Assembly (NCBI GenBank): GCA_964036195.1
Contig: OZ038460.1
Span: 19,245,526 to 19,309,525, forward strand
Direction: 5' to 3'
DNA length: 64,000 nucleotides
DNA from: Sphaerolaimus hirsutus
Taxonomy: Eukaryota; Nematoda; Chromadorea; Monhysterida; Sphaerolaimidae
Shown here: positions 1 to 64,000 of the stretch, piece by piece
How the letters are laid out: each line of letters begins with the position of its first letter
How positions within the stretch are numbered: the first letter of the stretch is position 1
Translations under genes and position numbers: made by a program
Notes under the pieces: model-generated
Seen by the model: only the letters and a program-made list of their open reading frames with translations
What the model was told of the DNA's origin: nothing
Database searches by the model: none

Positions 1-2460
1 AAATGTGGCAGATCACATGTCAGGTTATGTGTCACTTTACATCCCATGTGTGCTTATGTATTTACAATCTGCAGTATACTTATCAACCTGAAAATTCATA
101 TTTTGATGGATCAAGTCAGCTTAACACTTGTGCAACAACTTCAATTATATTGATGAGTGAGATCCAACAAATGGCACCATTGCCAGGACTCTATTCCATT
201 ATCACAGGAACAAACACTTTATTCACTAATGTCACTCTCACTTGGCATTGGCATGCAAAAACATGTTTGAGACTTGCAAACCACACCTTTCCACACGTAA
301 AATGGATAAAAACAAACCCATCAGGATGTTAACTGGCCTGGATGAAAAGTGGGACAATTCCCATCTTATTTAACACATGGTGTGCACATTTGGCACGTGT
401 CACAAGACAAGTGAACGGCACACTCCACCACACTTCATTCATCAGGCATTGTTATACAACTTTGAAAGTCCACTTTCACTCATTCTTTCAACCATCCATT
501 TGCATGGTGATTTTACACAGATCGCATATAAAACCAAAAATTACCCTGATGCAAAAATCTCAATATGGGTGAAATTTATACACATTTTCGCTCGGCTTTT
601 TTTATGAAAATATGCTAACTTTCTTTGTATAGCGTTCGGACAGGTCAGTATAGATTTATTTAATTAGGGGTGTATATTTTGTGTAAATAACTTTTTGTGT
701 GTGTGCTCTTTACTAAATACAAAGTGTTAACTGATCCTAGTGAAAAAAGTCTGACTAATTTAGTTAGGTGTAAGTTTGAGTCGAAAATAGAAGCCATGTA
801 CTCTGTCAAAAGTGATTTATTATGTGGCCCATAAAGTTTAGCTGTGAGAAAAGGCTAAAAAAGTGTCAAATAAGCAGAATTTGGCGGAGATATGACACTT
901 GACAGATCCATTATTTCTAGGATCACATCACATGTTGAACAAGCTTCTATTTTTATCAAAACATGTTTTTATAAATATTTACTTTGCATAGTTGTTTTTA
1001 TGATAAAAATGCTATTGCACTGTATATAATTTTACATAAAGTCACATGTTCAGTTATTTGCTACAACTGTATTTGCAGTGAAATATGGGTAACCATTTTT
1101 TATAATGGGTAACTATAACTTATGCATAGGACTGACTCAACGTTTAAGAAATGTAATGCATTTGTCAATTTGACTTAGATCATAGGTAATTTGTCTGCTT
1201 TACCTATTTACATAACTTAACCACTCATTACTCATTTTATACAGCAAAAAAGTTAGTAATGGACCGCGTGCTTCATACGGAATGTCATTTCGAATGGAAA
1301 TAGTACGATAATATGAAAAATCTTTTATTAATTTTTCCAACAGGGAAAGCAATGTATTCTTTGAAAAAATGAAAAATGGTAGATTATTCAGATGGATTAC
1401 GGTAGCTTTCAGTTCGAAATGTTCAGTCTACTGATGTTGTGCAGTAGAAGCAATAAAACATGATAAATTACCATCGTTCTTTTATTATAAAAGGATGTCA
1501 CTTCACCACTATCCACACTAATTGTCCCATTTCAAATGTTATATTATTGCCAAACTTAATAGCTTATTGAAAAGAAACAACAGAGTTTGAAATATAGCCC
1601 CCCATTATAAACGATGGCAAACTGTCTAAAAAAGTATTTAAAGTTTTCCGTCACATGTTAAAATAATGTTATAATCTTTCCCAAAATATGTTGCCATTTT
1701 CATTTTCACACTTTCGAATTATAATTTTTTTTAAATAGTTTTGGAATTTTCGAATTTTTAATCACTGGACTCAGGTCATGTTTAATGTTTGATACTTTCT
1801 AATTTTTTGCAACAACTTAGCAGCTGCTTAGCATATCATCTTCACTAGTTTTTAGTTAATTTTTCCATCAAAAATTCACCGCGACGCATTTTTTTTGTTG
1901 CAGGTAGGATTACATTCGAATTACGAGGGCTAAAATTGACAAAAATGTCGAATTCCCCACACCAAAATATTCAACTTTTCGATTAAAAAAATACTATATT
2001 ATAGTATGCTCGTTTCTTTCTGCGAAAAACTTTTTTCGCAAATTATTTCGAATTTTCGAATCAAATTTTTGCATCGCCGCGCATTATATATAGCACAGCT
2101 GTTCCACTGCCCGCCTAAAAACATAAAATAAAAATATGATTGTCCAAACCACACTGTGACTAGCTATACTCTTATTTCTTGCATTGTTGTTTTTCTAGCT
2201 TGAAATGTCACACCTAAAACATATGAAATTCACTTTCGTAAGGTCCTTGACTAGCCAAATTTTTTTTAGTGCCAACAAGCCAAAAATGACTAGCCAAGGC
2301 AAAGGTTCATCTGTCTTTTACTGTCAATTTAATTTAGCGCCCCTTCAACGAGCGAATTCTTAGTTCCTCGTTTTTAGACATATTGTGTATAAACATTTTT
2401 GCCCGCAATTTCAAGATGTTGGTCGATATTTTCCTGAAGTTTGTTGTACATGTTTGCAAA
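1..2460. other. Gene-free AT-rich stretch
   Basis: I see no exon-like GC-rich block, no conserved protein motif and no well-bounded transposon here. Open frames are short and of ordinary AT-rich composition. Near 1700-2060 the sequence is rich in TTCGAATTTTCGAA-type palindromic text, also seen near 18070-18310, which suggests an old, eroded repeat. Confidence 0.5.
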
Positions 2461-3185
2461 TACCGTATTACCTCGAAATACCCCCATGGGGGTTTATTAT
2501 TTCTCCAGCAAAATTTGAGGGGGGGTTAATTCGAGGGGGGGTTTTATTAATTCGCCAGAAATTTTCGTGAAATTCATAGTAAGATACATGCGTTTTCTTA
2601 CACAAAAACGGTAATAAATGAGAGAAATTATGTTATATTGGGGCCTTAGATGTATTTACATCTGTACACAAATGAGCGTATAAGTGTAGCTGCGATTAGG
2701 GTGTCAAATTTCCGTTTCCGTTTTCCGTTTCCGCCTTTCCGCAGGAAAAATTTTTACCTTTCCGTTTTCCGTTTTCCGGCAGCTGAAATTTTTTTACCTT
2801 TCCATTTTCTGTTTTCCAGCAGCTGAAAATTTTTTACCTTTCCGTTTTCCGTTTTCCGCTGAGTGAAATTTGTTTGCCTTTCCGTTTTCCGTTTTCCGGC
2901 AGAAATTTTTTTTTACCTTTCCGTTTTCCGTTTTCCGTAAAGTGAAAAATTTTTGCCTTTACGTTTTCCGTTTTCCGTAAAATAAGTTTTTTGACACCCT
3001 AGCTGCGATGCAGATAAATAGTAATAAATACATCATGTACATTGCATACATGATGTACATCATTCCGGAGGGGGGGGGGTATTTCGAGGGGGGTTTATTA
3101 TTTCCCCAGCCCATTTTGAGGGGGGGGGGGTTAATTCGAGGGGGGGGGGTTAATTCAAGGGGGGATAATTCGAGGTAATACGGTA
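2461..3185. mobile_element. Family A MITE, wide form, with a nested family J element
   Basis: The ends are inverted copies of each other (TACCGTATTACCTCGAAATA at the left, its reverse complement at the right). Inside are long G and C runs separated by short text such as TTTATTATTT. The same subfamily recurs at 22401-22824. A family J element interrupts it at 2697-3001. There is no coding capacity, so it would need a transposase in trans. Confidence 0.75.
2697..3001. mobile_element. Family J hAT-like element with exact 8-bp target duplication
   Basis: It begins TAGGGTGTCAAATTT and ends with GACACCCTA in inverse. The interior is an array of TTTCCGTTTTCCG units. GCTGCGAT lies immediately before (2689-2696) and after (3002-3009), an 8-bp target-site duplication typical of hAT insertions. 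Its host is a family A element, so the order of insertion is known. Confidence 0.85.
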
Positions 3186-3271
3186 CATAATTTCGCGAGT
3201 GGTTAGGTGACCAGAAAATTGGTGAGTGATTGGTAAAGTTAAAGTGACAATTAAAATGACAATAATTGTCG

Positions 3272-3540
3272 TAAATATTTCCTCGAAATACCCTCAGGTG
3301 GGTCTGAGCGATCTTAGTAAAAAATAAACCTCGTTACATTAGTACAGGGCTTATAAATGCCATCAACATACCTAAATCCATAATTTTATCATTTTCTACG
3401 TCTTCGTAAATACGTTACAAACAGCGAATAAGTACTGGTATATCAAAAAATTCAGGCTAAATAATACCCCCTTCGAAATACTACCCTCAAAATTTTTACC
3501 CTGAAAAAATCCTCTGGGATATTTCGAGGAAATACGGTAA
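3272..3540. mobile_element. Family A MITE
   Basis: ATTTCCTCGAAATACCC at the left is answered by the inverse ATTTCGAGGAAATACGGTA at the right, with AT-rich filler between. No coding potential. Confidence 0.6.
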
Positions 3541-3682
3541 ATCGGTGCAACTTTTCACTTAAAAGTTAATTTGCCACTTGAACTACCACACACAACATTA
3601 TTCACCACTTACCACTTTTTGACACCTATCCATGATAAATGGAATCACAAAGTACACTACACGTAGTGCCATTAATTCTCAC

Positions 3683-3927
3683 TACCGTATTTTCTCGAAA
3701 TACGCCCCCCCCCCTCAAAATAGCCACTATGATTTTATATAGGTCTCTTATCCGTGGCAGTTATTGTTGCATTTTACTACGTCTGCATACGTTACAAACA
3801 ACAAATTAGCACTGGGAGTTCAAAAAATTTCTGGCGATAAAATAAGCCCCCCCCCCTCGTTTAACCCTCTTCAAAATTTTCAGTCTGAAGCGATCACCCC
3901 CGGGGGGTATTTCGAGGAAATACGGTA
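3683..3927. mobile_element. Family A MITE
   Basis: It opens with TACCGTATTTTCTCGAAATA and closes with TATTTCGAGGAAATACGGTA. Poly-C blocks sit just inside both ends. The TA at each edge fits a TA target duplication. Confidence 0.7.
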
Positions 3928-4051
3928 GATTAGTAATAAGCTTTGCCTACATGAACTCGTTATTGATTGGATCTTTGCCACAATGAGACATCAGAAACTA
4001 CTCGCAGCAAAAGAATTTTCTATTTGTGTGTATGGAATGCACGTATGTATC

Positions 4052-4400
4052 CACCGTATTTGTTAGAATAAACCTTCCCAAACGAATAATCCCCCCCCCG
4101 TTAGAGAAGTTGTGGGAAAAATCCCCAAATTTTCTCCAAACATTATGCAGACAACGAATTCAATGTAATTTTTTTTATAATTTATGTCTTTGCCGCTGAC
4201 CTACGTACTGCGCAATTTCCACCGAAATCTACCATAACCGATCCGAATATAAAGCCAAAGTTTACCTAATAACATTTGCATTACGCTTCTGATAATATGC
4301 TGTTTTTTAAACTAAAAATCACTCCGCTTGAATAATTCTTCCACCTAAAATTCCGCTGGCGAAAAATGATCTACGGGGGTATTTCGAGGAAATACAGTAT
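4052..4400. mobile_element. Family A MITE, diverged
   Basis: The left end (ACCGTATTTGTTAGAATAAAC) has drifted while the right end (TATTTCGAGGAAATACAGTA) is well kept. It lies next to another copy at 4409-4823. Confidence 0.5.
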
Positions 4401-4408
4401 TTATGTAT

Positions 4409-4823
4409 ATCGTATTTCCTCGGAATACCCCCTTGAATAACCCACCCCCCTCGAAATACCCCCAGGTCATTTCGAGCTGAGGAAAAAATAAACCCCCTCG
4501 AAATACCCCCCCCCTTCTGGAATGATGTATTTACATCACGTAAATATGCAATGTATTTACATGATATATTTTAGTGCCAGTTTGCATCGCTTCGTCAGCT
4601 ACACATTTACTAAATAGTTCGCGTAGTGATGTAAATACGTTGAATGTCCAAATATATCCTATTTGGACACACTATTTACCGGTTTTGAGCATGTAAAACC
4701 CTATTTTTTACTATGAATTTTTCGAAAATTTCTGACGAAACAATAACCCCCTCGAAACACCCCCTCAAAACTTTCACTCTGAAAAAAATAAACCTCTGGG
4801 GGTATTTAGAGGAAATACGGTAG
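4409..4823. mobile_element. Family A MITE
   Basis: The ends CGTATTTCCTCGGAATACCC and TATTTAGAGGAAATACGG are inverted. The interior has ATGTATTTACATGATATAT-like palindromes near 4540 that also occur in the copies at 3030, 22680 and 38800, marking one subfamily. Confidence 0.65.
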
Positions 4824-6165
4824 TTACCTATATATATTCACAATGTACATAAATGGATTCACAGTAAGTATCGTTCACCATGTTTGCCTGAAGCCACGCC
4901 AGAGGCAAAGACATGAATTTATAATTGAGACTATCACTAAGCATTACAGAGCTAACTGAATTTAGACACGTGAATACATTAGACATTTGTCTTTTGGCCA
5001 TATGATATTTGAGTTGATGAAAAGATTATTTTTCATGTTCAAACTGAACTATGTTGGATTTAAGTGGTTATCTGACATAAATACCTATCTCTACCTCAGA
5101 AATCAGTAGACAATGTAGGTTTAGTCAACTGACAGTACACCTTACAATTAAATCTACCATATTCCATCTGAATAAACGAACAAACATTGAACCAATTGTT
5201 CGTCACATTATACCGCTCCCACTTTTGGTTTATTTGGAGTACATTTTTACGTGACTTTATTCCTCAAAATATGGTATCATTTATTGTAAAGCTATGGTAT
5301 TAAATTATGGTAGGATTGTCTGCATACTGAAACGGTCCGCCGAGTTATACGTACACACAATTTGCAGGCATCACTTTTTTCAACTTTTTAATTAATAATT
5401 ATTGATTTCTCCACGTTTTTGTATATTTTCTCCGCCAATGTGGGTGTGGTTTTTCGGCTTTCACGGTCACGGATGGATGAGAGCAGGTGTCCATCGCACA
5501 ACTGAACACATATTTATTTATAAGACTAACGAATGCAGAAAAGTGGTTTTAATTTTTAAGTGTTTTTTATCCAATATTACTTTTCGATTTATTTCAAAAA
5601 TTAATTTTCAAATTTTCGAATCTGAAAAAAGACAATTTCATCGTTTATGTCCTAAAATACTTAACACGACATTTTACAGGGTGCGGGACTGTCACTCACA
5701 TCCAAAAAATCAATCCGAAAAATTTAGTTCCGAAATCTCAGTTCCATTTGAACCCCATACGCGCCCTATAATCACGCTTCTATAGTGTTGTATATAGCCG
5801 CCAATCCGATTTTAGCAGTTCAGACAGCCGCGGAGTAGTTCGCTGCTCATACAAAGAAAAGCATTAGGCATGTTTTTCGATAAGCTGCATCGCTGGAAAA
5901 TTGCCAAAAATGCGTCTAGGCGACAAGGAAGGAAGGAAATTTCACTTGACGCGAGATTTTTTTGTCGATAATTTTTATTTTAAAAAAATTGTAAAATTTC
6001 CAAAAATCGCCCGCCGACGCATCAAAAATATGGATGCTTCGAGCACCAGAACTGCGACCAACAATGCACTTCAGAACAAATTTCCTCCAAGCAAATGTGG
6101 GTGCACTTTTCTTGGAGGGGATGGGGGAGGGGGCTGCACGGATTCAAGTACATATATATGCATGC
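4824..6165. other. Gene-free stretch
   Basis: No recognisable gene. Near 5290-5350 there is a fragment of the family F terminus (GGTCCGCCGAGTTATACG). The open frame at 5402-5785 has no detectable domain and a composition like its surroundings, so I do not call it. Confidence 0.4.
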
Positions 6166-6505
6166 TGGACAGGGACCAGTCCCAAACCTTGTAAAAGACC
6201 CTGTAAAATGTCAAAAGTTATGTGAAAGACCCTGTAAAATGTCAAAAGTCATGTAAAAGGCGCTGTAAAATGTCAATTGTCAAGTTCCACGTAAAATGTC
6301 AAAAGTCAACGTGCGTTTGCCATTTTCCAGCAAATTTTACTGACTTTTGACACTTTGCATATGACATGGTACAGGCCCTTTTACATGACTTTTGATATCT
6401 ACAGAGAATTCGACATTTTACAGGGCCCTTTATGTGATTTTTGACATTTTACAAGGAACTTGACATTTTACAAGATTTTTTTATAGGATCTGGGATTGGC
6501 GCCTG
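6165..6505. mobile_element. Family B MITE (CCTGTAAAATGTC arrays)
   Basis: The left half carries CAGTCCCAAACCTTGTAAAA followed by repeats of CCTGTAAAATGTCAAAAGT. The right half carries the inverse (ACATTTTACAGG and GGATCTGGGATTGGCGCCTG). The whole folds as a long imperfect hairpin and codes for nothing. Confidence 0.65.
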
Positions 6506-6769
6506 TAAGCTGCTGCAGTCGCTCTGTGCTTATAATTCAATTTCAAGTATGGATGTTACAAAAATGCAGAAAATCTGCGTGCGTTTGCATGCTGGAGGTC
6601 CAAATGAACGCGTTAGAAGAACTGATGTATTTTGTCGCATTTTGCTGCAGTTTTTGCTTTTTTTTTCTTTTTTCGTTGGCGAGCTTTCCTTTGCTGATTT
6701 TTTTGTAGTTTTTGTGAGAAATTATATTTTTGTGGGATGGTCGAATATCTGAATTGATATTAGACTAGG

Positions 6770-7019
6770 TATACTCGGCGTACATGATACTCTGCCGTCG
6801 CACTGATTTATGTCTCGTGTTGGAAGGGTGCCAATGATTGTTAAGTCATGCGATTTCCGTAAAAAGATGAAAAAATTCATCGATGTGAATATGTAAATGA
6901 ATAACATTATAACAACAATCAATTTTGTCATCTTTTTATGAAACTCGCACGCGCTAACCGTCGTTGGCACACTTCCAGCGGGAACCACGCGTGCAGGGGG
7001 TAAAGTAACCAGAGTGTAT
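6770..7019. mobile_element. Family F1 MITE
   Basis: It begins TATACTCGGCG. The body matches the reverse complement of 52506-52757 almost throughout (shared text includes AAATCGCATGA-type and GTGCCAACGATGG-type segments). Two opposite-strand copies 46 kb apart, one of them in a RYBP intron, show real dispersal. Confidence 0.7.
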
Positions 7020-7026
7020 CGTATTT

Positions 7027-7274
7027 CCTCGAAATACCCCCAGTAGGTTTATTTTTTCCTCGAAATACCCCCAGGAGGTTTATTTTTTCCTCGAAATACC
7101 CCCAGGAGGTTTATTTTTTCCTCGAAATACCCCCAGGAGGTTTATTTTTTCCTCGAAATACCCCCAGGGGGTTTATTATTTCCTCGAAATACCCCCAGGA
7201 GGTTTATAATTTCCTTGAAATACCCCCAGGAGGTTTATTATTTCCTCGAAATACCCCCAGGAGGTTAATCATTT
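7027..7274. repeat. Eight-unit, 31-bp tandem array inside a family A element
   Basis: The unit CCTCGAAATACCCCCAGG plus AGGTTTATTTTTT starts at 7027, 7058, 7089, 7120, 7151, 7182, 7213 and 7244, exactly 31 bp apart each time. Units differ by few bases. The unit is the sub-terminal text of family A, so the array is a local amplification of a transposon end. Confidence 0.9.
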
Positions 7275-8061
7275 CGCCAGCAATATTTGAGGGGGATTAT
7301 TTCAGGGGCTTATTCAAGGGTGTGGGTTATTATTTCGCCAGAAATTTTCGTGAAGGACCATAGTAAATAATAGACTTCAACATATCGAAACTGGTTATAA
7401 TTGAGACAAAACAGGATTTATGTGGACATATATAGGTAGGTATACATCTAACAGAAACTAGTGGGTATAGGTATGTGGAACTGCAATGCAAATTGGCAGC
7501 AATTGAAACATCACGTACATTGCACACATGATGTACATCGTTCAAGACGTATTTGGGGGTGGGATTATTTCCCCAGGCCGTATCAGACCAGGGGCCAGAT
7601 TTAATTCTCCCTACAGATTTGTAGGGTAGGGCGTACGCCCGATAGATTTTTTAAAGTTCAGCCGCAACGACGCACATGCACCGAGAGCAAGGCGGTTTGT
7701 AAAATATACGAAACCATCCCTTAAGGTCGCCGATATTGCAATATGACGTATATCACTTCGATTTTGGCACGGAAATCATGATTTCGTCATTTCTTGGCCG
7801 TCGGCCAATTTTTTATTCTATTTTGTCGGGCGGGTTACTCGCATAAATCGCGCTTTTGTGTAGTCAGGTGGTCACTTTTTTAGTGTTCACTGTCTGCAAC
7901 CGAAACCATGAGGGCAGCGACAAGAAAGAAATGCATGCACGAGCGTACAAAAGCGCGACTTATGCAAGTAACCTGCCCGACAAAATAAAATAAAAAGCGA
8001 ATTGACAGACGGCCAAGAAATGATGAAAAAGTGATTTCCGGGCCAAAATCGAAGCGATATA

Positions 8062-8673
8062 CAGTTGTCCCCGGGTTAACGGTTCCCCCGGTTTTAGGGT
8101 TCCCCGGGTCAATGGGTGGAATTGTGAAAACCGGGGACATGTGTGAATAAAATTCCCCGGATTGAAGGTTTCCCCGCATTCCCGGTTATCGGGTGGAATT
8201 TTGAAGAAAAAAAACTGCACCTTTATATACAAAATAACTTCAGTTATTGGGTATTTTGAGTATCAAAGGGCCCACACCCGCTAGTTGACATCGACACTAA
8301 ATGTCAACTGGTTCCATTCCCAATTCAAAGCTTGCGTTTGAACATCATTTATCGGCTCGTCAGCAATCTTTGAATCGGGATCGGCACCAGTTGACATTTG
8401 GTGTCGATGTCAACTAGCATGTGGGGGCCCCCAGTTACATTTCACATTTTGTGGAGGCATGATGTATTCCTCGAATACATTAGCTCAGTGAGCATAAAAA
8501 TCATCTGTGTGTATTTGTGCAACAGTGTCATTACACCATTAGGCCATTTTGCATTTACCATTCACTTAAATAAACCCAATTTTGGTATGTCACTTCCCCC
8601 GCTTATCGGGTTCCCCGCATTATAGGGTAAGTTTTCAAACTTTTTACTCCACCCGATAACCTGGGGATGACTG
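8062..8673. mobile_element. Pogo/Tigger-like MITE flanked by TA
   Basis: The ends are CAGTTGTCCCCGGG and CCTGGGGATGACTG, inverted, with TA at 8060-8061 and 8674-8675. CAG(T)-start termini with GTCCCC-type text and TA duplications are known from pogo/Tigger elements of the Tc1/mariner group. A family G element sits inside at about 8268-8431. Confidence 0.7.
8268..8431. mobile_element. Family G MITE
   Basis: GGGCCCACACCCGCTAGTTGACATC at the left is inverted at the right as GATGTCAACTAGCATGTGGGGGCCCC, with AATGTCAACTGG-type text just inside each end. Near-identical copies occur at about 60482-60640. Confidence 0.75.
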
Positions 8674-8675
8674 TA

Positions 8676-9101
8676 CCGTATTTCCTCGAAATACCCCACT
8701 CAAAATGGACACTATGAACTTAAACCCCCCCTCGAAATACCCCCCCAAAAAAAAAAAAAATTCAGTGTATAGAGAACGTAAATGACAAAGGCTGCGGTTT
8801 GTCATCTGGGTAATGCAAAACACACATAAAAACGATGACTCTGTTATGTGAGAACAGTGATTATACATCTACACACTTATACAAGTCTTTAGAGTCTTAT
8901 AAATGGCGATTTTTGTTGCATTGTCAACGTCTGCGTACGTTTCAGACGACAATTTAGTACTTGGTTTTCGGAAAAAATTCTGGCAAAATAATAACCCCCC
9001 CCCCCCTCGAAATACCCCCCTCATTTAACCCCCCCTCAAAATTCTCACTCTGAAAAAATAAACCCCCCGGGAAATTTCCCGGGTATTTCGAGGAAATATG
9101 G
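8676..9101. mobile_element. Family A MITE at a TA target
   Basis: CCGTATTTCCTCGAAATACC opens the element and the inverse TATTTCGAGGAAATATGG closes it. TA flanks it at 8674-8675 and 9102-9103. The surrounding palindrome makes both boundaries certain to the base. Confidence 0.85.
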
Positions 9102-9317
9102 TACATCATATTGCAATATCGGCGACCTTAAGGGATGGTTTCGTATATTTTACAAACCACCTTGCTCTCAATGCATGTGCGTCGATGCGGCTGAACTTTA
9201 AAAGATCTATCGGCGTACGCCCTACCCTACAAATCTGTAGGGAGAATTAAATCTGGCCCCTGGGGGCTATTTCGGGGGGGAGGTCAATTTGAGGGGGGTT
9301 ATTCAAGGAAATACGGT

Positions 9318-9700
9318 ACCGGATTACCTCGAATTAACCCCCCACTCAAAATACCCCCCCCCCTAAAATTTGGCTGAGGAAATAATATCCCCCTCGAAAT
9401 ACCCCTGTATTGAGTGTAAAGAGAATGTACACTACAAATACTGTGGTTTGTGATCTGTATGATGCAGAACACATGTTAAACCAATCACTGAGTGATGTTA
9501 GGGCAGGGTTTATGCATATGTACAGTCATATACGTCTATAAACACATAAACATCTAAGTAATTGTTTGATTTTTCTACGTCTGAGTATGTGGTATTTCAC
9601 AAAATTACTGGCAAATATCAGACCCCCCTAGAATTGACCCCCCTGAAAATTTGTTGGCGATATAATTAACCCCCTGGGGGTATTTCGAGGTAATATGGTA
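9318..9700. mobile_element. Family A MITE
   Basis: Starts ACCGGATTACCTCGAATTAACC and ends TATTTCGAGGTAATATGGTA. Long C runs are interrupted by TGAGGAAATAATA-like text. Confidence 0.6.
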
Positions 9701-10042
9701 TCTATTTATCTTGAATAAGCGTGATTTTTTTTTACATATTAACTTCCATTCTAGAAACGTGTACGTGTACTTGATAACGTCAGTAGGGTAATTTTCTACT
9801 GAAATAGCACAAATATAAATAAATTTGGCCCGACAAAAAATACAATTTCTTTGATGTCCCTAGAGTCAAAAAGTGAACAAGTTACAAGAAATGAGGGAAA
9901 CGGTAATTAAGTTACCTATCACTTAGTTTTCTTGTGACTTTCCCACCTGTCTCTAATTGGCACCCGCTTTATATTTGCTTGTATTTAGGTGCCTTAGATT
10001 TTTCAAGCTGTGCGAGTATCCATTCGAAAATCTATTTGCTTA

Positions 10043-10291
10043 TTCCGTATTCCCTCGAAATACCCCCCCCCCTCAAAATGGGCACTATGAATTTGTGGTC
10101 CGGGAAATGCATAACAGACGTTCAAAACACTGACTGTGTTACGTTAGAACATCGTTTATACCATCTACATCCTTATATAAGGCTGTAAAAACTTATAAAT
10201 GGTGGTTATTGTTGCATTTTTCACGTTTTTCTCTCAAAATAGCCACTCTGAAAAAATAAACCCCCTGGGGGTAATTCGAGGAAATACGGTA
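10043..10291. mobile_element. Family A MITE, GTTACGTTAGAACATCG subfamily
   Basis: Ends CCGTATTCCCTCGAAATACC and AATTCGAGGAAATACGGTA. The unique centre (CATAACAGACGTTC, GTTACGTTAGAACATCG, TATAAATGGTGGTTATTG) recurs in opposite orientation at 16663-16923 and 33638-33895, so this is a distinct, recently active subfamily. Confidence 0.75.
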
Positions 10292-10811
10292 TTTTAGCTA
10301 TAGGGTACCAGTCATAGTCAGAGTAAACAATAACACCAAACATATAACTCCATTTTAACAGGGGAGTTATTCCAGGGGAAGTTTTTTCCTCGCGCTCGGA
10401 ACAGGAGCTAGTTATTTGATGGGGGAGGGGGGTTATTCGAGAATATACCGTATTCAAGAAAACCCAAATGTGTCCGAGACAGATGTAGTAGCGTTGGAAA
10501 CTAGTTGAGATCAAAAATGGTTCATTCTGAATTGTTAAACACAAGTCTTTATTCTATTCAGCTGTAAACCAGCACATGAACACTTAAATACACAGAACAA
10601 CTAAACTGCGTGCATTACCTAGGTATCCTCTACATTTTGCACATTTGTTCAACATGGCAAAAGTGTTACAAACACAGCAAAAAATGGATCCGTGAAGCGT
10701 GTGGAGACGGGCTGGATGCGCGTGAAGCGGCGCGCTTCCACACGCTTCCACCAACATCACGAAAATCCCGGTGAGGAAATACGGTAAATACTTGTAAAAT
10801 TAAATTACCCA

Positions 10812-11242
10812 CACTAAATCCTCGAATAAGACCCGAGGGGAGTTATTTTTTCGTCAGAAGTTTTGGAGGGGGAAGTTATTCAAGAGGGGGAGTTATTCGA
10901 GGGGGGGGGGTATTATTTCTTGGAAACTTGGACTTAATCCGTTGTATGGATGCAGTATGTAAACTCGTGTAATTCAGGTATCTCACTGTCCAACAACAAC
11001 AAAACAATGTGTATAAACTGCAAACACATTATGTATCTGCTGTCGCTGCCCCATGCTACTATTATTTTATAGTTTTGTATTGTATCCTTTTCATGAGAGG
11101 GGGAGTTTTTTTAAGATGGAGGAGTTATTCAAGGGGGAGTTATTTTTTCCTCACCCCGCCAGCAGGGGGGACTTTTTCAAGGGGGGAGTTAATCGAGGGG
11201 GGAATTAATCGAGGGGGGTCTTATTCGAGGATTTGCGGTACC
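10812..11242. mobile_element. Family A-like element, AATCCTCGAATAAGACC ends
   Basis: CTAAATCCTCGAATAAGACC at the left is inverted at the right as GGTCTTATTCGAGGATTTGCGG. The interior is runs of GGGGGAGTTATT. Confidence 0.6.
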
Positions 11243-11269
11243 TACAAATATGCCAACGTGTCTACAACT

Positions 11270-11862
11270 TTTTTTATGGAAAACGGATATGGGAACCAAA
11301 CATTTTCTGCACTTGCCGGCAAACAGAAACGGAAAAACCTTTGCTGGTGCCGGTTCCGCAAGTGGAAAAGTTAAGAGTTAGAGAACTTTTAAGAGTTGAG
11401 TAAAATGATAAATGATAAGTTAAGAGTAAAGTTAAAAGTTAAGAGTTGAGTAAAATCATTTGTCGTTTTACCTCTTAACTCTTAAATTTACTCAAAACTT
11501 GTCATTTGTCATTTTACTCAACTCTTAAGTTTTAACTCTTAACTTTTCCACTTGCGGAACTGGCCCCTGTTTCCGGATAAAAGGAGACATAAAAAAATGA
11601 AGGGCTGGAAATCGGAAAAACGAAATTTTCGAAGAAACGGAAAAAATTGCCAAAATTTTGCTGGAAACAGAAAAATTCACACGATTGAAAAGCTGCATGC
11701 ATGTTTACCAGTTTGGCTGAAACAAAAAAAACAACAACATAAAGTTGAGCCAGAAAATGGAAAATGTGGTGGAAAAACGTAAACGGACAATTTATGACCG
11801 GAAAACAGAAACAGGAAAAAAATTCCCAGAAAAGCAGAGATGGAAAATAGAAATTTGACACC
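11270..11862. mobile_element. Family J-like element with a family C palindrome inside
   Basis: Segments rich in GGAAAAACGGAAA flank a clean family C hairpin at about 11345-11569 (GGTGCCGGTTCCGCAAGTGG at the left, its inverse at the right, AAGAGTTAAAAGT arrays inside). The right end reads TTTGACACCCTAG, the family J terminus. Confidence 0.55.
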
Positions 11863-12036
11863 CTAGTTACAGCGTGTCGAAATTCCACGCTTTTTCCCAT
11901 CGAATTCTAGTGTGCTTACATGTAATCACAGCGGCGCCGTTAGGGTTTGTAAATAGGACTGGTAATTCTCAAAAAAAATTTATAGTGACTTTCACATTCA
12001 CGTAGAAAAGATACACCACGTCAAGTGACATTTTTG

Positions 12037-12218
12037 CAGGTGGCAGTCCCAAGCCCTGTAAAGTGTAAAGTGTCAAATGTAAAGTAAAGTGTCAATCAAA
12101 ACAAAAAAGAAAAGATTTAGTTATTGAACTTTGCATGACAATTGACACTTTACTTTACTTTTGTCATGACAATTGACACTTTACTTTACACTTTACAGGG
12201 TTTGGGACTGCCCCCTGG
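12037..12218. mobile_element. Family B MITE, near-complete
   Basis: A textbook copy: CAGGTGGCAGTCCCAAGCCC at the left, GGGTTTGGGACTGCCCCCTG at the right, and between them AAAGTGTCAAATG repeats and inverses that pair over most of the length. The left end contains CAG followed by GTGG, a ready-made 5' splice site (compare Neto intron 15). Confidence 0.85.
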
Positions 12219-14173
12219 TATGACAAATTCCTACTTAACTTTCATTGAAAGTTTTATGTAACCTGTAAAGTGATATTGTAAATAAATATGTTATCAATGT
12301 TCATACCATTACATTCTTGCATACATAACCTTGCCAGAAATTGGAATGTTTGTCAATAGGTTGTCACGAGAGTGGACTCCATATTATGTGGCACTGGTCC
12401 AGTATATACGTAAATCCTTAATTTATTCCCTAATTGAATGTTCCCCCTGAGGAAAAATAATATCGCTTCTCCTAGAAGTGCCCCCTTTTACCAGGATGGC
12501 AGGAAAATGCTACCCATTTCAAAAAGACAGTTGATAAATTGATATAAATGTTGGTGATAGTTTTCCCACTGAAGAGGCCTGAAAAAAATGCCTGTCAAAA
12601 AACAATTGCCCAGGAGAAACATTCGTGAATTTACAGTACTTAGCATTTATCCAAATCTAGATAAGAGCCCAGATAAATAAATATTGGTGCATTTTATACA
12701 TCTAGCTTTTTAGCTTCTTGATGGCAAGGGTGGCACAACATTTTAAATAACAGCCCACCATTAATTTTTAAGTTATTTTATATAAGATGAGTTCAATTTT
12801 TTTTGAAAGATGTGTTTTAAAAAGTTTTGAATTTTTATATATTTTCCTATGAGATCATGAATTTTGGATTATTTTGAAAGTGGACCATTTGTAATAAATT
12901 TTCAATCGAATTTTCATTTCATTTTCAAATTTTGTAAAATCCAAAAACTGTAAAAAACGCACAAAAGTTTTCTAATTTTCAAACCTATTTCCCACCGCTA
13001 CTGGGCGGCCAGCTGTCTGCGTGCATGATTTAGTGGGGAGACTCCAATCCCGCGCAGCCAGCCCATGCCTATGCTAATGCCAAGTATGTATTGTATATAC
13101 CTAGTCTGTCATGAGTGCGCGTGTATTTGCGTAAGTATGTACGTACACGCGAGTACATAATTACATAGATGAATACATACTTTGTGTTTACTTTTGGCCC
13201 ATTTACATGGCTGTGTTTTTCCACGCGTAGCCGCGCAGCGTCCCTCAGCCAATTTGCTGGGGGCAAATTCAAACTTGTCAAAGGACGAAAATCAGGACAA
13301 AGTGGTTTTCAGGACGATTAGGGTTGCGCGGTGGATTTTTGTTGCTCAGTTTTTTTTCTATTACCTTCATATTTGTACAATTTCTGTATTACATCTTCAG
13401 CGAAAAACTGCGTTGCAGGTGGCAAACTGCCAATGTAGGCATGAACAACAATTCCTTATTCCACACGGGGGTTTCCAAGCTTTTGACCCCCGCGGGGGCT
13501 GGAAAGATGACATATCGCCCCTCTAGAGGGATAGATGACAATGTTTCTGGGCGGCTGGGGGGCACAATATATAGGCTTTTGAAAGGTATAGAAGGCAGAA
13601 AGGGAGAAAATCACTAAATAAAGGTTAGAAATGGCTAAAATAGTTTGAAATAGCTTAAAATATTTCTAACCATGTATCTTGCCAAAACAGAGTACTTAAA
13701 GGTTTTAAAGTTTTGCAAAAGTCCTCTAAATTCAGCGGTGGAGTAACATTTCTCAAACTTTGCTTCACATAGATAGATAGCTGCTGAGCGATTTGGTGGG
13801 GCCGGGGATTGTAGGAAAAAATTATCCTGGGATAGATAAATAGCTTAGCGGGACTCCAGGATAGATAGATAGCTGGCCGATTTGAGGAGGGGGGGGGTGG
13901 GCTGGGCCCTGGGGGTGCCACCCAATTGGAGACCCATTTTGAGGAGGGTTAATTTAAGGGGGGTAATTCGAGGCAATACAGTAGTCTCATTTCTTGATGC
14001 TCACCCTTTCCCTCCCTCCTCATGCAACATAAAAAAACTGAACTCAAACTCATTCCCCCTTGACAAAAGTTGGAATTGCGCCCAGGCGGCCTTCCAGGAA
14101 CAAGACCGAGCCCAGACTCGAGTCCCACACACAAACATTAGAGGGAATAATTCGCATCCATCGCAGATGCGTA
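12219..14173. other. Gene-free stretch with repeat fragments
   Basis: No supportable gene. Around 13769-13876 there are GATAGATAGATAGCTG fragments that recur at 24824-24850. Around 13900-13982 is a family A right end (GGGGGTAATTCGAGGCAATACAGTA). Confidence 0.4.
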
Positions 14174-14616
14174 TACCGTATTTCCTCGAATTACCCCCCA
14201 GGGAGTTTATTTTTTCAGAGTGGAAATTTTGAGGGAGGGGGGTTAAACGAGGGGGGTATTTCGAGGGGGAGTTCATTATTTCGCCAGAAATTTTTCGAAA
14301 TCCCAGTAACTAAATTGTTGTTTGAAATGTACACAAACGTCGCAAAAATGCAACAAAAACCGCCATTTATAACACTCTATGGACTTACATATGTAAGTAG
14401 ACACTATATAACCGGTTCTAACATATTTAACAAAGTCATTGTTTTTAACATGTGTTCTGCGTTTCCCGGATCACTAACCGCATTACGTTCTCTATACAGT
14501 AAATTGGGGGGGGGGGGGGTATTTCGAGGGGGTTATAAGTTCATAGTGCCCATTTTGAGGGGGGTATTTCGAGACGAGGGGGTATTTCGAGGGGGGTATT
14601 TCGAGGAAATACGGTA
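14174..14616. mobile_element. Family A MITE
   Basis: TACCGTATTTCCTCGAATTACC at the left, TATTTCGAGGAAATACGGTA at the right. Two or three extra copies of GGGGTATTTCGAG near the right end suggest slippage between G runs. Confidence 0.75.
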
Positions 14617-14875
14617 GTTGTCCCCCTTTGAAAGCCGGGGAGGAACTGTCATAATGGTTCACGCGCGCGATGCATATTTCGTGTTTGATATGCTCGCATG
14701 CTGAAATTGTCAGTGCAAGTATTTGTTCGCAAAAGCGCGGGCGCGTGATAGTGATGGGCGGGAGCCGCGGCGCCATTTTTTTTATATGTTGGGAACTTTC
14801 CTCACTCCGCCTTTTTTAAATATGTTGGGAACTTGCCCCACTCCGCCTTTTTTAGCCGTGCGCCGACCATAAACT

Positions 14876-15010
14876 ATCGTATTTGCTGGAATAGTTCCCC
14901 CCTGTAAGACGAGGAGGAAAAAATAACCCCCCCCCCTTGTAAAGTCCCCCTTCCAAACAGTCTGACGAAATAATACTTCCCCAGGGGGATTATTCAAGCA
15001 AATACGGTAT
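14876..15010. mobile_element. Short family A-like element, TTTGCT ends
   Basis: TCGTATTTGCTGGAATAGTTCC and the inverse GGATTATTCAAGCAAATACGGTA enclose about 90 bp. This TTTGCTTGAATAA variant also occurs at 19162-19306. Confidence 0.65.
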
Positions 15011-16180
15011 TCACATTCATACTATGCGCAAAGTGTTGTAAAAATTCGTCAAAAATTAGAGCAACCCCTATCGCGCTTTTTGGCGCCGGCCCAAGTCGCT
15101 GAACCCATTCGCATCGCTACCCCCAATCCTACTATCAATTGAACGGTGCCATTCTGATTCTTGATGCTTAGCAGTGTTGGTGCTAAAAGAAATCAGTGCC
15201 AAAATTGCTGGAGCCAGTGAAAATGATGAAACTGTGCATTGTCAGCGACATTTTTGATCGCTGCTGAAATTTGGTGCATTTTTGTGGTACCATTTTTGGC
15301 ATCCTTCCATCACTGGTTGTACATAAATAAATAGAAAGGCTACTGAGGGAGAAGCAATGGGTGATATGCACAGCATCTGAGATTACTTACAGCAATATTA
15401 TTTTCCATGTCTAGGCAGCTATGTTTTCATACTACGATTCAGCCATGTAAATATTGTTTGAACCCCAGAATAAAATCTGACAGGCCAGGCATTCATTTTT
15501 TTGTTTTGATTATTACTTTTTGCTAAAGTGCAAATTTTCTAAAGGTCAAATTTATTTTCTACAGGTGAGTACAGGTACTTTAAAAAAAGTAATGGTAAAT
15601 GTATTTACCCAGTACCCCAGTATATGTATTTTTCTAGTAAATGTAAATACATTTGAACAATTGTGGTTATTCCATTTGAGGCCCACCTGACTTTCCAGAG
15701 ATGATGAAAAGCCCACAAATAATTTTTGGCACAAATCCTAGGCCTCCCTCTGCACAATTCAAATGTTACATTGTTAGTGGTGGGAAAAGAAAATAGGTAC
15801 TTAATTGGCTACTGTTCAAGTGTTTTGCCTAGCGCCATATTGGCTTGCACTATACTTCTGCCTAGACAAAATATAGCATGATAACAATATTCAGAAACAA
15901 TGTAGCATGGTGAACTGTCATGTCCACTTATTTCACTTCACTGCCTTTTGTCTTATAAAAAAAACATCCCTCTACACAAAATAGAGGAATAATTGTTATG
16001 TAACACTTTTCTTGCAATGCATATTTTTACGTGACTGGCATCTATATTTACAATTTCTATTTATAACCATTTAGTCTAACATTATATGACATGACATGAT
16101 ACACTGTTGCAAATATGCTATTCATCATAATGGCACAATCTGATCAGTCACTCTGCTTTGGTGCATTTTTTGCGTTACAT
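15011..16180. other. Gene-free stretch
   Basis: Ordinary AT-rich sequence with no domain-bearing frame and no bounded repeat that I can define. Confidence 0.4.
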
Positions 16181-16181
16181 C

Positions 16182-16419
16182 TGGTGCCAGTCTCAGACAC
16201 TGTAAAAGACCGTGGAAAGTGTAAAACACCCTGTAAAATGTCATGTTCTTTGTATCTAAACCTTATGTTCTTGTATCCAAATCCTACTCTTGTAGGATCC
16301 TAACCTTGACTCTTGTACATGACATTTGACGCGTTACAGCATCTTTCACATGACACATGACATTTTACAGGGTCTTTTACATGACACATGAAATTTTCGG
16401 GTCCGGGAGTGCCCCCAGG
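16182..16419. mobile_element. Family B MITE
   Basis: TGGTGCCAGTCTCAGACACTG at the left; inverse text GGGTCCGGGAGTGCCCCCAGG at the right. ACATGACACATGACATTTT repeats pair with TGTAAAATGTCATG on the left. Confidence 0.7.
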
Positions 16420-16662
16420 ACAAATGCAGCAAGAATGTGTGCTATTTGTCATGTTTTCTGATGTGAACCTCAGTGTAAGTACACAGAATAAATCATAAAT
16501 ATCAGCTGATAGGGTCACATTAGTCAAGTTCTGAGAAATATGGCTGCATATAGATGGCAAATATTTCACCTGAACCGGAAATGTTCCATATATATTTTCA
16601 AGGGTATTTATAAATCCTAAAGTCAATGTCATATGTATTTAAACTGCACTTATATGTAGGTA

Positions 16663-16923
16663 CCGTATTTCCTCGAATTACCCCCCGGGGGTTTATTTTT
16701 TCAGAGTGAAAATTTTGAGAGAAAAACGTTAAAAATGCAACAATAACCACCATTTATAAGTTTTTATAGCCTTATCTAAGGATGTAGATGGTATAAACGA
16801 TGTTCTAACGTAACACAGTAACTGTTTTGAACGTCTGTTATGCATTTCCCGGACCAAAAATTCATAGTGTCCATTTTGAGGGGGGGTATTTCGAGGACGC
16901 GGGTATTTCGAGGAAATACGGTA
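16663..16923. mobile_element. Family A MITE, CGATGTTCTAACGTAAC subfamily
   Basis: Reverse-orientation copy of the element at 10043-10291: the same centre is present (GATGTAGATGGTATAAACG, CGATGTTCTAACGTAACAC), between TACCGTATTTCCTCGAATTA and TATTTCGAGGAAATACGGTA. Confidence 0.8.
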
Positions 16924-18634
16924 GTCTAGTATTACATACTTACATTCACATAACCATGTGCATGCATGGTACACAAGTACTCATATACAATACCATTTTT
17001 ATAAATATTTCATGTAGCTCTCTCTCTCCAAAGACACAATAGGATACAGTGCAGCTGCCCCCCCTAACAAAAAATTGGTATTAAGCCAAGACATTTTCGG
17101 ACTGATTTGATGCAAGTGTAGCAAAAAAGAACAGGTAATATTTATGCTTAAGTAGAACGATGGTAGCGCAGACTTTTGTCAGTTTTCCCCATAAAAAGAA
17201 CACAGACTGGATGAGACACAGACTGGATGAAATTATCTCACCATTAAATCAATATTTATGTCTGTAGAAATAAAACAAGTACCCCCTAATTCTACATTTA
17301 CTAAACACCCCCACGTGCAAAACTACAGTCTCAGAAAATCCCGGAAGAAATCCATGCAGGATGTAAAAGTCATGATTTTGCAATAGTCATGGAGGTGAGC
17401 TTTGCATGGAACGCGGCCCTTTCCTAACATGGCATTCATTCAACGCGTGCTGACCTATGGGTGTTTCGTTTTGAGAAAGTGCAACTTTTTAAGGTTCAAG
17501 TGCTCTATTTTGACACTTCTGGCAGTTTTGACTTGTAAAGTGCCCTGTAAAGTCCGACACAAGTTCATTAAAAGTCACATAGTCAGAGAGACTGATAAAA
17601 AAAATTCTTTAGCATTCACCTTCTAGCTCGCGTTTTCTAGCAGCCATTTTTAGTTAATGCCAAGATGCCTATGAAGTTTTCGGGACAACAGAATGAAACA
17701 CCCTGTTTTATTTTAAATAACTCCACTAGATATGCTTTAATCTGCTCATAGGCTCAAGCATCCATGTCAATGTATGTATATCCTATTTATATATCAATGT
17801 GCATGCCTGTACAAATCTTATACATAAAAAAGAACATATGTGGGCTGTTTCAAAATAAATTTTTATCAAACATTTGAAAATTACCTACTTAGTGGCAGCC
17901 CAGCACCCTGTAAAGTCATGCAAAATATCAAAAGTGCAAAAATACTTCCCTTTTATATTCATTGGCATTTTACATGACATTTGACACTTTACTATACGCT
18001 TAACACGGTGAGGGAACGATGGCAAACCCTCTGGAGAAAAAGTGTTGAAACATTCTAGTGTTTTATTCGAATTTCGATTTTTTCCAAAAATAGTTTTCGA
18101 ATTTTCGAATATTTTAAGAATTTACGATCTTTCCCCACTAAATTATCGCATTTCCCAATTTATCTTCTAAATTTGAACACATTTATGTATTTATGTTTTG
18201 CGGCATTCCAAACAGATTCATGTATTGAATTGTTTTTCTGCATTTCATACACATTTTCAACCAAAAATACCGGGAAAAAATTCGAAAACGTCTCGAATTT
18301 TCGAAATTTTGCCATCGCTGGTAGGGTAATTAGTACGGATTGAATAAAGTTGAACCTCTGAGTGACGTCCTGGTAGATAAATATATGGGGCCCTTATGGG
18401 ATCAAAATAGCCTACAGGAAGGGAAGCTTATAGCGGCTAACAGAAATAGCTTTCCACCTTTTTATGTGCTTTTTACTGCATAACATCTAGCATCTGGATC
18501 TACATGAAAGAACGTGTTTTCGAAGTATTTTTACGCGTTTTTTTGTCAATTTTAATGGGAGGGAGTTTAGGCTCATGTGTTATTTTCTGTCATATTTAGA
18601 TAAAGACATCTGGCAAATGGGAGGTGTAAATTGG
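16924..18634. other. Gene-free stretch with decayed family B text
   Basis: No gene. Near 17530-17590 and 17905-18010 there are fragments of family B arrays (TGTAAAGTGCCCTGTAAAG, ACATGACATTTGACACTTTA). Near 18060-18310 there is TTCGAATTTTCGAA-rich text. Confidence 0.4.
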
Positions 18635-18637
18635 ATT

Positions 18638-18905
18638 AGTGGTGTAAAAAGCGCCAGGACCATGGCGCCAAGCGCCATGACGCGTTTTGCTTTGGCGCTA
18701 GCGCCAAGCGCCAGCCATTTTGTTCCTGGCGCCGGGTAAAAATAGCGTCAAGCGCCAAAAGCGCCATGGCGTTTTTTATGGGCATAGCACCAAGCGCCAA
18801 TAGCGCCACAGCAATATAGGTTGGGCCACGCGCCAAAAGCGCCATGACGCTTTTTGCTTTATCACTAGCGCCAGGCGCCAGCGCCATGTCGCTTTTACAT
18901 CACTA
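18638..18905. mobile_element. Family H MITE rich in GGCGCC
   Basis: The ends TTAGTGGTGTAAAAAGCGCC and GCTTTTACATCACTAA are inverted. The body is a dense run of AGCGCCAAAAGCGCCATGGCG-type text with many self-complementary NarI-like sites. Related copies lie near 23034-23110 and 61268-61425, and the GGCGCC core reappears inside the element at 30380-30460. Confidence 0.7.
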
Positions 18906-19161
18906 AATGGGATACATTACTGAAAAATAGATTTTGGAGTAGTGATAAAAAACTTCTCTGCGAAACAGAGAACGATATTTATTGAAACTGTCAACTACTG
19001 CAAATGTCAACTCGATGCTGCTCTCACAAAAACACTCTCGCACAGTTTTTTAATGGAAATTGAACACCCCCTTTCAAAAATGTTGCCGAACCGATCGACT
19101 AAATGCATTTGCGGTGCTGTCATCATGTAGACACCGATGTAGTTACACTCGAAAAAATAAT

Positions 19162-19306
19162 ACCGTATTTGCTTGAATAATCCCCCTGGGGTATTATTAT
19201 TTCGTCAGACTTTTTTGAGGGGGGTTATTATTTCGTCATACTTTTTCGAGGGGGGGTTATTCGAGGGTGGATTATTCAGGGGGAATTATTCGAGCAAATA
19301 CGGCAG
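19162..19306. mobile_element. Short family A-like element, TTTGCT ends
   Basis: TACCGTATTTGCTTGAATAATCC and the inverse GAATTATTCGAGCAAATACGG; the interior repeats GGGGTTATTATTTCGTCA. Confidence 0.7.
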
Positions 19307-19577
19307 TTTAAAGTTCCATGCTAGAAAACAACAGGTGATTTAGCAAAGATGTCATAAATTTGTAAAAAAATATCCCAGGTGATTTTTCAGCGATGCTAAA
19401 AATATGCTAGCCAGAATTTTTTTTTGCAAAATCAGCAAGACAAATTCTTCAAAACGGTGTGACACTGATTTTTTCTTAAAAAACATATTTATTACTTGAA
19501 AAATGCTACCCACATGAGTGCAAAGTGTAGTGATCCTGCATGCTGAGAGTCCTTAATGGTCACTTTACAGTGAAATG

Positions 19578-19793
19578 TATGTATACTCGGCAGACACGAT
19601 ACTCTACAAACAGATAGGAGTTATGTCTTGGGCTGGCAAACGGCCAGCCGAGAACTTATGGAAGGCGTGATGACAACGAAGTGATGGCGGCATGAAGAGG
19701 AAAACGACGCGATGGCGACGAAAGTGATGACGTCATGATGGAGTGTTTCCTGCGGACAAATGTACGGCGTAATGTCATCCGAGTATACCACAT
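19578..19793. mobile_element. Family F2 MITE, diverged
   Basis: ATACTCGGCAGACACGATACTC at the left is partly matched by CATCCGAGTATACC at the right. The centre contains GACGTCATGATGGAGTG, shared with the copy at 63287-63543. Confidence 0.5.
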
Positions 19794-19983
19794 TCCATCG
19801 GGATAAATTACAAAACAAAATTATAATCACATGAAAAAGCTCTCACTTTCACTGTGGATGAATTTCGGGCAAATTGATCATGTGACTTTGTTCAGCTAAG
19901 TACGGTAATACTCTTTGTTTAGCTTGCAGCCCGATTAGTATAGCTGAGCAAAAAATATCTCGATCAAGGCTTAAAGTTTAAAT

Positions 19984-20485
19984 CCAGGTGCCATTCCCAG
20001 GCCCTTTCACATGTCATGCAAAGTTCCAAATGTCATGGAAAATGTTCGGTAAAATGGCACACATAAGTTTGACACTTTTGCTTTACATTTGCCATTCTAC
20101 AGGGCATTTGACATGACTTTTGTCACATTTCATAACATTTGACATTTTAACATTAAAGGGCATTTTACAAGGTCAGGGGGTGGCCCAGAGGACAGTCCCA
20201 GACCTGTAAAGTGTAAAATATCCAGTAAAACATCATGTGTCATGTAAAAGTCCCTGTGAAATGTTATGTGTCATGTGGAAGATCCAAATCTTATTCTATT
20301 GTATCCAATTCTTACAAAAACATAAAAAAGTATACTATAGAGTAAGATCTGGATACTATACAGTGTCTTATACATGACACGTGACATTTTACCATGTCTT
20401 TTACATGACACATGACATTTTAGAGAGTATTTTACATGACACATGACATTTTACAGTCTTTTACGGGGTCTGTGATTGGCACCAG
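19984..20485. mobile_element. Two adjacent family B MITEs
   Basis: The first runs 19984-20190 (CAGGTGCCATTCCCAGGCCC to GGTCAGGGGGTGGCCC). The second runs about 20191-20485 (GGACAGTCCCAGACCTG to GGTCTGTGATTGGCACCAG). Both have inverted TGTAAAATGTCATG-type arrays. Confidence 0.65.
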
Positions 20486-20657
20486 ATTTATGTCACGCAT
20501 GGATGCATAATATTATTGGGATTGCACAGACAAATGTCAGATATATACGCGTCTCAGGAAACTGCAAGCCAATTTTGTTAAGTGCAAAATTTAGGACGAT
20601 TCAAATTTAACTACCTAAACATTTTAGATAAATATTTATTTACACTTTTTTCAATAT

Positions 20658-20922
20658 AGTCCACTGACCGCACACAATGCATTTTTCTAAAGGAAACATT
20701 CCATCATGACGTTATCATTTATAAAATCTCATAAAAGTTTAAAAAATATGTCGCATGTGTGCGACTCCACCTTTTCCTTTTTTAAATATTTTTATTTTTG
20801 TGGAAGTAAAAGTGCAATAGTATCCCGCACGCGCGTAAGACAACAAGTCTAAGACTGCGACTAAGACAACTTAACGTAAGTAACTTTGGACGTATACTTT
20901 GTGGTCCGCCGAGTATAGGTAT
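20658..20922. mobile_element. Family F2 MITE
   Basis: TATAGTCCACTGACCGCACAC at the left and GTGGTCCGCCGAGTATA at the right. The interior CGACTCCACCTTTTTC-type text and TGACGTTATC are shared with 31495-31752 and 63287-63543. Confidence 0.6.
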
Positions 20923-22400
20923 TTGAAAAAAACGTAATTTACGTAATTTTAGGTGCCAAAACCTCAAGTGGACAAGTGGCAAGAAAAGTGGCATTCAAAG
21001 GCGAGAAAACTTACGAGTAAATTTGCAATAAACTTGCAAGTAAATTTGTAAACTTGCAAGTAAATTTGTCGCAGAAAATACTTGTCACTTAACTAACCCC
21101 CAACTTAACTCCCCACTTTTCTCGCCACTTACCACTTACTTCCTTGACTCAAATTTCCCGCCAACGAAGCCCCCCCCCACCGCCCCGGGGGGCACACACG
21201 TTGATATGAACCGGGCTTTACAGCTGCCTGTTTGTAAATACAAATAGCGTATATAAACACTGATCCGGGGCGGCCAGCCATCAAGTTGCCGCACCATTCC
21301 CCGGTCCCCATATTCGCATTCCACGCGGCTGAACTGTGGCCGCCGCGTGTATTTACCGTATCGGCTCGAATAAGCCCCCCCCCCCTCCCGAGACAGTTTG
21401 AATGAGTTGTTTTTTTATGTGTGTTGACTGGGTGGGAGGAGTTTAGCGACTGTTTGAATATTCCCCCCGGCCCTGGTTAGGGATGGCCATGGCACTTGAT
21501 TTTTTTTGTCATACTCTACATTGTATGACAATTGACATGCACAATTTTTTCTCTATACCCCCATTTTGGATGATTTGAAAAAATTTGATTTTAATGAAAA
21601 AAATCAATTTGATCAATCTGATTTTTTTAAATCAAGACGTTTGAGATTTTTTTTTTACCCGGCCCAATAACTTCGAAATTTAAAAGCTAATTAGTACAGA
21701 AATAAGGTATGAAAGTAACCTAAAAAATTGCTGCCAAAATCGAAACTGTCAAGTAACTTTATTTGACAGAATACTGTAGCTACTTTAACACATTCAGCCG
21801 GTGGCTGCACCGCAAAGCCAAGCCATATTAGTGTGCTTTTCAGTCAGAGCTCGCGTGATTGTTAATGTATGGTATGTGCCGACTAGCGTTCCAAAAATAT
21901 GTGGTCGATTTTTATTTCAAAAATGTCAGAAAATAAAATTATAAGATTTTTTCTATTTTTTTCAGGGATTTGTCGGAGAGATTTAATTATATTTTCTACT
22001 TCAGAGATTTTCTGGGATTTGAAAAAAAAATGAAACATTTTTTTTAGATTAATATTTTTTCAGGTTGTTCGAGCGAGATTTAATTATATGTATTTTTGAA
22101 ATATTTTCGGAGATAATATATATTTATATCAGATAAAATATATTTTCCAAAAATTGTCTATTTTCGGAGCACAAATACCGGTACATACACATAAACATGA
22201 TGTATGCATGATAGTTTTGTAATGTCATTTGCATGGTACTTTTGCAGGCTTATATTTGAGTCATTGTCAGAGCAGTGGGAATCTGCTAATTATGCGCAGC
22301 ACATATATAGTGGTATGCTTGAATGAATCTCTACAATACATATTTACCACATAAACACAAGAACCACTCTGCTGGTGGCCCTCATAACTCAAACACACAT
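20923..22400. other. Gene-free stretch with repeat fragments
   Basis: No gene. It contains a degraded family C fragment (20985-21160, AAACTTGCAAGTAAATTTG), a family A fragment near 21356-21480, and at 21880-22170 text rich in AGATTTAATTATATTTT that recurs near 42380-42650, 54050-54200 and 58790-59030. Confidence 0.4.
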
Positions 22401-22824
22401 ACCGTATTACCTCGAAATACCCCCATGGGGGTTTATTATTTCGCCAGCAAAATTTGAGGGGGGGTTAATTCGAGGGGGGGGGGGGTTTATTCGAGGGGGG
22501 GTTTTATTATTTCGTCAGAAATTTTCGTAAGGATCATAGTAAAAAGTAGGCATTTTCGTACCCAAAACAGGTAATAAATGTGTCCAAACAGGATATATTT
22601 GGACATAAAAACGTAGATAGCCACACAAACTAGTCTATGTGTAGTTGCAATGCAAATTAGCAGTAATAAATACATCATATACATTGCACACATGATGCAC
22701 ATCGTTTGAGGGGGGGGGGGGGTATTTCGAGGGGGGGGTTTATTATTTCCCCAGCCCATTTTGAGGGGGGGTTAATTCGAGGGGGGGTTAATTCAAGGGG
22801 GGGATAATTCGAGGTAATACGGTA
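22401..22824. mobile_element. Family A MITE, wide form
   Basis: Ends TACCGTATTACCTCGAAATA and TAATTCGAGGTAATACGGTA. It is the same subfamily as 2461-3185 but without the family J insertion, so it shows the empty state of that site. Confidence 0.8.
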
Positions 22825-24420
22825 GGTATTTTTTAAACGTCACTTTTTGACAAGGAAACCTCATTTTTAACCTCTATAAAGTTGTGCATCTGGGCGAAAA
22901 TAGATGGAAGGAAATGTTATTCAGTGCAGGAATCTCAAGGGGCTAAATTCTAAATCCCCCAGCTATGTTTAAATACCTATGGTGCATTTTTATCTATAAC
23001 TATGGAAAATATATTTTTGGCTAGTTGGGGTTAGTGATGGAAAAGCGCCAGGAAAAATGGCGCCAAGCGCCATTCAGAAAATTGGCGCCGGGCGCCAGGC
23101 GCCAAAATGAAAGATTATTTCTGCCAGTATATCATCACGGAAGTATTTACAGACGAGCAACGTGCTACACCATTTTTCTGACGGTGCCTCAAGCCACAAT
23201 ACTCATCTTATCATTAATACTTTATACCGTATTTCCTGGAAATACCCCTAGGGTGTTGATTATATTGTCAGCAAATTGAGAGAGGTTTATTCAGGGGGGG
23301 GGGGGCTATTATTCCGCCATAACTTTTGTGAAATTATATTATCTATTCGTTGCTTGTAACATACTTAGACAGTCAAATGCAGAAAAATCCAACCATAACA
23401 TAAGTTTGTAAGCGTCTATAGACATACTCTATTTACTTGAGTAATTCCTTCATTGAATAGTTCCCCTTGAAAAAATCTGACAAAATAATTCCCGCGGGGT
23501 TTAACAAAAGAATAATTCCCGTACCTTCATAATGCAACTACCATGTTTCCTCGCATAAACCCCCTCAAAATACCTCCATATCTTAACAAATTGTCAAATA
23601 GCTTGAACATTCCATACCTACTTAAATAAACCTACAAGTTGTCAGTGTCACTTTTTCTGCCACTTTGTTGCACTTTTCTGTACTAATGTGCAATACATAT
23701 TTACAATCATTGCCATCGACCAATTTTGATCATTCAGTATCTGATTGCGATTAATGGTGCACCGCTGAATTTTCCCCCAGTGTGGTCCAATGGCCCTACA
23801 CACACTAGTTTTCACCGTGACTGATGTGAAAACTGAAGTGGCCACATGGCCACATCCAGCCTACTCTTATTGTATGCTATATGTGTTTTAATTTTCAAAT
23901 TCCAACTTTCATTAATGTAAATTCAAATTTAAATTAGATGAAATCATTCAACCGTGTTCGTTAATTTGCATTTGAAAAAATTTCAGTTTTCACACGAAGT
24001 CACGGTGAAAACTAGTGTGTGTAGGCACAATAAGGCTTGCGTTGGTAGGTGTTTATATTTTGGTATTCTCAATATGTGCCTACGCACACTAGTTAGCACC
24101 GTGACTTCGGTGAAAACTGAAATTTTATTAAAAATTCAAATGAATCAACTAAATTGAATGATTTAATTTTATTTTAATATGAATTAAAATTAATGAAAGT
24201 TTACATCTGAAAACTCGAAAACTATATTGCATACAAAAACTGTGCAGTGGACGGCGACACGTCGCCATTTCAGTTTTCCCCGAAAACACCTTTATCGAGC
24301 TGGGCGCCACAGCAAATGACGGGGGAAAAGTTGCCAGCCAAAATCTGTCACTTGCAACTTTTTTGTCACTTAAAAACCAGCGTCACGAACTCAGATGCAG
24401 ATAAAAAAGTGCGCGCACGC
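22825..24420. other. Gene-free stretch upstream of the Neto-like gene
   Basis: No coding sequence. It contains a family H fragment (23034-23110), a partial family A element (from 23226) and a compound family D region at about 23796-24080, where CCTACACACACTAGTTTTCACCGTGA-type ends appear in both orientations. Confidence 0.45.
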
Positions 24421-24424
24421 GCGG

Positions 24425-24681
24425 CGGCATAAATGAGCGAACGCGTCGCGCCGCCAGCCGGCACACCCAGTCGCGGAGGAGCGCGCGTGCCGCCGCGGCA
24501 CGCAGCTAATCAACGAGCGGCCGCGCGGCGTGACGTCACTGCACTACGCCCACTGCGGCGCCCGACAGCCCGACACATTTACCCGACTAGAACCCGACAG
24601 CCGGGCCGGGCGGCCACTCTAATTCTTCTAATTAGCTAATTAGCTTACGGTGGGGCGGCAGGGCGGCCGCGCGGCGCGCAC
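24425..24681 (+). promoter_or_regulatory. GC/CpG-rich 5' flank of the Neto-like gene
   Basis: The base composition changes abruptly to GC- and CpG-rich text from about 24405. It contains a full palindromic CRE-type site TGACGTCA at 24531-24538. Its position directly before the predicted signal-peptide exon makes it a plausible CpG-type core promoter or 5' UTR. I see no convincing TATA box, and the transcription start cannot be placed. Confidence 0.4.
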
Positions 24682-24787
24682 ATGGCTGCCGGCCGGTGCG
24701 GCAGGGGCAGGTGGCTGCGTCGCGCCGCCAGACTGGGCCACTCGCTGGTGGCCGCCGCCGCCGCGCTGCACTTGCTGCTGGTGATCG
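24682..24787 (+). CDS. neto: Neto exon 1: start codon and signal peptide
   Basis: Begins MAAGRCGRGRW, an Arg-rich n-region, followed by a hydrophobic core (LVAAAAALHLLLVIG). It ends in phase 1 at a strong donor (G then GTGAGT). The upstream frame of the same GC-rich block is in a different register, so this ATG is the natural start. Confidence 0.75.
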
Positions 24788-27700
24788 GTGAGTGGCGGGG
24801 GTTTCGGCTAGCTGAGCGGCCTTTGGGATAGATAGATAGATAGCTGGGTGATTTGGGGGGGGGGTGGGTAACCCCCTCCTTTTCTACCCCTGGTGAGTGG
24901 GGGAGAGGTTGTAAACGGGTGCCCGTCCCGGACCCTGTAAAATGCCCTGCAAGGTGTCAAGTCGTGTAAAATGTCCTGCAAAATGTCAAATCTTCTATTA
25001 TTTATTTTCAACCTGTTTTACATGACTGTTGACACTTTGCATGGCATTTGACATTTTATATGGTCTGGGAGTGGTTCCCACTTCTTGTACACACTGTTTC
25101 CAATGTCCATACACACTAAACAATGTGTGCTTCTTTAGCTGGTGCCAGATATTTTGGACTTTATCTAGGGATAAAATAGGGCCAAGTTTTCAGAATTTGG
25201 AGTGGCATTTCGGTGTGTCAGAATCGGGTAGAAAATGTTACCCGGCTTTTCGATCGGGACTGGGGATTTTTGGGAAGCGGGTTTTCTCGGATTGCGAATG
25301 TCGCATAGAGATAAGTTGAAATCCTTCCCAAAAAATAATTTAGAAACTTTAATCTATATTTGTTACTTAACAGTAACACAAAACTACGGTATTTCCCAAG
25401 GACGTATCCAGGGGGGGGGGCGGGGGGGGGCTGCAGCCCCCCCCTTCCCGGGGTGAGACCAGAAAAGTCCCGGAAAATGCGATTTTGGGGTGGAATTTGG
25501 AAGGTACCCATGAAATTTTTTGCGAATGGCGCCAGCGCCATGGCGCCATTCCGTCACTCTGTAGGCAAAATTTTAGGGGGGGGGCTGAGCCCCCCCCGTT
25601 CGCGAGGCTCCGTAAACAAACAGCCCCCCCCGCTCAAAAATCCTGGATACGTCCCTGGTATTTCCTCGAAATACCCCAGACAAGCGGGTTATTTTTCAAA
25701 ATGCCAGTTTTGAGGGGTAATTCTAGGGTGGGGTATTTCGAGGGGGAGGGTTTTTCGTGGAAATAAGGGTAGTACATGCTAAATTAGTAAACTAAATTTA
25801 CATGCTATCCGAGACCGTTGTCGATCAAAACAATCGTAATCAGGAAAGTACTAAAAGTGGTGCTAAATTTTAAGTGCAACTTCACTTTAAAGTGCCCCAA
25901 TTCAAGTGACATATTTTCGCAGTGCACGCCGCGTCCGACCCAGTCAGCAAGCAGCAATTGGACGAGTATGCGGCGCTGCTGGAAAAGCTCAAGGTTGCAT
26001 GTTTTAAAGTTTAAGAAAGCATTCTACACGCTGGCACTGTGCCAGAAGTATATATTAGTGGATGATTGAGAAGAGACTGTGCATCCATTACATTAGATTA
26101 TTGGTACATTTTTTCCTTTTCTGAATTGTTTCTGCAGTGACAAGACTTTTATTTAAATTGGAAGAATAATGGCTCACTATGAATTCATGGCCACCTATAA
26201 AATTTGGAACTGGATTCACAAGTGGTCCAAAAAGCTTAAGGTAACTAGGGATGGAAAAAATACGTTTTTATATTTTTAAAAACGTTTTCAATTTTAAAAA
26301 AACCTTTGAAAAACTCCTTCCACCTACAGGTGACCACGTCAGCGCCAGTGGCGGGCGACCCGTGTTATTCCTTCACCGGGGCCGGCGGGCAAGTCCACAA
26401 GGTATCCAGCCCGAATTACCCGCTCGTTTACCCGCCAAACACTGACTGCATACATGTTATTGAGGCGCCCATGCATTTCGCTATTAGTTTGCAGTTTGTA
26501 GGGCAGTTTTTCCAGGTTGGGGGGGGGGGTTGGATTTATGTTGTTATTTTGATAACCCTTAAAAGCCTTATAGTCATTTTTTTGAGGCATACACTTCTGA
26601 AAGTTTGCAAATCCAAAATTAGGAAGACTAAGCTAGGTCCATGAAATTTCATCTAGTATTGATCCTGATAAACTTTGGCCGTTTTCCAAAAACCGTTTGA
26701 TTTTATATGCCCATTCTTAAGTGTCAAATCTCTACAAAATAGTGGAACTTGCGCCTTCAAATGAAATCTGTACAAAATGTACTTTTTCAACTTATCGACT
26801 TCAGAAGTCGACGCCTCATTTTAACTTTGTCAATCTGCGATATTTTATTGGAAAGAATGTAAAAGTAACTTACCGGTTTAACTTTCTTGGATCAGACAAC
26901 TTTGACAAGGAAAATTTGACTGTCGATTATTCTAGTGAAAAGCGCTCGACGATAGATTTTGACGATATCTGAAAATAGTCAAAAATTTTCCGGCGTTCGA
27001 ACCCGAACCAGAAAAAATAGTCGAAAATTTTGGCCTTAGGCAAAGTCCGCGGAACTTTGGCTCTGTGCCAACCCATATGGAACTTTGGCTCCGTGCCAAA
27101 CTATTTCAAATTGGCACCAAAAAAAAATTTCACAACTAAACAAGTAAAATAATCTTCAGATCGAGCCGCCGTACGTGTCGGGCGACGTGTCGCCGGCGAT
27201 ACACGCAAATTTGGGCGGCGATACGTCGGGCATGATTTCAGTTGAAGGGCGGCGGGACACTTGCCCGGCCGATTTCTTTGAGATTAGAGATGGAAGGTGG
27301 GAAAGTTTTTGTGGCATTGTCTTTTTCCTCTGGGTGTACATAAAGGTTGATGAATATAATATTTTTCACCCGTAAATCGAGCTCTGGGAGGAATACGTGA
27401 ATATAATGCGTGTGCACACTCTAGTTTACTGCCAGATTTTGGTTAACTCATAAATAGGCTCTGAACGCATTTGAGTTTACTGGAATGAGTTATTCTGAAT
27501 CCCCATCAACTGCACCTGACATGACCACATTTTGGTAAACTCACATGTGTTCAAAGCCGATTTATGAGTTGACAAAAATCTGGCAGTAAACTGGTTTGCG
27601 TACTGCCAATATCTGGCCACGTTTTTTGGTAGGCTCTGAAACCACTGAACTGGCCACTGAAAAGCTTGTTTACCAGTGTTCCGTGCGCCATAAATAAGTG

Positions 27701-30700
27701 ACAACTACCTACATTGATAAATTGACTTATCTCTTATACACCTGTGGGGGAAAAAACCCAGCCACTTCTACCCGAACAAATTATTTAAGCAAATTTGGTC
27801 ACTTTGTGGGCTTAGCCAAATAAATTATGGCGCACTTGCGCAGGAAGAGTTCCCGAATGAGAGCTTGGCAACTTCCCAACTTTTTGACATCTCTATAAAT
27901 ATAAACACAGTAGGTTAAAAATAGGTACATAACCATGTATACATACGAAAATAGCGATTATGAACTTAAAAATTGAGCGTGTTTTAGCGATTTTGAGCGA
28001 AAAATTGGGGAAACATCGCTTGGACTTGGACGTGGGTCAAATCGCTTAGCTAGCTTGGACTAAATGACAAGTTCTCATACATGACCCGATCCTTTGCGCA
28101 GGTACGGCTTCTCACCGCTTATTGGTCGCTTCTGCGGGCTGACGTTCCCCACGCGGAGCATCCGCGCGAATAGCGGGTTTATGTGGCTGCACTTCCATTC
28201 GGACGGATTGCTAGAGTATCACGGATTTCAGGTGCGTCGCGATTTGTCCGCCAGTGGAGATTTTGCGGCGAAAGTGGGACATTTTTAGTGCGGTAATTTT
28301 TCCGGTAGTCAGTTGCAATCTCCAGTACTCAATTTTGGTATACTAAGGACCTTTTGGGGGCGGCACACCCCCACGTACTCTGGGGTCCGTATACAATCCA
28401 CCCCCGGTCCAAATCCTGACAGCTTCCCTTCCTATTTACAACCTAACTTATCATTTGACAAGTCTCATAACCTAGGCCGAGTACCGTTTCGAGCCGCGCG
28501 CCGGCGCCGGCTCGCTGCCGGGTTCCGGTTCCGTGTCGGGTTCCCAATCGGGTACCCGAACATCGCACGACTGCCAGTTCAGCCCGCCCGATCGGGCTGA
28601 CGGGTTTATAAGCACGGACATTATGAAGGCCTTCTACAAGTACTACAGCAATGGCAGCGATGCTATTGAATGCGTGTGGAAGATCACTGTGGATGAAGAT
28701 ATGCAGGTGGGGGATGCTCTGTGGACATCATTACTCACTGGACATCTGTTATTACGGCATACATATGGGAATGATTTGTGGGCATGTTTTCGACTTAAGG
28801 ACATCCAATGAACGTGTGCAATTAGAGCCACCGTGGAACAGAGGGAGTCAAATAGTATTCTGTATATTGGACTGGAATTTTTTTTCAATTTCAGGGCGAA
28901 TTTCAGGTTCTGCTGAAAATAATCCCATTTTTCAAATTCATTCCTTTGAAAATGTCTTTCCATTAAATATCAAATGCAATATAATATAACGTGAATTAGT
29001 ACTAGAATTTAAACTGCAGTCACAGTTAAATTTCATGAAATAATACCTGCGTGAACTGTAACATGTCCAGGTAGCTGAGATGTCCATTGGGTATTGTTGC
29101 TGAGCCGTTTGTGTTATTGAAAATTGATCGGTTCATTGGAACGGAATCCGATATATCTGTTGTTTGATTCAATACAAATACCACGTGAATCCTTGAATAT
29201 TTGAATCAGGGGCTATTTAGGATCTCCACAAATTTCACACACTCCCCGACCATTGTTAGCGGACACCCCCAAGCACCCCCTAACCCCCTGGACACCCCTC
29301 TACTCAGATCCGCCTTTTCATGCACGAGTTCACCCTAGGGCGCCCTAACGAGTGCGCCCTAAACTTCATGGAGATCTACGCGGGGAGTACTGCGGGCGCG
29401 CCCATGAAACGCTACTGCGGCATGAACGCCGGGCACGTGCGCACTGGGTGGCCCACTGCGTATGTGAGGATATATGCTACTAAGGAGGCCTTGGCGGGGG
29501 TGAAGATTAGGGCCCTGTACTCGGCTTATGCTGCTGGTTGGGGGGGGCTTTTTTGGGGGGGGGGCGGGGTTAAAGTCGACGTGGTTTTAATTGGGCAATT
29601 TTGTTCCACTTGTGTGCGATTACGTTGTCCTAAATTCAAATTTGAATGGACGGATTCCGTTCGGTTCAGTGGCGTATAGGGTTCAAACGGGATCCCGATC
29701 CCGATCCCGGATCCCGTGAAATTCCGGGATTTACCAGTCCCGATCCCGATCCCGATCCCGAAACCCCAATCCCGATCCCGATCCCGAAATCTCAAAAATA
29801 CCAATCCCGATCCCGATCCCGAAAGTTTTCAAATCCCGATCCCGAGAAACTCCCAAGTCCGGGATCCCGATCCCGGAAAAATTAGTGGAAATTATAAAAA
29901 GTGAAATAATGACGTTTTTGCATGCAAAAAAGTGGATGCAAACCCCCAGCGTCAATTTTATGCCACTTTTCTGGCATCCAACAGTGTTTTGAGACCTTTA
30001 TGAACAACTGTGAATGCCAGAAAAATGGCCAAAATATCTATCCTTAGAACCCAATCCCGATCCCGGAAAAATGCCTATCCCAATCCCGATCCCGATCCCG
30101 TGACCCCAATCCCGGCCAATCCCGATCCCGATCCCGATCCCGAAATCTCAAAAAAACAATCCCGATCCCGATCCCGAAACCCCAATCCCGATCCCGATCC
30201 CGATCCCGAAATCTCAAAAAGTGAATCCCGATCCCGATCCCGATCCCGAAAAGTCAATCCCGTTTGAACCCTAGTGGCGTAGCCAGGATTTTTGAGCGGG
30301 GGGGGGGGGTTGTATACGGAGCCCGGCGAACGGGGGGGGGCGGCGCCCCCCCCCTTAAAATTTGGCCCTATGATAGCGGAATGGAGTTATGGCGCTGGCG
30401 CCATTCGTAGGCGCCGCGCCATTGCGTGATTGGCGTCGGCGTTGGCGCCAATGGCTACAATATAAGAAAAGTTTTATACCTAGATGTCTGAAAATTGGTA
30501 CCGCATTTAGTAATTTGAAGCGGTATTTATACTAATGCGACGTACATAACAACCAGAGAGATTGTGAGGGACGAAATGCGCGCTTGCGCGCAAAATTTTT
30601 GAAAAAAACCGACAAAATCGGTATAGAAAAGAGCCCTTCTCGGCAATTTTTATGTGCGGCGCGGGAAGGGGGGGGGCGGCCGCCTCCCCCGCCCCCCTGG

Positions 30701-33700
30701 CTACGCCACTGGTTCGGTTACCTGTTTGTTTCATTCAATCCGAATTTTTTATGGGCGTACAGTCTACGTAAGTACGTCATTTGGCTCAGTGCCAACATTT
30801 CATAATGTGTCTCCCGCCAACTCAGTGAAAAACTGCTCCGAGGCGGGTTTATTCTCGTGCGACGACGACACGTGCATCCCGGAGTCGCTGGTGTGCAACA
30901 CGAGGTCCAACTGTGTGTATGAGAAGGATGAACACAACTGCGGCCAGCGTTAGTTGGGGTGCCCCCAAGCCGCCCCCCCTCAATGACTTTGGCACCCCCA
31001 GACCCACCCACCCCCCTCATTTGCTGGCCAGTTAGGGATTTGAAATGGTATTACTTGTATACCCCGTGGACCGAGTGCTTTACATTTTTCTGGGGGAAAT
31101 GCTCTATGACGATGACATCAGCATGAGAAAAATTTGGCGTAGCTCCGAATATAAAAAATTCAATATTAAATTTTCTAAATAACAGCGAAGCCATAGCGCA
31201 CTTTTTCAACATATTTTTCGTTTAAAAGCATTTATAAGTATCCTTTGGCGAACTGCCATTGCACAGACAGACATAACTTTAAGCACGCATGTCAAGTATT
31301 CCGTGTAAATTTGTATATAAATTTTTTTAAATTCAAATCGATAGTACTTTTACTTTTTTTCGTCACTGAATTTTGGGGGTCAATCCCTATCTCCCTCCAC
31401 CGCACCTGAACTAACTCACACTGACTAGCGTGTTTGGCTTGCAATTTCATTTAAAACCTACCTGCAATTTTTTATAATGTACATTGAAGTAGGTATACTC
31501 AGACGACCGCACACTATGCATCTTTCTGAAGGAAAGGCTCCTTCACGACGTCATCGTTAATACAATCAGATTTGTTCACAAAATAAGAAAAATGTGTTTA
31601 AAAAAAACATTTGTCGCTTGCACGCGACTCCGCCTTTTTCTTTTTAGCACATTTTTTTATGTTGAGTGTGTGGATAAGTATCCTGCTCGCACGTTCTGGA
31701 CTAAGACCTAAGTAATTTTGGACGCATACCTTGCGGTCCGCCGAGTATACTAATCTCGCGGAAGTGGTCTCTGACACATCTGCAATGCTGCTACGGCAAA
31801 TTTGAACCACTGCCTAAAAAATCAGCCAAGAAAGTTGAAAGAACACCTTATTGCCCACTTAATATTGCAGTTTTCACACTACCACATATACCTAATAGTA
31901 TATTCCACTCACATTTGCCCCCACCCCAACACCAAATGCACATTTTTTTGCCCGCAAATCATCCTGTCTCACATGCAAAAATTAATGCCCCACCCACACG
32001 ATCAGATTACCCCAGTCCCAGTGCGTAATGCGGTAACACTGTGCACGTTTGATATAATTCATGTGTAAAATACCGTACAGGCTTGAATGTTATGCTTGAA
32101 TAGAGTCGCATGTTTCAATTGATACTACCCTGAAAGAAGGGAGAAGGGGCCACCCTGAAATGTACAATAATGTGAAGTGTACTGATCGGTACCACTGCCA
32201 GTCCGCGTAAAATGTCATGTCAAATGTGACAATGTCATGCAATGTGCCAAAAATCAGGTAAACTGCACTGTAAAATGTCAAATGACAGGTACATTTAAAA
32301 GAAAATCTGACATTTTACAGGATTTTTAACATAGTTTTTTTTTACACTTTGCGTGACATTTGACATGTTACAGAGCATTTTACATGGTCTGGACGTCGCA
32401 CCTGACTGAACGCTATATAAAGAATGTTACCGTACTTTGTTGAATGAACTTTGATCAACTGAAAAATTTTACACCAAATTCATTCATAGATGAAACAAAA
32501 ACGAGAGCAATCTAATGGCCCTGCACACACTAGTTTTCACAGGAAATTTCGAAAGCTCATAAATGAGCTTTGAATTTGTTTGAGTTTTCCACAATAGGTC
32601 ATTTTTAATTTCCGTCAACTGTAGTTGACGGTCACCTCATTGTAGAAAACTCAAATGCGTTCTAAGCTTATTTGTGAGTTTTCGAAATTTCGTGTGAAAA
32701 CTAGTGTGCGCAGGCATAATATGCCTACACACTAGTTTTCACCGTGACTTCGTGTGAAAACTGAAATTTTGTCAAATGCAAATTAATGAACACGGTTGAA
32801 TGATTTTATTAAAGTTAATTTGAATTTAAATTAATAAAAGTAGAAATTTGAAAATTTTCAAAATAAAACACATAAAGCATACAAAAAGAGTAGGCTGAAT
32901 GTCGCCATGTCGCCATTTCAGTTTTCACATCGGTCACGGTGAAAACTACCGTATTTCTTCTAATAGAACGGCATACCTCCAATAGAACGGCACCTCCAAT
33001 AGAACAGCAGGTTTTGGCACTTTTTTGCATTCACGAAAACAATAGAACGGCAGCCTTCAATAGAACGGCACCTCTAATAGAACGGCAGGTAAAAAAGTTG
33101 ACAAAAAAATAGAACAGCGTTCTTCTATTAGAAGAAATGCGGTAGTGTGTGTAGGGCCAATATGATGAAACATAAAAAGTTGTGGTTTTGTATTCAATTG
33201 ATTATGGTAGGTTTCATTGCAAATTTTGAGGTCAGTCGGCTACAGCTCAGCACCTGAATATTTAGATTGCCCTGTTTGAATACATTCGCCCGCTTACAGA
33301 ATGTGCGCATTTATTGCCAATTTTATAAACTCACGTGCTATTTCTGTGTCTAACTATTGTCGGATGCGTGAAACTGAATTCTGAAATTGTGAATTTAATT
33401 TTATGAATAGTTAAATGAGACGCCCTCAAATTTCCTGAATAAAAATTAACAAGGCGCATAACTGTTCAAGCTTTTACGGTATATTACGAAATCATAAATA
33501 TGTTTCTTTCCCTATTGGCAATTTTTATCGAATTTTTTGCAATGCTTTTGGACTGAATTGGGATAGTTATATTCAATGCGCGCGCGCCACATGATAACTG
33601 TTATTTTTAGATTTTTTGATTGTGTGGATTATCAATACCGTAATTCCTCGAATTACCCCCGGGGGGTTTATTTTTTCAGAGTGAAAATTTTGAGAGAAAA

Positions 33701-36700
33701 ACGTGAAAAATGCAACAATAACCACCATTTACAAGTTTTTACAGCCTTATATAAAGATGTAGATGGTATAAACGATGTTCTAACGTAACACAGTAAGTGT
33801 TTGGAACGTCTGTTATGCATTTCCCAGACCACAAATTCATAGTGCCCATTTGAGGGGGTATTTCGAGGGGGGGGGGTATTTCGAGGAAATACGGTATTTT
33901 AAAATTTACTCGCGGATATATCATGCGGCGCTGCAGGGTTAACTTGCATTTTGCATGCCTCAATATGTATATATTTAGTTTACCTTTCTTTATTTGGATT
34001 ACTTTTTGTTTGAACCAATCTTGTAGAGCATCTGTTTCAGTAGAGCAGTACACAATTCAAATCACATCCAGTTTCAGACGACGTTTCAAATGGCCTGAAG
34101 ATATGAAATAAAATTTCATATTCAACGTAAAATGTACATACAAATGAACATTTTTATCAGCTTATTGAATGGTATTTTTAAAGTTGTGTCTTGACTTGGC
34201 ACTTGAAACTTTTTGTCAAGTTCGATTTAGAATTGGTGCCAGTGCTGTTTAGATGCTCAACCAAATGCTTGGAAATTGGGATAAATTCCGCAAATGGACA
34301 AGTGACAAGTAAAACGGAAAGTTTTAAGTACCAATACACTTCAATGGCGGCCGACACTAGTTGACACCGCGTGTCGACTGGGGGCAGTCCCAAGCCTTGT
34401 ACAGTGTACAGTAAAGTGTCAAATGTAAGGTCAAATGCAAAGTAAAGTGTCAATCAAAACAAAAAGGAAAAGATTTTATTACTGAACTTTGCATGACAAT
34501 TGACACTTTACTTTGCAATTGACTTTGCATTTAACACTTTACTTTACACTTTACAGGGCTTGGGACTGCCACCAGGTCTGTGTCAACTCAGATTTCAGCT
34601 TCACGTGTTGCTGAGCCATCTTCCAATGCACCTGCCGTCGTAATATTTATTTATCAACATTTCTGCATGTGCATTAGGAGATCCCTCTGCTATACGTGGA
34701 GAAATCTGAGTTGACAGCGACCAGTTGGCTGGCATGTGGGCCTCCAAAGTATAATAAGAAGTGAATTCCGAAATGAAAATGTGTCGATAAATCCAAACTT
34801 GTGAGTTGACATCGATACCATCTAGGTAAATACATATTTCCTTGTCGCATGTCCACTTGTGGACCGGGTGCCAGTTCCGCCAGATGAGAAGTAAAATGGC
34901 AAATGCGAAGTGAATTGAGAAGAAAATTGGCAAAAGCGAAGTGAAACGGCAGGTAAATTGGCAAAAGCGAAGTAAAAAAATAAAAAGTAATTTCCCTTCG
35001 CTTTTGCCAATTTCCTTCTCAATTCACTTCTCATTTCACTTCGCATTTGCCATTTTTCTTCTCAATTTCTGGAACTGGCCCCTGGTAGCCGCTGCATTGC
35101 ACCCGCCTGTGTCACGGGATAAATAGTTTTGCTCATCAGTCAACTAATTATTTGTTTTACATGACAAAATTTGCCTGACATCATACCACCATTAAACGTC
35201 ATCGTATGGATGCGTAGACAACATTAGCTGATTTTTACTCACTTTTAACTTTACCTACTTCTCACCAACTGATTTTAGTTATTTAGTTGCACCTATAGGA
35301 AATACACTTTTTTGCAAATTTCTCTTTGTTATCAAAAAAAAAAATTGGTGACTAGCATTGATGTAAATATTATCACCCAGCCCGAACTTCAGTAAACTAT
35401 AATAGCAGAAAAATAGGTAAAAAGTAGCTAATCATAATGACAGATGCGCAAAACCTCAAACTTCCACCCTAGCCTTCAAAATTCACAACCAATCAAAACC
35501 CATCCAATAAACTCCGCCCCCTTCGCAGCCGAATCTTCGGGTCCCAAAATCGCCCTACACGGGCCCTACCTGATAATCCTGGTGGTGATATGCAGCATAA
35601 TTATGTGCATCGTGGCTTGCGCCCTGGTGCTCAATTGCTGCCCCGCGTGCCGCCGCAGACAGGAACAATATGATAAATTGCTCAGACAGCAGGCTCAAAT
35701 TGGAGGGCATAGTGGTTGGTGTGGAGGGCGAAGTAGGGCTGGGTCGGCTATGTTCGGCGTTGTTCAAATGAAAAATGTGTGAAAATAGTTGGTGGAAAAA
35801 TAGAATGGCGGACTCCAATAAGACGGCAGGTATAAAAACTGCACCTGCACCTGCAATAGAACGGCACCTCCAATAGAACGCCAGGTGAAAACTTTGACAA
35901 ATAAATAGAACGGCGCTCTTCTAGTAGAAGAAATACGGTACATATACTTTGGGTGAAATCTTCGCCACAAATACTAAAATACGTCACAATCAGGGTGTCA
36001 AAAACATATTTTTACGGAAAACGGAAAGGTAAAAAAAGTTCACTTGGCGGAAAATAGAAAACGGAAAGGTAAAAAAAATTTGTCCGCCGGAAAACGGAAA
36101 CGGAAATTCGCACCCTTATAATAATATAGCCCAAGACATATAAATAAATCGCCTTTTCAAACAGGCATGAGTCTGGCGGGTGGGCACAATTCCGCCGTCA
36201 CTGGCTTCACCACCAGCGGAGTTCCAGGTGCGCCGATTTTTTTGATCTACCTTTTTTTATTTTGATGATTTTTGATGGAACACAAGGTTTGGTAATTTCT
36301 TTTATTAAAAATCGAAACTTCTGAATTTGCCAAAAAAAATTCAGATTTTTTTATTTTCGACAATGCTGTAAATAACAACACAAAAATACGATAAAAAAAC
36401 CCCCTCAATTTCACATTGAACTATGCATGGCGTTACGGCGCTCGTGTTCAATACGAGAGGTGCGGGTTCGATTCCCGCCTGAGGCGAGTGCAATTTTGCA
36501 CTCTTTCTCTATGCATGGTGTAAAAAGATAAACCCATGCAAATGCGTCTGCGGCAAACGTTTGGAAGCTCGCAAAACAAGGATTTATCCTTATAAAATTT
36601 CTGAAAAATTTCACATAGGGTCACTTGGATTCCACACGAAAAATTCAAAATATGAGCGTTCCTCTACAAAATGAAACCTTCCAGTGTTCCATCAAAATCA

Positions 36701-39700
36701 CTTTTTATGTATTTTTTAACGAAACCTGTGAAGGGAATGCATCTGCATGTTAAGTTAATTTAAATCACCACACAGAATGAACTGAACTTTGCTTGTATCC
36801 ACTTTTTGCCATGCTATGCCATTCTAACTTTCACTGTTTGCTTGCACCTTTCATAAAATTGAATTGAGAAATTGGGATTAATTTTTTTTGGTGAATTTGA
36901 ATCCCGACGCTATCACGGGGGCAGTCCCATAGTCCAGGCCTTGTAAAATACAGTGTTAAATGTCAGTGCCATGCAAAGTGTGTAAACTCGTGAAAAGTGA
37001 CGTTAATTTTTGAGTTCGGCGTATTTTGTCGGGCAGCCAGGGTTTTCCGAAAAAAATGGGAACATCAATATCGGGTTGCCCGCAAAAACACTTGTCGGGC
37101 TCATAAAATATCATCCCAGATTTTATATAGCAGCTTTTCTAAGTACCCGTAGGGCAACCAGTAGGGCGCGTCGGGCCCGTACTAAGCACTTACACTGCAC
37201 CGTGTCGCATCACACTGTAAATATAGGCGCCGAAGGGCTGACGCCTTTGAACCGACGGAGGCACACCCTACCCGCTGTTATATCAGGTGACCCTTTGCTT
37301 TTTGTCCGCTTGGAGTTTACCTAGGTCTTTTGTTCTGCGAGATAATGGTCCTGTTGAGTTTGCCCGACATTTTTTTGTCGGGCTGCCCGATTTGTTGCGC
37401 TGGAAGATACCGTAAATTCTTGAGTAAGCTCCAGGGGGTTATTTTTCATCAGACTTTTTTAAATTGTGGTGTTTTTAGAGGGTGGTGTAAATTTTTAATC
37501 AGAATTTTCAGTAAGGTATGAATGATAGTAATGATCGATTTTTTGTATGAATGGGGTTAAATTAGTTTTATAAGTCTGTAAACTAGAATACAAATTCCAT
37601 AATTCAAGCAATGAAATTAATACTAGTGAACATCAGCTAAAAAGGAATACCTACATGTGTTTACAGAATACTTTCATTAAAAAGTTTTTTGAGTGATGCG
37701 CTTATTCGAGTATTTATGTAGACTTAATGGGCACATTAAGTGTGTGCATATTTATAGTAGAATAAAACTTCTCCAACATAAGTTTTTGTCTGCTTTTTTA
37801 CTCTCCTGTCATTCAATAAATGAATTTATCAAGGAGAGTTTATCAGGTTGTTTTTCAGAATTTTTTTCTAAACTACTTAATTAGTACCAAAAAAGGTGTT
37901 CAGTAGGGGGTTGGGGGGGGGTTACCCCCATATTTTTTCCAATGCACTGAATCGGGTTGCCCGAAAAAAAGACGTGTCGGCTTCGGGCTAGTTGAATTTC
38001 GTCCCAGGTCTCGTGTACTCGTCCAACGTTATGTGTTATATTATATTTTTGTGCTTCAGTTTACTCACGCTATATATTTTAGATATGATGGTCAGCTTTA
38101 AAAGTATAATGGTGTCTGTATTGAGATCTGATCAAATTTAAATGGAACTTTATGCTTTTGTCCGGGGGTGGTGCTGCCGAAAATGTAAAAAAAAATTTGA
38201 GATGGTCCCTGTGTTTTCGGGAGCTTTGAATTTGCTTTTGTGTAAACTTTTTTTTGTGAAACCGAATAATTAACAAATGTGCCCGTTGCCCAAAAAACAA
38301 TAACAAATAATTCAATGAAACATAATGAAAACAATAGTTTCTTTTTTTCTGTCCCAATTTTGGCAAAAACAGCGGGTTTATGTGTTTACAGTAATAAATA
38401 GTAAATAAGAAAGTATCAAGTAACAAATCATGTGACAAGTATAGTAATTTAGAATTTTAATTATGACGTTGCCAATTTTTGTCACTTTTCCTTGAGGAAT
38501 TAGCCCCTGATGATACAGGGTGTCAAGGCAACTTTTCCAAAATGAAAATAAATCTAATAAAAATGTTACTGATGTAATACTATGCACCAGGTTCTTAACA
38601 CATCTAACCCACTTTCCATTTTTATGCACTTATTCAAAAACTTAGATCAAACTAGCTCCAAAAACGTAAATACCGTATTTCCTCGATTTACCCCCCCTTG
38701 AATTAACCCCCCCCCCCCTCGAAATACCGCCAGGTGTTTTTGAGCTGGGGAAAAAATAACCCCCCCTCGTGAATACCCCCGTCTGGAATTATGTACATGA
38801 TGTATGCAATGTACATGATGTATATGTTGGTCACAGTTTGCATCGTAGCTACACATGTAAATACTAGTTTGTGTAGCGATGGACGTTGATTTATCCAGAT
38901 ATACTCTACTTGGACACGTTGATTACCTGTTTTGGGTATGCAAAAGCGTACTCATTACTACGAATTTCGTGAAAATTTCTGACGAAATAATACCACCCCT
39001 CGAATAAGCCCCCCCTCGAAATACCCCCCCTATAATATAATTTCCACTTTGAAAAAATAAACCCCCTGGGGGTATTTCGAGGAAATACGGTATAAAAATT
39101 GTCATAGACGGATAATGGCAGGATCGTTTCAGCAGTATTTTTTAGTAAAGTACACAAATAAAATATCCTATATCCTGGGAGAAGTCCCCAGGGGGCAGTC
39201 CCAAGCCCTGTAAGGTGTAAAGTAAAGTGTCAAATGTATAGTCGAAGGCAAAGTAAAGTGTCAAATGTATAGTCAAAGGCAAAGTAAAGTGTCAAATGTA
39301 AAGTTAAATTTAAAGTAAAGTGTCAATCAAAACAAAAAAGAAAATATTTTATTACTGAACTTTGCATGACAATTGACCGTTTACTTTGCATTTGACTTTA
39401 CATTTGACACTTTACTTTGCATTTGACTTTACATTTGACACTTTACTTTGCATTTGACTTTACATTTGACACTTAACTTTACACTTTACAGGGCTTGGGA
39501 CTGCCACCAGGGAAGTGATTTTTTCGTCAGATTTTTCGCCTGGGTAGTTAATGCTTGTGAACAACTGCTGCAAAAGTGTATAGAAAGTGTGAAGTCGTTT
39601 CACATCGCTTCACCGCAAATCACACCCGATTTCCACTATTCGCGTCTCTTAAAGATCACATTCAATTAAAGCACTAATTAGAGCGCACCGTGTGCTTTCC

Positions 39701-42700
39701 ACCCGTCCAAAATTCAGCACAGCTGCCGCAGTCGCGGCAACATCAAAAAAACATCAAAACCAAAACCCGCCCAGGACTAGACGGCGCCGCCGACGACTCT
39801 GACTACGCAGCAACCGCCCTCGCCTCTGAACAACTCCAGCGCCAGCGGCAACTCCACCCTAGCCGGTCAATGGGCGCGCACCTTCTCCACCAGCACCAAC
39901 AACTCACCCCCATCCCGGGCACGGGCGGGCTCCTGTCGCAGCCCGACCCCGTGCCCGACGCCCTACAGCAGCGCTACTACCCGCCCGTGGTGCTGGCGGC
40001 GCAAAGACAGAGGCCCGGGCATCAGGGCGGCCAGGTGCAGCAGCAGTATGGGCACGGTGTCGGGCTGGATGAGGCGTTGGGCAAGGCGGGCGCTTTGGCT
40101 GCTATTGGCAGTCCCAGGGGTGTGTTGGGCCTGTGCCCGGTGCCCGACAGTAGATTTGGCACTACCCCCCCCCCCCCGCTGACATACACACCGACACCTG
40201 GGCTCTGATTTAATTGGGAGGGGATCGCACCCGGCAAATGCAAATGAATCCATATAATGATTGATTTCCGTTGAAATTTGATGGATTCGATCGATAACAT
40301 TGAAAACGTATTCATAGCAAGGTTTGCATATCATTCCAACATATTTTTTTTGTAAAAAGCGTTTTAAATCGCCATTCTATGGAAATTGATTAAATTTAGC
40401 AATTTGAGCGCTTTTTATAAAAAAAGTTAAGGAAAACATTGCGATGAATACTTTTTTAGTCAATATTATCGATCGAGTCCATTAAATTTGCATGGAAATC
40501 GATCATTATATGGGTTTGTTTGCATTTGCCGGACGCGCCTGTCTTCCCAATTAAATCTGGGCCCTGATCTCGAATTCAATTACAATGTCGGGCGCCCGAC
40601 ACGCGTTGTGCACCTGATTTCAAGTGCCGGGTGTCGGGCGCCTTACGCCCTAATTGAATCCGGCCCCTGTGACCGTTTGTGCCCTAGTTTCCAGACCCGG
40701 CTTGCGTATCTGTTCGCTACAGGGCACATGCGACAGCATCGAATTATTGAGTTTTTAAAGATATTTTGAAAGACATTTTGAATAAAAAAATTCAGAAAAA
40801 TTCGGCATTGAATTTTCAAAAAAATTAATTTGAAAAAAAAATTTGCATTGCGTTTTCATTAAAGCCACGCATGCGCTCCGTGTCCTACCTAAATACATGC
40901 ATAAAAATTAGATGATATTTTGTTTAAGCTTAGTTTGTTAAAAGCTTCGGCGATTTTTGAGTGAAATGTGTTATGCTTTTTTTACTACTGAAATAGCGCA
41001 ATGTCGCAATACCTGTGCACCGTAGGCTGTCCTAGACAAATCTCGCACCCGGTCAAGTTTTGAGAAGTTAAATCAGTTTCAATGTCAAGGTCGATCGTTC
41101 AAGTTGTCAAGTGACGAAAACGTTTTTAGTGATAAGAAAAGTTACATTTTCATTTTCATTTTAGAAATATCACCCGCAGTTTTTCTTATTGACTCAGCTG
41201 AAACTTTTCCCGCAATTTTTCCGCAACTTGACAGCGCATTTGCTCACTTCTCATGCAATAATTCAACGAGTATTTGAAAAAAAATCTGTCACTTGGCAAT
41301 TGACATAATTTGTCAATTATGCAATTGGTGCCTGAACCCAATGCATTCTCTGCTTGCCGGCCGCCGCCTGTAAAGTTTGCTATTTGCATTTTAATGTTTG
41401 CTTTCCGCCACTGCCGGTGCTTGGCGTTATGCGTTTCGCTTACCGTATATCCTTGAATAATGTTTTTTTCGTCATTAGATATTTTGGTGGGACGTTTTAT
41501 CGGAGCTACTTTTTACGAGAAACTCTTGTGAAGATCCATTATCGAGAAATAAATTCAAGTGTGATTAATCAAGATTAATCAAGGACAGTCCCGAGCCCTG
41601 TAAAGTGTAAAGTCAAGTGTCAAATGTCATGGCAAATCAAAAGTCATACGAATTTGACAGACTTTGGATTTATTCAAAGGGGGATATTTTATTGAACGTC
41701 AGTATCACGAGAGCTTTTCAAAAAGTCGTCTTATTCAAGAATATACCATATTCACTTTCACGCAAAAAGACAAATCTTCCCGAGTGAAATCAGTAAAAAA
41801 TCTCAAGAAACACACATCAAATAAAAAAACCCCACCTAAACCAAGAAACCCCCCCCCCCAGGCGAACTGCTAGCCGAGCGCGAGTCCCTGCTGCCCCCAG
41901 GGGTGGACGGTGGTCACTCAGTAGTGACCAGTGGTCACTCGCAGTGCGCGTCGCACGACGTGCTCAGGCAGGGCCACTACCTGTGCGCGCCCGGCGTGGA
42001 CCAGGACCCCGACGACCCCTTGGAGGGCGGGTGGGAAATGCGACAGATGGGCGGAGTTAGAAGGGATGTTGATAGAGACCGGTTTGATGGACAGTTGAGG
42101 CAGATTAGGTGGGTGGCGGGTTATTTTGTTGGTATTTGGTATGGGGAATTTTGGAGTGATATGGGATTATGGTGGTGAAATATTGGATGCCATGATTATA
42201 AATGGAATATATGGCATTTAAATAGATAATTATAAATTTTTGGGAAAATTTGTAGTTTTCGAAAAGTAATGTCGTTGCAAATAAGGTCTTAGTGCAGGCC
42301 AGTTTGTCAAGTGACAAGTAGTTTTACATTTATCTGTCACTTGACATGGTGTGTAATCGCCACTGGCGTTACAAAAATGTCAGGAGATTTCTGTTTTGTT
42401 TTTTTATTATTATATAATGGTCATTTTATATTTATTTATAATCTAAAATCTTTTATTTGTTTATATTTTCTGTTTTTTTTCTAGTTAGATTTAATTATAT
42501 ATATTTTGTGGAGAAAAAAAATATAAAAAATATTTCATTTACCAATATGTTATCTACGTTGGTCACAGAGAGATTTAACTATATTTTGTTTTTCAGAGAT
42601 TTACTATTTTTGACAAATTATATTTTCTGAAAAAACCCAGCCATTTTTGGAACGCTATTCAACACCTGCCTGCGCACACTATGCGGCCGCGTAAATGTAG

Positions 42701-44985
42701 TAGGTGGACTGTAAGTAAGGAAGCAGAATGCACCGTACCGTACCGTTACCGACAAAATATAAAATGTACCGTACCGCACAATTTCCAGCAAACTCAAAAG
42801 GCCACCGCACCGCACCGTTTACCGCCAACCAGAAAAATACCTTTTCACCACCCCACCCACACATATCACCCTCAATCCACGCAGACACCCAGACGAAGCT
42901 CAACACCAAGGCTACGCGCCCGATTATTCTCGGGGGCACTTGGGCCGCGGCGCGTCGACCGGCTCGGACGACTGGCTGCCGCCGCCGCCGCACCACACCG
43001 GGTCGGGTCACTTGTTGCCCGAACGAGGGCAACCCGACAGAGATAGGGCGCCCGTGGCTAGTAGATTAGCCCTGCATAATTATGTGTGCGGTGGGTTTAG
43101 GGGGGGCGGTGGATTTGGAATACACCTACCTACCCTATGTGTCATCGCGACGTGAATTTGATATTCCAGTGACTATGCAGCATACAGTCGTGCTTCACGT
43201 TGGAAGCGTGCCAACGATGTTATAAACACATGCGATTTTCATTTAAAAAAGTTGAAAAAATCATCACTGTGGTAACATTATATGTGAGCGTATTCACAAC
43301 AATGGATTTTTCAATTTTTTTTTAAAAACCTCATGCTTTAATAATCATTGGCACGCATCCAACATGAGACAATCATAATTGCGAGTGCAGACTGTGAAGT
43401 CAGAAACGCGAAAAATTACGTGTTTGCAAATTACATTTTCAATACAAATTACATACAAGGAACGAATTATCAATACATGGTTTAAAAACAGTTGTTTTTT
43501 TTGCAATAAAAAAGAAACATCACAAACGCATCACAATCGGCGCCACAACAGGCACAGCGGGCAGCTCCAGCAGCAGCCACATCGGAGGGCCCTCGGTCGG
43601 GCCGTCGGGCGCGTCGGGCAAGCTGCCGGGCCCCGGGCGGAAGCACCAAGTCAAGGCGCGGCCGAGACAACTGCAGGCGCCGCCGCTGCGCAGACACCCC
43701 GTGCAGTTGGCCACCGGCGGGCAACAGTCGCAGCTGCCCAACGGGATGTTGCCCAGCGGGTCGGGCGGCCCGACAGCCCTGCAGCAGCAGCAGCACTGGC
43801 CCGCCGTGCTGACTACCGCGAGCACGTCGAGCACGGGCAGTAGTACTAGCCCCATGGCCAGGTACGGATTGGGTTGCACACGTGTGCGAGTGCAACCATG
43901 GGAGTTTTGAGTTTGTTTTGGATGGAAGGATAGTGGATCGGTTTGGGGGGTTTGGGTATATTAAGATATATTTATATAGCCAAAATAGCTGGAAATACCG
44001 TATTTCCTCGAAATACCTCCCTCAAAATGGACACTATGAATTTATATCCACCCCCCCCCCCCCCAATATAGTGTATAGAGAACGTGAATGACAAAAGCTA
44101 CGGTGTGTGATCCGGAAAACACAGAACACACGTTAAAAACAATGACTGTGTTATGTTAGAACAGAGTATTATACATGGTGGTTTTTGTTGCATTTTGATA
44201 GCTGGCCACCCCCAATTTTGGGGGTAAACCACCCCTACTACCTGAACATCTGTTATGCATTTCCCGGACCACAAATTCATAGTGCCGATTTTGAGGGGGG
44301 TATTTCGAGGAAATAGGTAAATTTATACCCTCCACTGTATCCACTGTCACATGCACACGCACCCAGGCGGCAGCGCATGGTAACTTTCTCCATGGAGAAA
44401 TCCGCCACGGGCATGGGCGGCACCCCAGTGCGCTCGTCTCGCAAACGGGCGCCGGGCGACGGCCAGCCGCAGCAGAGCCACGCGCGCGCCCAGGTGTCAA
44501 TCCCGGACCCTGTAAAATGCCCTGTAGAATGTAAAATGTCATGTAAAGTGTCAAAAGTCATGTAAAATGCCCTGCAAAATGGCAACTCGGTTGCCATTTT
44601 GCAGGGCATTTTACATGACTTTTGACACTTTACATGACATTTTCCATTCCACCTGTCATTCCACAGTGTCCTGGACCGCCTCCAGCAGTGGTGCAGCGAA
44701 CCTGTGAGCCTGGCCGCGCTGGCGGCCGCTTACCAAGCCGAGATGGAGTCCGAACAACTACAACGGTGGAACGGCAGCGCGGCAGAGCAGCGCGACAAGC
44801 GCCGCTGCGACAGCGAGACGCCGCCGCCGGCGCTGCAGCGGCGGCAGAACCACGCGCCGTCGCAGCCGCCCGCCACGTTGCCCAAGCCCAAGCCCAAGTT
44901 CGAGTCGGGCGCCGCCGCGGCTGATAGGGTGCGCACCGCCCCGCAGACCGGCGACAATTATAAGGAGTATGTGACTAGAATTTGA
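24682..44985 (+). CDS. neto: Neto-like protein (CUB-CUB-LDLa-transmembrane), 16-exon model
   Basis: Neto proteins are single-pass auxiliary subunits of kainate-type glutamate receptors in vertebrates and are needed to cluster glutamate receptors at the fly neuromuscular junction. The model gives 1017 residues: signal peptide (about 1-34), CUB1 (C71 to about 217, with RDGRYGFSPLIGRFCG), CUB2 (C243 to about 363), LDLa (six Cys: 367, 375, 380, 387, 393, 402), transmembrane helix (about 418-440), and a tail of about 577 residues rich in Gln, Pro, Ser and Gly. Domain order and the CUB1/LDLa motifs fit the Neto family specifically. Exons: 24682-24787, 25923-25993, 26330-26515, 27160-27296, 28102-28231, 28476-28706, 29308-29536, 30826-30948, 35529-35714, 36165-36227, 39718-40119, 41862-42108, 42885-43090, 43552-43861, 44367-44493, 44686-44985. 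Phases agree at all 15 junctions and the total is a multiple of three. The tail exons rest on frame and splice sites only, without homology I can name. Confidence 0.82.
24922..25078. mobile_element. Family B MITE in Neto intron 1
   Basis: GTGCCCGTCCCGGACCCTGTAAAATG at the left and its inverse (TATGGTCTGGGAGTGG) at the right, with TGCAAAATGTCAA arrays. It is a small fraction of the intron, unlike intron 15. Confidence 0.7.
25397..25657. mobile_element. hAT-like element in Neto intron 1 with exact 8-bp duplication
   Basis: The ends are CAAGGACGTATCCAGG and CCTGGATACGTCCCTG, inverted. GTATTTCC precedes it (25389-25396) and follows it (25658-25665). The interior is poly-G/poly-C text plus GGCGCCAGCGCCATGGCGCC. 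The host is a family A element (about 25386-25771), split in its left terminus. Confidence 0.88.
25923..25993 (+). CDS. neto: Neto exon 2: short helical linker
   Basis: Encodes VHAASDPVSKQQLDEYAALL and four more residues after TTTTCGCAG. It joins exon 1 in phase 1 and ends in phase 0 at AAG/GTTGCA. The heptad-like spacing of Leu suggests a short helix before CUB1. Small exon, moderate support. Confidence 0.65.
26330..26515 (+). CDS. neto: Neto exon 3: first half of CUB1
   Basis: Residues 60-121 include C71, the VSSPNYPLVYPPNTDC motif typical of CUB strands 1-3, and the HVIEAP...SLQFVGQFFQ core. Acceptor CCACCTACAG, donor CCAG/GTTGGG, phase 0 on both sides. Confidence 0.85.
27160..27296 (+). 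CDS. neto: Neto exon 4: middle of CUB1 with a long loop
   Basis: Starts IEPPYVSGD and ends CPADFFEIRDGR (the DxFEIRDG strand of CUB domains). Between them are about 30 residues (VSGDVSPAIHANLGGDTSGM and following), where the loop is usually shorter. Acceptor ATCTTCAG, donor AAG/GTGGGA, phase 2 out. Confidence 0.82.
27390..27700. mobile_element. Family D-like MITE in Neto intron 4
   Basis: Text such as ACTCTAGTTTACTGCCAGA at the left pairs with TCTGGCAGTAAACTGGTT at the right. The interior has paired AACTCATAAATAGGCTCTGAACGC-type and CAAAGCCGATTTATGAGTT segments. The pattern matches family D copies at 32516-32722 and 59822-60475. Confidence 0.5.
28102..28231 (+). CDS. neto: Neto exon 5: end of CUB1
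   Basis: RYGFSPLIGRFCGLTFPTRS followed by SGFMWLHFHSDGLLEYHGFQ: the C-terminal CUB strands, with FCG cysteine and the LHFHSD acidic site. In other CUBs this region contributes to calcium binding. Acceptor TTTGCGCAG, donor TTTCAG/GTGCGT. Confidence 0.88.
28476..28706 (+). CDS. neto: Neto exon 6: CUB1-CUB2 linker and start of CUB2
   Basis: AEYRFEP closes CUB1. A Gly/Ser-rich linker follows, then HDCQFSPPDRADGFISTDIM and AIECVWKITVDEDMQ open CUB2 (C243 and the ECVW cysteine). Acceptor CCTAG, phase 0 on both sides. Confidence 0.82.
29308..29536 (+). CDS. neto: Neto exon 7: second half of CUB2
   Basis: IRLFMHEFTLGRPNECALNF then MEIYAGSTAGAPMKRYCGMN and a V/I-rich strand ending IRALYSAYAA. The two cysteines (NEC, YCG) complete the CUB2 set. 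Acceptor CTACTCAG; phase 1 at donor CTG/GTTGGG. Confidence 0.85.
29667..30711. mobile_element. hAT-like element in Neto intron 7, GTGGCGTAGCCAGG ends, with nested element
   Basis: It starts CAGTGGCGTAGCCAGG once the nested element is removed, and ends CCTGGCTACGCCACTG. The duplication GTTCGGTT flanks it exactly (29659-29666 and 30712-30719). Poly-G blocks and GGCGCC text fill the interior. It occupies most of the intron before the LDLa exon. Confidence 0.88.
29677..30273. mobile_element. CCCGAT-hexamer hAT-like element nested in the GTGGCGTA element
   Basis: The ends TAGGGTTCAAACGGGAT and ATCCCGTTTGAACCCTA are inverted. GTGGCGTA is duplicated on both sides (29669-29676, 30274-30281). Both halves carry arrays of CCCGAT. 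The centre contains a GCCACTTTTCTGGCATCCAA segment also found in the copy at 59936-60381. Confidence 0.9.
30826..30948 (+). CDS. neto: Neto exon 8: LDL-receptor class A domain
   Basis: One exon encodes a whole LDLa module: CSEAGLFSCDDDTCIPESLV then CNTRSNCVYEKDEHNCG. All six cysteines and the acidic DxxDEHNC-like calcium site are present. It is entered and left in phase 1, as is usual for such modules. Acceptor CCAACTCAG, donor CAGC/GTTAGT. Confidence 0.9.
31495..31752. mobile_element. Family F2 MITE in Neto intron 8
   Basis: TATACTCAGACGACCGCACAC at the left; GCGGTCCGCCGAGTATAC at the right. It shares GACGTCATCGTTA and CACGCGACTCCGCC text with the other F2 copies. Confidence 0.65.
32185..32405. 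mobile_element. Family B MITE in Neto intron 8
   Basis: Inverted TGTAAAATGTCAAATG arrays between CCACTGCCAGTCCGCG and GGTCTGGACGTCGCACC. Diverged ends. Confidence 0.55.
32516..33163. mobile_element. Two family D MITEs, one carrying a family E element
   Basis: The first (about 32516-32720) has GCCCTGCACACACTAGTTTTCAC and GTGAAAACTAGTGTGCGCAGGC ends. The second (about 32722-33163) has CCTACACACTAGTTTTCACC and, once 32949-33142 is removed, GTGAAAACTAGTGTGTGTAGGGCC. Confidence 0.7.
32949..33142. mobile_element. Family E MITE (TAATAGAACGGCA repeats) at a TA target
   Basis: Ends CCGTATTTCTTCTAATAGAA and TTCTATTAGAAGAAATGCGG, inverted, with TA on both sides. Between them are repeats of CAATAGAACGGCACCTC. 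Removing it restores the family D terminus, so the boundaries are exact. A partial second copy lies at about 35785-35940. Confidence 0.85.
33638..33895. mobile_element. Family A MITE, CGATGTTCTAACGTAAC subfamily, in Neto intron 8
   Basis: Third copy of the subfamily at 10043 and 16663, in the 16663 orientation. It shares GAGAGAAAAACGTGAAAAATG and GATGTTCTAACGTAACACAG text. Confidence 0.78.
34360..34830. mobile_element. Family G element interrupted by a family B MITE
   Basis: CACTAGTTGACACCGCGTGTCGACTG at the left is cut by a clean family B element at about 34379-34577 (GGGGGCAGTCCCAAGCC to GGCTTGGGACTGCCACCAGG). Text with GTGTCAACTCAGATTTC then resumes and is inverted near 34700-34815 (AATCTGAGTTGACAG, GTTGACATCGATACC). 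Confidence 0.6.
34858..35083. mobile_element. Family C MITE in Neto intron 8
   Basis: GGTGCCAGTTCCGCCAGATG at the left and CTGGAACTGGCCCCTGG at the right. GAAGTGAATTGAGAAG and GCAAAAGCGAAGT repeats pair with their inverses. This is an intact hairpin of the family that forms two Apollo introns. Confidence 0.75.
35529..35714 (+). CDS. neto: Neto exon 9: transmembrane helix
   Basis: After a short stalk it encodes GPYLIILVVICSIIMCIVAC then ALVLNCCPACRRRQEQYDKL: a 23-residue hydrophobic helix followed by a membrane-proximal Cys/Arg cluster, the stop-transfer signal. Acceptor CCCCTTCGCAG, phase 1 on both sides. Confidence 0.88.
35785..35940. mobile_element. Partial family E MITE just after Neto exon 9
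   Basis: CCAATAAGACGGCAGG and CAATAGAACGGCACCTCC units end in CTAGTAGAAGAAATACGGTA. The left end is lost or diverged near 35785. Confidence 0.6.
36165..36227 (+). CDS. neto: Neto exon 10: short cytoplasmic exon
   Basis: Encodes GMSLAGGHNSAVTGFTTSGVP in phase 1 on both sides, between TTCAAACAG and CCAG/GTGCGC. Small and without homology, but phase and splice sites fit. Confidence 0.6.
36421..36518 (+). mobile_element. tRNA-derived SINE-like remnant or tRNA pseudogene
   Basis: A good T arm (GCGGG, loop TTCGATT, CCCGC) follows an anticodon-like arm (CTCGT, loop GTTCAAT, ACGAG) whose anticodon would be TCA. The 5' acceptor strand is missing and the D arm is shortened. A hairpin GAGTGCAATTTTGCACTC follows. 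CTATGCATGG flanks the unit (36421-36430 and 36509-36518) like a target duplication. A working tRNA is unlikely. Confidence 0.5.
38672..39091. mobile_element. Family A MITE in Neto intron 10
   Basis: TACCGTATTTCCTCGATTTACC and TATTTCGAGGAAATACGGTA ends. The centre resembles the copies at 4409-4823 and 22401-22824 (ATGTACATGATGTAT-type text). Confidence 0.72.
39195..39513. mobile_element. Family B MITE in Neto intron 10, expanded array
   Basis: GGGGGCAGTCCCAAGCCCTG at the left, GGGCTTGGGACTGCCACCAGG at the right. The inner array AAAGTAAAGTGTCAAATGTA is repeated several times and pairs with ACATTTGACACTTTACTTTG units on the other side. Confidence 0.85.
39718..40119 (+). CDS. neto: Neto exon 11: Gln/Pro-rich cytoplasmic tail
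   Basis: 134 codons, Gln- and Gly-rich (for example SEQLQRQRQLHPSRSMGAHL and DALQQRYYPPVVLAAQR). Acceptor AAATTCAG. The donor AGGG/GTGTGT keeps phase 1. The frame is the one demanded by exon 10. Two overlapping shadow frames in the GC-rich block are rejected on phase. Confidence 0.65.
40196..40675. mobile_element. Family M palindromes in Neto intron 11
   Basis: CTGGGCTCTGATTTAATTGGG with GCCCGGCAAATGCAAATG-type text at the left pairs with TTTGCATTTGCCGGACG and CCCAATTAAATCTGGGCCCTG near 40510-40565. A second small palindrome (ATGTCGGGCGCCCGACAC to GTGTCGGGCGCC, ending CCGGCCCCTG) follows. The ends match the foldback at 7589-9262. Confidence 0.6.
41862..42108 (+). CDS. neto: Neto exon 12: cytoplasmic tail
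   Basis: Begins GELLAERESLLPPGVDGGHS and contains CASHDVLRQGHYLCAPGVDQ and an acidic DPDDPLEGGWEMRQMGG. Acceptor after a 10-base poly-C tract (CCCCAG). Donor ATTAG/GTGGGT, phase 2. Confidence 0.68.
42885..43090 (+). CDS. neto: Neto exon 13: cytoplasmic tail
   Basis: Encodes HPDEAQHQGYAPDYSRGHLG then ASTGSDDWLPPPPHHTGSGH and ends ASRLALHNYVCG. Phase 2 in, phase 1 out (GCG/GTGGGT). The preceding intron carries GTACCGTACCG repeats of family I type. Confidence 0.68.
43552..43861 (+). CDS. neto: Neto exon 14: Ser/Gly/Gln-rich cytoplasmic tail
   Basis: Starts GTAGSSSSSHIGGPSVGPSG, includes basic PGRKHQVKARPRQLQAPPLR, and ends ALQQQQHWPAVLTTASTSST plus GSSTSPMA. Phase 1 in, phase 2 out at CCAG/GTACGG. 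Several long antisense frames overlap; they are GC-rich shadows. Confidence 0.68.
43995..44320. mobile_element. Family A MITE in Neto intron 14
   Basis: TACCGTATTTCCTCGAAATACC and GTATTTCGAGGAAATAGG ends. It contains CATAACAGATGTT-type and GTTATGTTAGAACA text of the 10043 subfamily. It ends about 40 bp before exon 15. Confidence 0.65.
44367..44493 (+). CDS. neto: Neto exon 15: basic cytoplasmic segment
   Basis: RRQRMVTFSMEKSATGMGGT then PVRSSRKRAPGDGQPQQSHA and RAQ. Enters in phase 2 from CACCCAG. It ends in phase 0 at CCCAG/GTGTCA, where the CAG belongs to the left end of a family B MITE that forms the next intron. Confidence 0.68.
44494..44685 (+). mobile_element. Family B MITE forming the whole of Neto intron 15 (introner candidate)
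   Basis: The 192-bp intron starts CAG/GTGTCAATCCCGGACCC and ends GTGTCCTGGACCGCCTCCAG. These are the two inverted ends of family B (compare GTGTCACTCCCAGACCC at 48116 and GGACTGCCACCAGG at 39500). TGTAAAATGTCATG repeats between them pair into a hairpin. Both splice sites fall inside the element's ends, and both sides are phase 0. Confidence 0.75.
44686..44985 (+). CDS. neto: Neto exon 16: C-terminus, possible PDZ ligand
   Basis: Starting at GCCTCCAG/CAGTGG in phase 0, it reads QWCSEPVSLAALAAAYQAEM ... TLPKPKPKFESGAAAADRVR ... GDNYKEYVTRI-stop. The terminal T-R-I fits a class I PDZ ligand (S/T-x-hydrophobic). An alternative start at 44667 would need a weaker donor. A GTGACT within the last codons could be a donor, so the stop is likely but not proven. 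Confidence 0.6.
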   Translation, partial: QWCSEPVSLAALAAAYQAEMESEQLQRWNGSAAEQRDKRRCDSETPPPALQRRQNHAPSQPPATLPKPKPKFESGAAAADRVRTAPQTGDNYKEYVTRI

Positions 44986-47571
44986 CTTTGATGTTTGCCG
45001 CCGCGCCGCCGAGCCGGGTGGACGAGTGCAATTTGTCGTTGCGACCGTTTTTTTTCACTTGCAGTTTTGTCAATGTCCGGTGATTGACATTTTTGATGTG
45101 TGAGGTGAAACTTTTTCTTGGAAAATGCTTGACAAATGGATGACAAATTCGATGGATGATAAGGTATGTACATGGGTAAATTAGTTGGGTGTTGAAAATT
45201 GCCTTGGGCGATTTCCGCAGTTTGTGACAAGTACAAGTTACATGACAATTTTCCATATTCGAGCAACCGAAGAATTAAGTCCCAATTTGCATGTCAAGTG
45301 TTACCGCGGGATGAATTACTCCTCAATATTTTATAAGACATGCAATGTGTAAAAAAAACTTTTGTAAACTTTGTCGTGTCACTTGAATTAAATACAAGTT
45401 TAATACAAGAGAAGTAACGTTCACGTTCGTTAGCTTTCAATTGGGACCGGAACCAGTTTCCATTTAGATACGTAATGTTGTCGTTGTCAACTACCTAGTG
45501 TATGGGACCTATATGCAAATGCGACAAGATAAGTATTTACTCATTAGAAAATCGATCATCACTCATACCTTTACTTACCACTTGACTCATATATTTTACC
45601 AAAAAAATGTGACTTGTCATTTGTCAACATGTGGAATTGGCAGCTGTAAAGTGTCCAATGGTCGCAATGATATTGCCAAATGTGATACCAATGTTGTTGT
45701 TTTTATTCAGTTAAGTTTCGGATGGAAATCCAATATGCACATGTTTGAAAGTTTCACTGCAAAACTTATGTCCCGGTAGCTGGTCACTTGTTTCTAACAT
45801 TCTGTATGAAGGGTAAAGTGTTTGTATCGAATTTGATTTAGCCCGACACGCTTTTTCGGGTTACCCGATGTGTTGTAAGTAAATAAATAGATACTTGTCA
45901 GAAGTGTGAAGGATTAGGTAGATTTTAAACGGGTAGCATATAATTTTCAAAAATCATAAATACAGTCGATTGACCCACAAATGAAAAAATGTCGGGCTAA
46001 TTTTGTCGAGACCCTGGAATTTTTTACACCTAACAATGCCACAAAGTGCGCTGTGGTCTTATTTTCCCGCCTTTATTCCTTTTCTTGCTTGTTGAGTTCA
46101 TTTACTTATTTTGAACACCACCTCTGGAGTGATTGTCGCAAAAGTATTTATTGTACTTGGTGTGTTCAAGAAGTTGTGGGATAGTCTATTTTGTCAACAT
46201 GTGGGACTGCATGAAATGAATGATTATGGACAAATACTTCAAAATATCCTTATTAAGTGACAGTATGTAAAAAAAATACTGAGAACTTGAGTTGAGACTT
46301 TGTCTTCAATTCGTTACCTTACAGGGCACTTATTATTGCCTTGAGTGTTTATCACAGTAATGTATTATAGCATGGTTGATTAGCATTCATTAATTATTTG
46401 TTAATCATAAAATTTGTCAGAAAATTAGTCTTTTGATTACAATCTGCTGACTATGACTACCAACTGAAGTACAATGAATCAATATAAACTCTGCAAAACG
46501 TTTATGTTTATGTTTCAAAATGTTTCATCATTTTCCATTGTAATGTTGATTTTATTGCATGCACATCAAATTAGAAAATGCATTAAAATCAATGGGAATA
46601 TAACACTATTGAAATGTTGAATGATTGCAGTGATCTGCAAAATACAGACAATTTTGAATTGCATACCATACCCCGTTTTGACTATTGTGGGCAGATTGTG
46701 TAAAATACTGTGTCCAGTACATTCAAACAAGTAAACGCTCATCTGCAAGAAGATGCATACGGTGAGTTGTATTGGGGTATAATAGGCTCTATGGTAGGCA
46801 TAATTGGATCTAAAGGTGGTAAAACAAGCTCTAAAATAGGTATAAAAAGCTTGAATGTAGGTAGATTTAGCTGTTATAAGGTTGATGGAGTTTGCGTATC
46901 AGCAGCATAATGAATTTCTGTATCTACAGAAAATTTAACATGATTACAGTTCTGTCTGTTATATCCAGTGAAATGTGACACTGTCTCACCATTTCTGGAA
47001 CACACCAAGTACTTTTGCATTGAAGTATTATGTTGAGACTTATTTAGGTACAAATATATTTTTAACATCTAAGCCTTTATCATGTTATAAATATTATTGT
47101 TGGAATCCTTTTTGTTTTACTTTTTTATTAAAATGCTTTCAGATGAACTGTTCCCATTTTGTCTCCGCTGCCGGCCAGTGCCCCAGAAAGTGATTTATTT
47201 TGTTGTTTTTTATATCATGTTCATAAATATTTTTTGTAGAATATTCTTGTGTTGACATAAGTATTGTACATAAACAACGTGAAAAATTTTCACAATGGTT
47301 CTGAGTACCTGTGATTCGCTTGTGTTGAATTTTTTTGCCGGTTAGAAGCTGAAATAAAACGCAAAAAGTGACAACAGAAAATAAATTCATGAAAACAGAA
47401 ACAGATTATTGCAAATTTTTGTAAAATTGTTACGTGAATGTGCATTTTCAATTTTCAAGTTTTCGTATCTTGGAATCTGTTTAGCAATCGGAAGTACCGC
47501 ACCGCACACCGTCACTGGCCTTGCCAAGTGACAACAGTGTAGATGAGGCTTGCTGTCAAATCTAACTACTG
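44986..47571. other. Intergenic stretch downstream of the Neto-like gene
   Basis: AT-rich with no supportable gene and no clean AATAAA placed just after the stop, so the 3' UTR end cannot be set. Weak family C fragments appear near 45420-45650 (TTGGGACCGGAACCAGTT, GTGGAATTGGCAGC). Confidence 0.4.
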
Positions 47572-47993
47572 TATTTCCTCGAAATACCCCCCTCAAAATG
47601 GACACTGAACTTATAAACAACCCCTCGAAATACCCCCTCAAAATGGACACTATGAACTTATAAACACCCCCTCGAAATACCCCCCCCCCCATTTAGTGTA
47701 TAGAGAACGTATGCGGTTTGTCATGAGGCAATGCAGAACACACGTTAAAAACAATGACTCTGTTATGTGAGAACAGTGTTTATACGTCTACACACTTATA
47801 AAAGTCGTTAGTCTTATAAATGGCGGTTTTTGTTGCATTTTTCGACGTCTGCGTACGTTTCAAATGACCATTTAGTACTGGGATTTCTAAAAATTTCTAG
47901 CGAAATAATTAACCCCCCTCGAAATACCCCCCTCAAAATTCTCACTCGGAAAAAATAAACCCCCTGGGGGGGTATTTCGAGGAAATACGGTAG
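47572..47993. mobile_element. Family A MITE with an internal duplication of its left end
   Basis: CTGTATTTCCTCGAAATACCCC at the left, TATTTCGAGGAAATACGGTA at the right. The segment CCTCAAAATGGACACT...GAACTTATAAAC occurs twice in succession near 47590-47665. Confidence 0.7.
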
Positions 47994-47999
47994 CTATAA

Positions 48000-48275
48000 C
48001 AGGGGGTGATCCCAGACCCTGTCAAATGTCATGAAAGTGTCCTACCTGAAAATCCTGCAGCATCCCGGTGATATGCAGCATAATAATGTGGATCTTGCAC
48101 AGTGCTTGCCGTATGGTGTCACTCCCAGACCCTGTAAAATGTAAAATGTCATGTAAAGTGTCAAAAGTCATGTAAAATGCCCTGGAAAATGGCATCCATT
48201 TTATAGGGCATTTACATGACTTTTGACACTTTACATGGCATTTGACATTTTGCAGGATCTGCGACTGGCACCAGA
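48000..48275. mobile_element. Family B MITE inserted in another family B copy
   Basis: An outer GGTGATCCCAGACCCTG fragment at 48006 is followed by a complete inner element at about 48114-48275 (GGTGTCACTCCCAGACCCTG to GGATCTGCGACTGGCACCAG). The inner left end gives the family B consensus used to interpret Neto intron 15. Confidence 0.65.
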
Positions 48276-48727
48276 TCACTTGAAATTTGGAAAATTTGTC
48301 ATGATTTGGAGCTGACGGGTGTGCACTGGATACATTCTTGGTCATGTTTGTGAGGAAAAATTGTATTCAAAACATGCTGCCTCCGTAGTTTGATCGGATC
48401 GCGGACATTATGTGAAGTTGGCATTTTTCCAATGAAGCTAATTTTCCACGTGGATACGATTACATATTATACAAACGAGAGTAAAAGATACAGGATTTCC
48501 GTCTGAGTAACTGATCGTGTCTGCAGAATGCGATAAAGCCACCGGATATGGTCACTAATGGCCACTGGATTTTTCCACCACCGTCGCCGTGCAACACGTC
48601 CTCAGACGTTAAAATGATTTTATTAGTCAAAATCAATGAGAACAGGGCAAAAGAACTGAACTGGTTAATACACCCAAACTGCCACTTATAAAGGATAGGC
48701 TGAAACATAAAGTTTAGGGGTTCAGAA

Positions 48728-48958
48728 GTGAACCCAACACAAACACAACTGCAGAATAAATACATGGAAATAGTTCAGTGTAGTGGAACTACAACAACTC
48801 ACTACGATGTCAGGCCGGTTAACCATCGTCAACGGCGGTATAGAAATGGGGTGTCCATACGGGTTTTTGGACAAGTGCCAACTTCACATAATGACCGTCC
48901 CCCGTTTGGTCCGTCCTATTTCCCCCGCATCGGATCCTATATTTCATGTTTGTCAAGG
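48728..48958 (+). other. Possible non-coding or alternative exon upstream of the RYBP-like gene
   Basis: Two overlapping frames stay open across this block, which ends in a strong donor (TTTGTCAAG/GTGAGTTTT). The composition is GC-richer than its flanks. I cannot recognise either translation. A 5' UTR exon of the downstream gene is one reading; chance is another. Confidence 0.25.
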
Positions 48959-49514
48959 TGAGTTTTCCGTAGTTACACCGTCGCGTCTTACATTCGTACG
49001 AAAAATTCCGGAAGTTTTTTGACTTAACGATTACAATGTGTCACTTTGTACCTTGCGGAATTGGCACCATAGTATTGTTAAGTCACAAAAGTATTCTTAA
49101 AGTAAAAGACATTTTGTTTTTTTCTCCTGATAATCATTTCTTGAAAAGAAAACAGGAAGTTAGGTTCAGACATAAGTTGCTGTTTTCTTTTAAAATAATT
49201 GAGCTTCATACAAAAAAAACATGTCAATGCGGCTACTGGAGGAGTTGGTTGTTAAAAATGCACTTTAGGTAGCCAGCACAGCCCTTGAGCTTTCTTGTTG
49301 TTTCGCGTTTGTTTTTCTCTGCGGGCACCTATTCCCAAACTCTGTCAAGTGACGAATTTCACACAAAGTTCCAAATTCCCGTCCATTTTTTGTAGACATT
49401 TGACAGGCATCAGAAACATTTCCCACGACTCTACAAAAAATTCTCGCACTTTACCAATCACTCAAAACATCGCCAACGCAGATCGCTCTAAACCCGCTCG
49501 AAAACCTCCCCGGA

Positions 49515-49749
49515 ATGTCGACCCGCTGCCGGCGGGGCCGCGGCCGCGCCCGCTCCTCGTCCGGCTCCAACGAGGACTGCGAGCCGCCCGACGACAAAAG
49601 CGCACCGAATTCAGCCGCCGATGACGATAATAAGGCGGGGCCTGGCGGCGGGGCGTCTTCCCGCCGCGCGGCGACTTGGTCGTGCAGCGTGTGCACCTAT
49701 GAGAACAAGAGCAGCGCGTTCAAGTGCGATATGTGCGATAGTAGGAAGG
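49515..49749 (+). CDS. RYBP: RYBP-like exon 1: start and zinc finger
   Basis: MSTRCRRGRGRARSSSGSNE, then an acidic stretch, then ATWSCSVCTYENKSSAFKCD and MCDSRKG. Four zinc-binding cysteines are intact. Ends in phase 1 at AAGG/GTTGGT. The NZF dipeptide that contacts ubiquitin is usually T-F; here it reads T-Y. Confidence 0.88.
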
Positions 49750-52700
49750 GTTGGTGTGGGCGGAGTTTTGGGTGTTTGGATTGGTGTGCGCGGTTGAGAT
49801 TTGATTTTGACCCGGGTTTTATCATTGAACGTTTGTATACTCGGCGGACCGCAAAGTATCTGCAGAATCCTACCATAATTTGGTGAATAAAATGTGAGAA
49901 ATTTCGTAATTGGTCAGTTTCATTCTAAAAATGCATATATCCAAGTTTTTCGATTTTTCAAAATCGCATTTTTAACTTTGACGCTATGTTTGGGGGACGA
50001 CACTTGCCCCGCACTTAAATAGATCTGACATTTCTCTACAATTTTTGTAATCACAAATTTTGTTGGCCGGGAAATATTTAGGGAGTTATGTGAGATTTTG
50101 TAAGTCACCCAAAATTGGGAACAAATCTGAACATTTGAAATCAAATGGTTAATAACTTCTGAACGGTGCATCGTAGGATAAAACGAATCACATCACTGCA
50201 AAGCCCGTGTTTAAAAGTACCTCTACCTGAATTTTCAGATCAATATATGCACACATATTTGATTTATAGTGCAAAATAGATTTGGAAATTCACGTGTGCA
50301 TTTTTGGAAATAAAACTTTTTTTTGTATGGGAATTCCGGCCAGCTCTTCGCGGCCGCGCCGAAGCACGCGTGCATTTTTGGAAATGAAACTATTTTTTGG
50401 ATATGTGCACTTATTAAATGAAACTCCGGTGGTCCGAGATGGATATGTGCACTTACGAAATGAAAGTCCTGTTTTTCATAGGGGATCTGAGATGGATATG
50501 TGCACTTTCGATGTGAAAATTGTGATTTTTCTGAAAAACGGTACCACTGTATCTCGGGAACGAAATGGACTATAACGCTGATTTTTTTCTAAAATGTGAA
50601 AAACTATACGTGGAGGTCAATTCCACGCTTAACTCGAATTTTCTGGATTTGGCGCTTGTTAACTTTTAGAATGGAACTCCCCAATTATTCCATAGTAAAA
50701 ACGAGATATTATGGTGAAAAAAACTGTATAACTTTTGGTTCATGATTCAGATAGGTTATGGTATGTTTCCACACCAAGTGTGATGTCCGCCGAGTATAAG
50801 AATTAATGTTTCAATCCTGGTATCAAATTAGTGATGTACTATCTTTGTTTCAGTATTATGGGCAAAAGATTACACTTGTTACGCTAGAAAAATCTTGGCT
50901 TAAAATTGAAACAAATTAAAATGTTTTCAATTGGAGTGTTTATTGTCAACCTCCATGACTACACCCCACTGACCCGCAAAAAGTCACCCCCCCCCCCCCA
51001 TTTTTGTATCTATATAAAAATTCAACCCCCACCCAGGCACATCCACTCGCAAGCCGGGTCTCACTTCATCGGTAGTCGAACGGGCGGCCGCCATGGAGGC
51101 CTTCGCCACTGGCAAGGTGCCAATTGCTGCCGCAGCAACAACTGCTGCCGCTGCGGGCGCCGCGCCAGCCCCCAAACACCCCAGGGGGCCGTCCGCTGGC
51201 AAAAAGTTCGTGGGGGTTGATTGGAGTTTTGTTGAGTGATGGTTATTACTTGATTAAAGTGATTTTCCTCATTAAAGTGACTCAATGGCGCACCACACAC
51301 TGAAATTTCGCGTTCAGCGTTCGAACGTTTTCGCACGCTGAACTACAAACGCTGAAATCTAAATCTGAAGAACACAGCGTTTTTGAAGCGTATAAATTCG
51401 GCTAGCACGCGAATTTCACTAAATATTGCAAATTCCGAATATTTTATCGCTCAAAAACGTTCTGTTCTTTAAATATCGATTTCAGCGTTTGTAGTTCAGC
51501 GTGCAAAAACGTTCGAACGCTGAACGCAAAATTTCAGTGTGCGGTGCGCCATTTTGAAATGGTTTTTCAATTCAAGTATTTTCAGACACGTTTCTTCACA
51601 TTTACATGTCTTCAGTTAGTAGAGGTGTTTTTCAAACCGTTGATAAAACACAAGCATAGAAAAACGTTCTATTTTGTATCTTTTGTAAAATTATATATAT
51701 ATATATTTTATATTTTCAAATATTTTTTAAACATATTTATTTTTTCATCGCTATGGCCTACCCACAGACGTCGAACGAGCGCTGGCGGCGCGCCAGAAAA
51801 CGACACTGGTGCCGTTTACGCCAGTTCGGACGCCTGCCGCAGTTCTTCCGAAGCGGAACACAGTTCCGAAGGCTCCGCCTCCGAAAACAGCCAGGGCAAC
51901 GCGGAAAATAACAAGTGGGTAGTTGAGTTTTTCCACCGTTCCGTCAAAGCATGACGCACAGTATTTATTTTTAAAATACGTCTGCAGCATGTTTTTAAAT
52001 CCATTTATCGTATTATCATTTTAAAAACCAATCATAGAAACCGTTTTTTCAAACGGGTCCCTCGAAAAAACGCATTTTTCCACCCCCATCCCCACCAAAC
52101 CCCCCCCCCCCCCGAATCGCAGCCGTCGTCGGGCGGGCGACAAGCGCGGCGGCAGGCAAAGGGGAGGGCGGCGGCCGCGCGCCGCCGCGCCCGGCAGCTC
52201 GCAGCTCAGAGACGACAGCAGCGACAATGAAGCCCACCCTGCCAGGTGAGGGGTTGTGGTGGGGGTCGACAATTGGGGGGTTACTTTGAACTTGCTGGTT
52301 GTTTACAATGTGGCATGTTTCAAGAAAGTTGTGGGCTCCTGTGTCTATGTCAAAGCGACCGTTCTGGCCTCTACTGCTTCACCCCCCCCCCCCCCCCATG
52401 CGAATCACATTTTTGGCAATTTTACCGATTTTTCACTTTCCACTTTTTTCTCCATTTTTACTTCAAAAATTGTCAATTGCCACTTTACTAAGTAATATTT
52501 ACCTTATTATACTCGGGTTACTTTACACCTTGCACTCGTGGTTCCCGCTGGAAGTGTGCCAACGATGGTTAACGCGTGCGAGTTTCATAAAAACATGACA
52601 AAGTTGATTGTTTGAATAATGTTTTTCAATAACATATTCACATCGATCAATTTTTTCATCTTTTTATGGAAATCGCATGATTTAACAATCATTGGCACGC

Positions 52701-54003
52701 TTCCAACACGAGACATAAATCAGTGCGAGGGCAGAGTATCATGTACGCCGAGTATAGTAATATTAACCTTAGTAATATTAGGTTCAAACGGGATCCCCAT
52801 ATTCGATTTCGGGATTCAGCGATCCCAATGCCCCAAACCCGATCCCAGAAAAATTTGGCAAATGACTTTTCTACACTGAGAGAAATGTGAATTGAAACAT
52901 CCAACGGGCAATTTATGCCACTTCTCTAATCCCTAGTGTTCTTTTTAGACTTTTGCGAAAAATAAAAGAAAACCCCGTAGTGCCATAATTTTGTCAAAGA
53001 TACGGAGACCCTAATTCCGATCCCGAAAATTAAAAAACTGATCCCGATCCCGAGATTTCAAACCTTATCCCGAAAAGTTTCCGAAAAATCTATTTAGACC
53101 ACTAATTCACCCATATTTACTCACTCTCAAACCCCCCTTTTTCAGATCTCCCGACCACCAATCTCGCCATTCGACTCCGCCCCCTTTAGGACCGGACGGT
53201 TGTTCGAACGAGGTTCGGCACAGAGCCAAGAGCACGCCATCGCAGCGCAGAAACGGCAAAAGGGGCGGGGTCAGAGGGGGGCGGGGCCGGCGCAGCACCA
53301 GTAAAAGTAGACATTCTAGGGCGAGCAGTTCCATGACTGGTTGGTGGGGTTTTGGAGGTGTGATTTGATATTGCTCGGTTATTGAATTTTTTATTGCTTT
53401 TTGCACTCAATATCGATTCGTATTCGACATATATGTATGGCGCACCGTACTGGTATTAAAATTGCCGCTGAATGTCAAAATTTCGGTACTGTTTACCGTT
53501 ATTTAATGCGAAACGCTACGGTCCCGCGTTTACCAGACTAGGTACACTTTCCCTAGCCTAACCTGAATGCACCAATTTAAATCGGGCGTGTTATACTTTA
53601 CGATCCTACTAAATAAATCGGGCTGCCCGACAAAGGGTGTCGGGTCATTCAAATTTACATCCCTATCGCGAACGCAGACACGCCCCAATCGGATGCGTTA
53701 CAAAATGCACAAAACGAGTCGCACCTTTTACAATTGGTGGACCCGCAGAGCGCGCGCGCCATCGCCGTTACGGTAAACGGGGTTACGGTAGTGATGACTG
53801 ACTACGAACCCAAACCGGTACCGGTACAGGTGAATACGGTACCGGTGTCGGCACCGCACCGTGATAACGAGCACGTGACAAGTCTGGTAGCTAGTACGGT
53901 AGTGAGTAGATTGGGTGCCGCCGCGGCGCAGACTAATTCTAATAGTTTAGCTGATGTTAAACCGGACATAAAGGACTTGGCTAATTTTCCGGTAAAGCCG
54001 TGA
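49515..54003 (+). CDS. RYBP: RYBP/YAF2-like Polycomb adaptor, 6-exon model
   Basis: RYBP and YAF2 bridge RING1 ubiquitin ligases and DNA-binding factors in variant PRC1, promoting H2A monoubiquitination; their zinc finger is of the RanBP2/NZF type and can bind ubiquitin. The model gives 397 residues: acidic N-terminus, zinc finger at about 54-78 (WSCSVC...FKCDMC, Cys 57, 60, 71, 74) followed directly by RKGTSTRKP, a basic Arg/Gly/Ser middle, and the C-terminal RING1-binding segment at about 308-334 (LVDPQSARAIAVTVNGVTVV). The zinc finger and this segment in that order identify the family. Exons: 49515-49749, 51037-51205, 51768-51914, 52123-52245, 53146-53339, 53678-54003; phases fit at all five junctions. 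It is clearly longer than vertebrate members because of the middle region. Confidence 0.86.
49836..50798. mobile_element. Long family F2 element in RYBP-like intron 1
   Basis: TATACTCGGCGGACCGCAAAG at the left, GATGTCCGCCGAGTATA at the right, about 960 bp. Both sub-terminal regions reappear, inverted, in the short element at 59446-59639, which therefore looks like its internal-deletion derivative. No transposase frame is visible inside. Confidence 0.75.
51037..51205 (+). CDS. RYBP: RYBP-like exon 2: RKGTSTRKP motif and Ala-rich segment
   Basis: Completes the Gly codon and continues TSTRKPGLTSSVVERAAAME, which matches the region after the zinc finger in RYBP. An Ala-rich run and basic PKHPRGPSAGK follow. 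The donor is set at CAAAAA/GTTCGT by the phase of exon 3; GTTC/GTGGGG is the alternative but breaks the frame. Confidence 0.78.
51285..51552. mobile_element. MITE with long inverted repeats in RYBP-like intron 2
   Basis: AATGGCGCACCACACACTGA, TTTCGCGTTCAGCGTTCGAACG and GAACTACAAACGCTGAAATC at the left all recur inverted at the right (GTTTGTAGTTCAGCG, CGTTCGAACGCTGAACG, GTGCGGTGCGCCATT). The arms are about 85 bp and highly similar, so the insertion is recent. Confidence 0.85.
51768..51914 (+). CDS. RYBP: RYBP-like exon 3: Ser/Glu-rich
   Basis: RRTSAGGAPENDTGAVYASS then DACRSSSEAEHSSEGSASEN and SQGNAENN. Acceptor CCTACCCACAG, donor ACAA/GTGGGT, phase 2 on both sides. Low complexity and acidic. 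Confidence 0.7.
52123..52245 (+). CDS. RYBP: RYBP-like exon 4: Arg/Gly-rich
   Basis: NRRRAGDKRGGRQRGGRRPR then AAAPGSSQLRDDSSDNEAHP. Acceptor AATCGCAG after a long poly-C tract; donor CCAG/GTGAGG; phase 2 on both sides. Confidence 0.7.
52506..52758. mobile_element. Family F1 MITE in RYBP-like intron 4
   Basis: Opposite-strand copy of 6770-7019. It ends with ATCATGTACGCCGAGTATAG and contains AAATCGCATGATTTAACAATC and ATTGGCACGCTTCCAACAC. Confidence 0.72.
52785..53100. mobile_element. Degraded CCCGAT-hexamer element in RYBP-like intron 4
   Basis: TTAGGTTCAAACGGGATCCCC opens it. Scattered CCCGATCCCG and GATCCCGAGATTTC text continue to about 53085. An older relative of 29677-30273 and 59936-60381. 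Confidence 0.5.
53146..53339 (+). CDS. RYBP: RYBP-like exon 5: basic segment
   Basis: RSPDHQSRHSTPPPLGPDGC then RHRAKSTPSQRRNGKRGGVR and GGRGRRSTSKSRHSRASSSM. Strongly basic, fitting a nuclear DNA- or RNA-contacting region. Acceptor CTTTTTCAG, donor ACTG/GTTGGT, phase 1 out. Confidence 0.72.
53678..54003 (+). CDS. RYBP: RYBP-like exon 6: RING1-binding C-terminus
   Basis: DTPQSDALQNAQNESHLLQL then VDPQSARAIAVTVNGVTVVM and TDYEPKPVPVQ, the YAF2/RYBP C-terminal beta-hairpin region; then a Val/Ser/Ala-rich end to the stop TGA at 54001. Acceptor CGAACGCAG. Confidence 0.88.
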
Positions 54004-56405
54004 ATGGTGGCTAGTGTGAAATATAAATGAGCTATTTTTATATCTCGGACAATCTCTCAAAAAAAATATAGTCAAATATTTATGGAAAATTCTGGCAAAA
54101 TATTTAAATGTAAAAATAGCTTATATTTTGTATATTTTCTGAATGTAAATACATTTAATCAGGCTGTGTACATATATTTGCCGAGAAAAAAAACTAATTT
54201 TCGTAAATAACGTTTCGTAAACTCGGCGCACTCTCACAATTTACATTTGCATTTTTTATATCGTGTACCTACCTAATAGTTGAACTGTACAACTTATATT
54301 TTTCAGTCTGCTGTGACAGATTTTTGCCACGCACATCAGAACACCGTCGAAAATTGTGAAACTCAAAGCTGTTTCGATCACTTCTGAGTTTACCAGAATG
54401 AATGATTTTCGGTTGAAATCAACAGTAGTTGACCAGACTACCCTTTCGCGATACTCACTGGGTGTCAACTGGTTTCTGTATCAACGGGCCCCCACACACT
54501 GGATGTCAACTGAATTCGTGTCAACTAAATGTCAACTGAATTTTAGTGATACTGTGATTTCAACTTATCTATCTGATAGAGCATAGTTAATTTTACATCA
54601 TGACACTTCATTTTCATTGTAAAAAGCATCACACTTAACAGGAACAAACTTCTTGTTTTATTCAATTGACACTGAGTTGACGCGAATTTGCGATGTCAAC
54701 TAGTGTGTGTGGGCCCATTCCAGGTTTGAGTTGACGGATCATTGGACAATTTTCAAGTGCACATGCGGCAATGTCGGAAAGGAGTTAATATTGGTATGTG
54801 CATTTGAACATCGGTCGGGCGACCCGTCAACTAAAATCTGAATCGACACAAGTCAGCCCAGTTGACATTGGATGTCGTTGTCAACTAGTTTGTGTAGGGT
54901 CATTCTGGTAGATAATTATACAATTATAAATTGGTGCTTAAACAAGTGTGTGCGAAACAGACTTACGAGTTTCCAAAATTTCGGTAGTGTACTAGTGTGT
55001 TCGACGCCTTTGATCATTATTGGATGAATGTAAATATCTTCCACTAAAAGTATTTATTTACGTGAACGAGTTAACTTTAGCAGCTCGATTTTTGTCATAG
55101 GGTGCATTTTAAAGTTTGTCTCACCACTGTTTAACCGAGGATGAAATAAGTGTAAAGTATTTTTAGTGTGTTTACATTTTTACTGTACATTGTATTTGTT
55201 GCGGGTTTTGTTGCTAAAACACTGATTTTTGTCGATATTGTTAATTTTCTAATCCAGTGACTATTTACCGCTTTAAAACATTGTCAATGAAACTAATTGA
55301 AACAGTCGGTAAATGTCTGTCCAACGTTCGACCGTTTCTGGGACGAGAAATTTTTATTTTTTACCGGTAAATTTTTCCACATTAACTTCGACTACGGGAA
55401 ACACACCTTTGTTGTGAATAATTACATGTTGTGTTTGCCTTAGTCATAGCTAAGGATCGTTATTTCCACTGAATAAATATCATTACCAAAAATTAGCCAG
55501 AAAAATGTCACTTGGCGAAATGTATAAAGTTGCGGATGCCCTTCCAAACGACTCAATTTTTATTGATCTTTCCAGCGATTTTCCCATCCTTTTTATCATT
55601 AAAAAATCTAAGCGATCGGGTATGGTCCTGAGAATCTGAAACTTTTCACTTGGCAAGAGAATTTGCCATAAAGCTCACTTCGGATGCTGTAAGGCATCAC
55701 TTCGTATGCCAGCATTAAATCCTCGTGCACTTTGCAGCACCATATTGCACAAGGTTTTGCTTGAAATGCACTCATGGTGTCTCACTTAAAAATACGTATG
55801 AAAGAGTGTAATTCATGACAAAATAAAGCATGAGTGAGCATTTTAATATGGCGCTATATGGATTTTTAAGCGTGAAAAATGAGCGGAATGACGAAATTTC
55901 ATGCCGCATACACACTGTAAACAGTAGCATTTGAAATGAGGCACTACAGCATTTGAAGTGAGCTTTTCCGCAGCATACGAAATGACTAGCATTTGAAATG
56001 ATGCACCCTCCCAAAGATGCTCACGATTTAGATAATAATCTGATGGCCCTACACGCACTTGTTGACGGGTGTCAACTGCCCACCGATTTCCATTCAGATT
56101 TTAGTTGACGGGTCTCCGACCGATATTCAAATGCACATACCAATATTAACTCCTTTCCGACATTGCCGCATGTGCACTTGAAAATTGTCCAATGATCCGT
56201 CAACTAAAATCTGAATTGACATGGAAACCAGTTGACAGTGTTAGTAGCGCCGTATATACCTAACGCCTACGAGTTTCGTGGGTGGAAATACATTAAAATT
56301 TTAAAAAAATCATTCAACCGTGTTGATTAATCTGCATTTGAAAAAAATTCTGTTTTCCCGCGTCCGGTCCGGTCACGGTGAAAACTTGTGTGTTTAGGCA
56401 CAACG
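54004..56405. other. Intergenic region with a family G/D cluster
   Basis: No gene. Family G ends occur at about 54488-54560, 54660-54720 and 54840-54905 (GTCAACTAGTGTGTGTGGGCCC, GTTGTCAACTAGTTTGTG) and again at 56046-56250 (CCCTACACGCACTTGTTGACG). Near 55929-56000, GCATTTGAAATGA recurs. Confidence 0.5.
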
Positions 56406-56615
56406 TGCCTACACACTAAATATTTTACTACCGAAATTATCCCCCCCCCCCGCTCCCACCCCCCGAAAACACATTATTCAGCTCTGACCGCATTTGAGTT
56501 TACCTCTGTCAACTGTAATTAACGGACACCTTTCTGACACATTATTCCGGTGAACTCAAATGCGTCAAATCAGTTTTATCAGTCACCAAACAGTTGAAAC
56601 TAGTGTGTGTAGCGC
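56406..56615. mobile_element. Family D MITE abutting the Apollo-like start codon
   Basis: TGCCTACACACTAAATATTT at the left, GTTGAAACTAGTGTGTGTAGCG at the right. TTGAGTTTACCTCTGTCAACTG and its inverse GTGAACTCAAATGCG lie inside. Its right edge is only about 24 bp from the ATG at 56639. Confidence 0.65.
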
Positions 56616-56638
56616 CCCCCTTCTCCAGACTCTCAGAC

Positions 56639-56810
56639 ATGAAGCGCAAACGTCGCTCATTGGCCAGCGCTGGAGTTGGCACAGTGCCAGCCAATGGGGG
56701 CGTGGTGTTGCCGGAGCTGTCGCTGGCGATCGACTGCTGGACCAGGCGCGCCCTGCCCCCCGGCGTGCGGATGTTTTTTTTGACCCACGCGCACTCGGAC
56801 CACATGCATG
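56639..56810 (+). CDS. DCLRE1B: Apollo-like exon 1: start and HxHxDH metal site
   Basis: MKRKRRSLASAGVGTVPANG, then LPELSLAIDCWTRRALPPGV and RMFFLTHAHSDHMHG. This carries motif 1 (Asp) and motif 2 (HxHxDH) of the fold. Phase 1 at CATG/GTGGGT. The basic MKRKRR start could serve as a nuclear signal. Confidence 0.88.
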
Positions 56811-59800
56811 GTGGGTTGAGTTGGTGTTGTGGTGGCAAGTTGAGTGGGAAAATCTTAGTTGACTGTGTGGTAGTTAACACTTTACATCGTGTGGGACTGC
56901 CCCCATGGTCTAGTCATTTTATAGGGAAGCATACAGTATTTTTTGAATTATCACTAATTTTATCAATCCCATTACACAAAAAAAGAAGTATTTATTGTCA
57001 CTACCCTGTGCGAACTTGGCGCATATTTGATTGTGTCAAGATTGGGCAAAAACGCGATACCACTATCTGTAAACCATACAAGAAGTCCAGTCAGTCACAA
57101 AAATGTTAGTTTTTTCAAAGACAAACAAATAGTAACCGTTTTTTATATTCAAAAAAACACCTCTGAGAAAGCACCGCACATCCCCACGCTTACCACTTTT
57201 CTCGTCACCCATCCACTGTCCACCAAATCTACCCCAATCCACCGCCCATTTTTGCCTCAGGTCTGTCGGCGTCGTGGCTGCGCGGCCCCATTTATTGTTC
57301 AGAATTGACGGCGGCGGTGCTGCCCGAGCTGGTGCCGGGGCTCGACTCGAAGCTGGTCAAGCCGCTCGAATTGGACACGCCGCATCGAATGCAAGTGCCC
57401 CTGGTGAGGGTTTGGGTTTTTTTTGGTAGGGTTTGAAACTGGAGTTTTTTTGAGCTTGAGTCACAGCCCCGAGTTTTTTCCAGTTGAGTCGAGTCGATGA
57501 AAATCGAGTCTCGGTTGGGCGAAAACATCGAGTCTCTAGTCATTTTCATATTTTATGTGTCCTTATTCATAAAATTATGGTAATATTCTTACTATAGCGT
57601 GCTGTTCGAACACCTCTGTGTCAGTTTACTAAAAGCAGTAACTCTAATTTTGAGTTTACCCTACAATCTCCGTCAACTGAAGATTACAAGGTAAACTCAA
57701 AATTTAACCAAAAATATTCAAAGCTGCTTTATGAAACTTCAATTTTAACTTAAATACGTTCAAAGCTAATTTATGAAAACTCAAATTTGAGTAAACTAGT
57801 GTGCGCAGCGACTATGGTGTGAATATTCCACCTATTCAATTATTACAATGTGTGAAAAAAATTTAAATTTAAAAATTATGTCTAACTGACCGCATTTCAC
57901 CTCAATCTTCATTCACAATTTACCCCCACAGCACTCCACCGAATTGTGCGAAGAAATCATCGTAACTCTGATAGATTCAAGGCACTGTCCCGGTTCTGTG
58001 GCCCTCCTCATAGAAGGACAGTCCCTGAATTCAAGAGGACAAAAATGTCCCAGAAGGATTTTGCACACGGGCGATATGCGCTTTGAAAGCGCTGAAATTG
58101 ACTCGCATTGGATGGGTGACGAGGCTAGGAAGAGGTTTTTTGAGGTTGTTTTTGGGGAAAATGTTTTTTATGCAATCTTTTTTGGCTCGGTGAATCAGTG
58201 GTCACTCGGATTTGGACTTATTTACCTAGGTATAGGTTGCAAAATTTTTTTCTCGATTATGTTGTTTATTCAATCCACGCTTTTTGAAAAGACCCAAAAA
58301 ATCGCTTAAAAACAAGTGCAAAGTGGGCAAAAACTATTTAAAACGGCTCAACTTTTAAAGCTCAACTTTTCAAGCTCATCTTTTTAAGCTCACATTTTTA
58401 AGTAAGCTCAACTTTTTAAGCTCATCTTTTTAAGTTTAAGTTCTAAAAGCACCTTTCCTTTGTACTCAAACAAACACTGTCAAACTTTTCAGTTACCCAT
58501 CGATCACCTGTACCTTGACTGCACCATGTGGGAAGTGGATGCAGACTGCCAGGTTCCAATTCCTCAAGTGGTCAAGTGACAAGTGGTACGTGGTAGTAAA
58601 GTTTCAAGTGGTATGTCAAGTGGTCAAACCAAGTGATGAGTAAACTTAAAAGTGACAGGAATCATCTAGATTGAATACTTGTCACTTAAATATATACTCA
58701 ACTTGGGTTCTAAACATGGGATATATAGTCAACTTGGGTTCTAAAAATGGGTTCTGAAATAATTTCAAAGTCTTTCAAAAATTCCATAAAATTTCTCTCG
58801 AAAAATCTGGAAAATCTAAATAAATCTGAATCTTATATTATTGAGAGATTTTTTGTATTTTGGAAATCTCTCAAATAAAAATAAATAAGTAAAATGAAAT
58901 AAAATTGAATCTCTCTGAAAAATCCCAGAAAAAAAACATAAAACAATAAAAATCTTACTTTGTTTTATATTTTCTGATATTTTTCAAATAAAAATCTCTC
59001 AGGGATTTTTGGAAATCTAACCCCACTTGTCACTCAACTTACCACTTGAAACTCCACTTACCACTTTATTTACTTGTCACTCACCCACTTCTGAAATTGG
59101 CCCCAGGTGACTTCTCGCGCCACCGCTACAGATGACATATGCGACTTGATAAATACCATGCACGACCATCATTTCTTGATTTCCGTGCGCACAATTGGCA
59201 AGGAGTCACTGCTGGAGACAATTGCAAATAGACTAGATGTGGGTGCGGTGAAGTTTGATATTTTTGCTGTGGGTCAAATTGTCGAAATGGGATTTTCCGG
59301 TAAACGATACGGTAACGGTAAAGTACCAGTGGCTGGTAAACTACCCGTACGGCAGATGGACAACACCTTTTAACCGTAACAGTAGGGTAAATTTGTCTGT
59401 TTAATGGCCCAAAGCTGTGAATTATATTTTCATCATATTTAAGTGATACTCGGCGGACATCACACTTGGTAGGGTAACCTGCCATAACCCATCTGAATAA
59501 TGAACCAAAAATAACACAGGTTTTTCATCATAATATTCCGTTTTCACTATGGAATATATTATTACAAAATTTATCACAAGATTTTATTCATAAAATTATG
59601 GTAGGGTTCTGCACATGCTTTGCGGTCCGCCGAGTATACCAGAATGAGTCGGTGAACTACTGTTAACGGAGATAAAAATAATTCATTATGGTAAACTCAA
59701 ATGTGAGATGAATTATTATTTCGTCAACATTTTCAAGCACGTTTCTATCGCTCATTCCATGAAATGAGATGCCATGAAATATGTCTTATTAACACAATAA

Positions 59801-62800
59801 CACGCCGTTGTTGTTCAAATGGCCCCGCGCACACTAGTTTTCACACGAAATTTCGAACACTCATAAATGAGCTGTAAACGTGTTTGAGTTTTCTGCAATG
59901 AGTCATTTTTGATCTCCGCCAACTGTAGTTGACGGTAGGGTTCAAACGGGATTGACCTTTCGGGATCGGGATCGGGATTGGTTTTTTGAGATTTCGGGAT
60001 CGGGATCGGGATTGGCCGGGATTGGGGTCACGGGATCGGGATCGGGATTGGCATTTTTTCGGGATCGGGATTGGGGTCTTGGGATAGAGATTTTGGCCAA
60101 TGTTTTGGCATTCACAGTTGTTCATAAAGGTCTAAAAACACAATTGGATGCCAGAAACGTGGCATAAAATGAACGCTGGGGGTTTGCGTTCACATTTTTG
60201 CATGCAAAAACGTCGTTTTTTCACTTTTGATAATTTCCACTAATTTTTCCGGGATCGGGATCCCGGACTTTGGAGTTTCTCGGGATCGGGATCGGGATTT
60301 GAAAAGTTTCGGGATCGGGATCGGGACTGCTAAATCCCGGAATTTCACGGGATCCGGGATCGGGATCCCGTTTGAACCCTAGTTGACGGCCACCTGATTG
60401 TAGAAAACTCAAATCCGTTCTAAGCTGATTTGTGAGTTTTCGAAATTTCGTGTGAAAACTGGTGTGCGCAGGCACATTGGGCCCACACACGCTAGTTGAC
60501 ATCGACACCAAATGTCAACTGGTGCCGATCCCGATTCAAAGCTTGCTGACGAGTGAACGAACGACGTTAAAACGCAATCTTTGAATTAGGAACGGAACCA
60601 GTTGACATTTGGTGTCGATGTCAACTAGCGTGTGTGGGGCCAATGAGACACGACAAACTGATCATATGCCTTAAGTGGGGATTATTCACTGGGGCTCATT
60701 TTTCCCCACTCGTTTTACAGGGGGAATTATTCAACAGTGAGAATTATTCAAGAGGTTAATTATTCAGGGGGTATTATTCAAGCAGCCACGGTAACCATTT
60801 GCAATGACAGCAACGCGTGTGCGTCAGCGCGGACATGCTGCGGCGGGTGGCGGCGCTGCGCAGACCCGACTGCTACACGACCGATTTGGGCCGCACCAGA
60901 CTCTACGCCGTGTCCGGCAACGAGGTTGGGTCGGTGGCACTGCACTAGGGTGGCAGACGGTACGGCCTTGCGGTAAACCGTACGGTGCGGTAAATTTTCT
61001 CTTGCGGTAAACGGTACGGTAAATCTCCAATTATGCGGTAAACTGTACTGTACGGTAAATCTGAAGTGCGGTTCGCGGTAAGGTAAGGTACGGTACGGAA
61101 ATTTTCCAAAAATGCGGTACGGTACGGGAAATTTTCCAAAAATGCCGTACGGTGCGGTAAATTTTCCAAAAATGCGGTAAGGGACGGTACGGTAAATTCT
61201 GCCACCCTACTGCACACGGTGGCTGTCAATTGGTTTCCATGTCAATTTGAGTTGACGGGTCACGGCTAGTGATGAAAAAGCGCAAGAACTTTGGCGCCGA
61301 GCACCGCGGCGCTTCTCCGACGCCCCGCGCCAGCGCCAATGGCGCCATTGCAAATATGCGCGAAGCGCCATGGCGCTATTTCCTTTGGCGCCAGTGACAG
61401 GCGCCGGCGTCATGCCGCTTTTTCCTAACTAGCCACTTGACAATTTCTATTTGAAAATCGTCATGCGACGGGAAAACTTAAATCTGAGTTGACGTCGACG
61501 AGTTGACATTCAAATCACAAATGTCAACTCAACTAGCGTGTATAACGCTTTTTAAAGCGTCGTGTGCGCAGGTGTGCAACGTAGCCAAATGCGAAGCGCT
61601 GGTGCGGTCGTGGCGCGACGCTCTGGGCGGTGATCAGGTGCCAATTCTTCAAGTGGATAAAGTGACAAGAAAAGTGGTGACTAAGGTTAAGTGTGATAGG
61701 TCAATTGTGAAAAGGGAAGTGAGTGGATGTGACTCGTACCTACATGAATTTTAAAATGTAAAAACATGTAAAGTTCTCTCGTCACTTATTCAGGTTCCCT
61801 CGTCACATGTCGCTCATCACTTACCACTTTCTTGTCACTTAACCACTTTGGAAATTGGCCCCTGGAAAACGTGGCCGTGCTGCTGCCCAGCGCCGCGCCC
61901 TGCTTCGTACCCGCATTGAGAAATACCGTCGACAGGTGATTGCATGGATTTCGGGTATTTTGAATGACTTTTACTGCGGTTCGGATCGGTTTGGAGTTTT
62001 CATTCACCGGGACCGAGACCGGAATTTTCATTCACCGGAACCGAGACTGGAGTTTCATCGGGATTGGGTGGTCTGCATTGGGACACCGCCAGTCATAGAT
62101 TTCCAACCCTAGCGTTCCATGCATTTACGCACCCGTGTGCTTGATTATCTTTGACGCGTAACGTTTTCCGTGCAGATTGAGGCAGGGCAGCAATTTCCCG
62201 TTCTTTTGGGTGCCCTATTCCGATCACTCGACTCGCGAAGAGATTATCACCTTCGTTCAAAGGTGTGCCTACACTAGTGGTGGAAAAGTTTACCGTACCG
62301 TTTCGGTACCGAATTTACCGCACCGTCCATGTCGCGCGTAAATTTCCGGTAAATAGTGCGGTGCAATTCCCGACGGATTTAGAATGGGAAAGTTCACTTT
62401 TCAGCGTGTAATAGTGTGAGAAAATTGACCGTACCATAGCGGTAATTACCGGTAAATGTCCGATTTCACCGGTAATTTACCGTAGTTTTTTTGTAGTCCA
62501 AACATGTCGGTATTGCAAACATTCATTCATCTCTAAAATTCATCGACATGCATACATTTTTACAAAAAATAACAACAACAACAAAAACCCGTGTACACCA
62601 ACACAAAAATGCAGTCTCCATTCCGTGGCCGAAATCACGCCTCTCGACTGCAAGCGAGGCGTAACGCCCGACTTCTCCGAATATACCCGTTGCCCGACAT
62701 CGGGTTCGGGCGACCCGACAGCAGGTTCGGGCGACCCGACAGCGGGTTCGGGCGACCCGGCAGCGGGCGGGCACCAGGACCCGTTTGTGCTTGAAGGGTC

Positions 62801-63358
62801 GCCTGAGCAGGGAAAGGATGGTGCCGAATGTAGTGTTGTTGCTGCTGATGGGTTGGTGTGGAATGGTTAATTGGGATGAGGTTTTTCACTGTGACACCTG
62901 GTGCCCGTAAAATGTAAAGTGTCAAATTTGCTACTTTTTAAGTGTTCGTTTGACTTTTTCATGACATTTTACGTTGTTTTCGACACTTTGTATGACATTT
63001 TACATTTTACAGAGCGTGTCAAGAAATGTGATTTTAAGTGAAATTTTTTTACAGTGATACCCCCGCACCCCCGCAACAAACTGCACTAGAATGCGATCAA
63101 ATTGAGCGACCCCCTGCCAAGAAACTGCCACCCCCGCACAAGTTCGTCGTGCCCCAACAGAAAACTACTGCGTTTGTTTTTGTGATCATACCTGTCCAGT
63201 TTTTTTGTAAAACTTTTAATCTACCATTTATTGAATATCAACAATTTCACATTTTTGCATGTTCATATCGTTGGATAGTTTTTTTGTGGTATACTCTGCG
63301 TACCGCAAAGTATGCGCCCAAAAAATGGTCGATAATGCGCGAGCTGGATCTCATGTAA
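56639..63358 (+). CDS. DCLRE1B: Apollo/SNM1B-like 5' exonuclease (DCLRE1B), at least 11 exons
   Basis: Apollo is a metallo-beta-lactamase/beta-CASP nuclease with 5'-to-3' exonuclease activity that processes telomere ends with TRF2 and acts in interstrand-crosslink repair. Visible motifs: D32, HxHxDH (H50, H52, D54, H55 in FFLTHAHSDHMHG), DSRHCPGS (H123), LHTGDMRF (D153), LYLDCT (D185), IGKESLL at 226-232 and PYSDHS (H344). GKESLL and PYSDHS favour Apollo over Artemis or SNM1A. Exons: 56639-56810, 57261-57403, 57932-58144, 58493-58552, 59107-59247, 60811-60924, 61572-61637, 61865-61935, 62176-62262, 62615-62851, 63055-63358 (end uncertain). Phases agree throughout. The junction before 61865 lacks a normal AG. 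Introns 4 and 7 are family C MITEs. No TRF-binding motif is seen; the true C-terminus may lie elsewhere or beyond the window. Confidence 0.84.
57261..57403 (+). CDS. DCLRE1B: Apollo-like exon 2
   Basis: GLSASWLRGPIYCSELTAAV then LPELVPGLDSKLVKPLELDT and PHRMQVPL. GxIYCSxxTA is the conserved strand after the metal loop in SNM1 nucleases. Acceptor TTTGCCTCAG, donor CTG/GTGAGG. Confidence 0.86.
57932..58144 (+). CDS. DCLRE1B: Apollo-like exon 3: motifs 3 and 4
   Basis: HSTELCEEIIVTLIDSRHCP then GSVALLIEG, an insert of about 12 residues (QSLNSRGQKCPR), and RRILHTGDMRFESAEIDSHW. It holds catalytic H123 and D153. The donor TTTGAG/GTTGTT is chosen because exon 4 needs phase 0. Confidence 0.86.
58493..58552 (+). 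CDS. DCLRE1B: Apollo-like exon 4: LYLDCT strand
   Basis: A 20-codon exon, LPIDHLYLDCTMWEVDADCQ, containing the Asp of the YLD(N/T)T motif. Acceptor AAACTTTTCAG; the donor TGCCAG/GTTCCA lies in the left end of a family C MITE. Confidence 0.82.
58553..59106 (+). mobile_element. Family C MITE forming the whole of Apollo intron 4 (introner candidate)
   Basis: The 554-bp intron begins CAG/GTTCCAATTCCTCAAGTGG and ends CTTCTGAAATTGGCCCCAG. These are the inverted ends of family C (CCAATTCC...GAAATTGG). CAAGTGACAAGTGG arrays inside each end pair with CCACTTGTCACTC. The centre (about 58745-59020) holds a secondary insertion of AGATTTTTGTATTTT-type palindromic text. Confidence 0.75.
59107..59247 (+). 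CDS. DCLRE1B: Apollo-like exon 5: beta-CASP segment with GKESLL
   Basis: VTSRATATDDICDLINTMHD then HHFLISVRTIGKESLLETIA and NRLDVGA. The acceptor GGCCCCAG is the right end of the family C MITE. The donor GCG/GTGAAG gives phase 0; an earlier GAT/GTGGGT is possible. Confidence 0.8.
59446..59639. mobile_element. Short family F2 MITE in Apollo intron 5
   Basis: ATACTCGGCGGACATCACAC at the left, TGCGGTCCGCCGAGTATA at the right. Both ends match, inverted, the ends of the 960-bp element at 49836-50798, with the middle deleted. Confidence 0.75.
59822..60475. mobile_element. Family D MITE in Apollo intron 5, split by a CCCGAT element
   Basis: GCGCACACTAGTTTTCACAC at the left, GTGTGAAAACTGGTGTGCGCAGGC at the right. 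TTTGAGTTTTCTGCAATGAG pairs with TTGTAGAAAACTCAAATCCG. Removing 59936-60381 restores GTAGTTGACGGCCACC in the middle. Confidence 0.75.
59936..60381. mobile_element. CCCGAT/ATCGGG-hexamer hAT-like element in Apollo intron 5
   Basis: TAGGGTTCAAACGGGATTG and ATCCCGTTTGAACCCTA ends. GTTGACGG is duplicated exactly (59928-59935 and 60382-60389). It is the opposite orientation of 29677-30273 with a shorter hexamer array. Confidence 0.9.
60482..60640. mobile_element. Family G MITE in Apollo intron 5
   Basis: CACACACGCTAGTTGACATC and GATGTCAACTAGCGTGTGTGG ends. ACACCAAATGTCAACTGG and CCAGTTGACATTTGGTGTCG are exact inverses just inside. A young copy. Confidence 0.82.
60811..60924 (+). CDS. DCLRE1B: Apollo-like exon 6
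   Basis: QRVCVSADMLRRVAALRRPD then CYTTDLGRTRLYAVSGNE. It fits the beta-CASP region where Apollo reads (V)xLSPxRLxL. Acceptor CAATGACAG, donor GAG/GTTGGG, phase 0 on both sides. Confidence 0.75.
60951..61209. mobile_element. Family I MITE (GGTACGGTAAA arrays) in Apollo intron 6
   Basis: TAGGGTGGCAGACGG and GGTAAATTCTGCCACCCTA ends. The interior is repeats of GCGGTACGGTAAATTTTCC. CTGCAC lies on both sides. Similar GTACCG-rich text lies at 42720-42830, 53440-53560 and 62290-62480. Confidence 0.72.
61220..61545. mobile_element. Family G element with a family H insertion, Apollo intron 6
   Basis: GGTGGCTGTCAATTGG and TTTGAGTTGACGGGTCACGG at the left pair with CGTCATGCGACGGG and CTGAGTTGACGTCGACG further right, ending AATGTCAACTCAACTAGCG. 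The interrupting text at about 61268-61425 is AAAGCGC/GGCGCC-rich family H. Confidence 0.55.
61572..61637 (+). CDS. DCLRE1B: Apollo-like exon 7
   Basis: 22 codons: VCNVAKCEALVRSWRDALGG and DQ. Acceptor GTGTGCGCAG. The donor GATCAG/GTGCCA is the left end of a family C MITE. Phase 0. Confidence 0.72.
61638..61864 (+). mobile_element. Family C MITE forming Apollo intron 7, acceptor still CTG (introner candidate)
   Basis: The 227-bp intron begins CAG/GTGCCAATTCTTCAAGTGG and ends CCACTTTGGAAATTGGCCCCTG. These ends are inverted copies, and TGACAAGAAAAGTGG pairs with CCACTTTCTTGTCA. The element covers the intron exactly. Its right end keeps the transposon base (CTG), so there is no AG at the position demanded by the protein. 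Confidence 0.7.
61865..61935 (+). CDS. DCLRE1B: Apollo-like exon 8, with a non-canonical acceptor
   Basis: ENVAVLLPSAAPCFVPALRN then TVDR. The AVLLPSAAP strand fits Apollo's IAILPTS-type strand and links in frame to PYSDHS. The base pair before the exon is TG (GGCCCCTG/GAAAAC), not AG. The next AG (61890) shifts the frame and removes PYSDHS. The start is therefore inferred from homology and phase. Confidence 0.6.
62176..62262 (+). CDS. DCLRE1B: Apollo-like exon 9: PYSDHS motif
   Basis: LRQGSNFPFFWVPYSDHSTR then EEIITFVQ. H344 of YSDHS is the conserved beta-CASP histidine. Acceptor TTCCGTGCAG, donor CAAAG/GTGTGC, phase 2 on both sides. Confidence 0.87.
62280..62480. mobile_element. Family I-like text in Apollo intron 9
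   Basis: TGGTGGAAAAGTTTACCGTACC followed by GGTACCGAATTTACCGCACCG and ACCGGTAAATGTCCG. No clean right terminus. Confidence 0.45.
62615..62851 (+). CDS. DCLRE1B: Apollo-like exon 10 with a GSGDPTA repeat
   Basis: Begins SLHSVAEITPLDCKRGV, the end of the catalytic fold. Three near-perfect GSGDPTA heptads follow (21-bp DNA repeat of TCGGGCGACCCGACAGCGGG type, about 62702-62765), then acidic text. Acceptor AAAAATGCAG, donor GATGG/GTTGGT, phase 2 on both sides. Confidence 0.75.
62895..63030. mobile_element. Family B-like hairpin in Apollo intron 10
   Basis: CACCTGGTGCCCGTAAAATGTAAAGTGTC pairs with GACACTTTGTATGACATTTTACATTTTACAG. The right terminus is eroded (AGAGCGTGTC). It fills the middle of the intron but does not reach either splice site. 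Confidence 0.55.
63055..63358 (+). CDS. DCLRE1B: Apollo-like exon 11, 3' boundary uncertain
   Basis: DTPAPPQQTALECDQIERPP then AKKLPPPHKFVVPQQKTTAF looks coding. From about 63170 the frame turns to Phe/Tyr-rich text of intron-like composition, and from 63287 it runs through a family F2 MITE to the stop at 63356. Either the exon ends near 63165-63175, or the MITE supplies the last codons. Confidence 0.5.
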
Positions 63359-63543
63359 ATATGCATTTCACAAAAAAATAAAAATATTTCAAAAAAGAAA
63401 AAAGGCGGAGTCACGTACAAATGAGGAATGTTTTTTCCCGTCATGTTTTTTTTGTTGCTGGAATTGTTTTATCTTAATAAGGATGACGTCATGATGGAGT
63501 GTTTCCTTCAGAAAAATACATAGCATGCGGTCCGCCGAGTATA
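63287..63543. mobile_element. Family F2 MITE
   Basis: GGTATACTCTGCGTACCGCAAAG at the left, ATGCGGTCCGCCGAGTATAC at the right. It shares GATGACGTCATGATGGAGTG and GGCGGAGTC text with 19578-19793 and 31495-31752. Confidence 0.72.
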
Positions 63544-64000
63544 CGTATGTTTTTCAACTTCATTAGTTTAGTGACGGATGGAGTATGCAGTCAAATTTCC
63601 AAAGTTGCATGGACCCCTCAAACTTCCAAAATATCAACACCGTCATATTTGGCGCAATTTTTAATTAATTAGTGTTTCGCAATTAACGCGCGATACATTT
63701 TTCGCCAATTTCACTGTAGAACCATTTTAATTCGCAGGGGTCCCGATGGCTCTGGAGCAAATTTCAATGGCGCATGTAGGAGGGCGGTTTGTCCCAGGTG
63801 TGTTACCCAGGTGTCAGGGGGTTTTGGTAGATGTGAACCCCCGCGGGGGTTTATATGGATGGTAAATCGCTCCTCCAGATGGATAATAAGCTAGAAAAAA
63901 TTTTGTGGGGCGGGGGTTCGCGCGCCACGTCTTATAATTTTTTTTTACCTCAATGGCGCCACACACGAGGGATGTCAACTGAATTTTAGTGAATTTTGTT
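63544..64000. other. Window end, no gene seen
   Basis: AT-rich then GC-mixed text with GGCGCC-free palindromic scraps (CCCCCGCGGGGGT near 63837). From about 63953 a family G end begins (GGCGCCACACACGAGGGATGTCAACTG), cut by the window edge. Confidence 0.35.

Follow-up and report, generated by a model that had tools for sequence, protein, structure and literature searches.

The Neto locus

The window (the whole stretch of DNA that was analysed, 64,000 nucleotides) contains on its forward strand the exons of a gene that we assign to Neto. Pfam searches with peptides from its upstream part, which were typed and joined by eye, gave two CUB domains (7.8e-10 and 3e-9) and an Ldl_recept_a domain (7.3e-7); the transmembrane exon had no Pfam match and was read by eye only. 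The order CUB, CUB, LDL-receptor A, transmembrane segment is what we take to be the architecture of Neto. Further downstream, two open frames lie on either side of positions 44494-44685 and join in phase 0 (...SHARAQ|QWCSEP...), with a GC3 of 0.80 over 25 codons per side. No domain was found across this junction and no ortholog spans it, hence the case for Neto itself is built on frame, codon use and analogy with sister copies of the element described below.

Almost all of this interval is taken up by an inverted repeat, whose two arms are separated by a loop of 3 nt. The element proper is 189 bp long and is a near-perfect inverted repeat; together with short flanks, its RNA folds at -131 kcal/mol (z = -16). 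At its two ends the element carries, in inverted orientation to each other, a family end resembling C[AT]GGTGCCAGTCCCAGACCCTGTAAAATG; the left one has 3 mismatches in 26 positions and the right one 8, the worst match among 24 copies compared. In-frame stops are met when the element is translated through. It is short, noncoding and multicopy, with inverted ends and a target duplication, as a MITE is.

Table 1. Features of the Neto locus and of related elements in the window
Feature	Position	Strand	Evidence
Hairpin MITE, GTGTCAATCCCGG to GGACCGCCTC, source of donor GT	44494..44682	+	Fold, repeat and sister-copy comparison
Hairpin left arm	44501..44586	+	90% complementary to right arm; fold
Hairpin right arm	44590..44675	+	90% complementary to left arm; fold
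Left target-site copy CAG, also exon side of donor	44491..44493	.	Flanking triplets of sister copies
Right target-site copy CAG, predicted 3' splice site	44683..44685	+	Flanking triplets of sister copies
Predicted upstream Neto coding exon, ...MVTFSMEKSATGMGG...SHARAQ, phase 0 end	44367..44493	+	Frame; start guessed from CCCAG|GCGG
Next Neto coding exon, QWCSEPVSLAALAAAYQ..., open until stop codon 44983-44985	44686..44985	+	Open frame
Upstream CUB, CUB and LDL-receptor A exons, transmembrane exon (by eye); edges approximate	26324..35600	+	Pfam
Predicted 5' splice site CAG|GTGTCA	44494..44499	+	Sequence; matches exact excision in sister genes; other in-frame choices exist
Candidate branch-point A, TTCCAC (TTTTAC in many sisters), 22 nt before intron end	44663	+	Position and motif inference only
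Wider-family copy, no convincing coding frame	12040..12214	+	End scan
Wider-family copy with CAG/CAG flanks, between Neto exons, edges lacking a convincing coding frame	39192..39507	+	End scan
Wider-family copy, downstream of the last Neto exon identified, without a convincing coding frame	48116..48271	+	End scan

The family and its target site

A relaxed scan for the family end found 36 places in the window on both strands, including 12040, 39192 and 48116, a few of the 36 being a GATCCC simple repeat that does not belong to the family; three mononucleotide shuffles, scanned on one strand each, gave no matches. Since the edges of the other window copies lack a convincing coding frame, these copies are of the ordinary intergenic or intronic MITE sort, whereas the Neto copy makes up a whole predicted intron between coding exons. 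The search of the 348-Mb genome yielded 824 first-look candidates, of which 40 were scored, and 82 matches, most places being matched on both strands. One unit end reads GTG(C/T)CA and the opposite one mostly GGGGCAG; in most copies this opposite end starts with GGGG, GAGG or similar, without GT.

The two CAGs that flank the Neto element are copies of a 3-bp CWG target. The sample consists of 24 sister copies complete at each end, which are those closest to the Neto copy from the one genome search. The two flanking triplets agree in 19 of them, where permutation leads one to expect 10.1 (mean 10.07, p 0.00015), and when both flanks are CWG the proportion is 19 of 20. Each of the 19 identical pairs is CAG or CTG.

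This confirms the suggestion of the preliminary description that the CAGs may belong to the insertion footprint. It had also described phase 0 exon ends, inverted family ends at both edges, copies scattered through the window and nothing host-like between exon and element, all of which we find as well. Its view of the intron as exactly one MITE that brings its own splice sites needs to be amended. The element does begin at 44494 and does provide the donor GT, but the unit ends at 44682 and the next three bases are the second target copy, so the acceptor AG is that of the duplicated target and not of the element.

Sister copies in conserved genes

Sister copies interrupt conserved domains of other genes, and exact excision restores homology across the junction. 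With the copy excised, COPA matches PF04053 (4.5e-31) and aligns over 108 residues without a gap to coatomer alpha from PDB; the SLC12 (6.1e-35), Frizzled (6.5e-40) and beta-1,4-galactosyltransferase (9.2e-27) products match their Pfam domains, likewise gapless through the junction. The joined Acinus peptide matches PDB 6g6s (1.2e-15) with one one-residue gap near the junction, and has no Pfam match. Weaker homology, in all three cases below the Pfam cut-offs, was found for a WD40-type propeller (PF25174, 3.5e-4), MSP (3.2e-4) and MFS (2.2e-3). Foreign proteins are continuous at the insertion site at five sister loci. Moreover, several predicted introns share sequence up to both splice boundaries: the COPA, SLC12, Frizzled, Acinus, galactosyltransferase and WD40-type copies resemble one another all the way from GTGCCA through CTGCCCC, or a variant of it, to CAG. 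Indeed, it is these copies, with the same edges and with proteins that are gapless after excision, that bear out the earlier interpretation of the Neto intron as an introner.

On the gene strand, GT comes first and AG last in eight copies (COPA, SLC12, Frizzled, galactosyltransferase, Acinus, WD40, MSP and MFS). The GT end leads in all ten copies with junction homology (0.001 by coin toss). Terminal AG is present in 8 of these 10, which is not significant alone (p 0.055). The other two, in an OATP gene (L011) and an orexin-like receptor gene (L013), split well-conserved domains and are flanked by CTG/CTG on the gene strand, so they lack a terminal AG and exact excision would end in TG. These unexplained exceptions to the AG pattern count against the introner model. 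Copies L003 (CAG/CGG) and L018 (CTG/CTG) may be further exon copies of this AG-less kind, and L006 (CAG/CGG) is perhaps another; all three are suggested by open frame and GC3 alone, with no domain.

Hypothesis and alternatives

The origin of new introns is an old open question, to which introners provide the answer in some algae, protists and fungi. In our opinion it is very probable, judging from the sequence, that the Neto insertion is an introner, that is, a hairpin MITE in a coding exon which now forms a predicted intron that would be removed exactly. A whole family of such intron-making transposons seems to be present in the genome.

According to this hypothesis, a non-autonomous hairpin MITE, perhaps mobilised by a transposase of the NuwaI group, would have inserted by cut-and-paste into a CAG of an exon that presumably had no intron in the Neto ancestor, and the CAG was thereby duplicated. 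The transcript of this strand would read CAG|GTGTCA...CCTC CAG|CAG, and the spliceosome would remove GT...CAG, so that the original frame is regained exactly; removal of this segment, made up of the element and a single copy of the target, does leave the frame open. The element would supply the donor GT, a hairpin stem that keeps its two ends close to each other and, probably, the branch point, and the duplicated target would supply the acceptor AG. Orientation would matter, as the opposite end lacks GT in most copies.

The exact boundaries need to be weighed, given that 45 combinations of GT and AG between 44380 and 44748 keep the frame and that the donor GTGTCA is weak beyond its GT. The most notable alternative pairs the donor GGT|GTCAAT at 44496 with the acceptor TTCCACAG| at 44666, the intron 44496-44666 ending before TG. 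Part of the element would then be exonised, adding seven residues (AQ-GVLDRLQ-QWCSEP) without stops and in frame, of which VLDRLQ looks protein-like, and its acceptor is the first AG past a pyrimidine tract better than that of the predicted one. Nevertheless we regard this as very improbable: its donor is much poorer than CAG|GTGTCA two bases upstream, and the COPA, SLC12, Frizzled and galactosyltransferase copies are consistent with an excision that reaches precisely the last base of the right target copy. The AG at 44665-44666, which lies ahead of the predicted acceptor, counts against the introner reading in that it would shift the frame if used with the GTGTCA donor; if the candidate branch point is correct, this AG would be too close to it for use. 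In the 50 nt that precede the right target copy, C+T reaches 68%, which places this tail first among the 48 compared (the next has 60%), as if it had adapted after insertion.

We give very little credence to the possibility that an ancient Neto intron was invaded or replaced by the MITE later, with no intron gain. Wider-family copies do sit between Neto exons; here, however, nothing is left between exon and element on either side, the two exons are joined directly by the CAG/CAG duplication, and the same arrangement in several unrelated sister genes would require such a coincidence to have recurred in every one of them. The least likely reading is a poorly spliced insertion that breaks Neto in this individual, or an exon of a decaying allele, for although the CTG-sense OATP and receptor copies show that AG-less copies do occur in exons of the assembly, the Neto copy looks older, with arms 90% alike, a diverged right end, a pyrimidine-enriched tail and open frames on both sides.

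Relation to known systems and implications

In a survey that included 835 genomes of animals and land plants, Gozashti et al. (2022; PMC9860276) found introners in no more than two groups of animals, one of them copepods. The DNA-transposon introners described there are similar to the Neto family in being short, non-autonomous and present in unrelated genes, with likeness up to both splice boundaries, inverted ends and a target duplication. Their Chrysochromulina type (Fig. 2C) likewise supplies the 5' site itself and recruits the 3' one, but it has a 4 bp duplication and, in that account, no evidence of inverted ends, whereas the Neto family has a 3 bp CWG duplication and a full-length hairpin.

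As far as sequence can tell, the target site matches that of the NuwaI group of PHIS transposons (PIF/Harbinger, ISL2EU, Spy), for which Han et al. (2015; PMC4482050) describe CWG duplication and animal hosts. NuwaI ends are 12-61 bp and usually begin with GGG, while ours have GTG at one end and mostly GGG at the opposite one; the NuwaI elements on which that description is based bear a transposase and measure about 4.5 kb, in contrast to our 189 bp MITE. The word "intron" is absent from the main text of Han et al.

If our reading is correct, this family, which can be linked to a probable transposon group, whose 3-bp target doubles as a splice motif and whose insertions divide deeply conserved genes exactly, would make the birth of introns in an animal directly testable; the empty site of each such insertion could be read from any homolog. 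The CAG/CTG pair would serve as a natural experiment in whether an AG is required. It is tempting, though less likely than not to be right, to go further and suppose a recent or ongoing wave of intron gain for which the choice of target is the sole driver: a NuwaI-like transposase cutting at CWG would give sense-CAG insertions a ready 3' site and a good donor context at -3 to -1, so that the element itself has to contribute no more than GT and a hairpin. CTG-sense insertions would begin as damage and then either be spliced at a TG 3' site or be rescued by a single T-to-A change, of which L007, with CTG on the left and CAG on the right, would be an example.

The Neto copy and its gene

The predicted intron of the Neto gene (44494-44685, plus strand) separates two coding frames, ...SHARAQ and QWCSEP..., which meet in phase 0 around 192 bases. 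Nearly all of this stretch is one inverted repeat, with arms at 44501-44586 and 44590-44675 that are 90% complementary around a 3-nt loop, and for the RNA of the element with short flanks the folding energy is -131 kcal/mol (z -16 relative to shuffled sequences). Both ends belong to a family whose end pattern is C[AT]GG[TG]G[CG]CAGTCCCAGACCCTGTAAAATG, which also occurs elsewhere in the window: a relaxed scan of both strands finds 36 places, of which a few are simple repeat; three mononucleotide shuffles, scanned on one strand, have none. The preliminary description was right in that the element has inverted family ends and the flanking exons join in phase 0. A simple repeat resembling GATCCC/CCCGAT, at 29700-30100 and 60000-60400, gives false matches of the end motif.

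Upstream on the same strand Pfam recognizes two CUB domains (7.8e-10 and 3e-9, with the CUB peptides joined by eye) and an Ldl_recept_a domain (7.3e-7), and there is a transmembrane exon, judged by eye. We take this combination of two CUB domains, an LDL-receptor A domain and a transmembrane segment to be the Neto architecture. Pfam at loose thresholds found no domain across the junction of the Neto exons, merely a chance-level match (0.34). Because neither a domain nor an ortholog spans this junction, the sister copies were tested instead. Elsewhere in the window, the translation of an open frame at 49590-49720 resembles a zinc finger of the RYBP/YAF2 type.

The sample of sister copies

A search of the 348-Mb assembly with the Neto element gave 824 first-look candidates, of which 40 were scored, with 82 matches; most places matched on both strands because the element is a palindrome. 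Thirty loci were taken from these matches (L001, the Neto copy, to L030). Five of them (L015, L019, L024, L026 and L029) repeat other loci in the opposite orientation and were removed. Of the 25 distinct loci, L020, without a recognisable left end, was left out of the duplication count. The 24 copies that remain, Neto included, are called central here. They are the copies most like the Neto copy, and the share of them found in exons is therefore not an unbiased estimate. Five extra copies lie inside the fetched loci, among them L010:591-782 and L016:247-432, found by proximity and unselected for Neto likeness.

A three-base target duplication

When the sister copies are aligned, their likeness ends at GTGCCA on one side and at CTGCCCC on the other. 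Immediately outside, on the strand as fetched, stand CAG and CAG in nine copies and CTG and CTG in ten. In 19 of the 24 central copies the left and right triplets are the same, against 10.07 with randomly paired ends (p 0.00015), and where both are CAG or CTG they agree in 19 of 20. Therefore the element generates a 3-bp target duplication of CWG (CAG or CTG). It follows that the Neto element has the limits tabulated below and that the CAGs beside it are the two target copies; the preliminary description had suspected as much in proposing that CAG on both sides could be an insertion footprint. It had also stated that the element brings its own splice sites. This holds for the GT, which belongs to the element, and fails for the terminal CAG, which is a target copy.

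The triplets disagree in L003 (CAG/CGG), L006 (CCG/CTG), L007 (CTG/CAG), L014 (CTG/ATG) and L023 (GGG/CAG). Only the copies across the genome that most resemble the Neto one revealed the duplication; the ten from the window do not show it by themselves, since ends are often degraded, or middle bases mismatched, in the older ones. Window copies of the wider family at 12040-12214 (CAG/CTG), 34381-34572 (CTG/CAG) and 6173-6502 differ between their ends in the middle base of CWG, and such mismatch is commoner in these older copies than in those closest to the Neto one.

Sister copies that split conserved genes

For each copy the element and one target copy were removed and homology was sought across the junction. 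It was found in ten copies, 8 of the 24 central and 2 of the 5 extra ones, which are listed in the table.

The Neto element, its target copies, and sister copies with homology across the restored junction
Feature	Position	Strand	Gene or domain	3' end	Basis
Neto element	44494-44682	+			likeness boundaries of aligned sister copies
Target copies at Neto element	44491-44493 and 44683-44685				aligned sister copies
L004			coatomer alpha	AG	PF04053 4.5e-31; gapless over 108 residues to coatomer alpha subunit
L008			SLC12	AG	Pfam 6.1e-35; gapless to SLC12A2
L017			Frizzled	AG	Pfam 6.5e-40; gapless through junction to Frizzled-3
L028			beta-1,4-galactosyltransferase	AG	Pfam 9.2e-27; gapless
L025			Acinus	AG	PDB 6g6s 1.2e-15; one one-residue gap near junction
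L005			WD40-type propeller	AG	PF25174 3.5e-4, far below Pfam's cut-off
L010	591-782		MSP domain	AG (target copies CAG/AAG)	3.2e-4, below cut-off
L016	247-432		MFS protein	AG	2.2e-3, below cut-off
L011	1489-1676		OATP	CTG	Pfam 1.9e-13
L013	1501-1692		orexin-receptor-like protein	CTG	2e-16; gapless to orexin receptor 2

The Acinus copy had no Pfam match, and the OATP copy no match in PDB, where the query carried one wrong letter (K for R at the second residue). On the gene strand the GT end comes first in all ten (0.001 for a coin toss), and eight of the ten end in AG (0.055).

In seven more central copies (L001, which is Neto, L003, L007, L010, L018, L022 and L030) the joined frame is open, with GC3 of 0.68-0.94; L003 (CGG) and L018 (CTG) among them lack a terminal AG. 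With permissive thresholds Pfam detects no domain in L003, L007, L018, L022 or L030, and in L010 only a chance-level Vif match (0.44). Two borderline frames, L006 and L012, have no Pfam domain; by eye that of L006 resembles the tail of a GPCR. The remaining 7 of the 24 central copies were not judged coding, and the other three extra copies have no convincing coding frame. Locus L010 holds two copies on the same strand about 900 bases apart (591-782, which splits the MSP domain, and 1501-1689), perhaps two introners, that is intron-making elements, in one gene.

How the insertion may be spliced

Insertion into CAG would give CAG/GTGCCA...CCCC CAG/, with slashes at the splice junctions. The 5' GT is supplied by the element; the CAG preceding it and the 3' CAG are copies of the target. 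Splicing out GT...CAG would return the exon to its exact former sequence. The hairpin would set both splice sites side by side, which might benefit splicing. In many sisters the right arm carries TTTTACAGGG; its AG stands 19 nt short of the end of the intron. Judging from sequence, TTTTAC within TTTTACAGGG is a likely branch point; if so, the AG inside TTTTACAGGG would be too close for use and the terminal CAG would be the first usable one.

The Neto copy has TTCCACAG where these sisters have TTTTACAGGG, and of the pair of AGs normally present upstream it has lost one, as have several sisters. Pyrimidines make up 68% of the 50 nt preceding its target copy, more than in any other of the 48 tails compared (24 copies, both strands), the next being 60%. 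The Neto tail looks as though it may have adapted after insertion; this is a single case, singled out beforehand because it was the finding itself. One might suppose instead that the Neto intron is 44496-44666, adding seven residues. This too keeps the frame; in our opinion it is very improbable, and we retain the intron that ends at the terminal CAG.

Three copies inside exons that look coding, L011, L013 and L018:1504-1692, have CTG on the gene strand and no terminal AG, and their exact excision would leave a TG end. They may represent recent damage or polymorphism, use another AG, or use a TG acceptor. In L011 the last 50 nt contain no AG, which is unique among the 48 tails; the first AG beyond them lies 24 nt inside the exon and would preserve the reading frame (by eye). 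Copy L007:1501-1695 has CTG on the left and CAG on the right, on the strand with the open GC3-rich frame; possibly it began as an insertion into CTG, and a mutation in the right copy then created an AG acceptor.

Relation to known elements

Passages of PMC4482050 give CWG duplication as a mark of the NuwaI group of the PHIS transposons (PIF/Harbinger, ISL2EU, Spy) of animals, and the duplication of the Neto-copy family matches it. The CAGGGG start raised the possibility of a hAT origin, which we reject, since by the same passages hAT elements duplicate 5-8 bp and this family a 3-bp CWG. No paper joining NuwaI or CWG with an introner was found, nor any title describing an introner family in arthropods or insects, in literature searches with most subscription papers and bioRxiv preprints outside their reach. 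The one paper listed for introners together with Harbinger elements is about fungal introns. It is possible that the Neto-copy family has already been catalogued in its own species. In its behaviour this family corresponds to the DNA-transposon introners of PMC9860276. The relevant portion of PMC12879420 merely cites an introner paper, and that of PMC10597677 describes an introner-like intron in one desaturase gene of a bdelloid rotifer.
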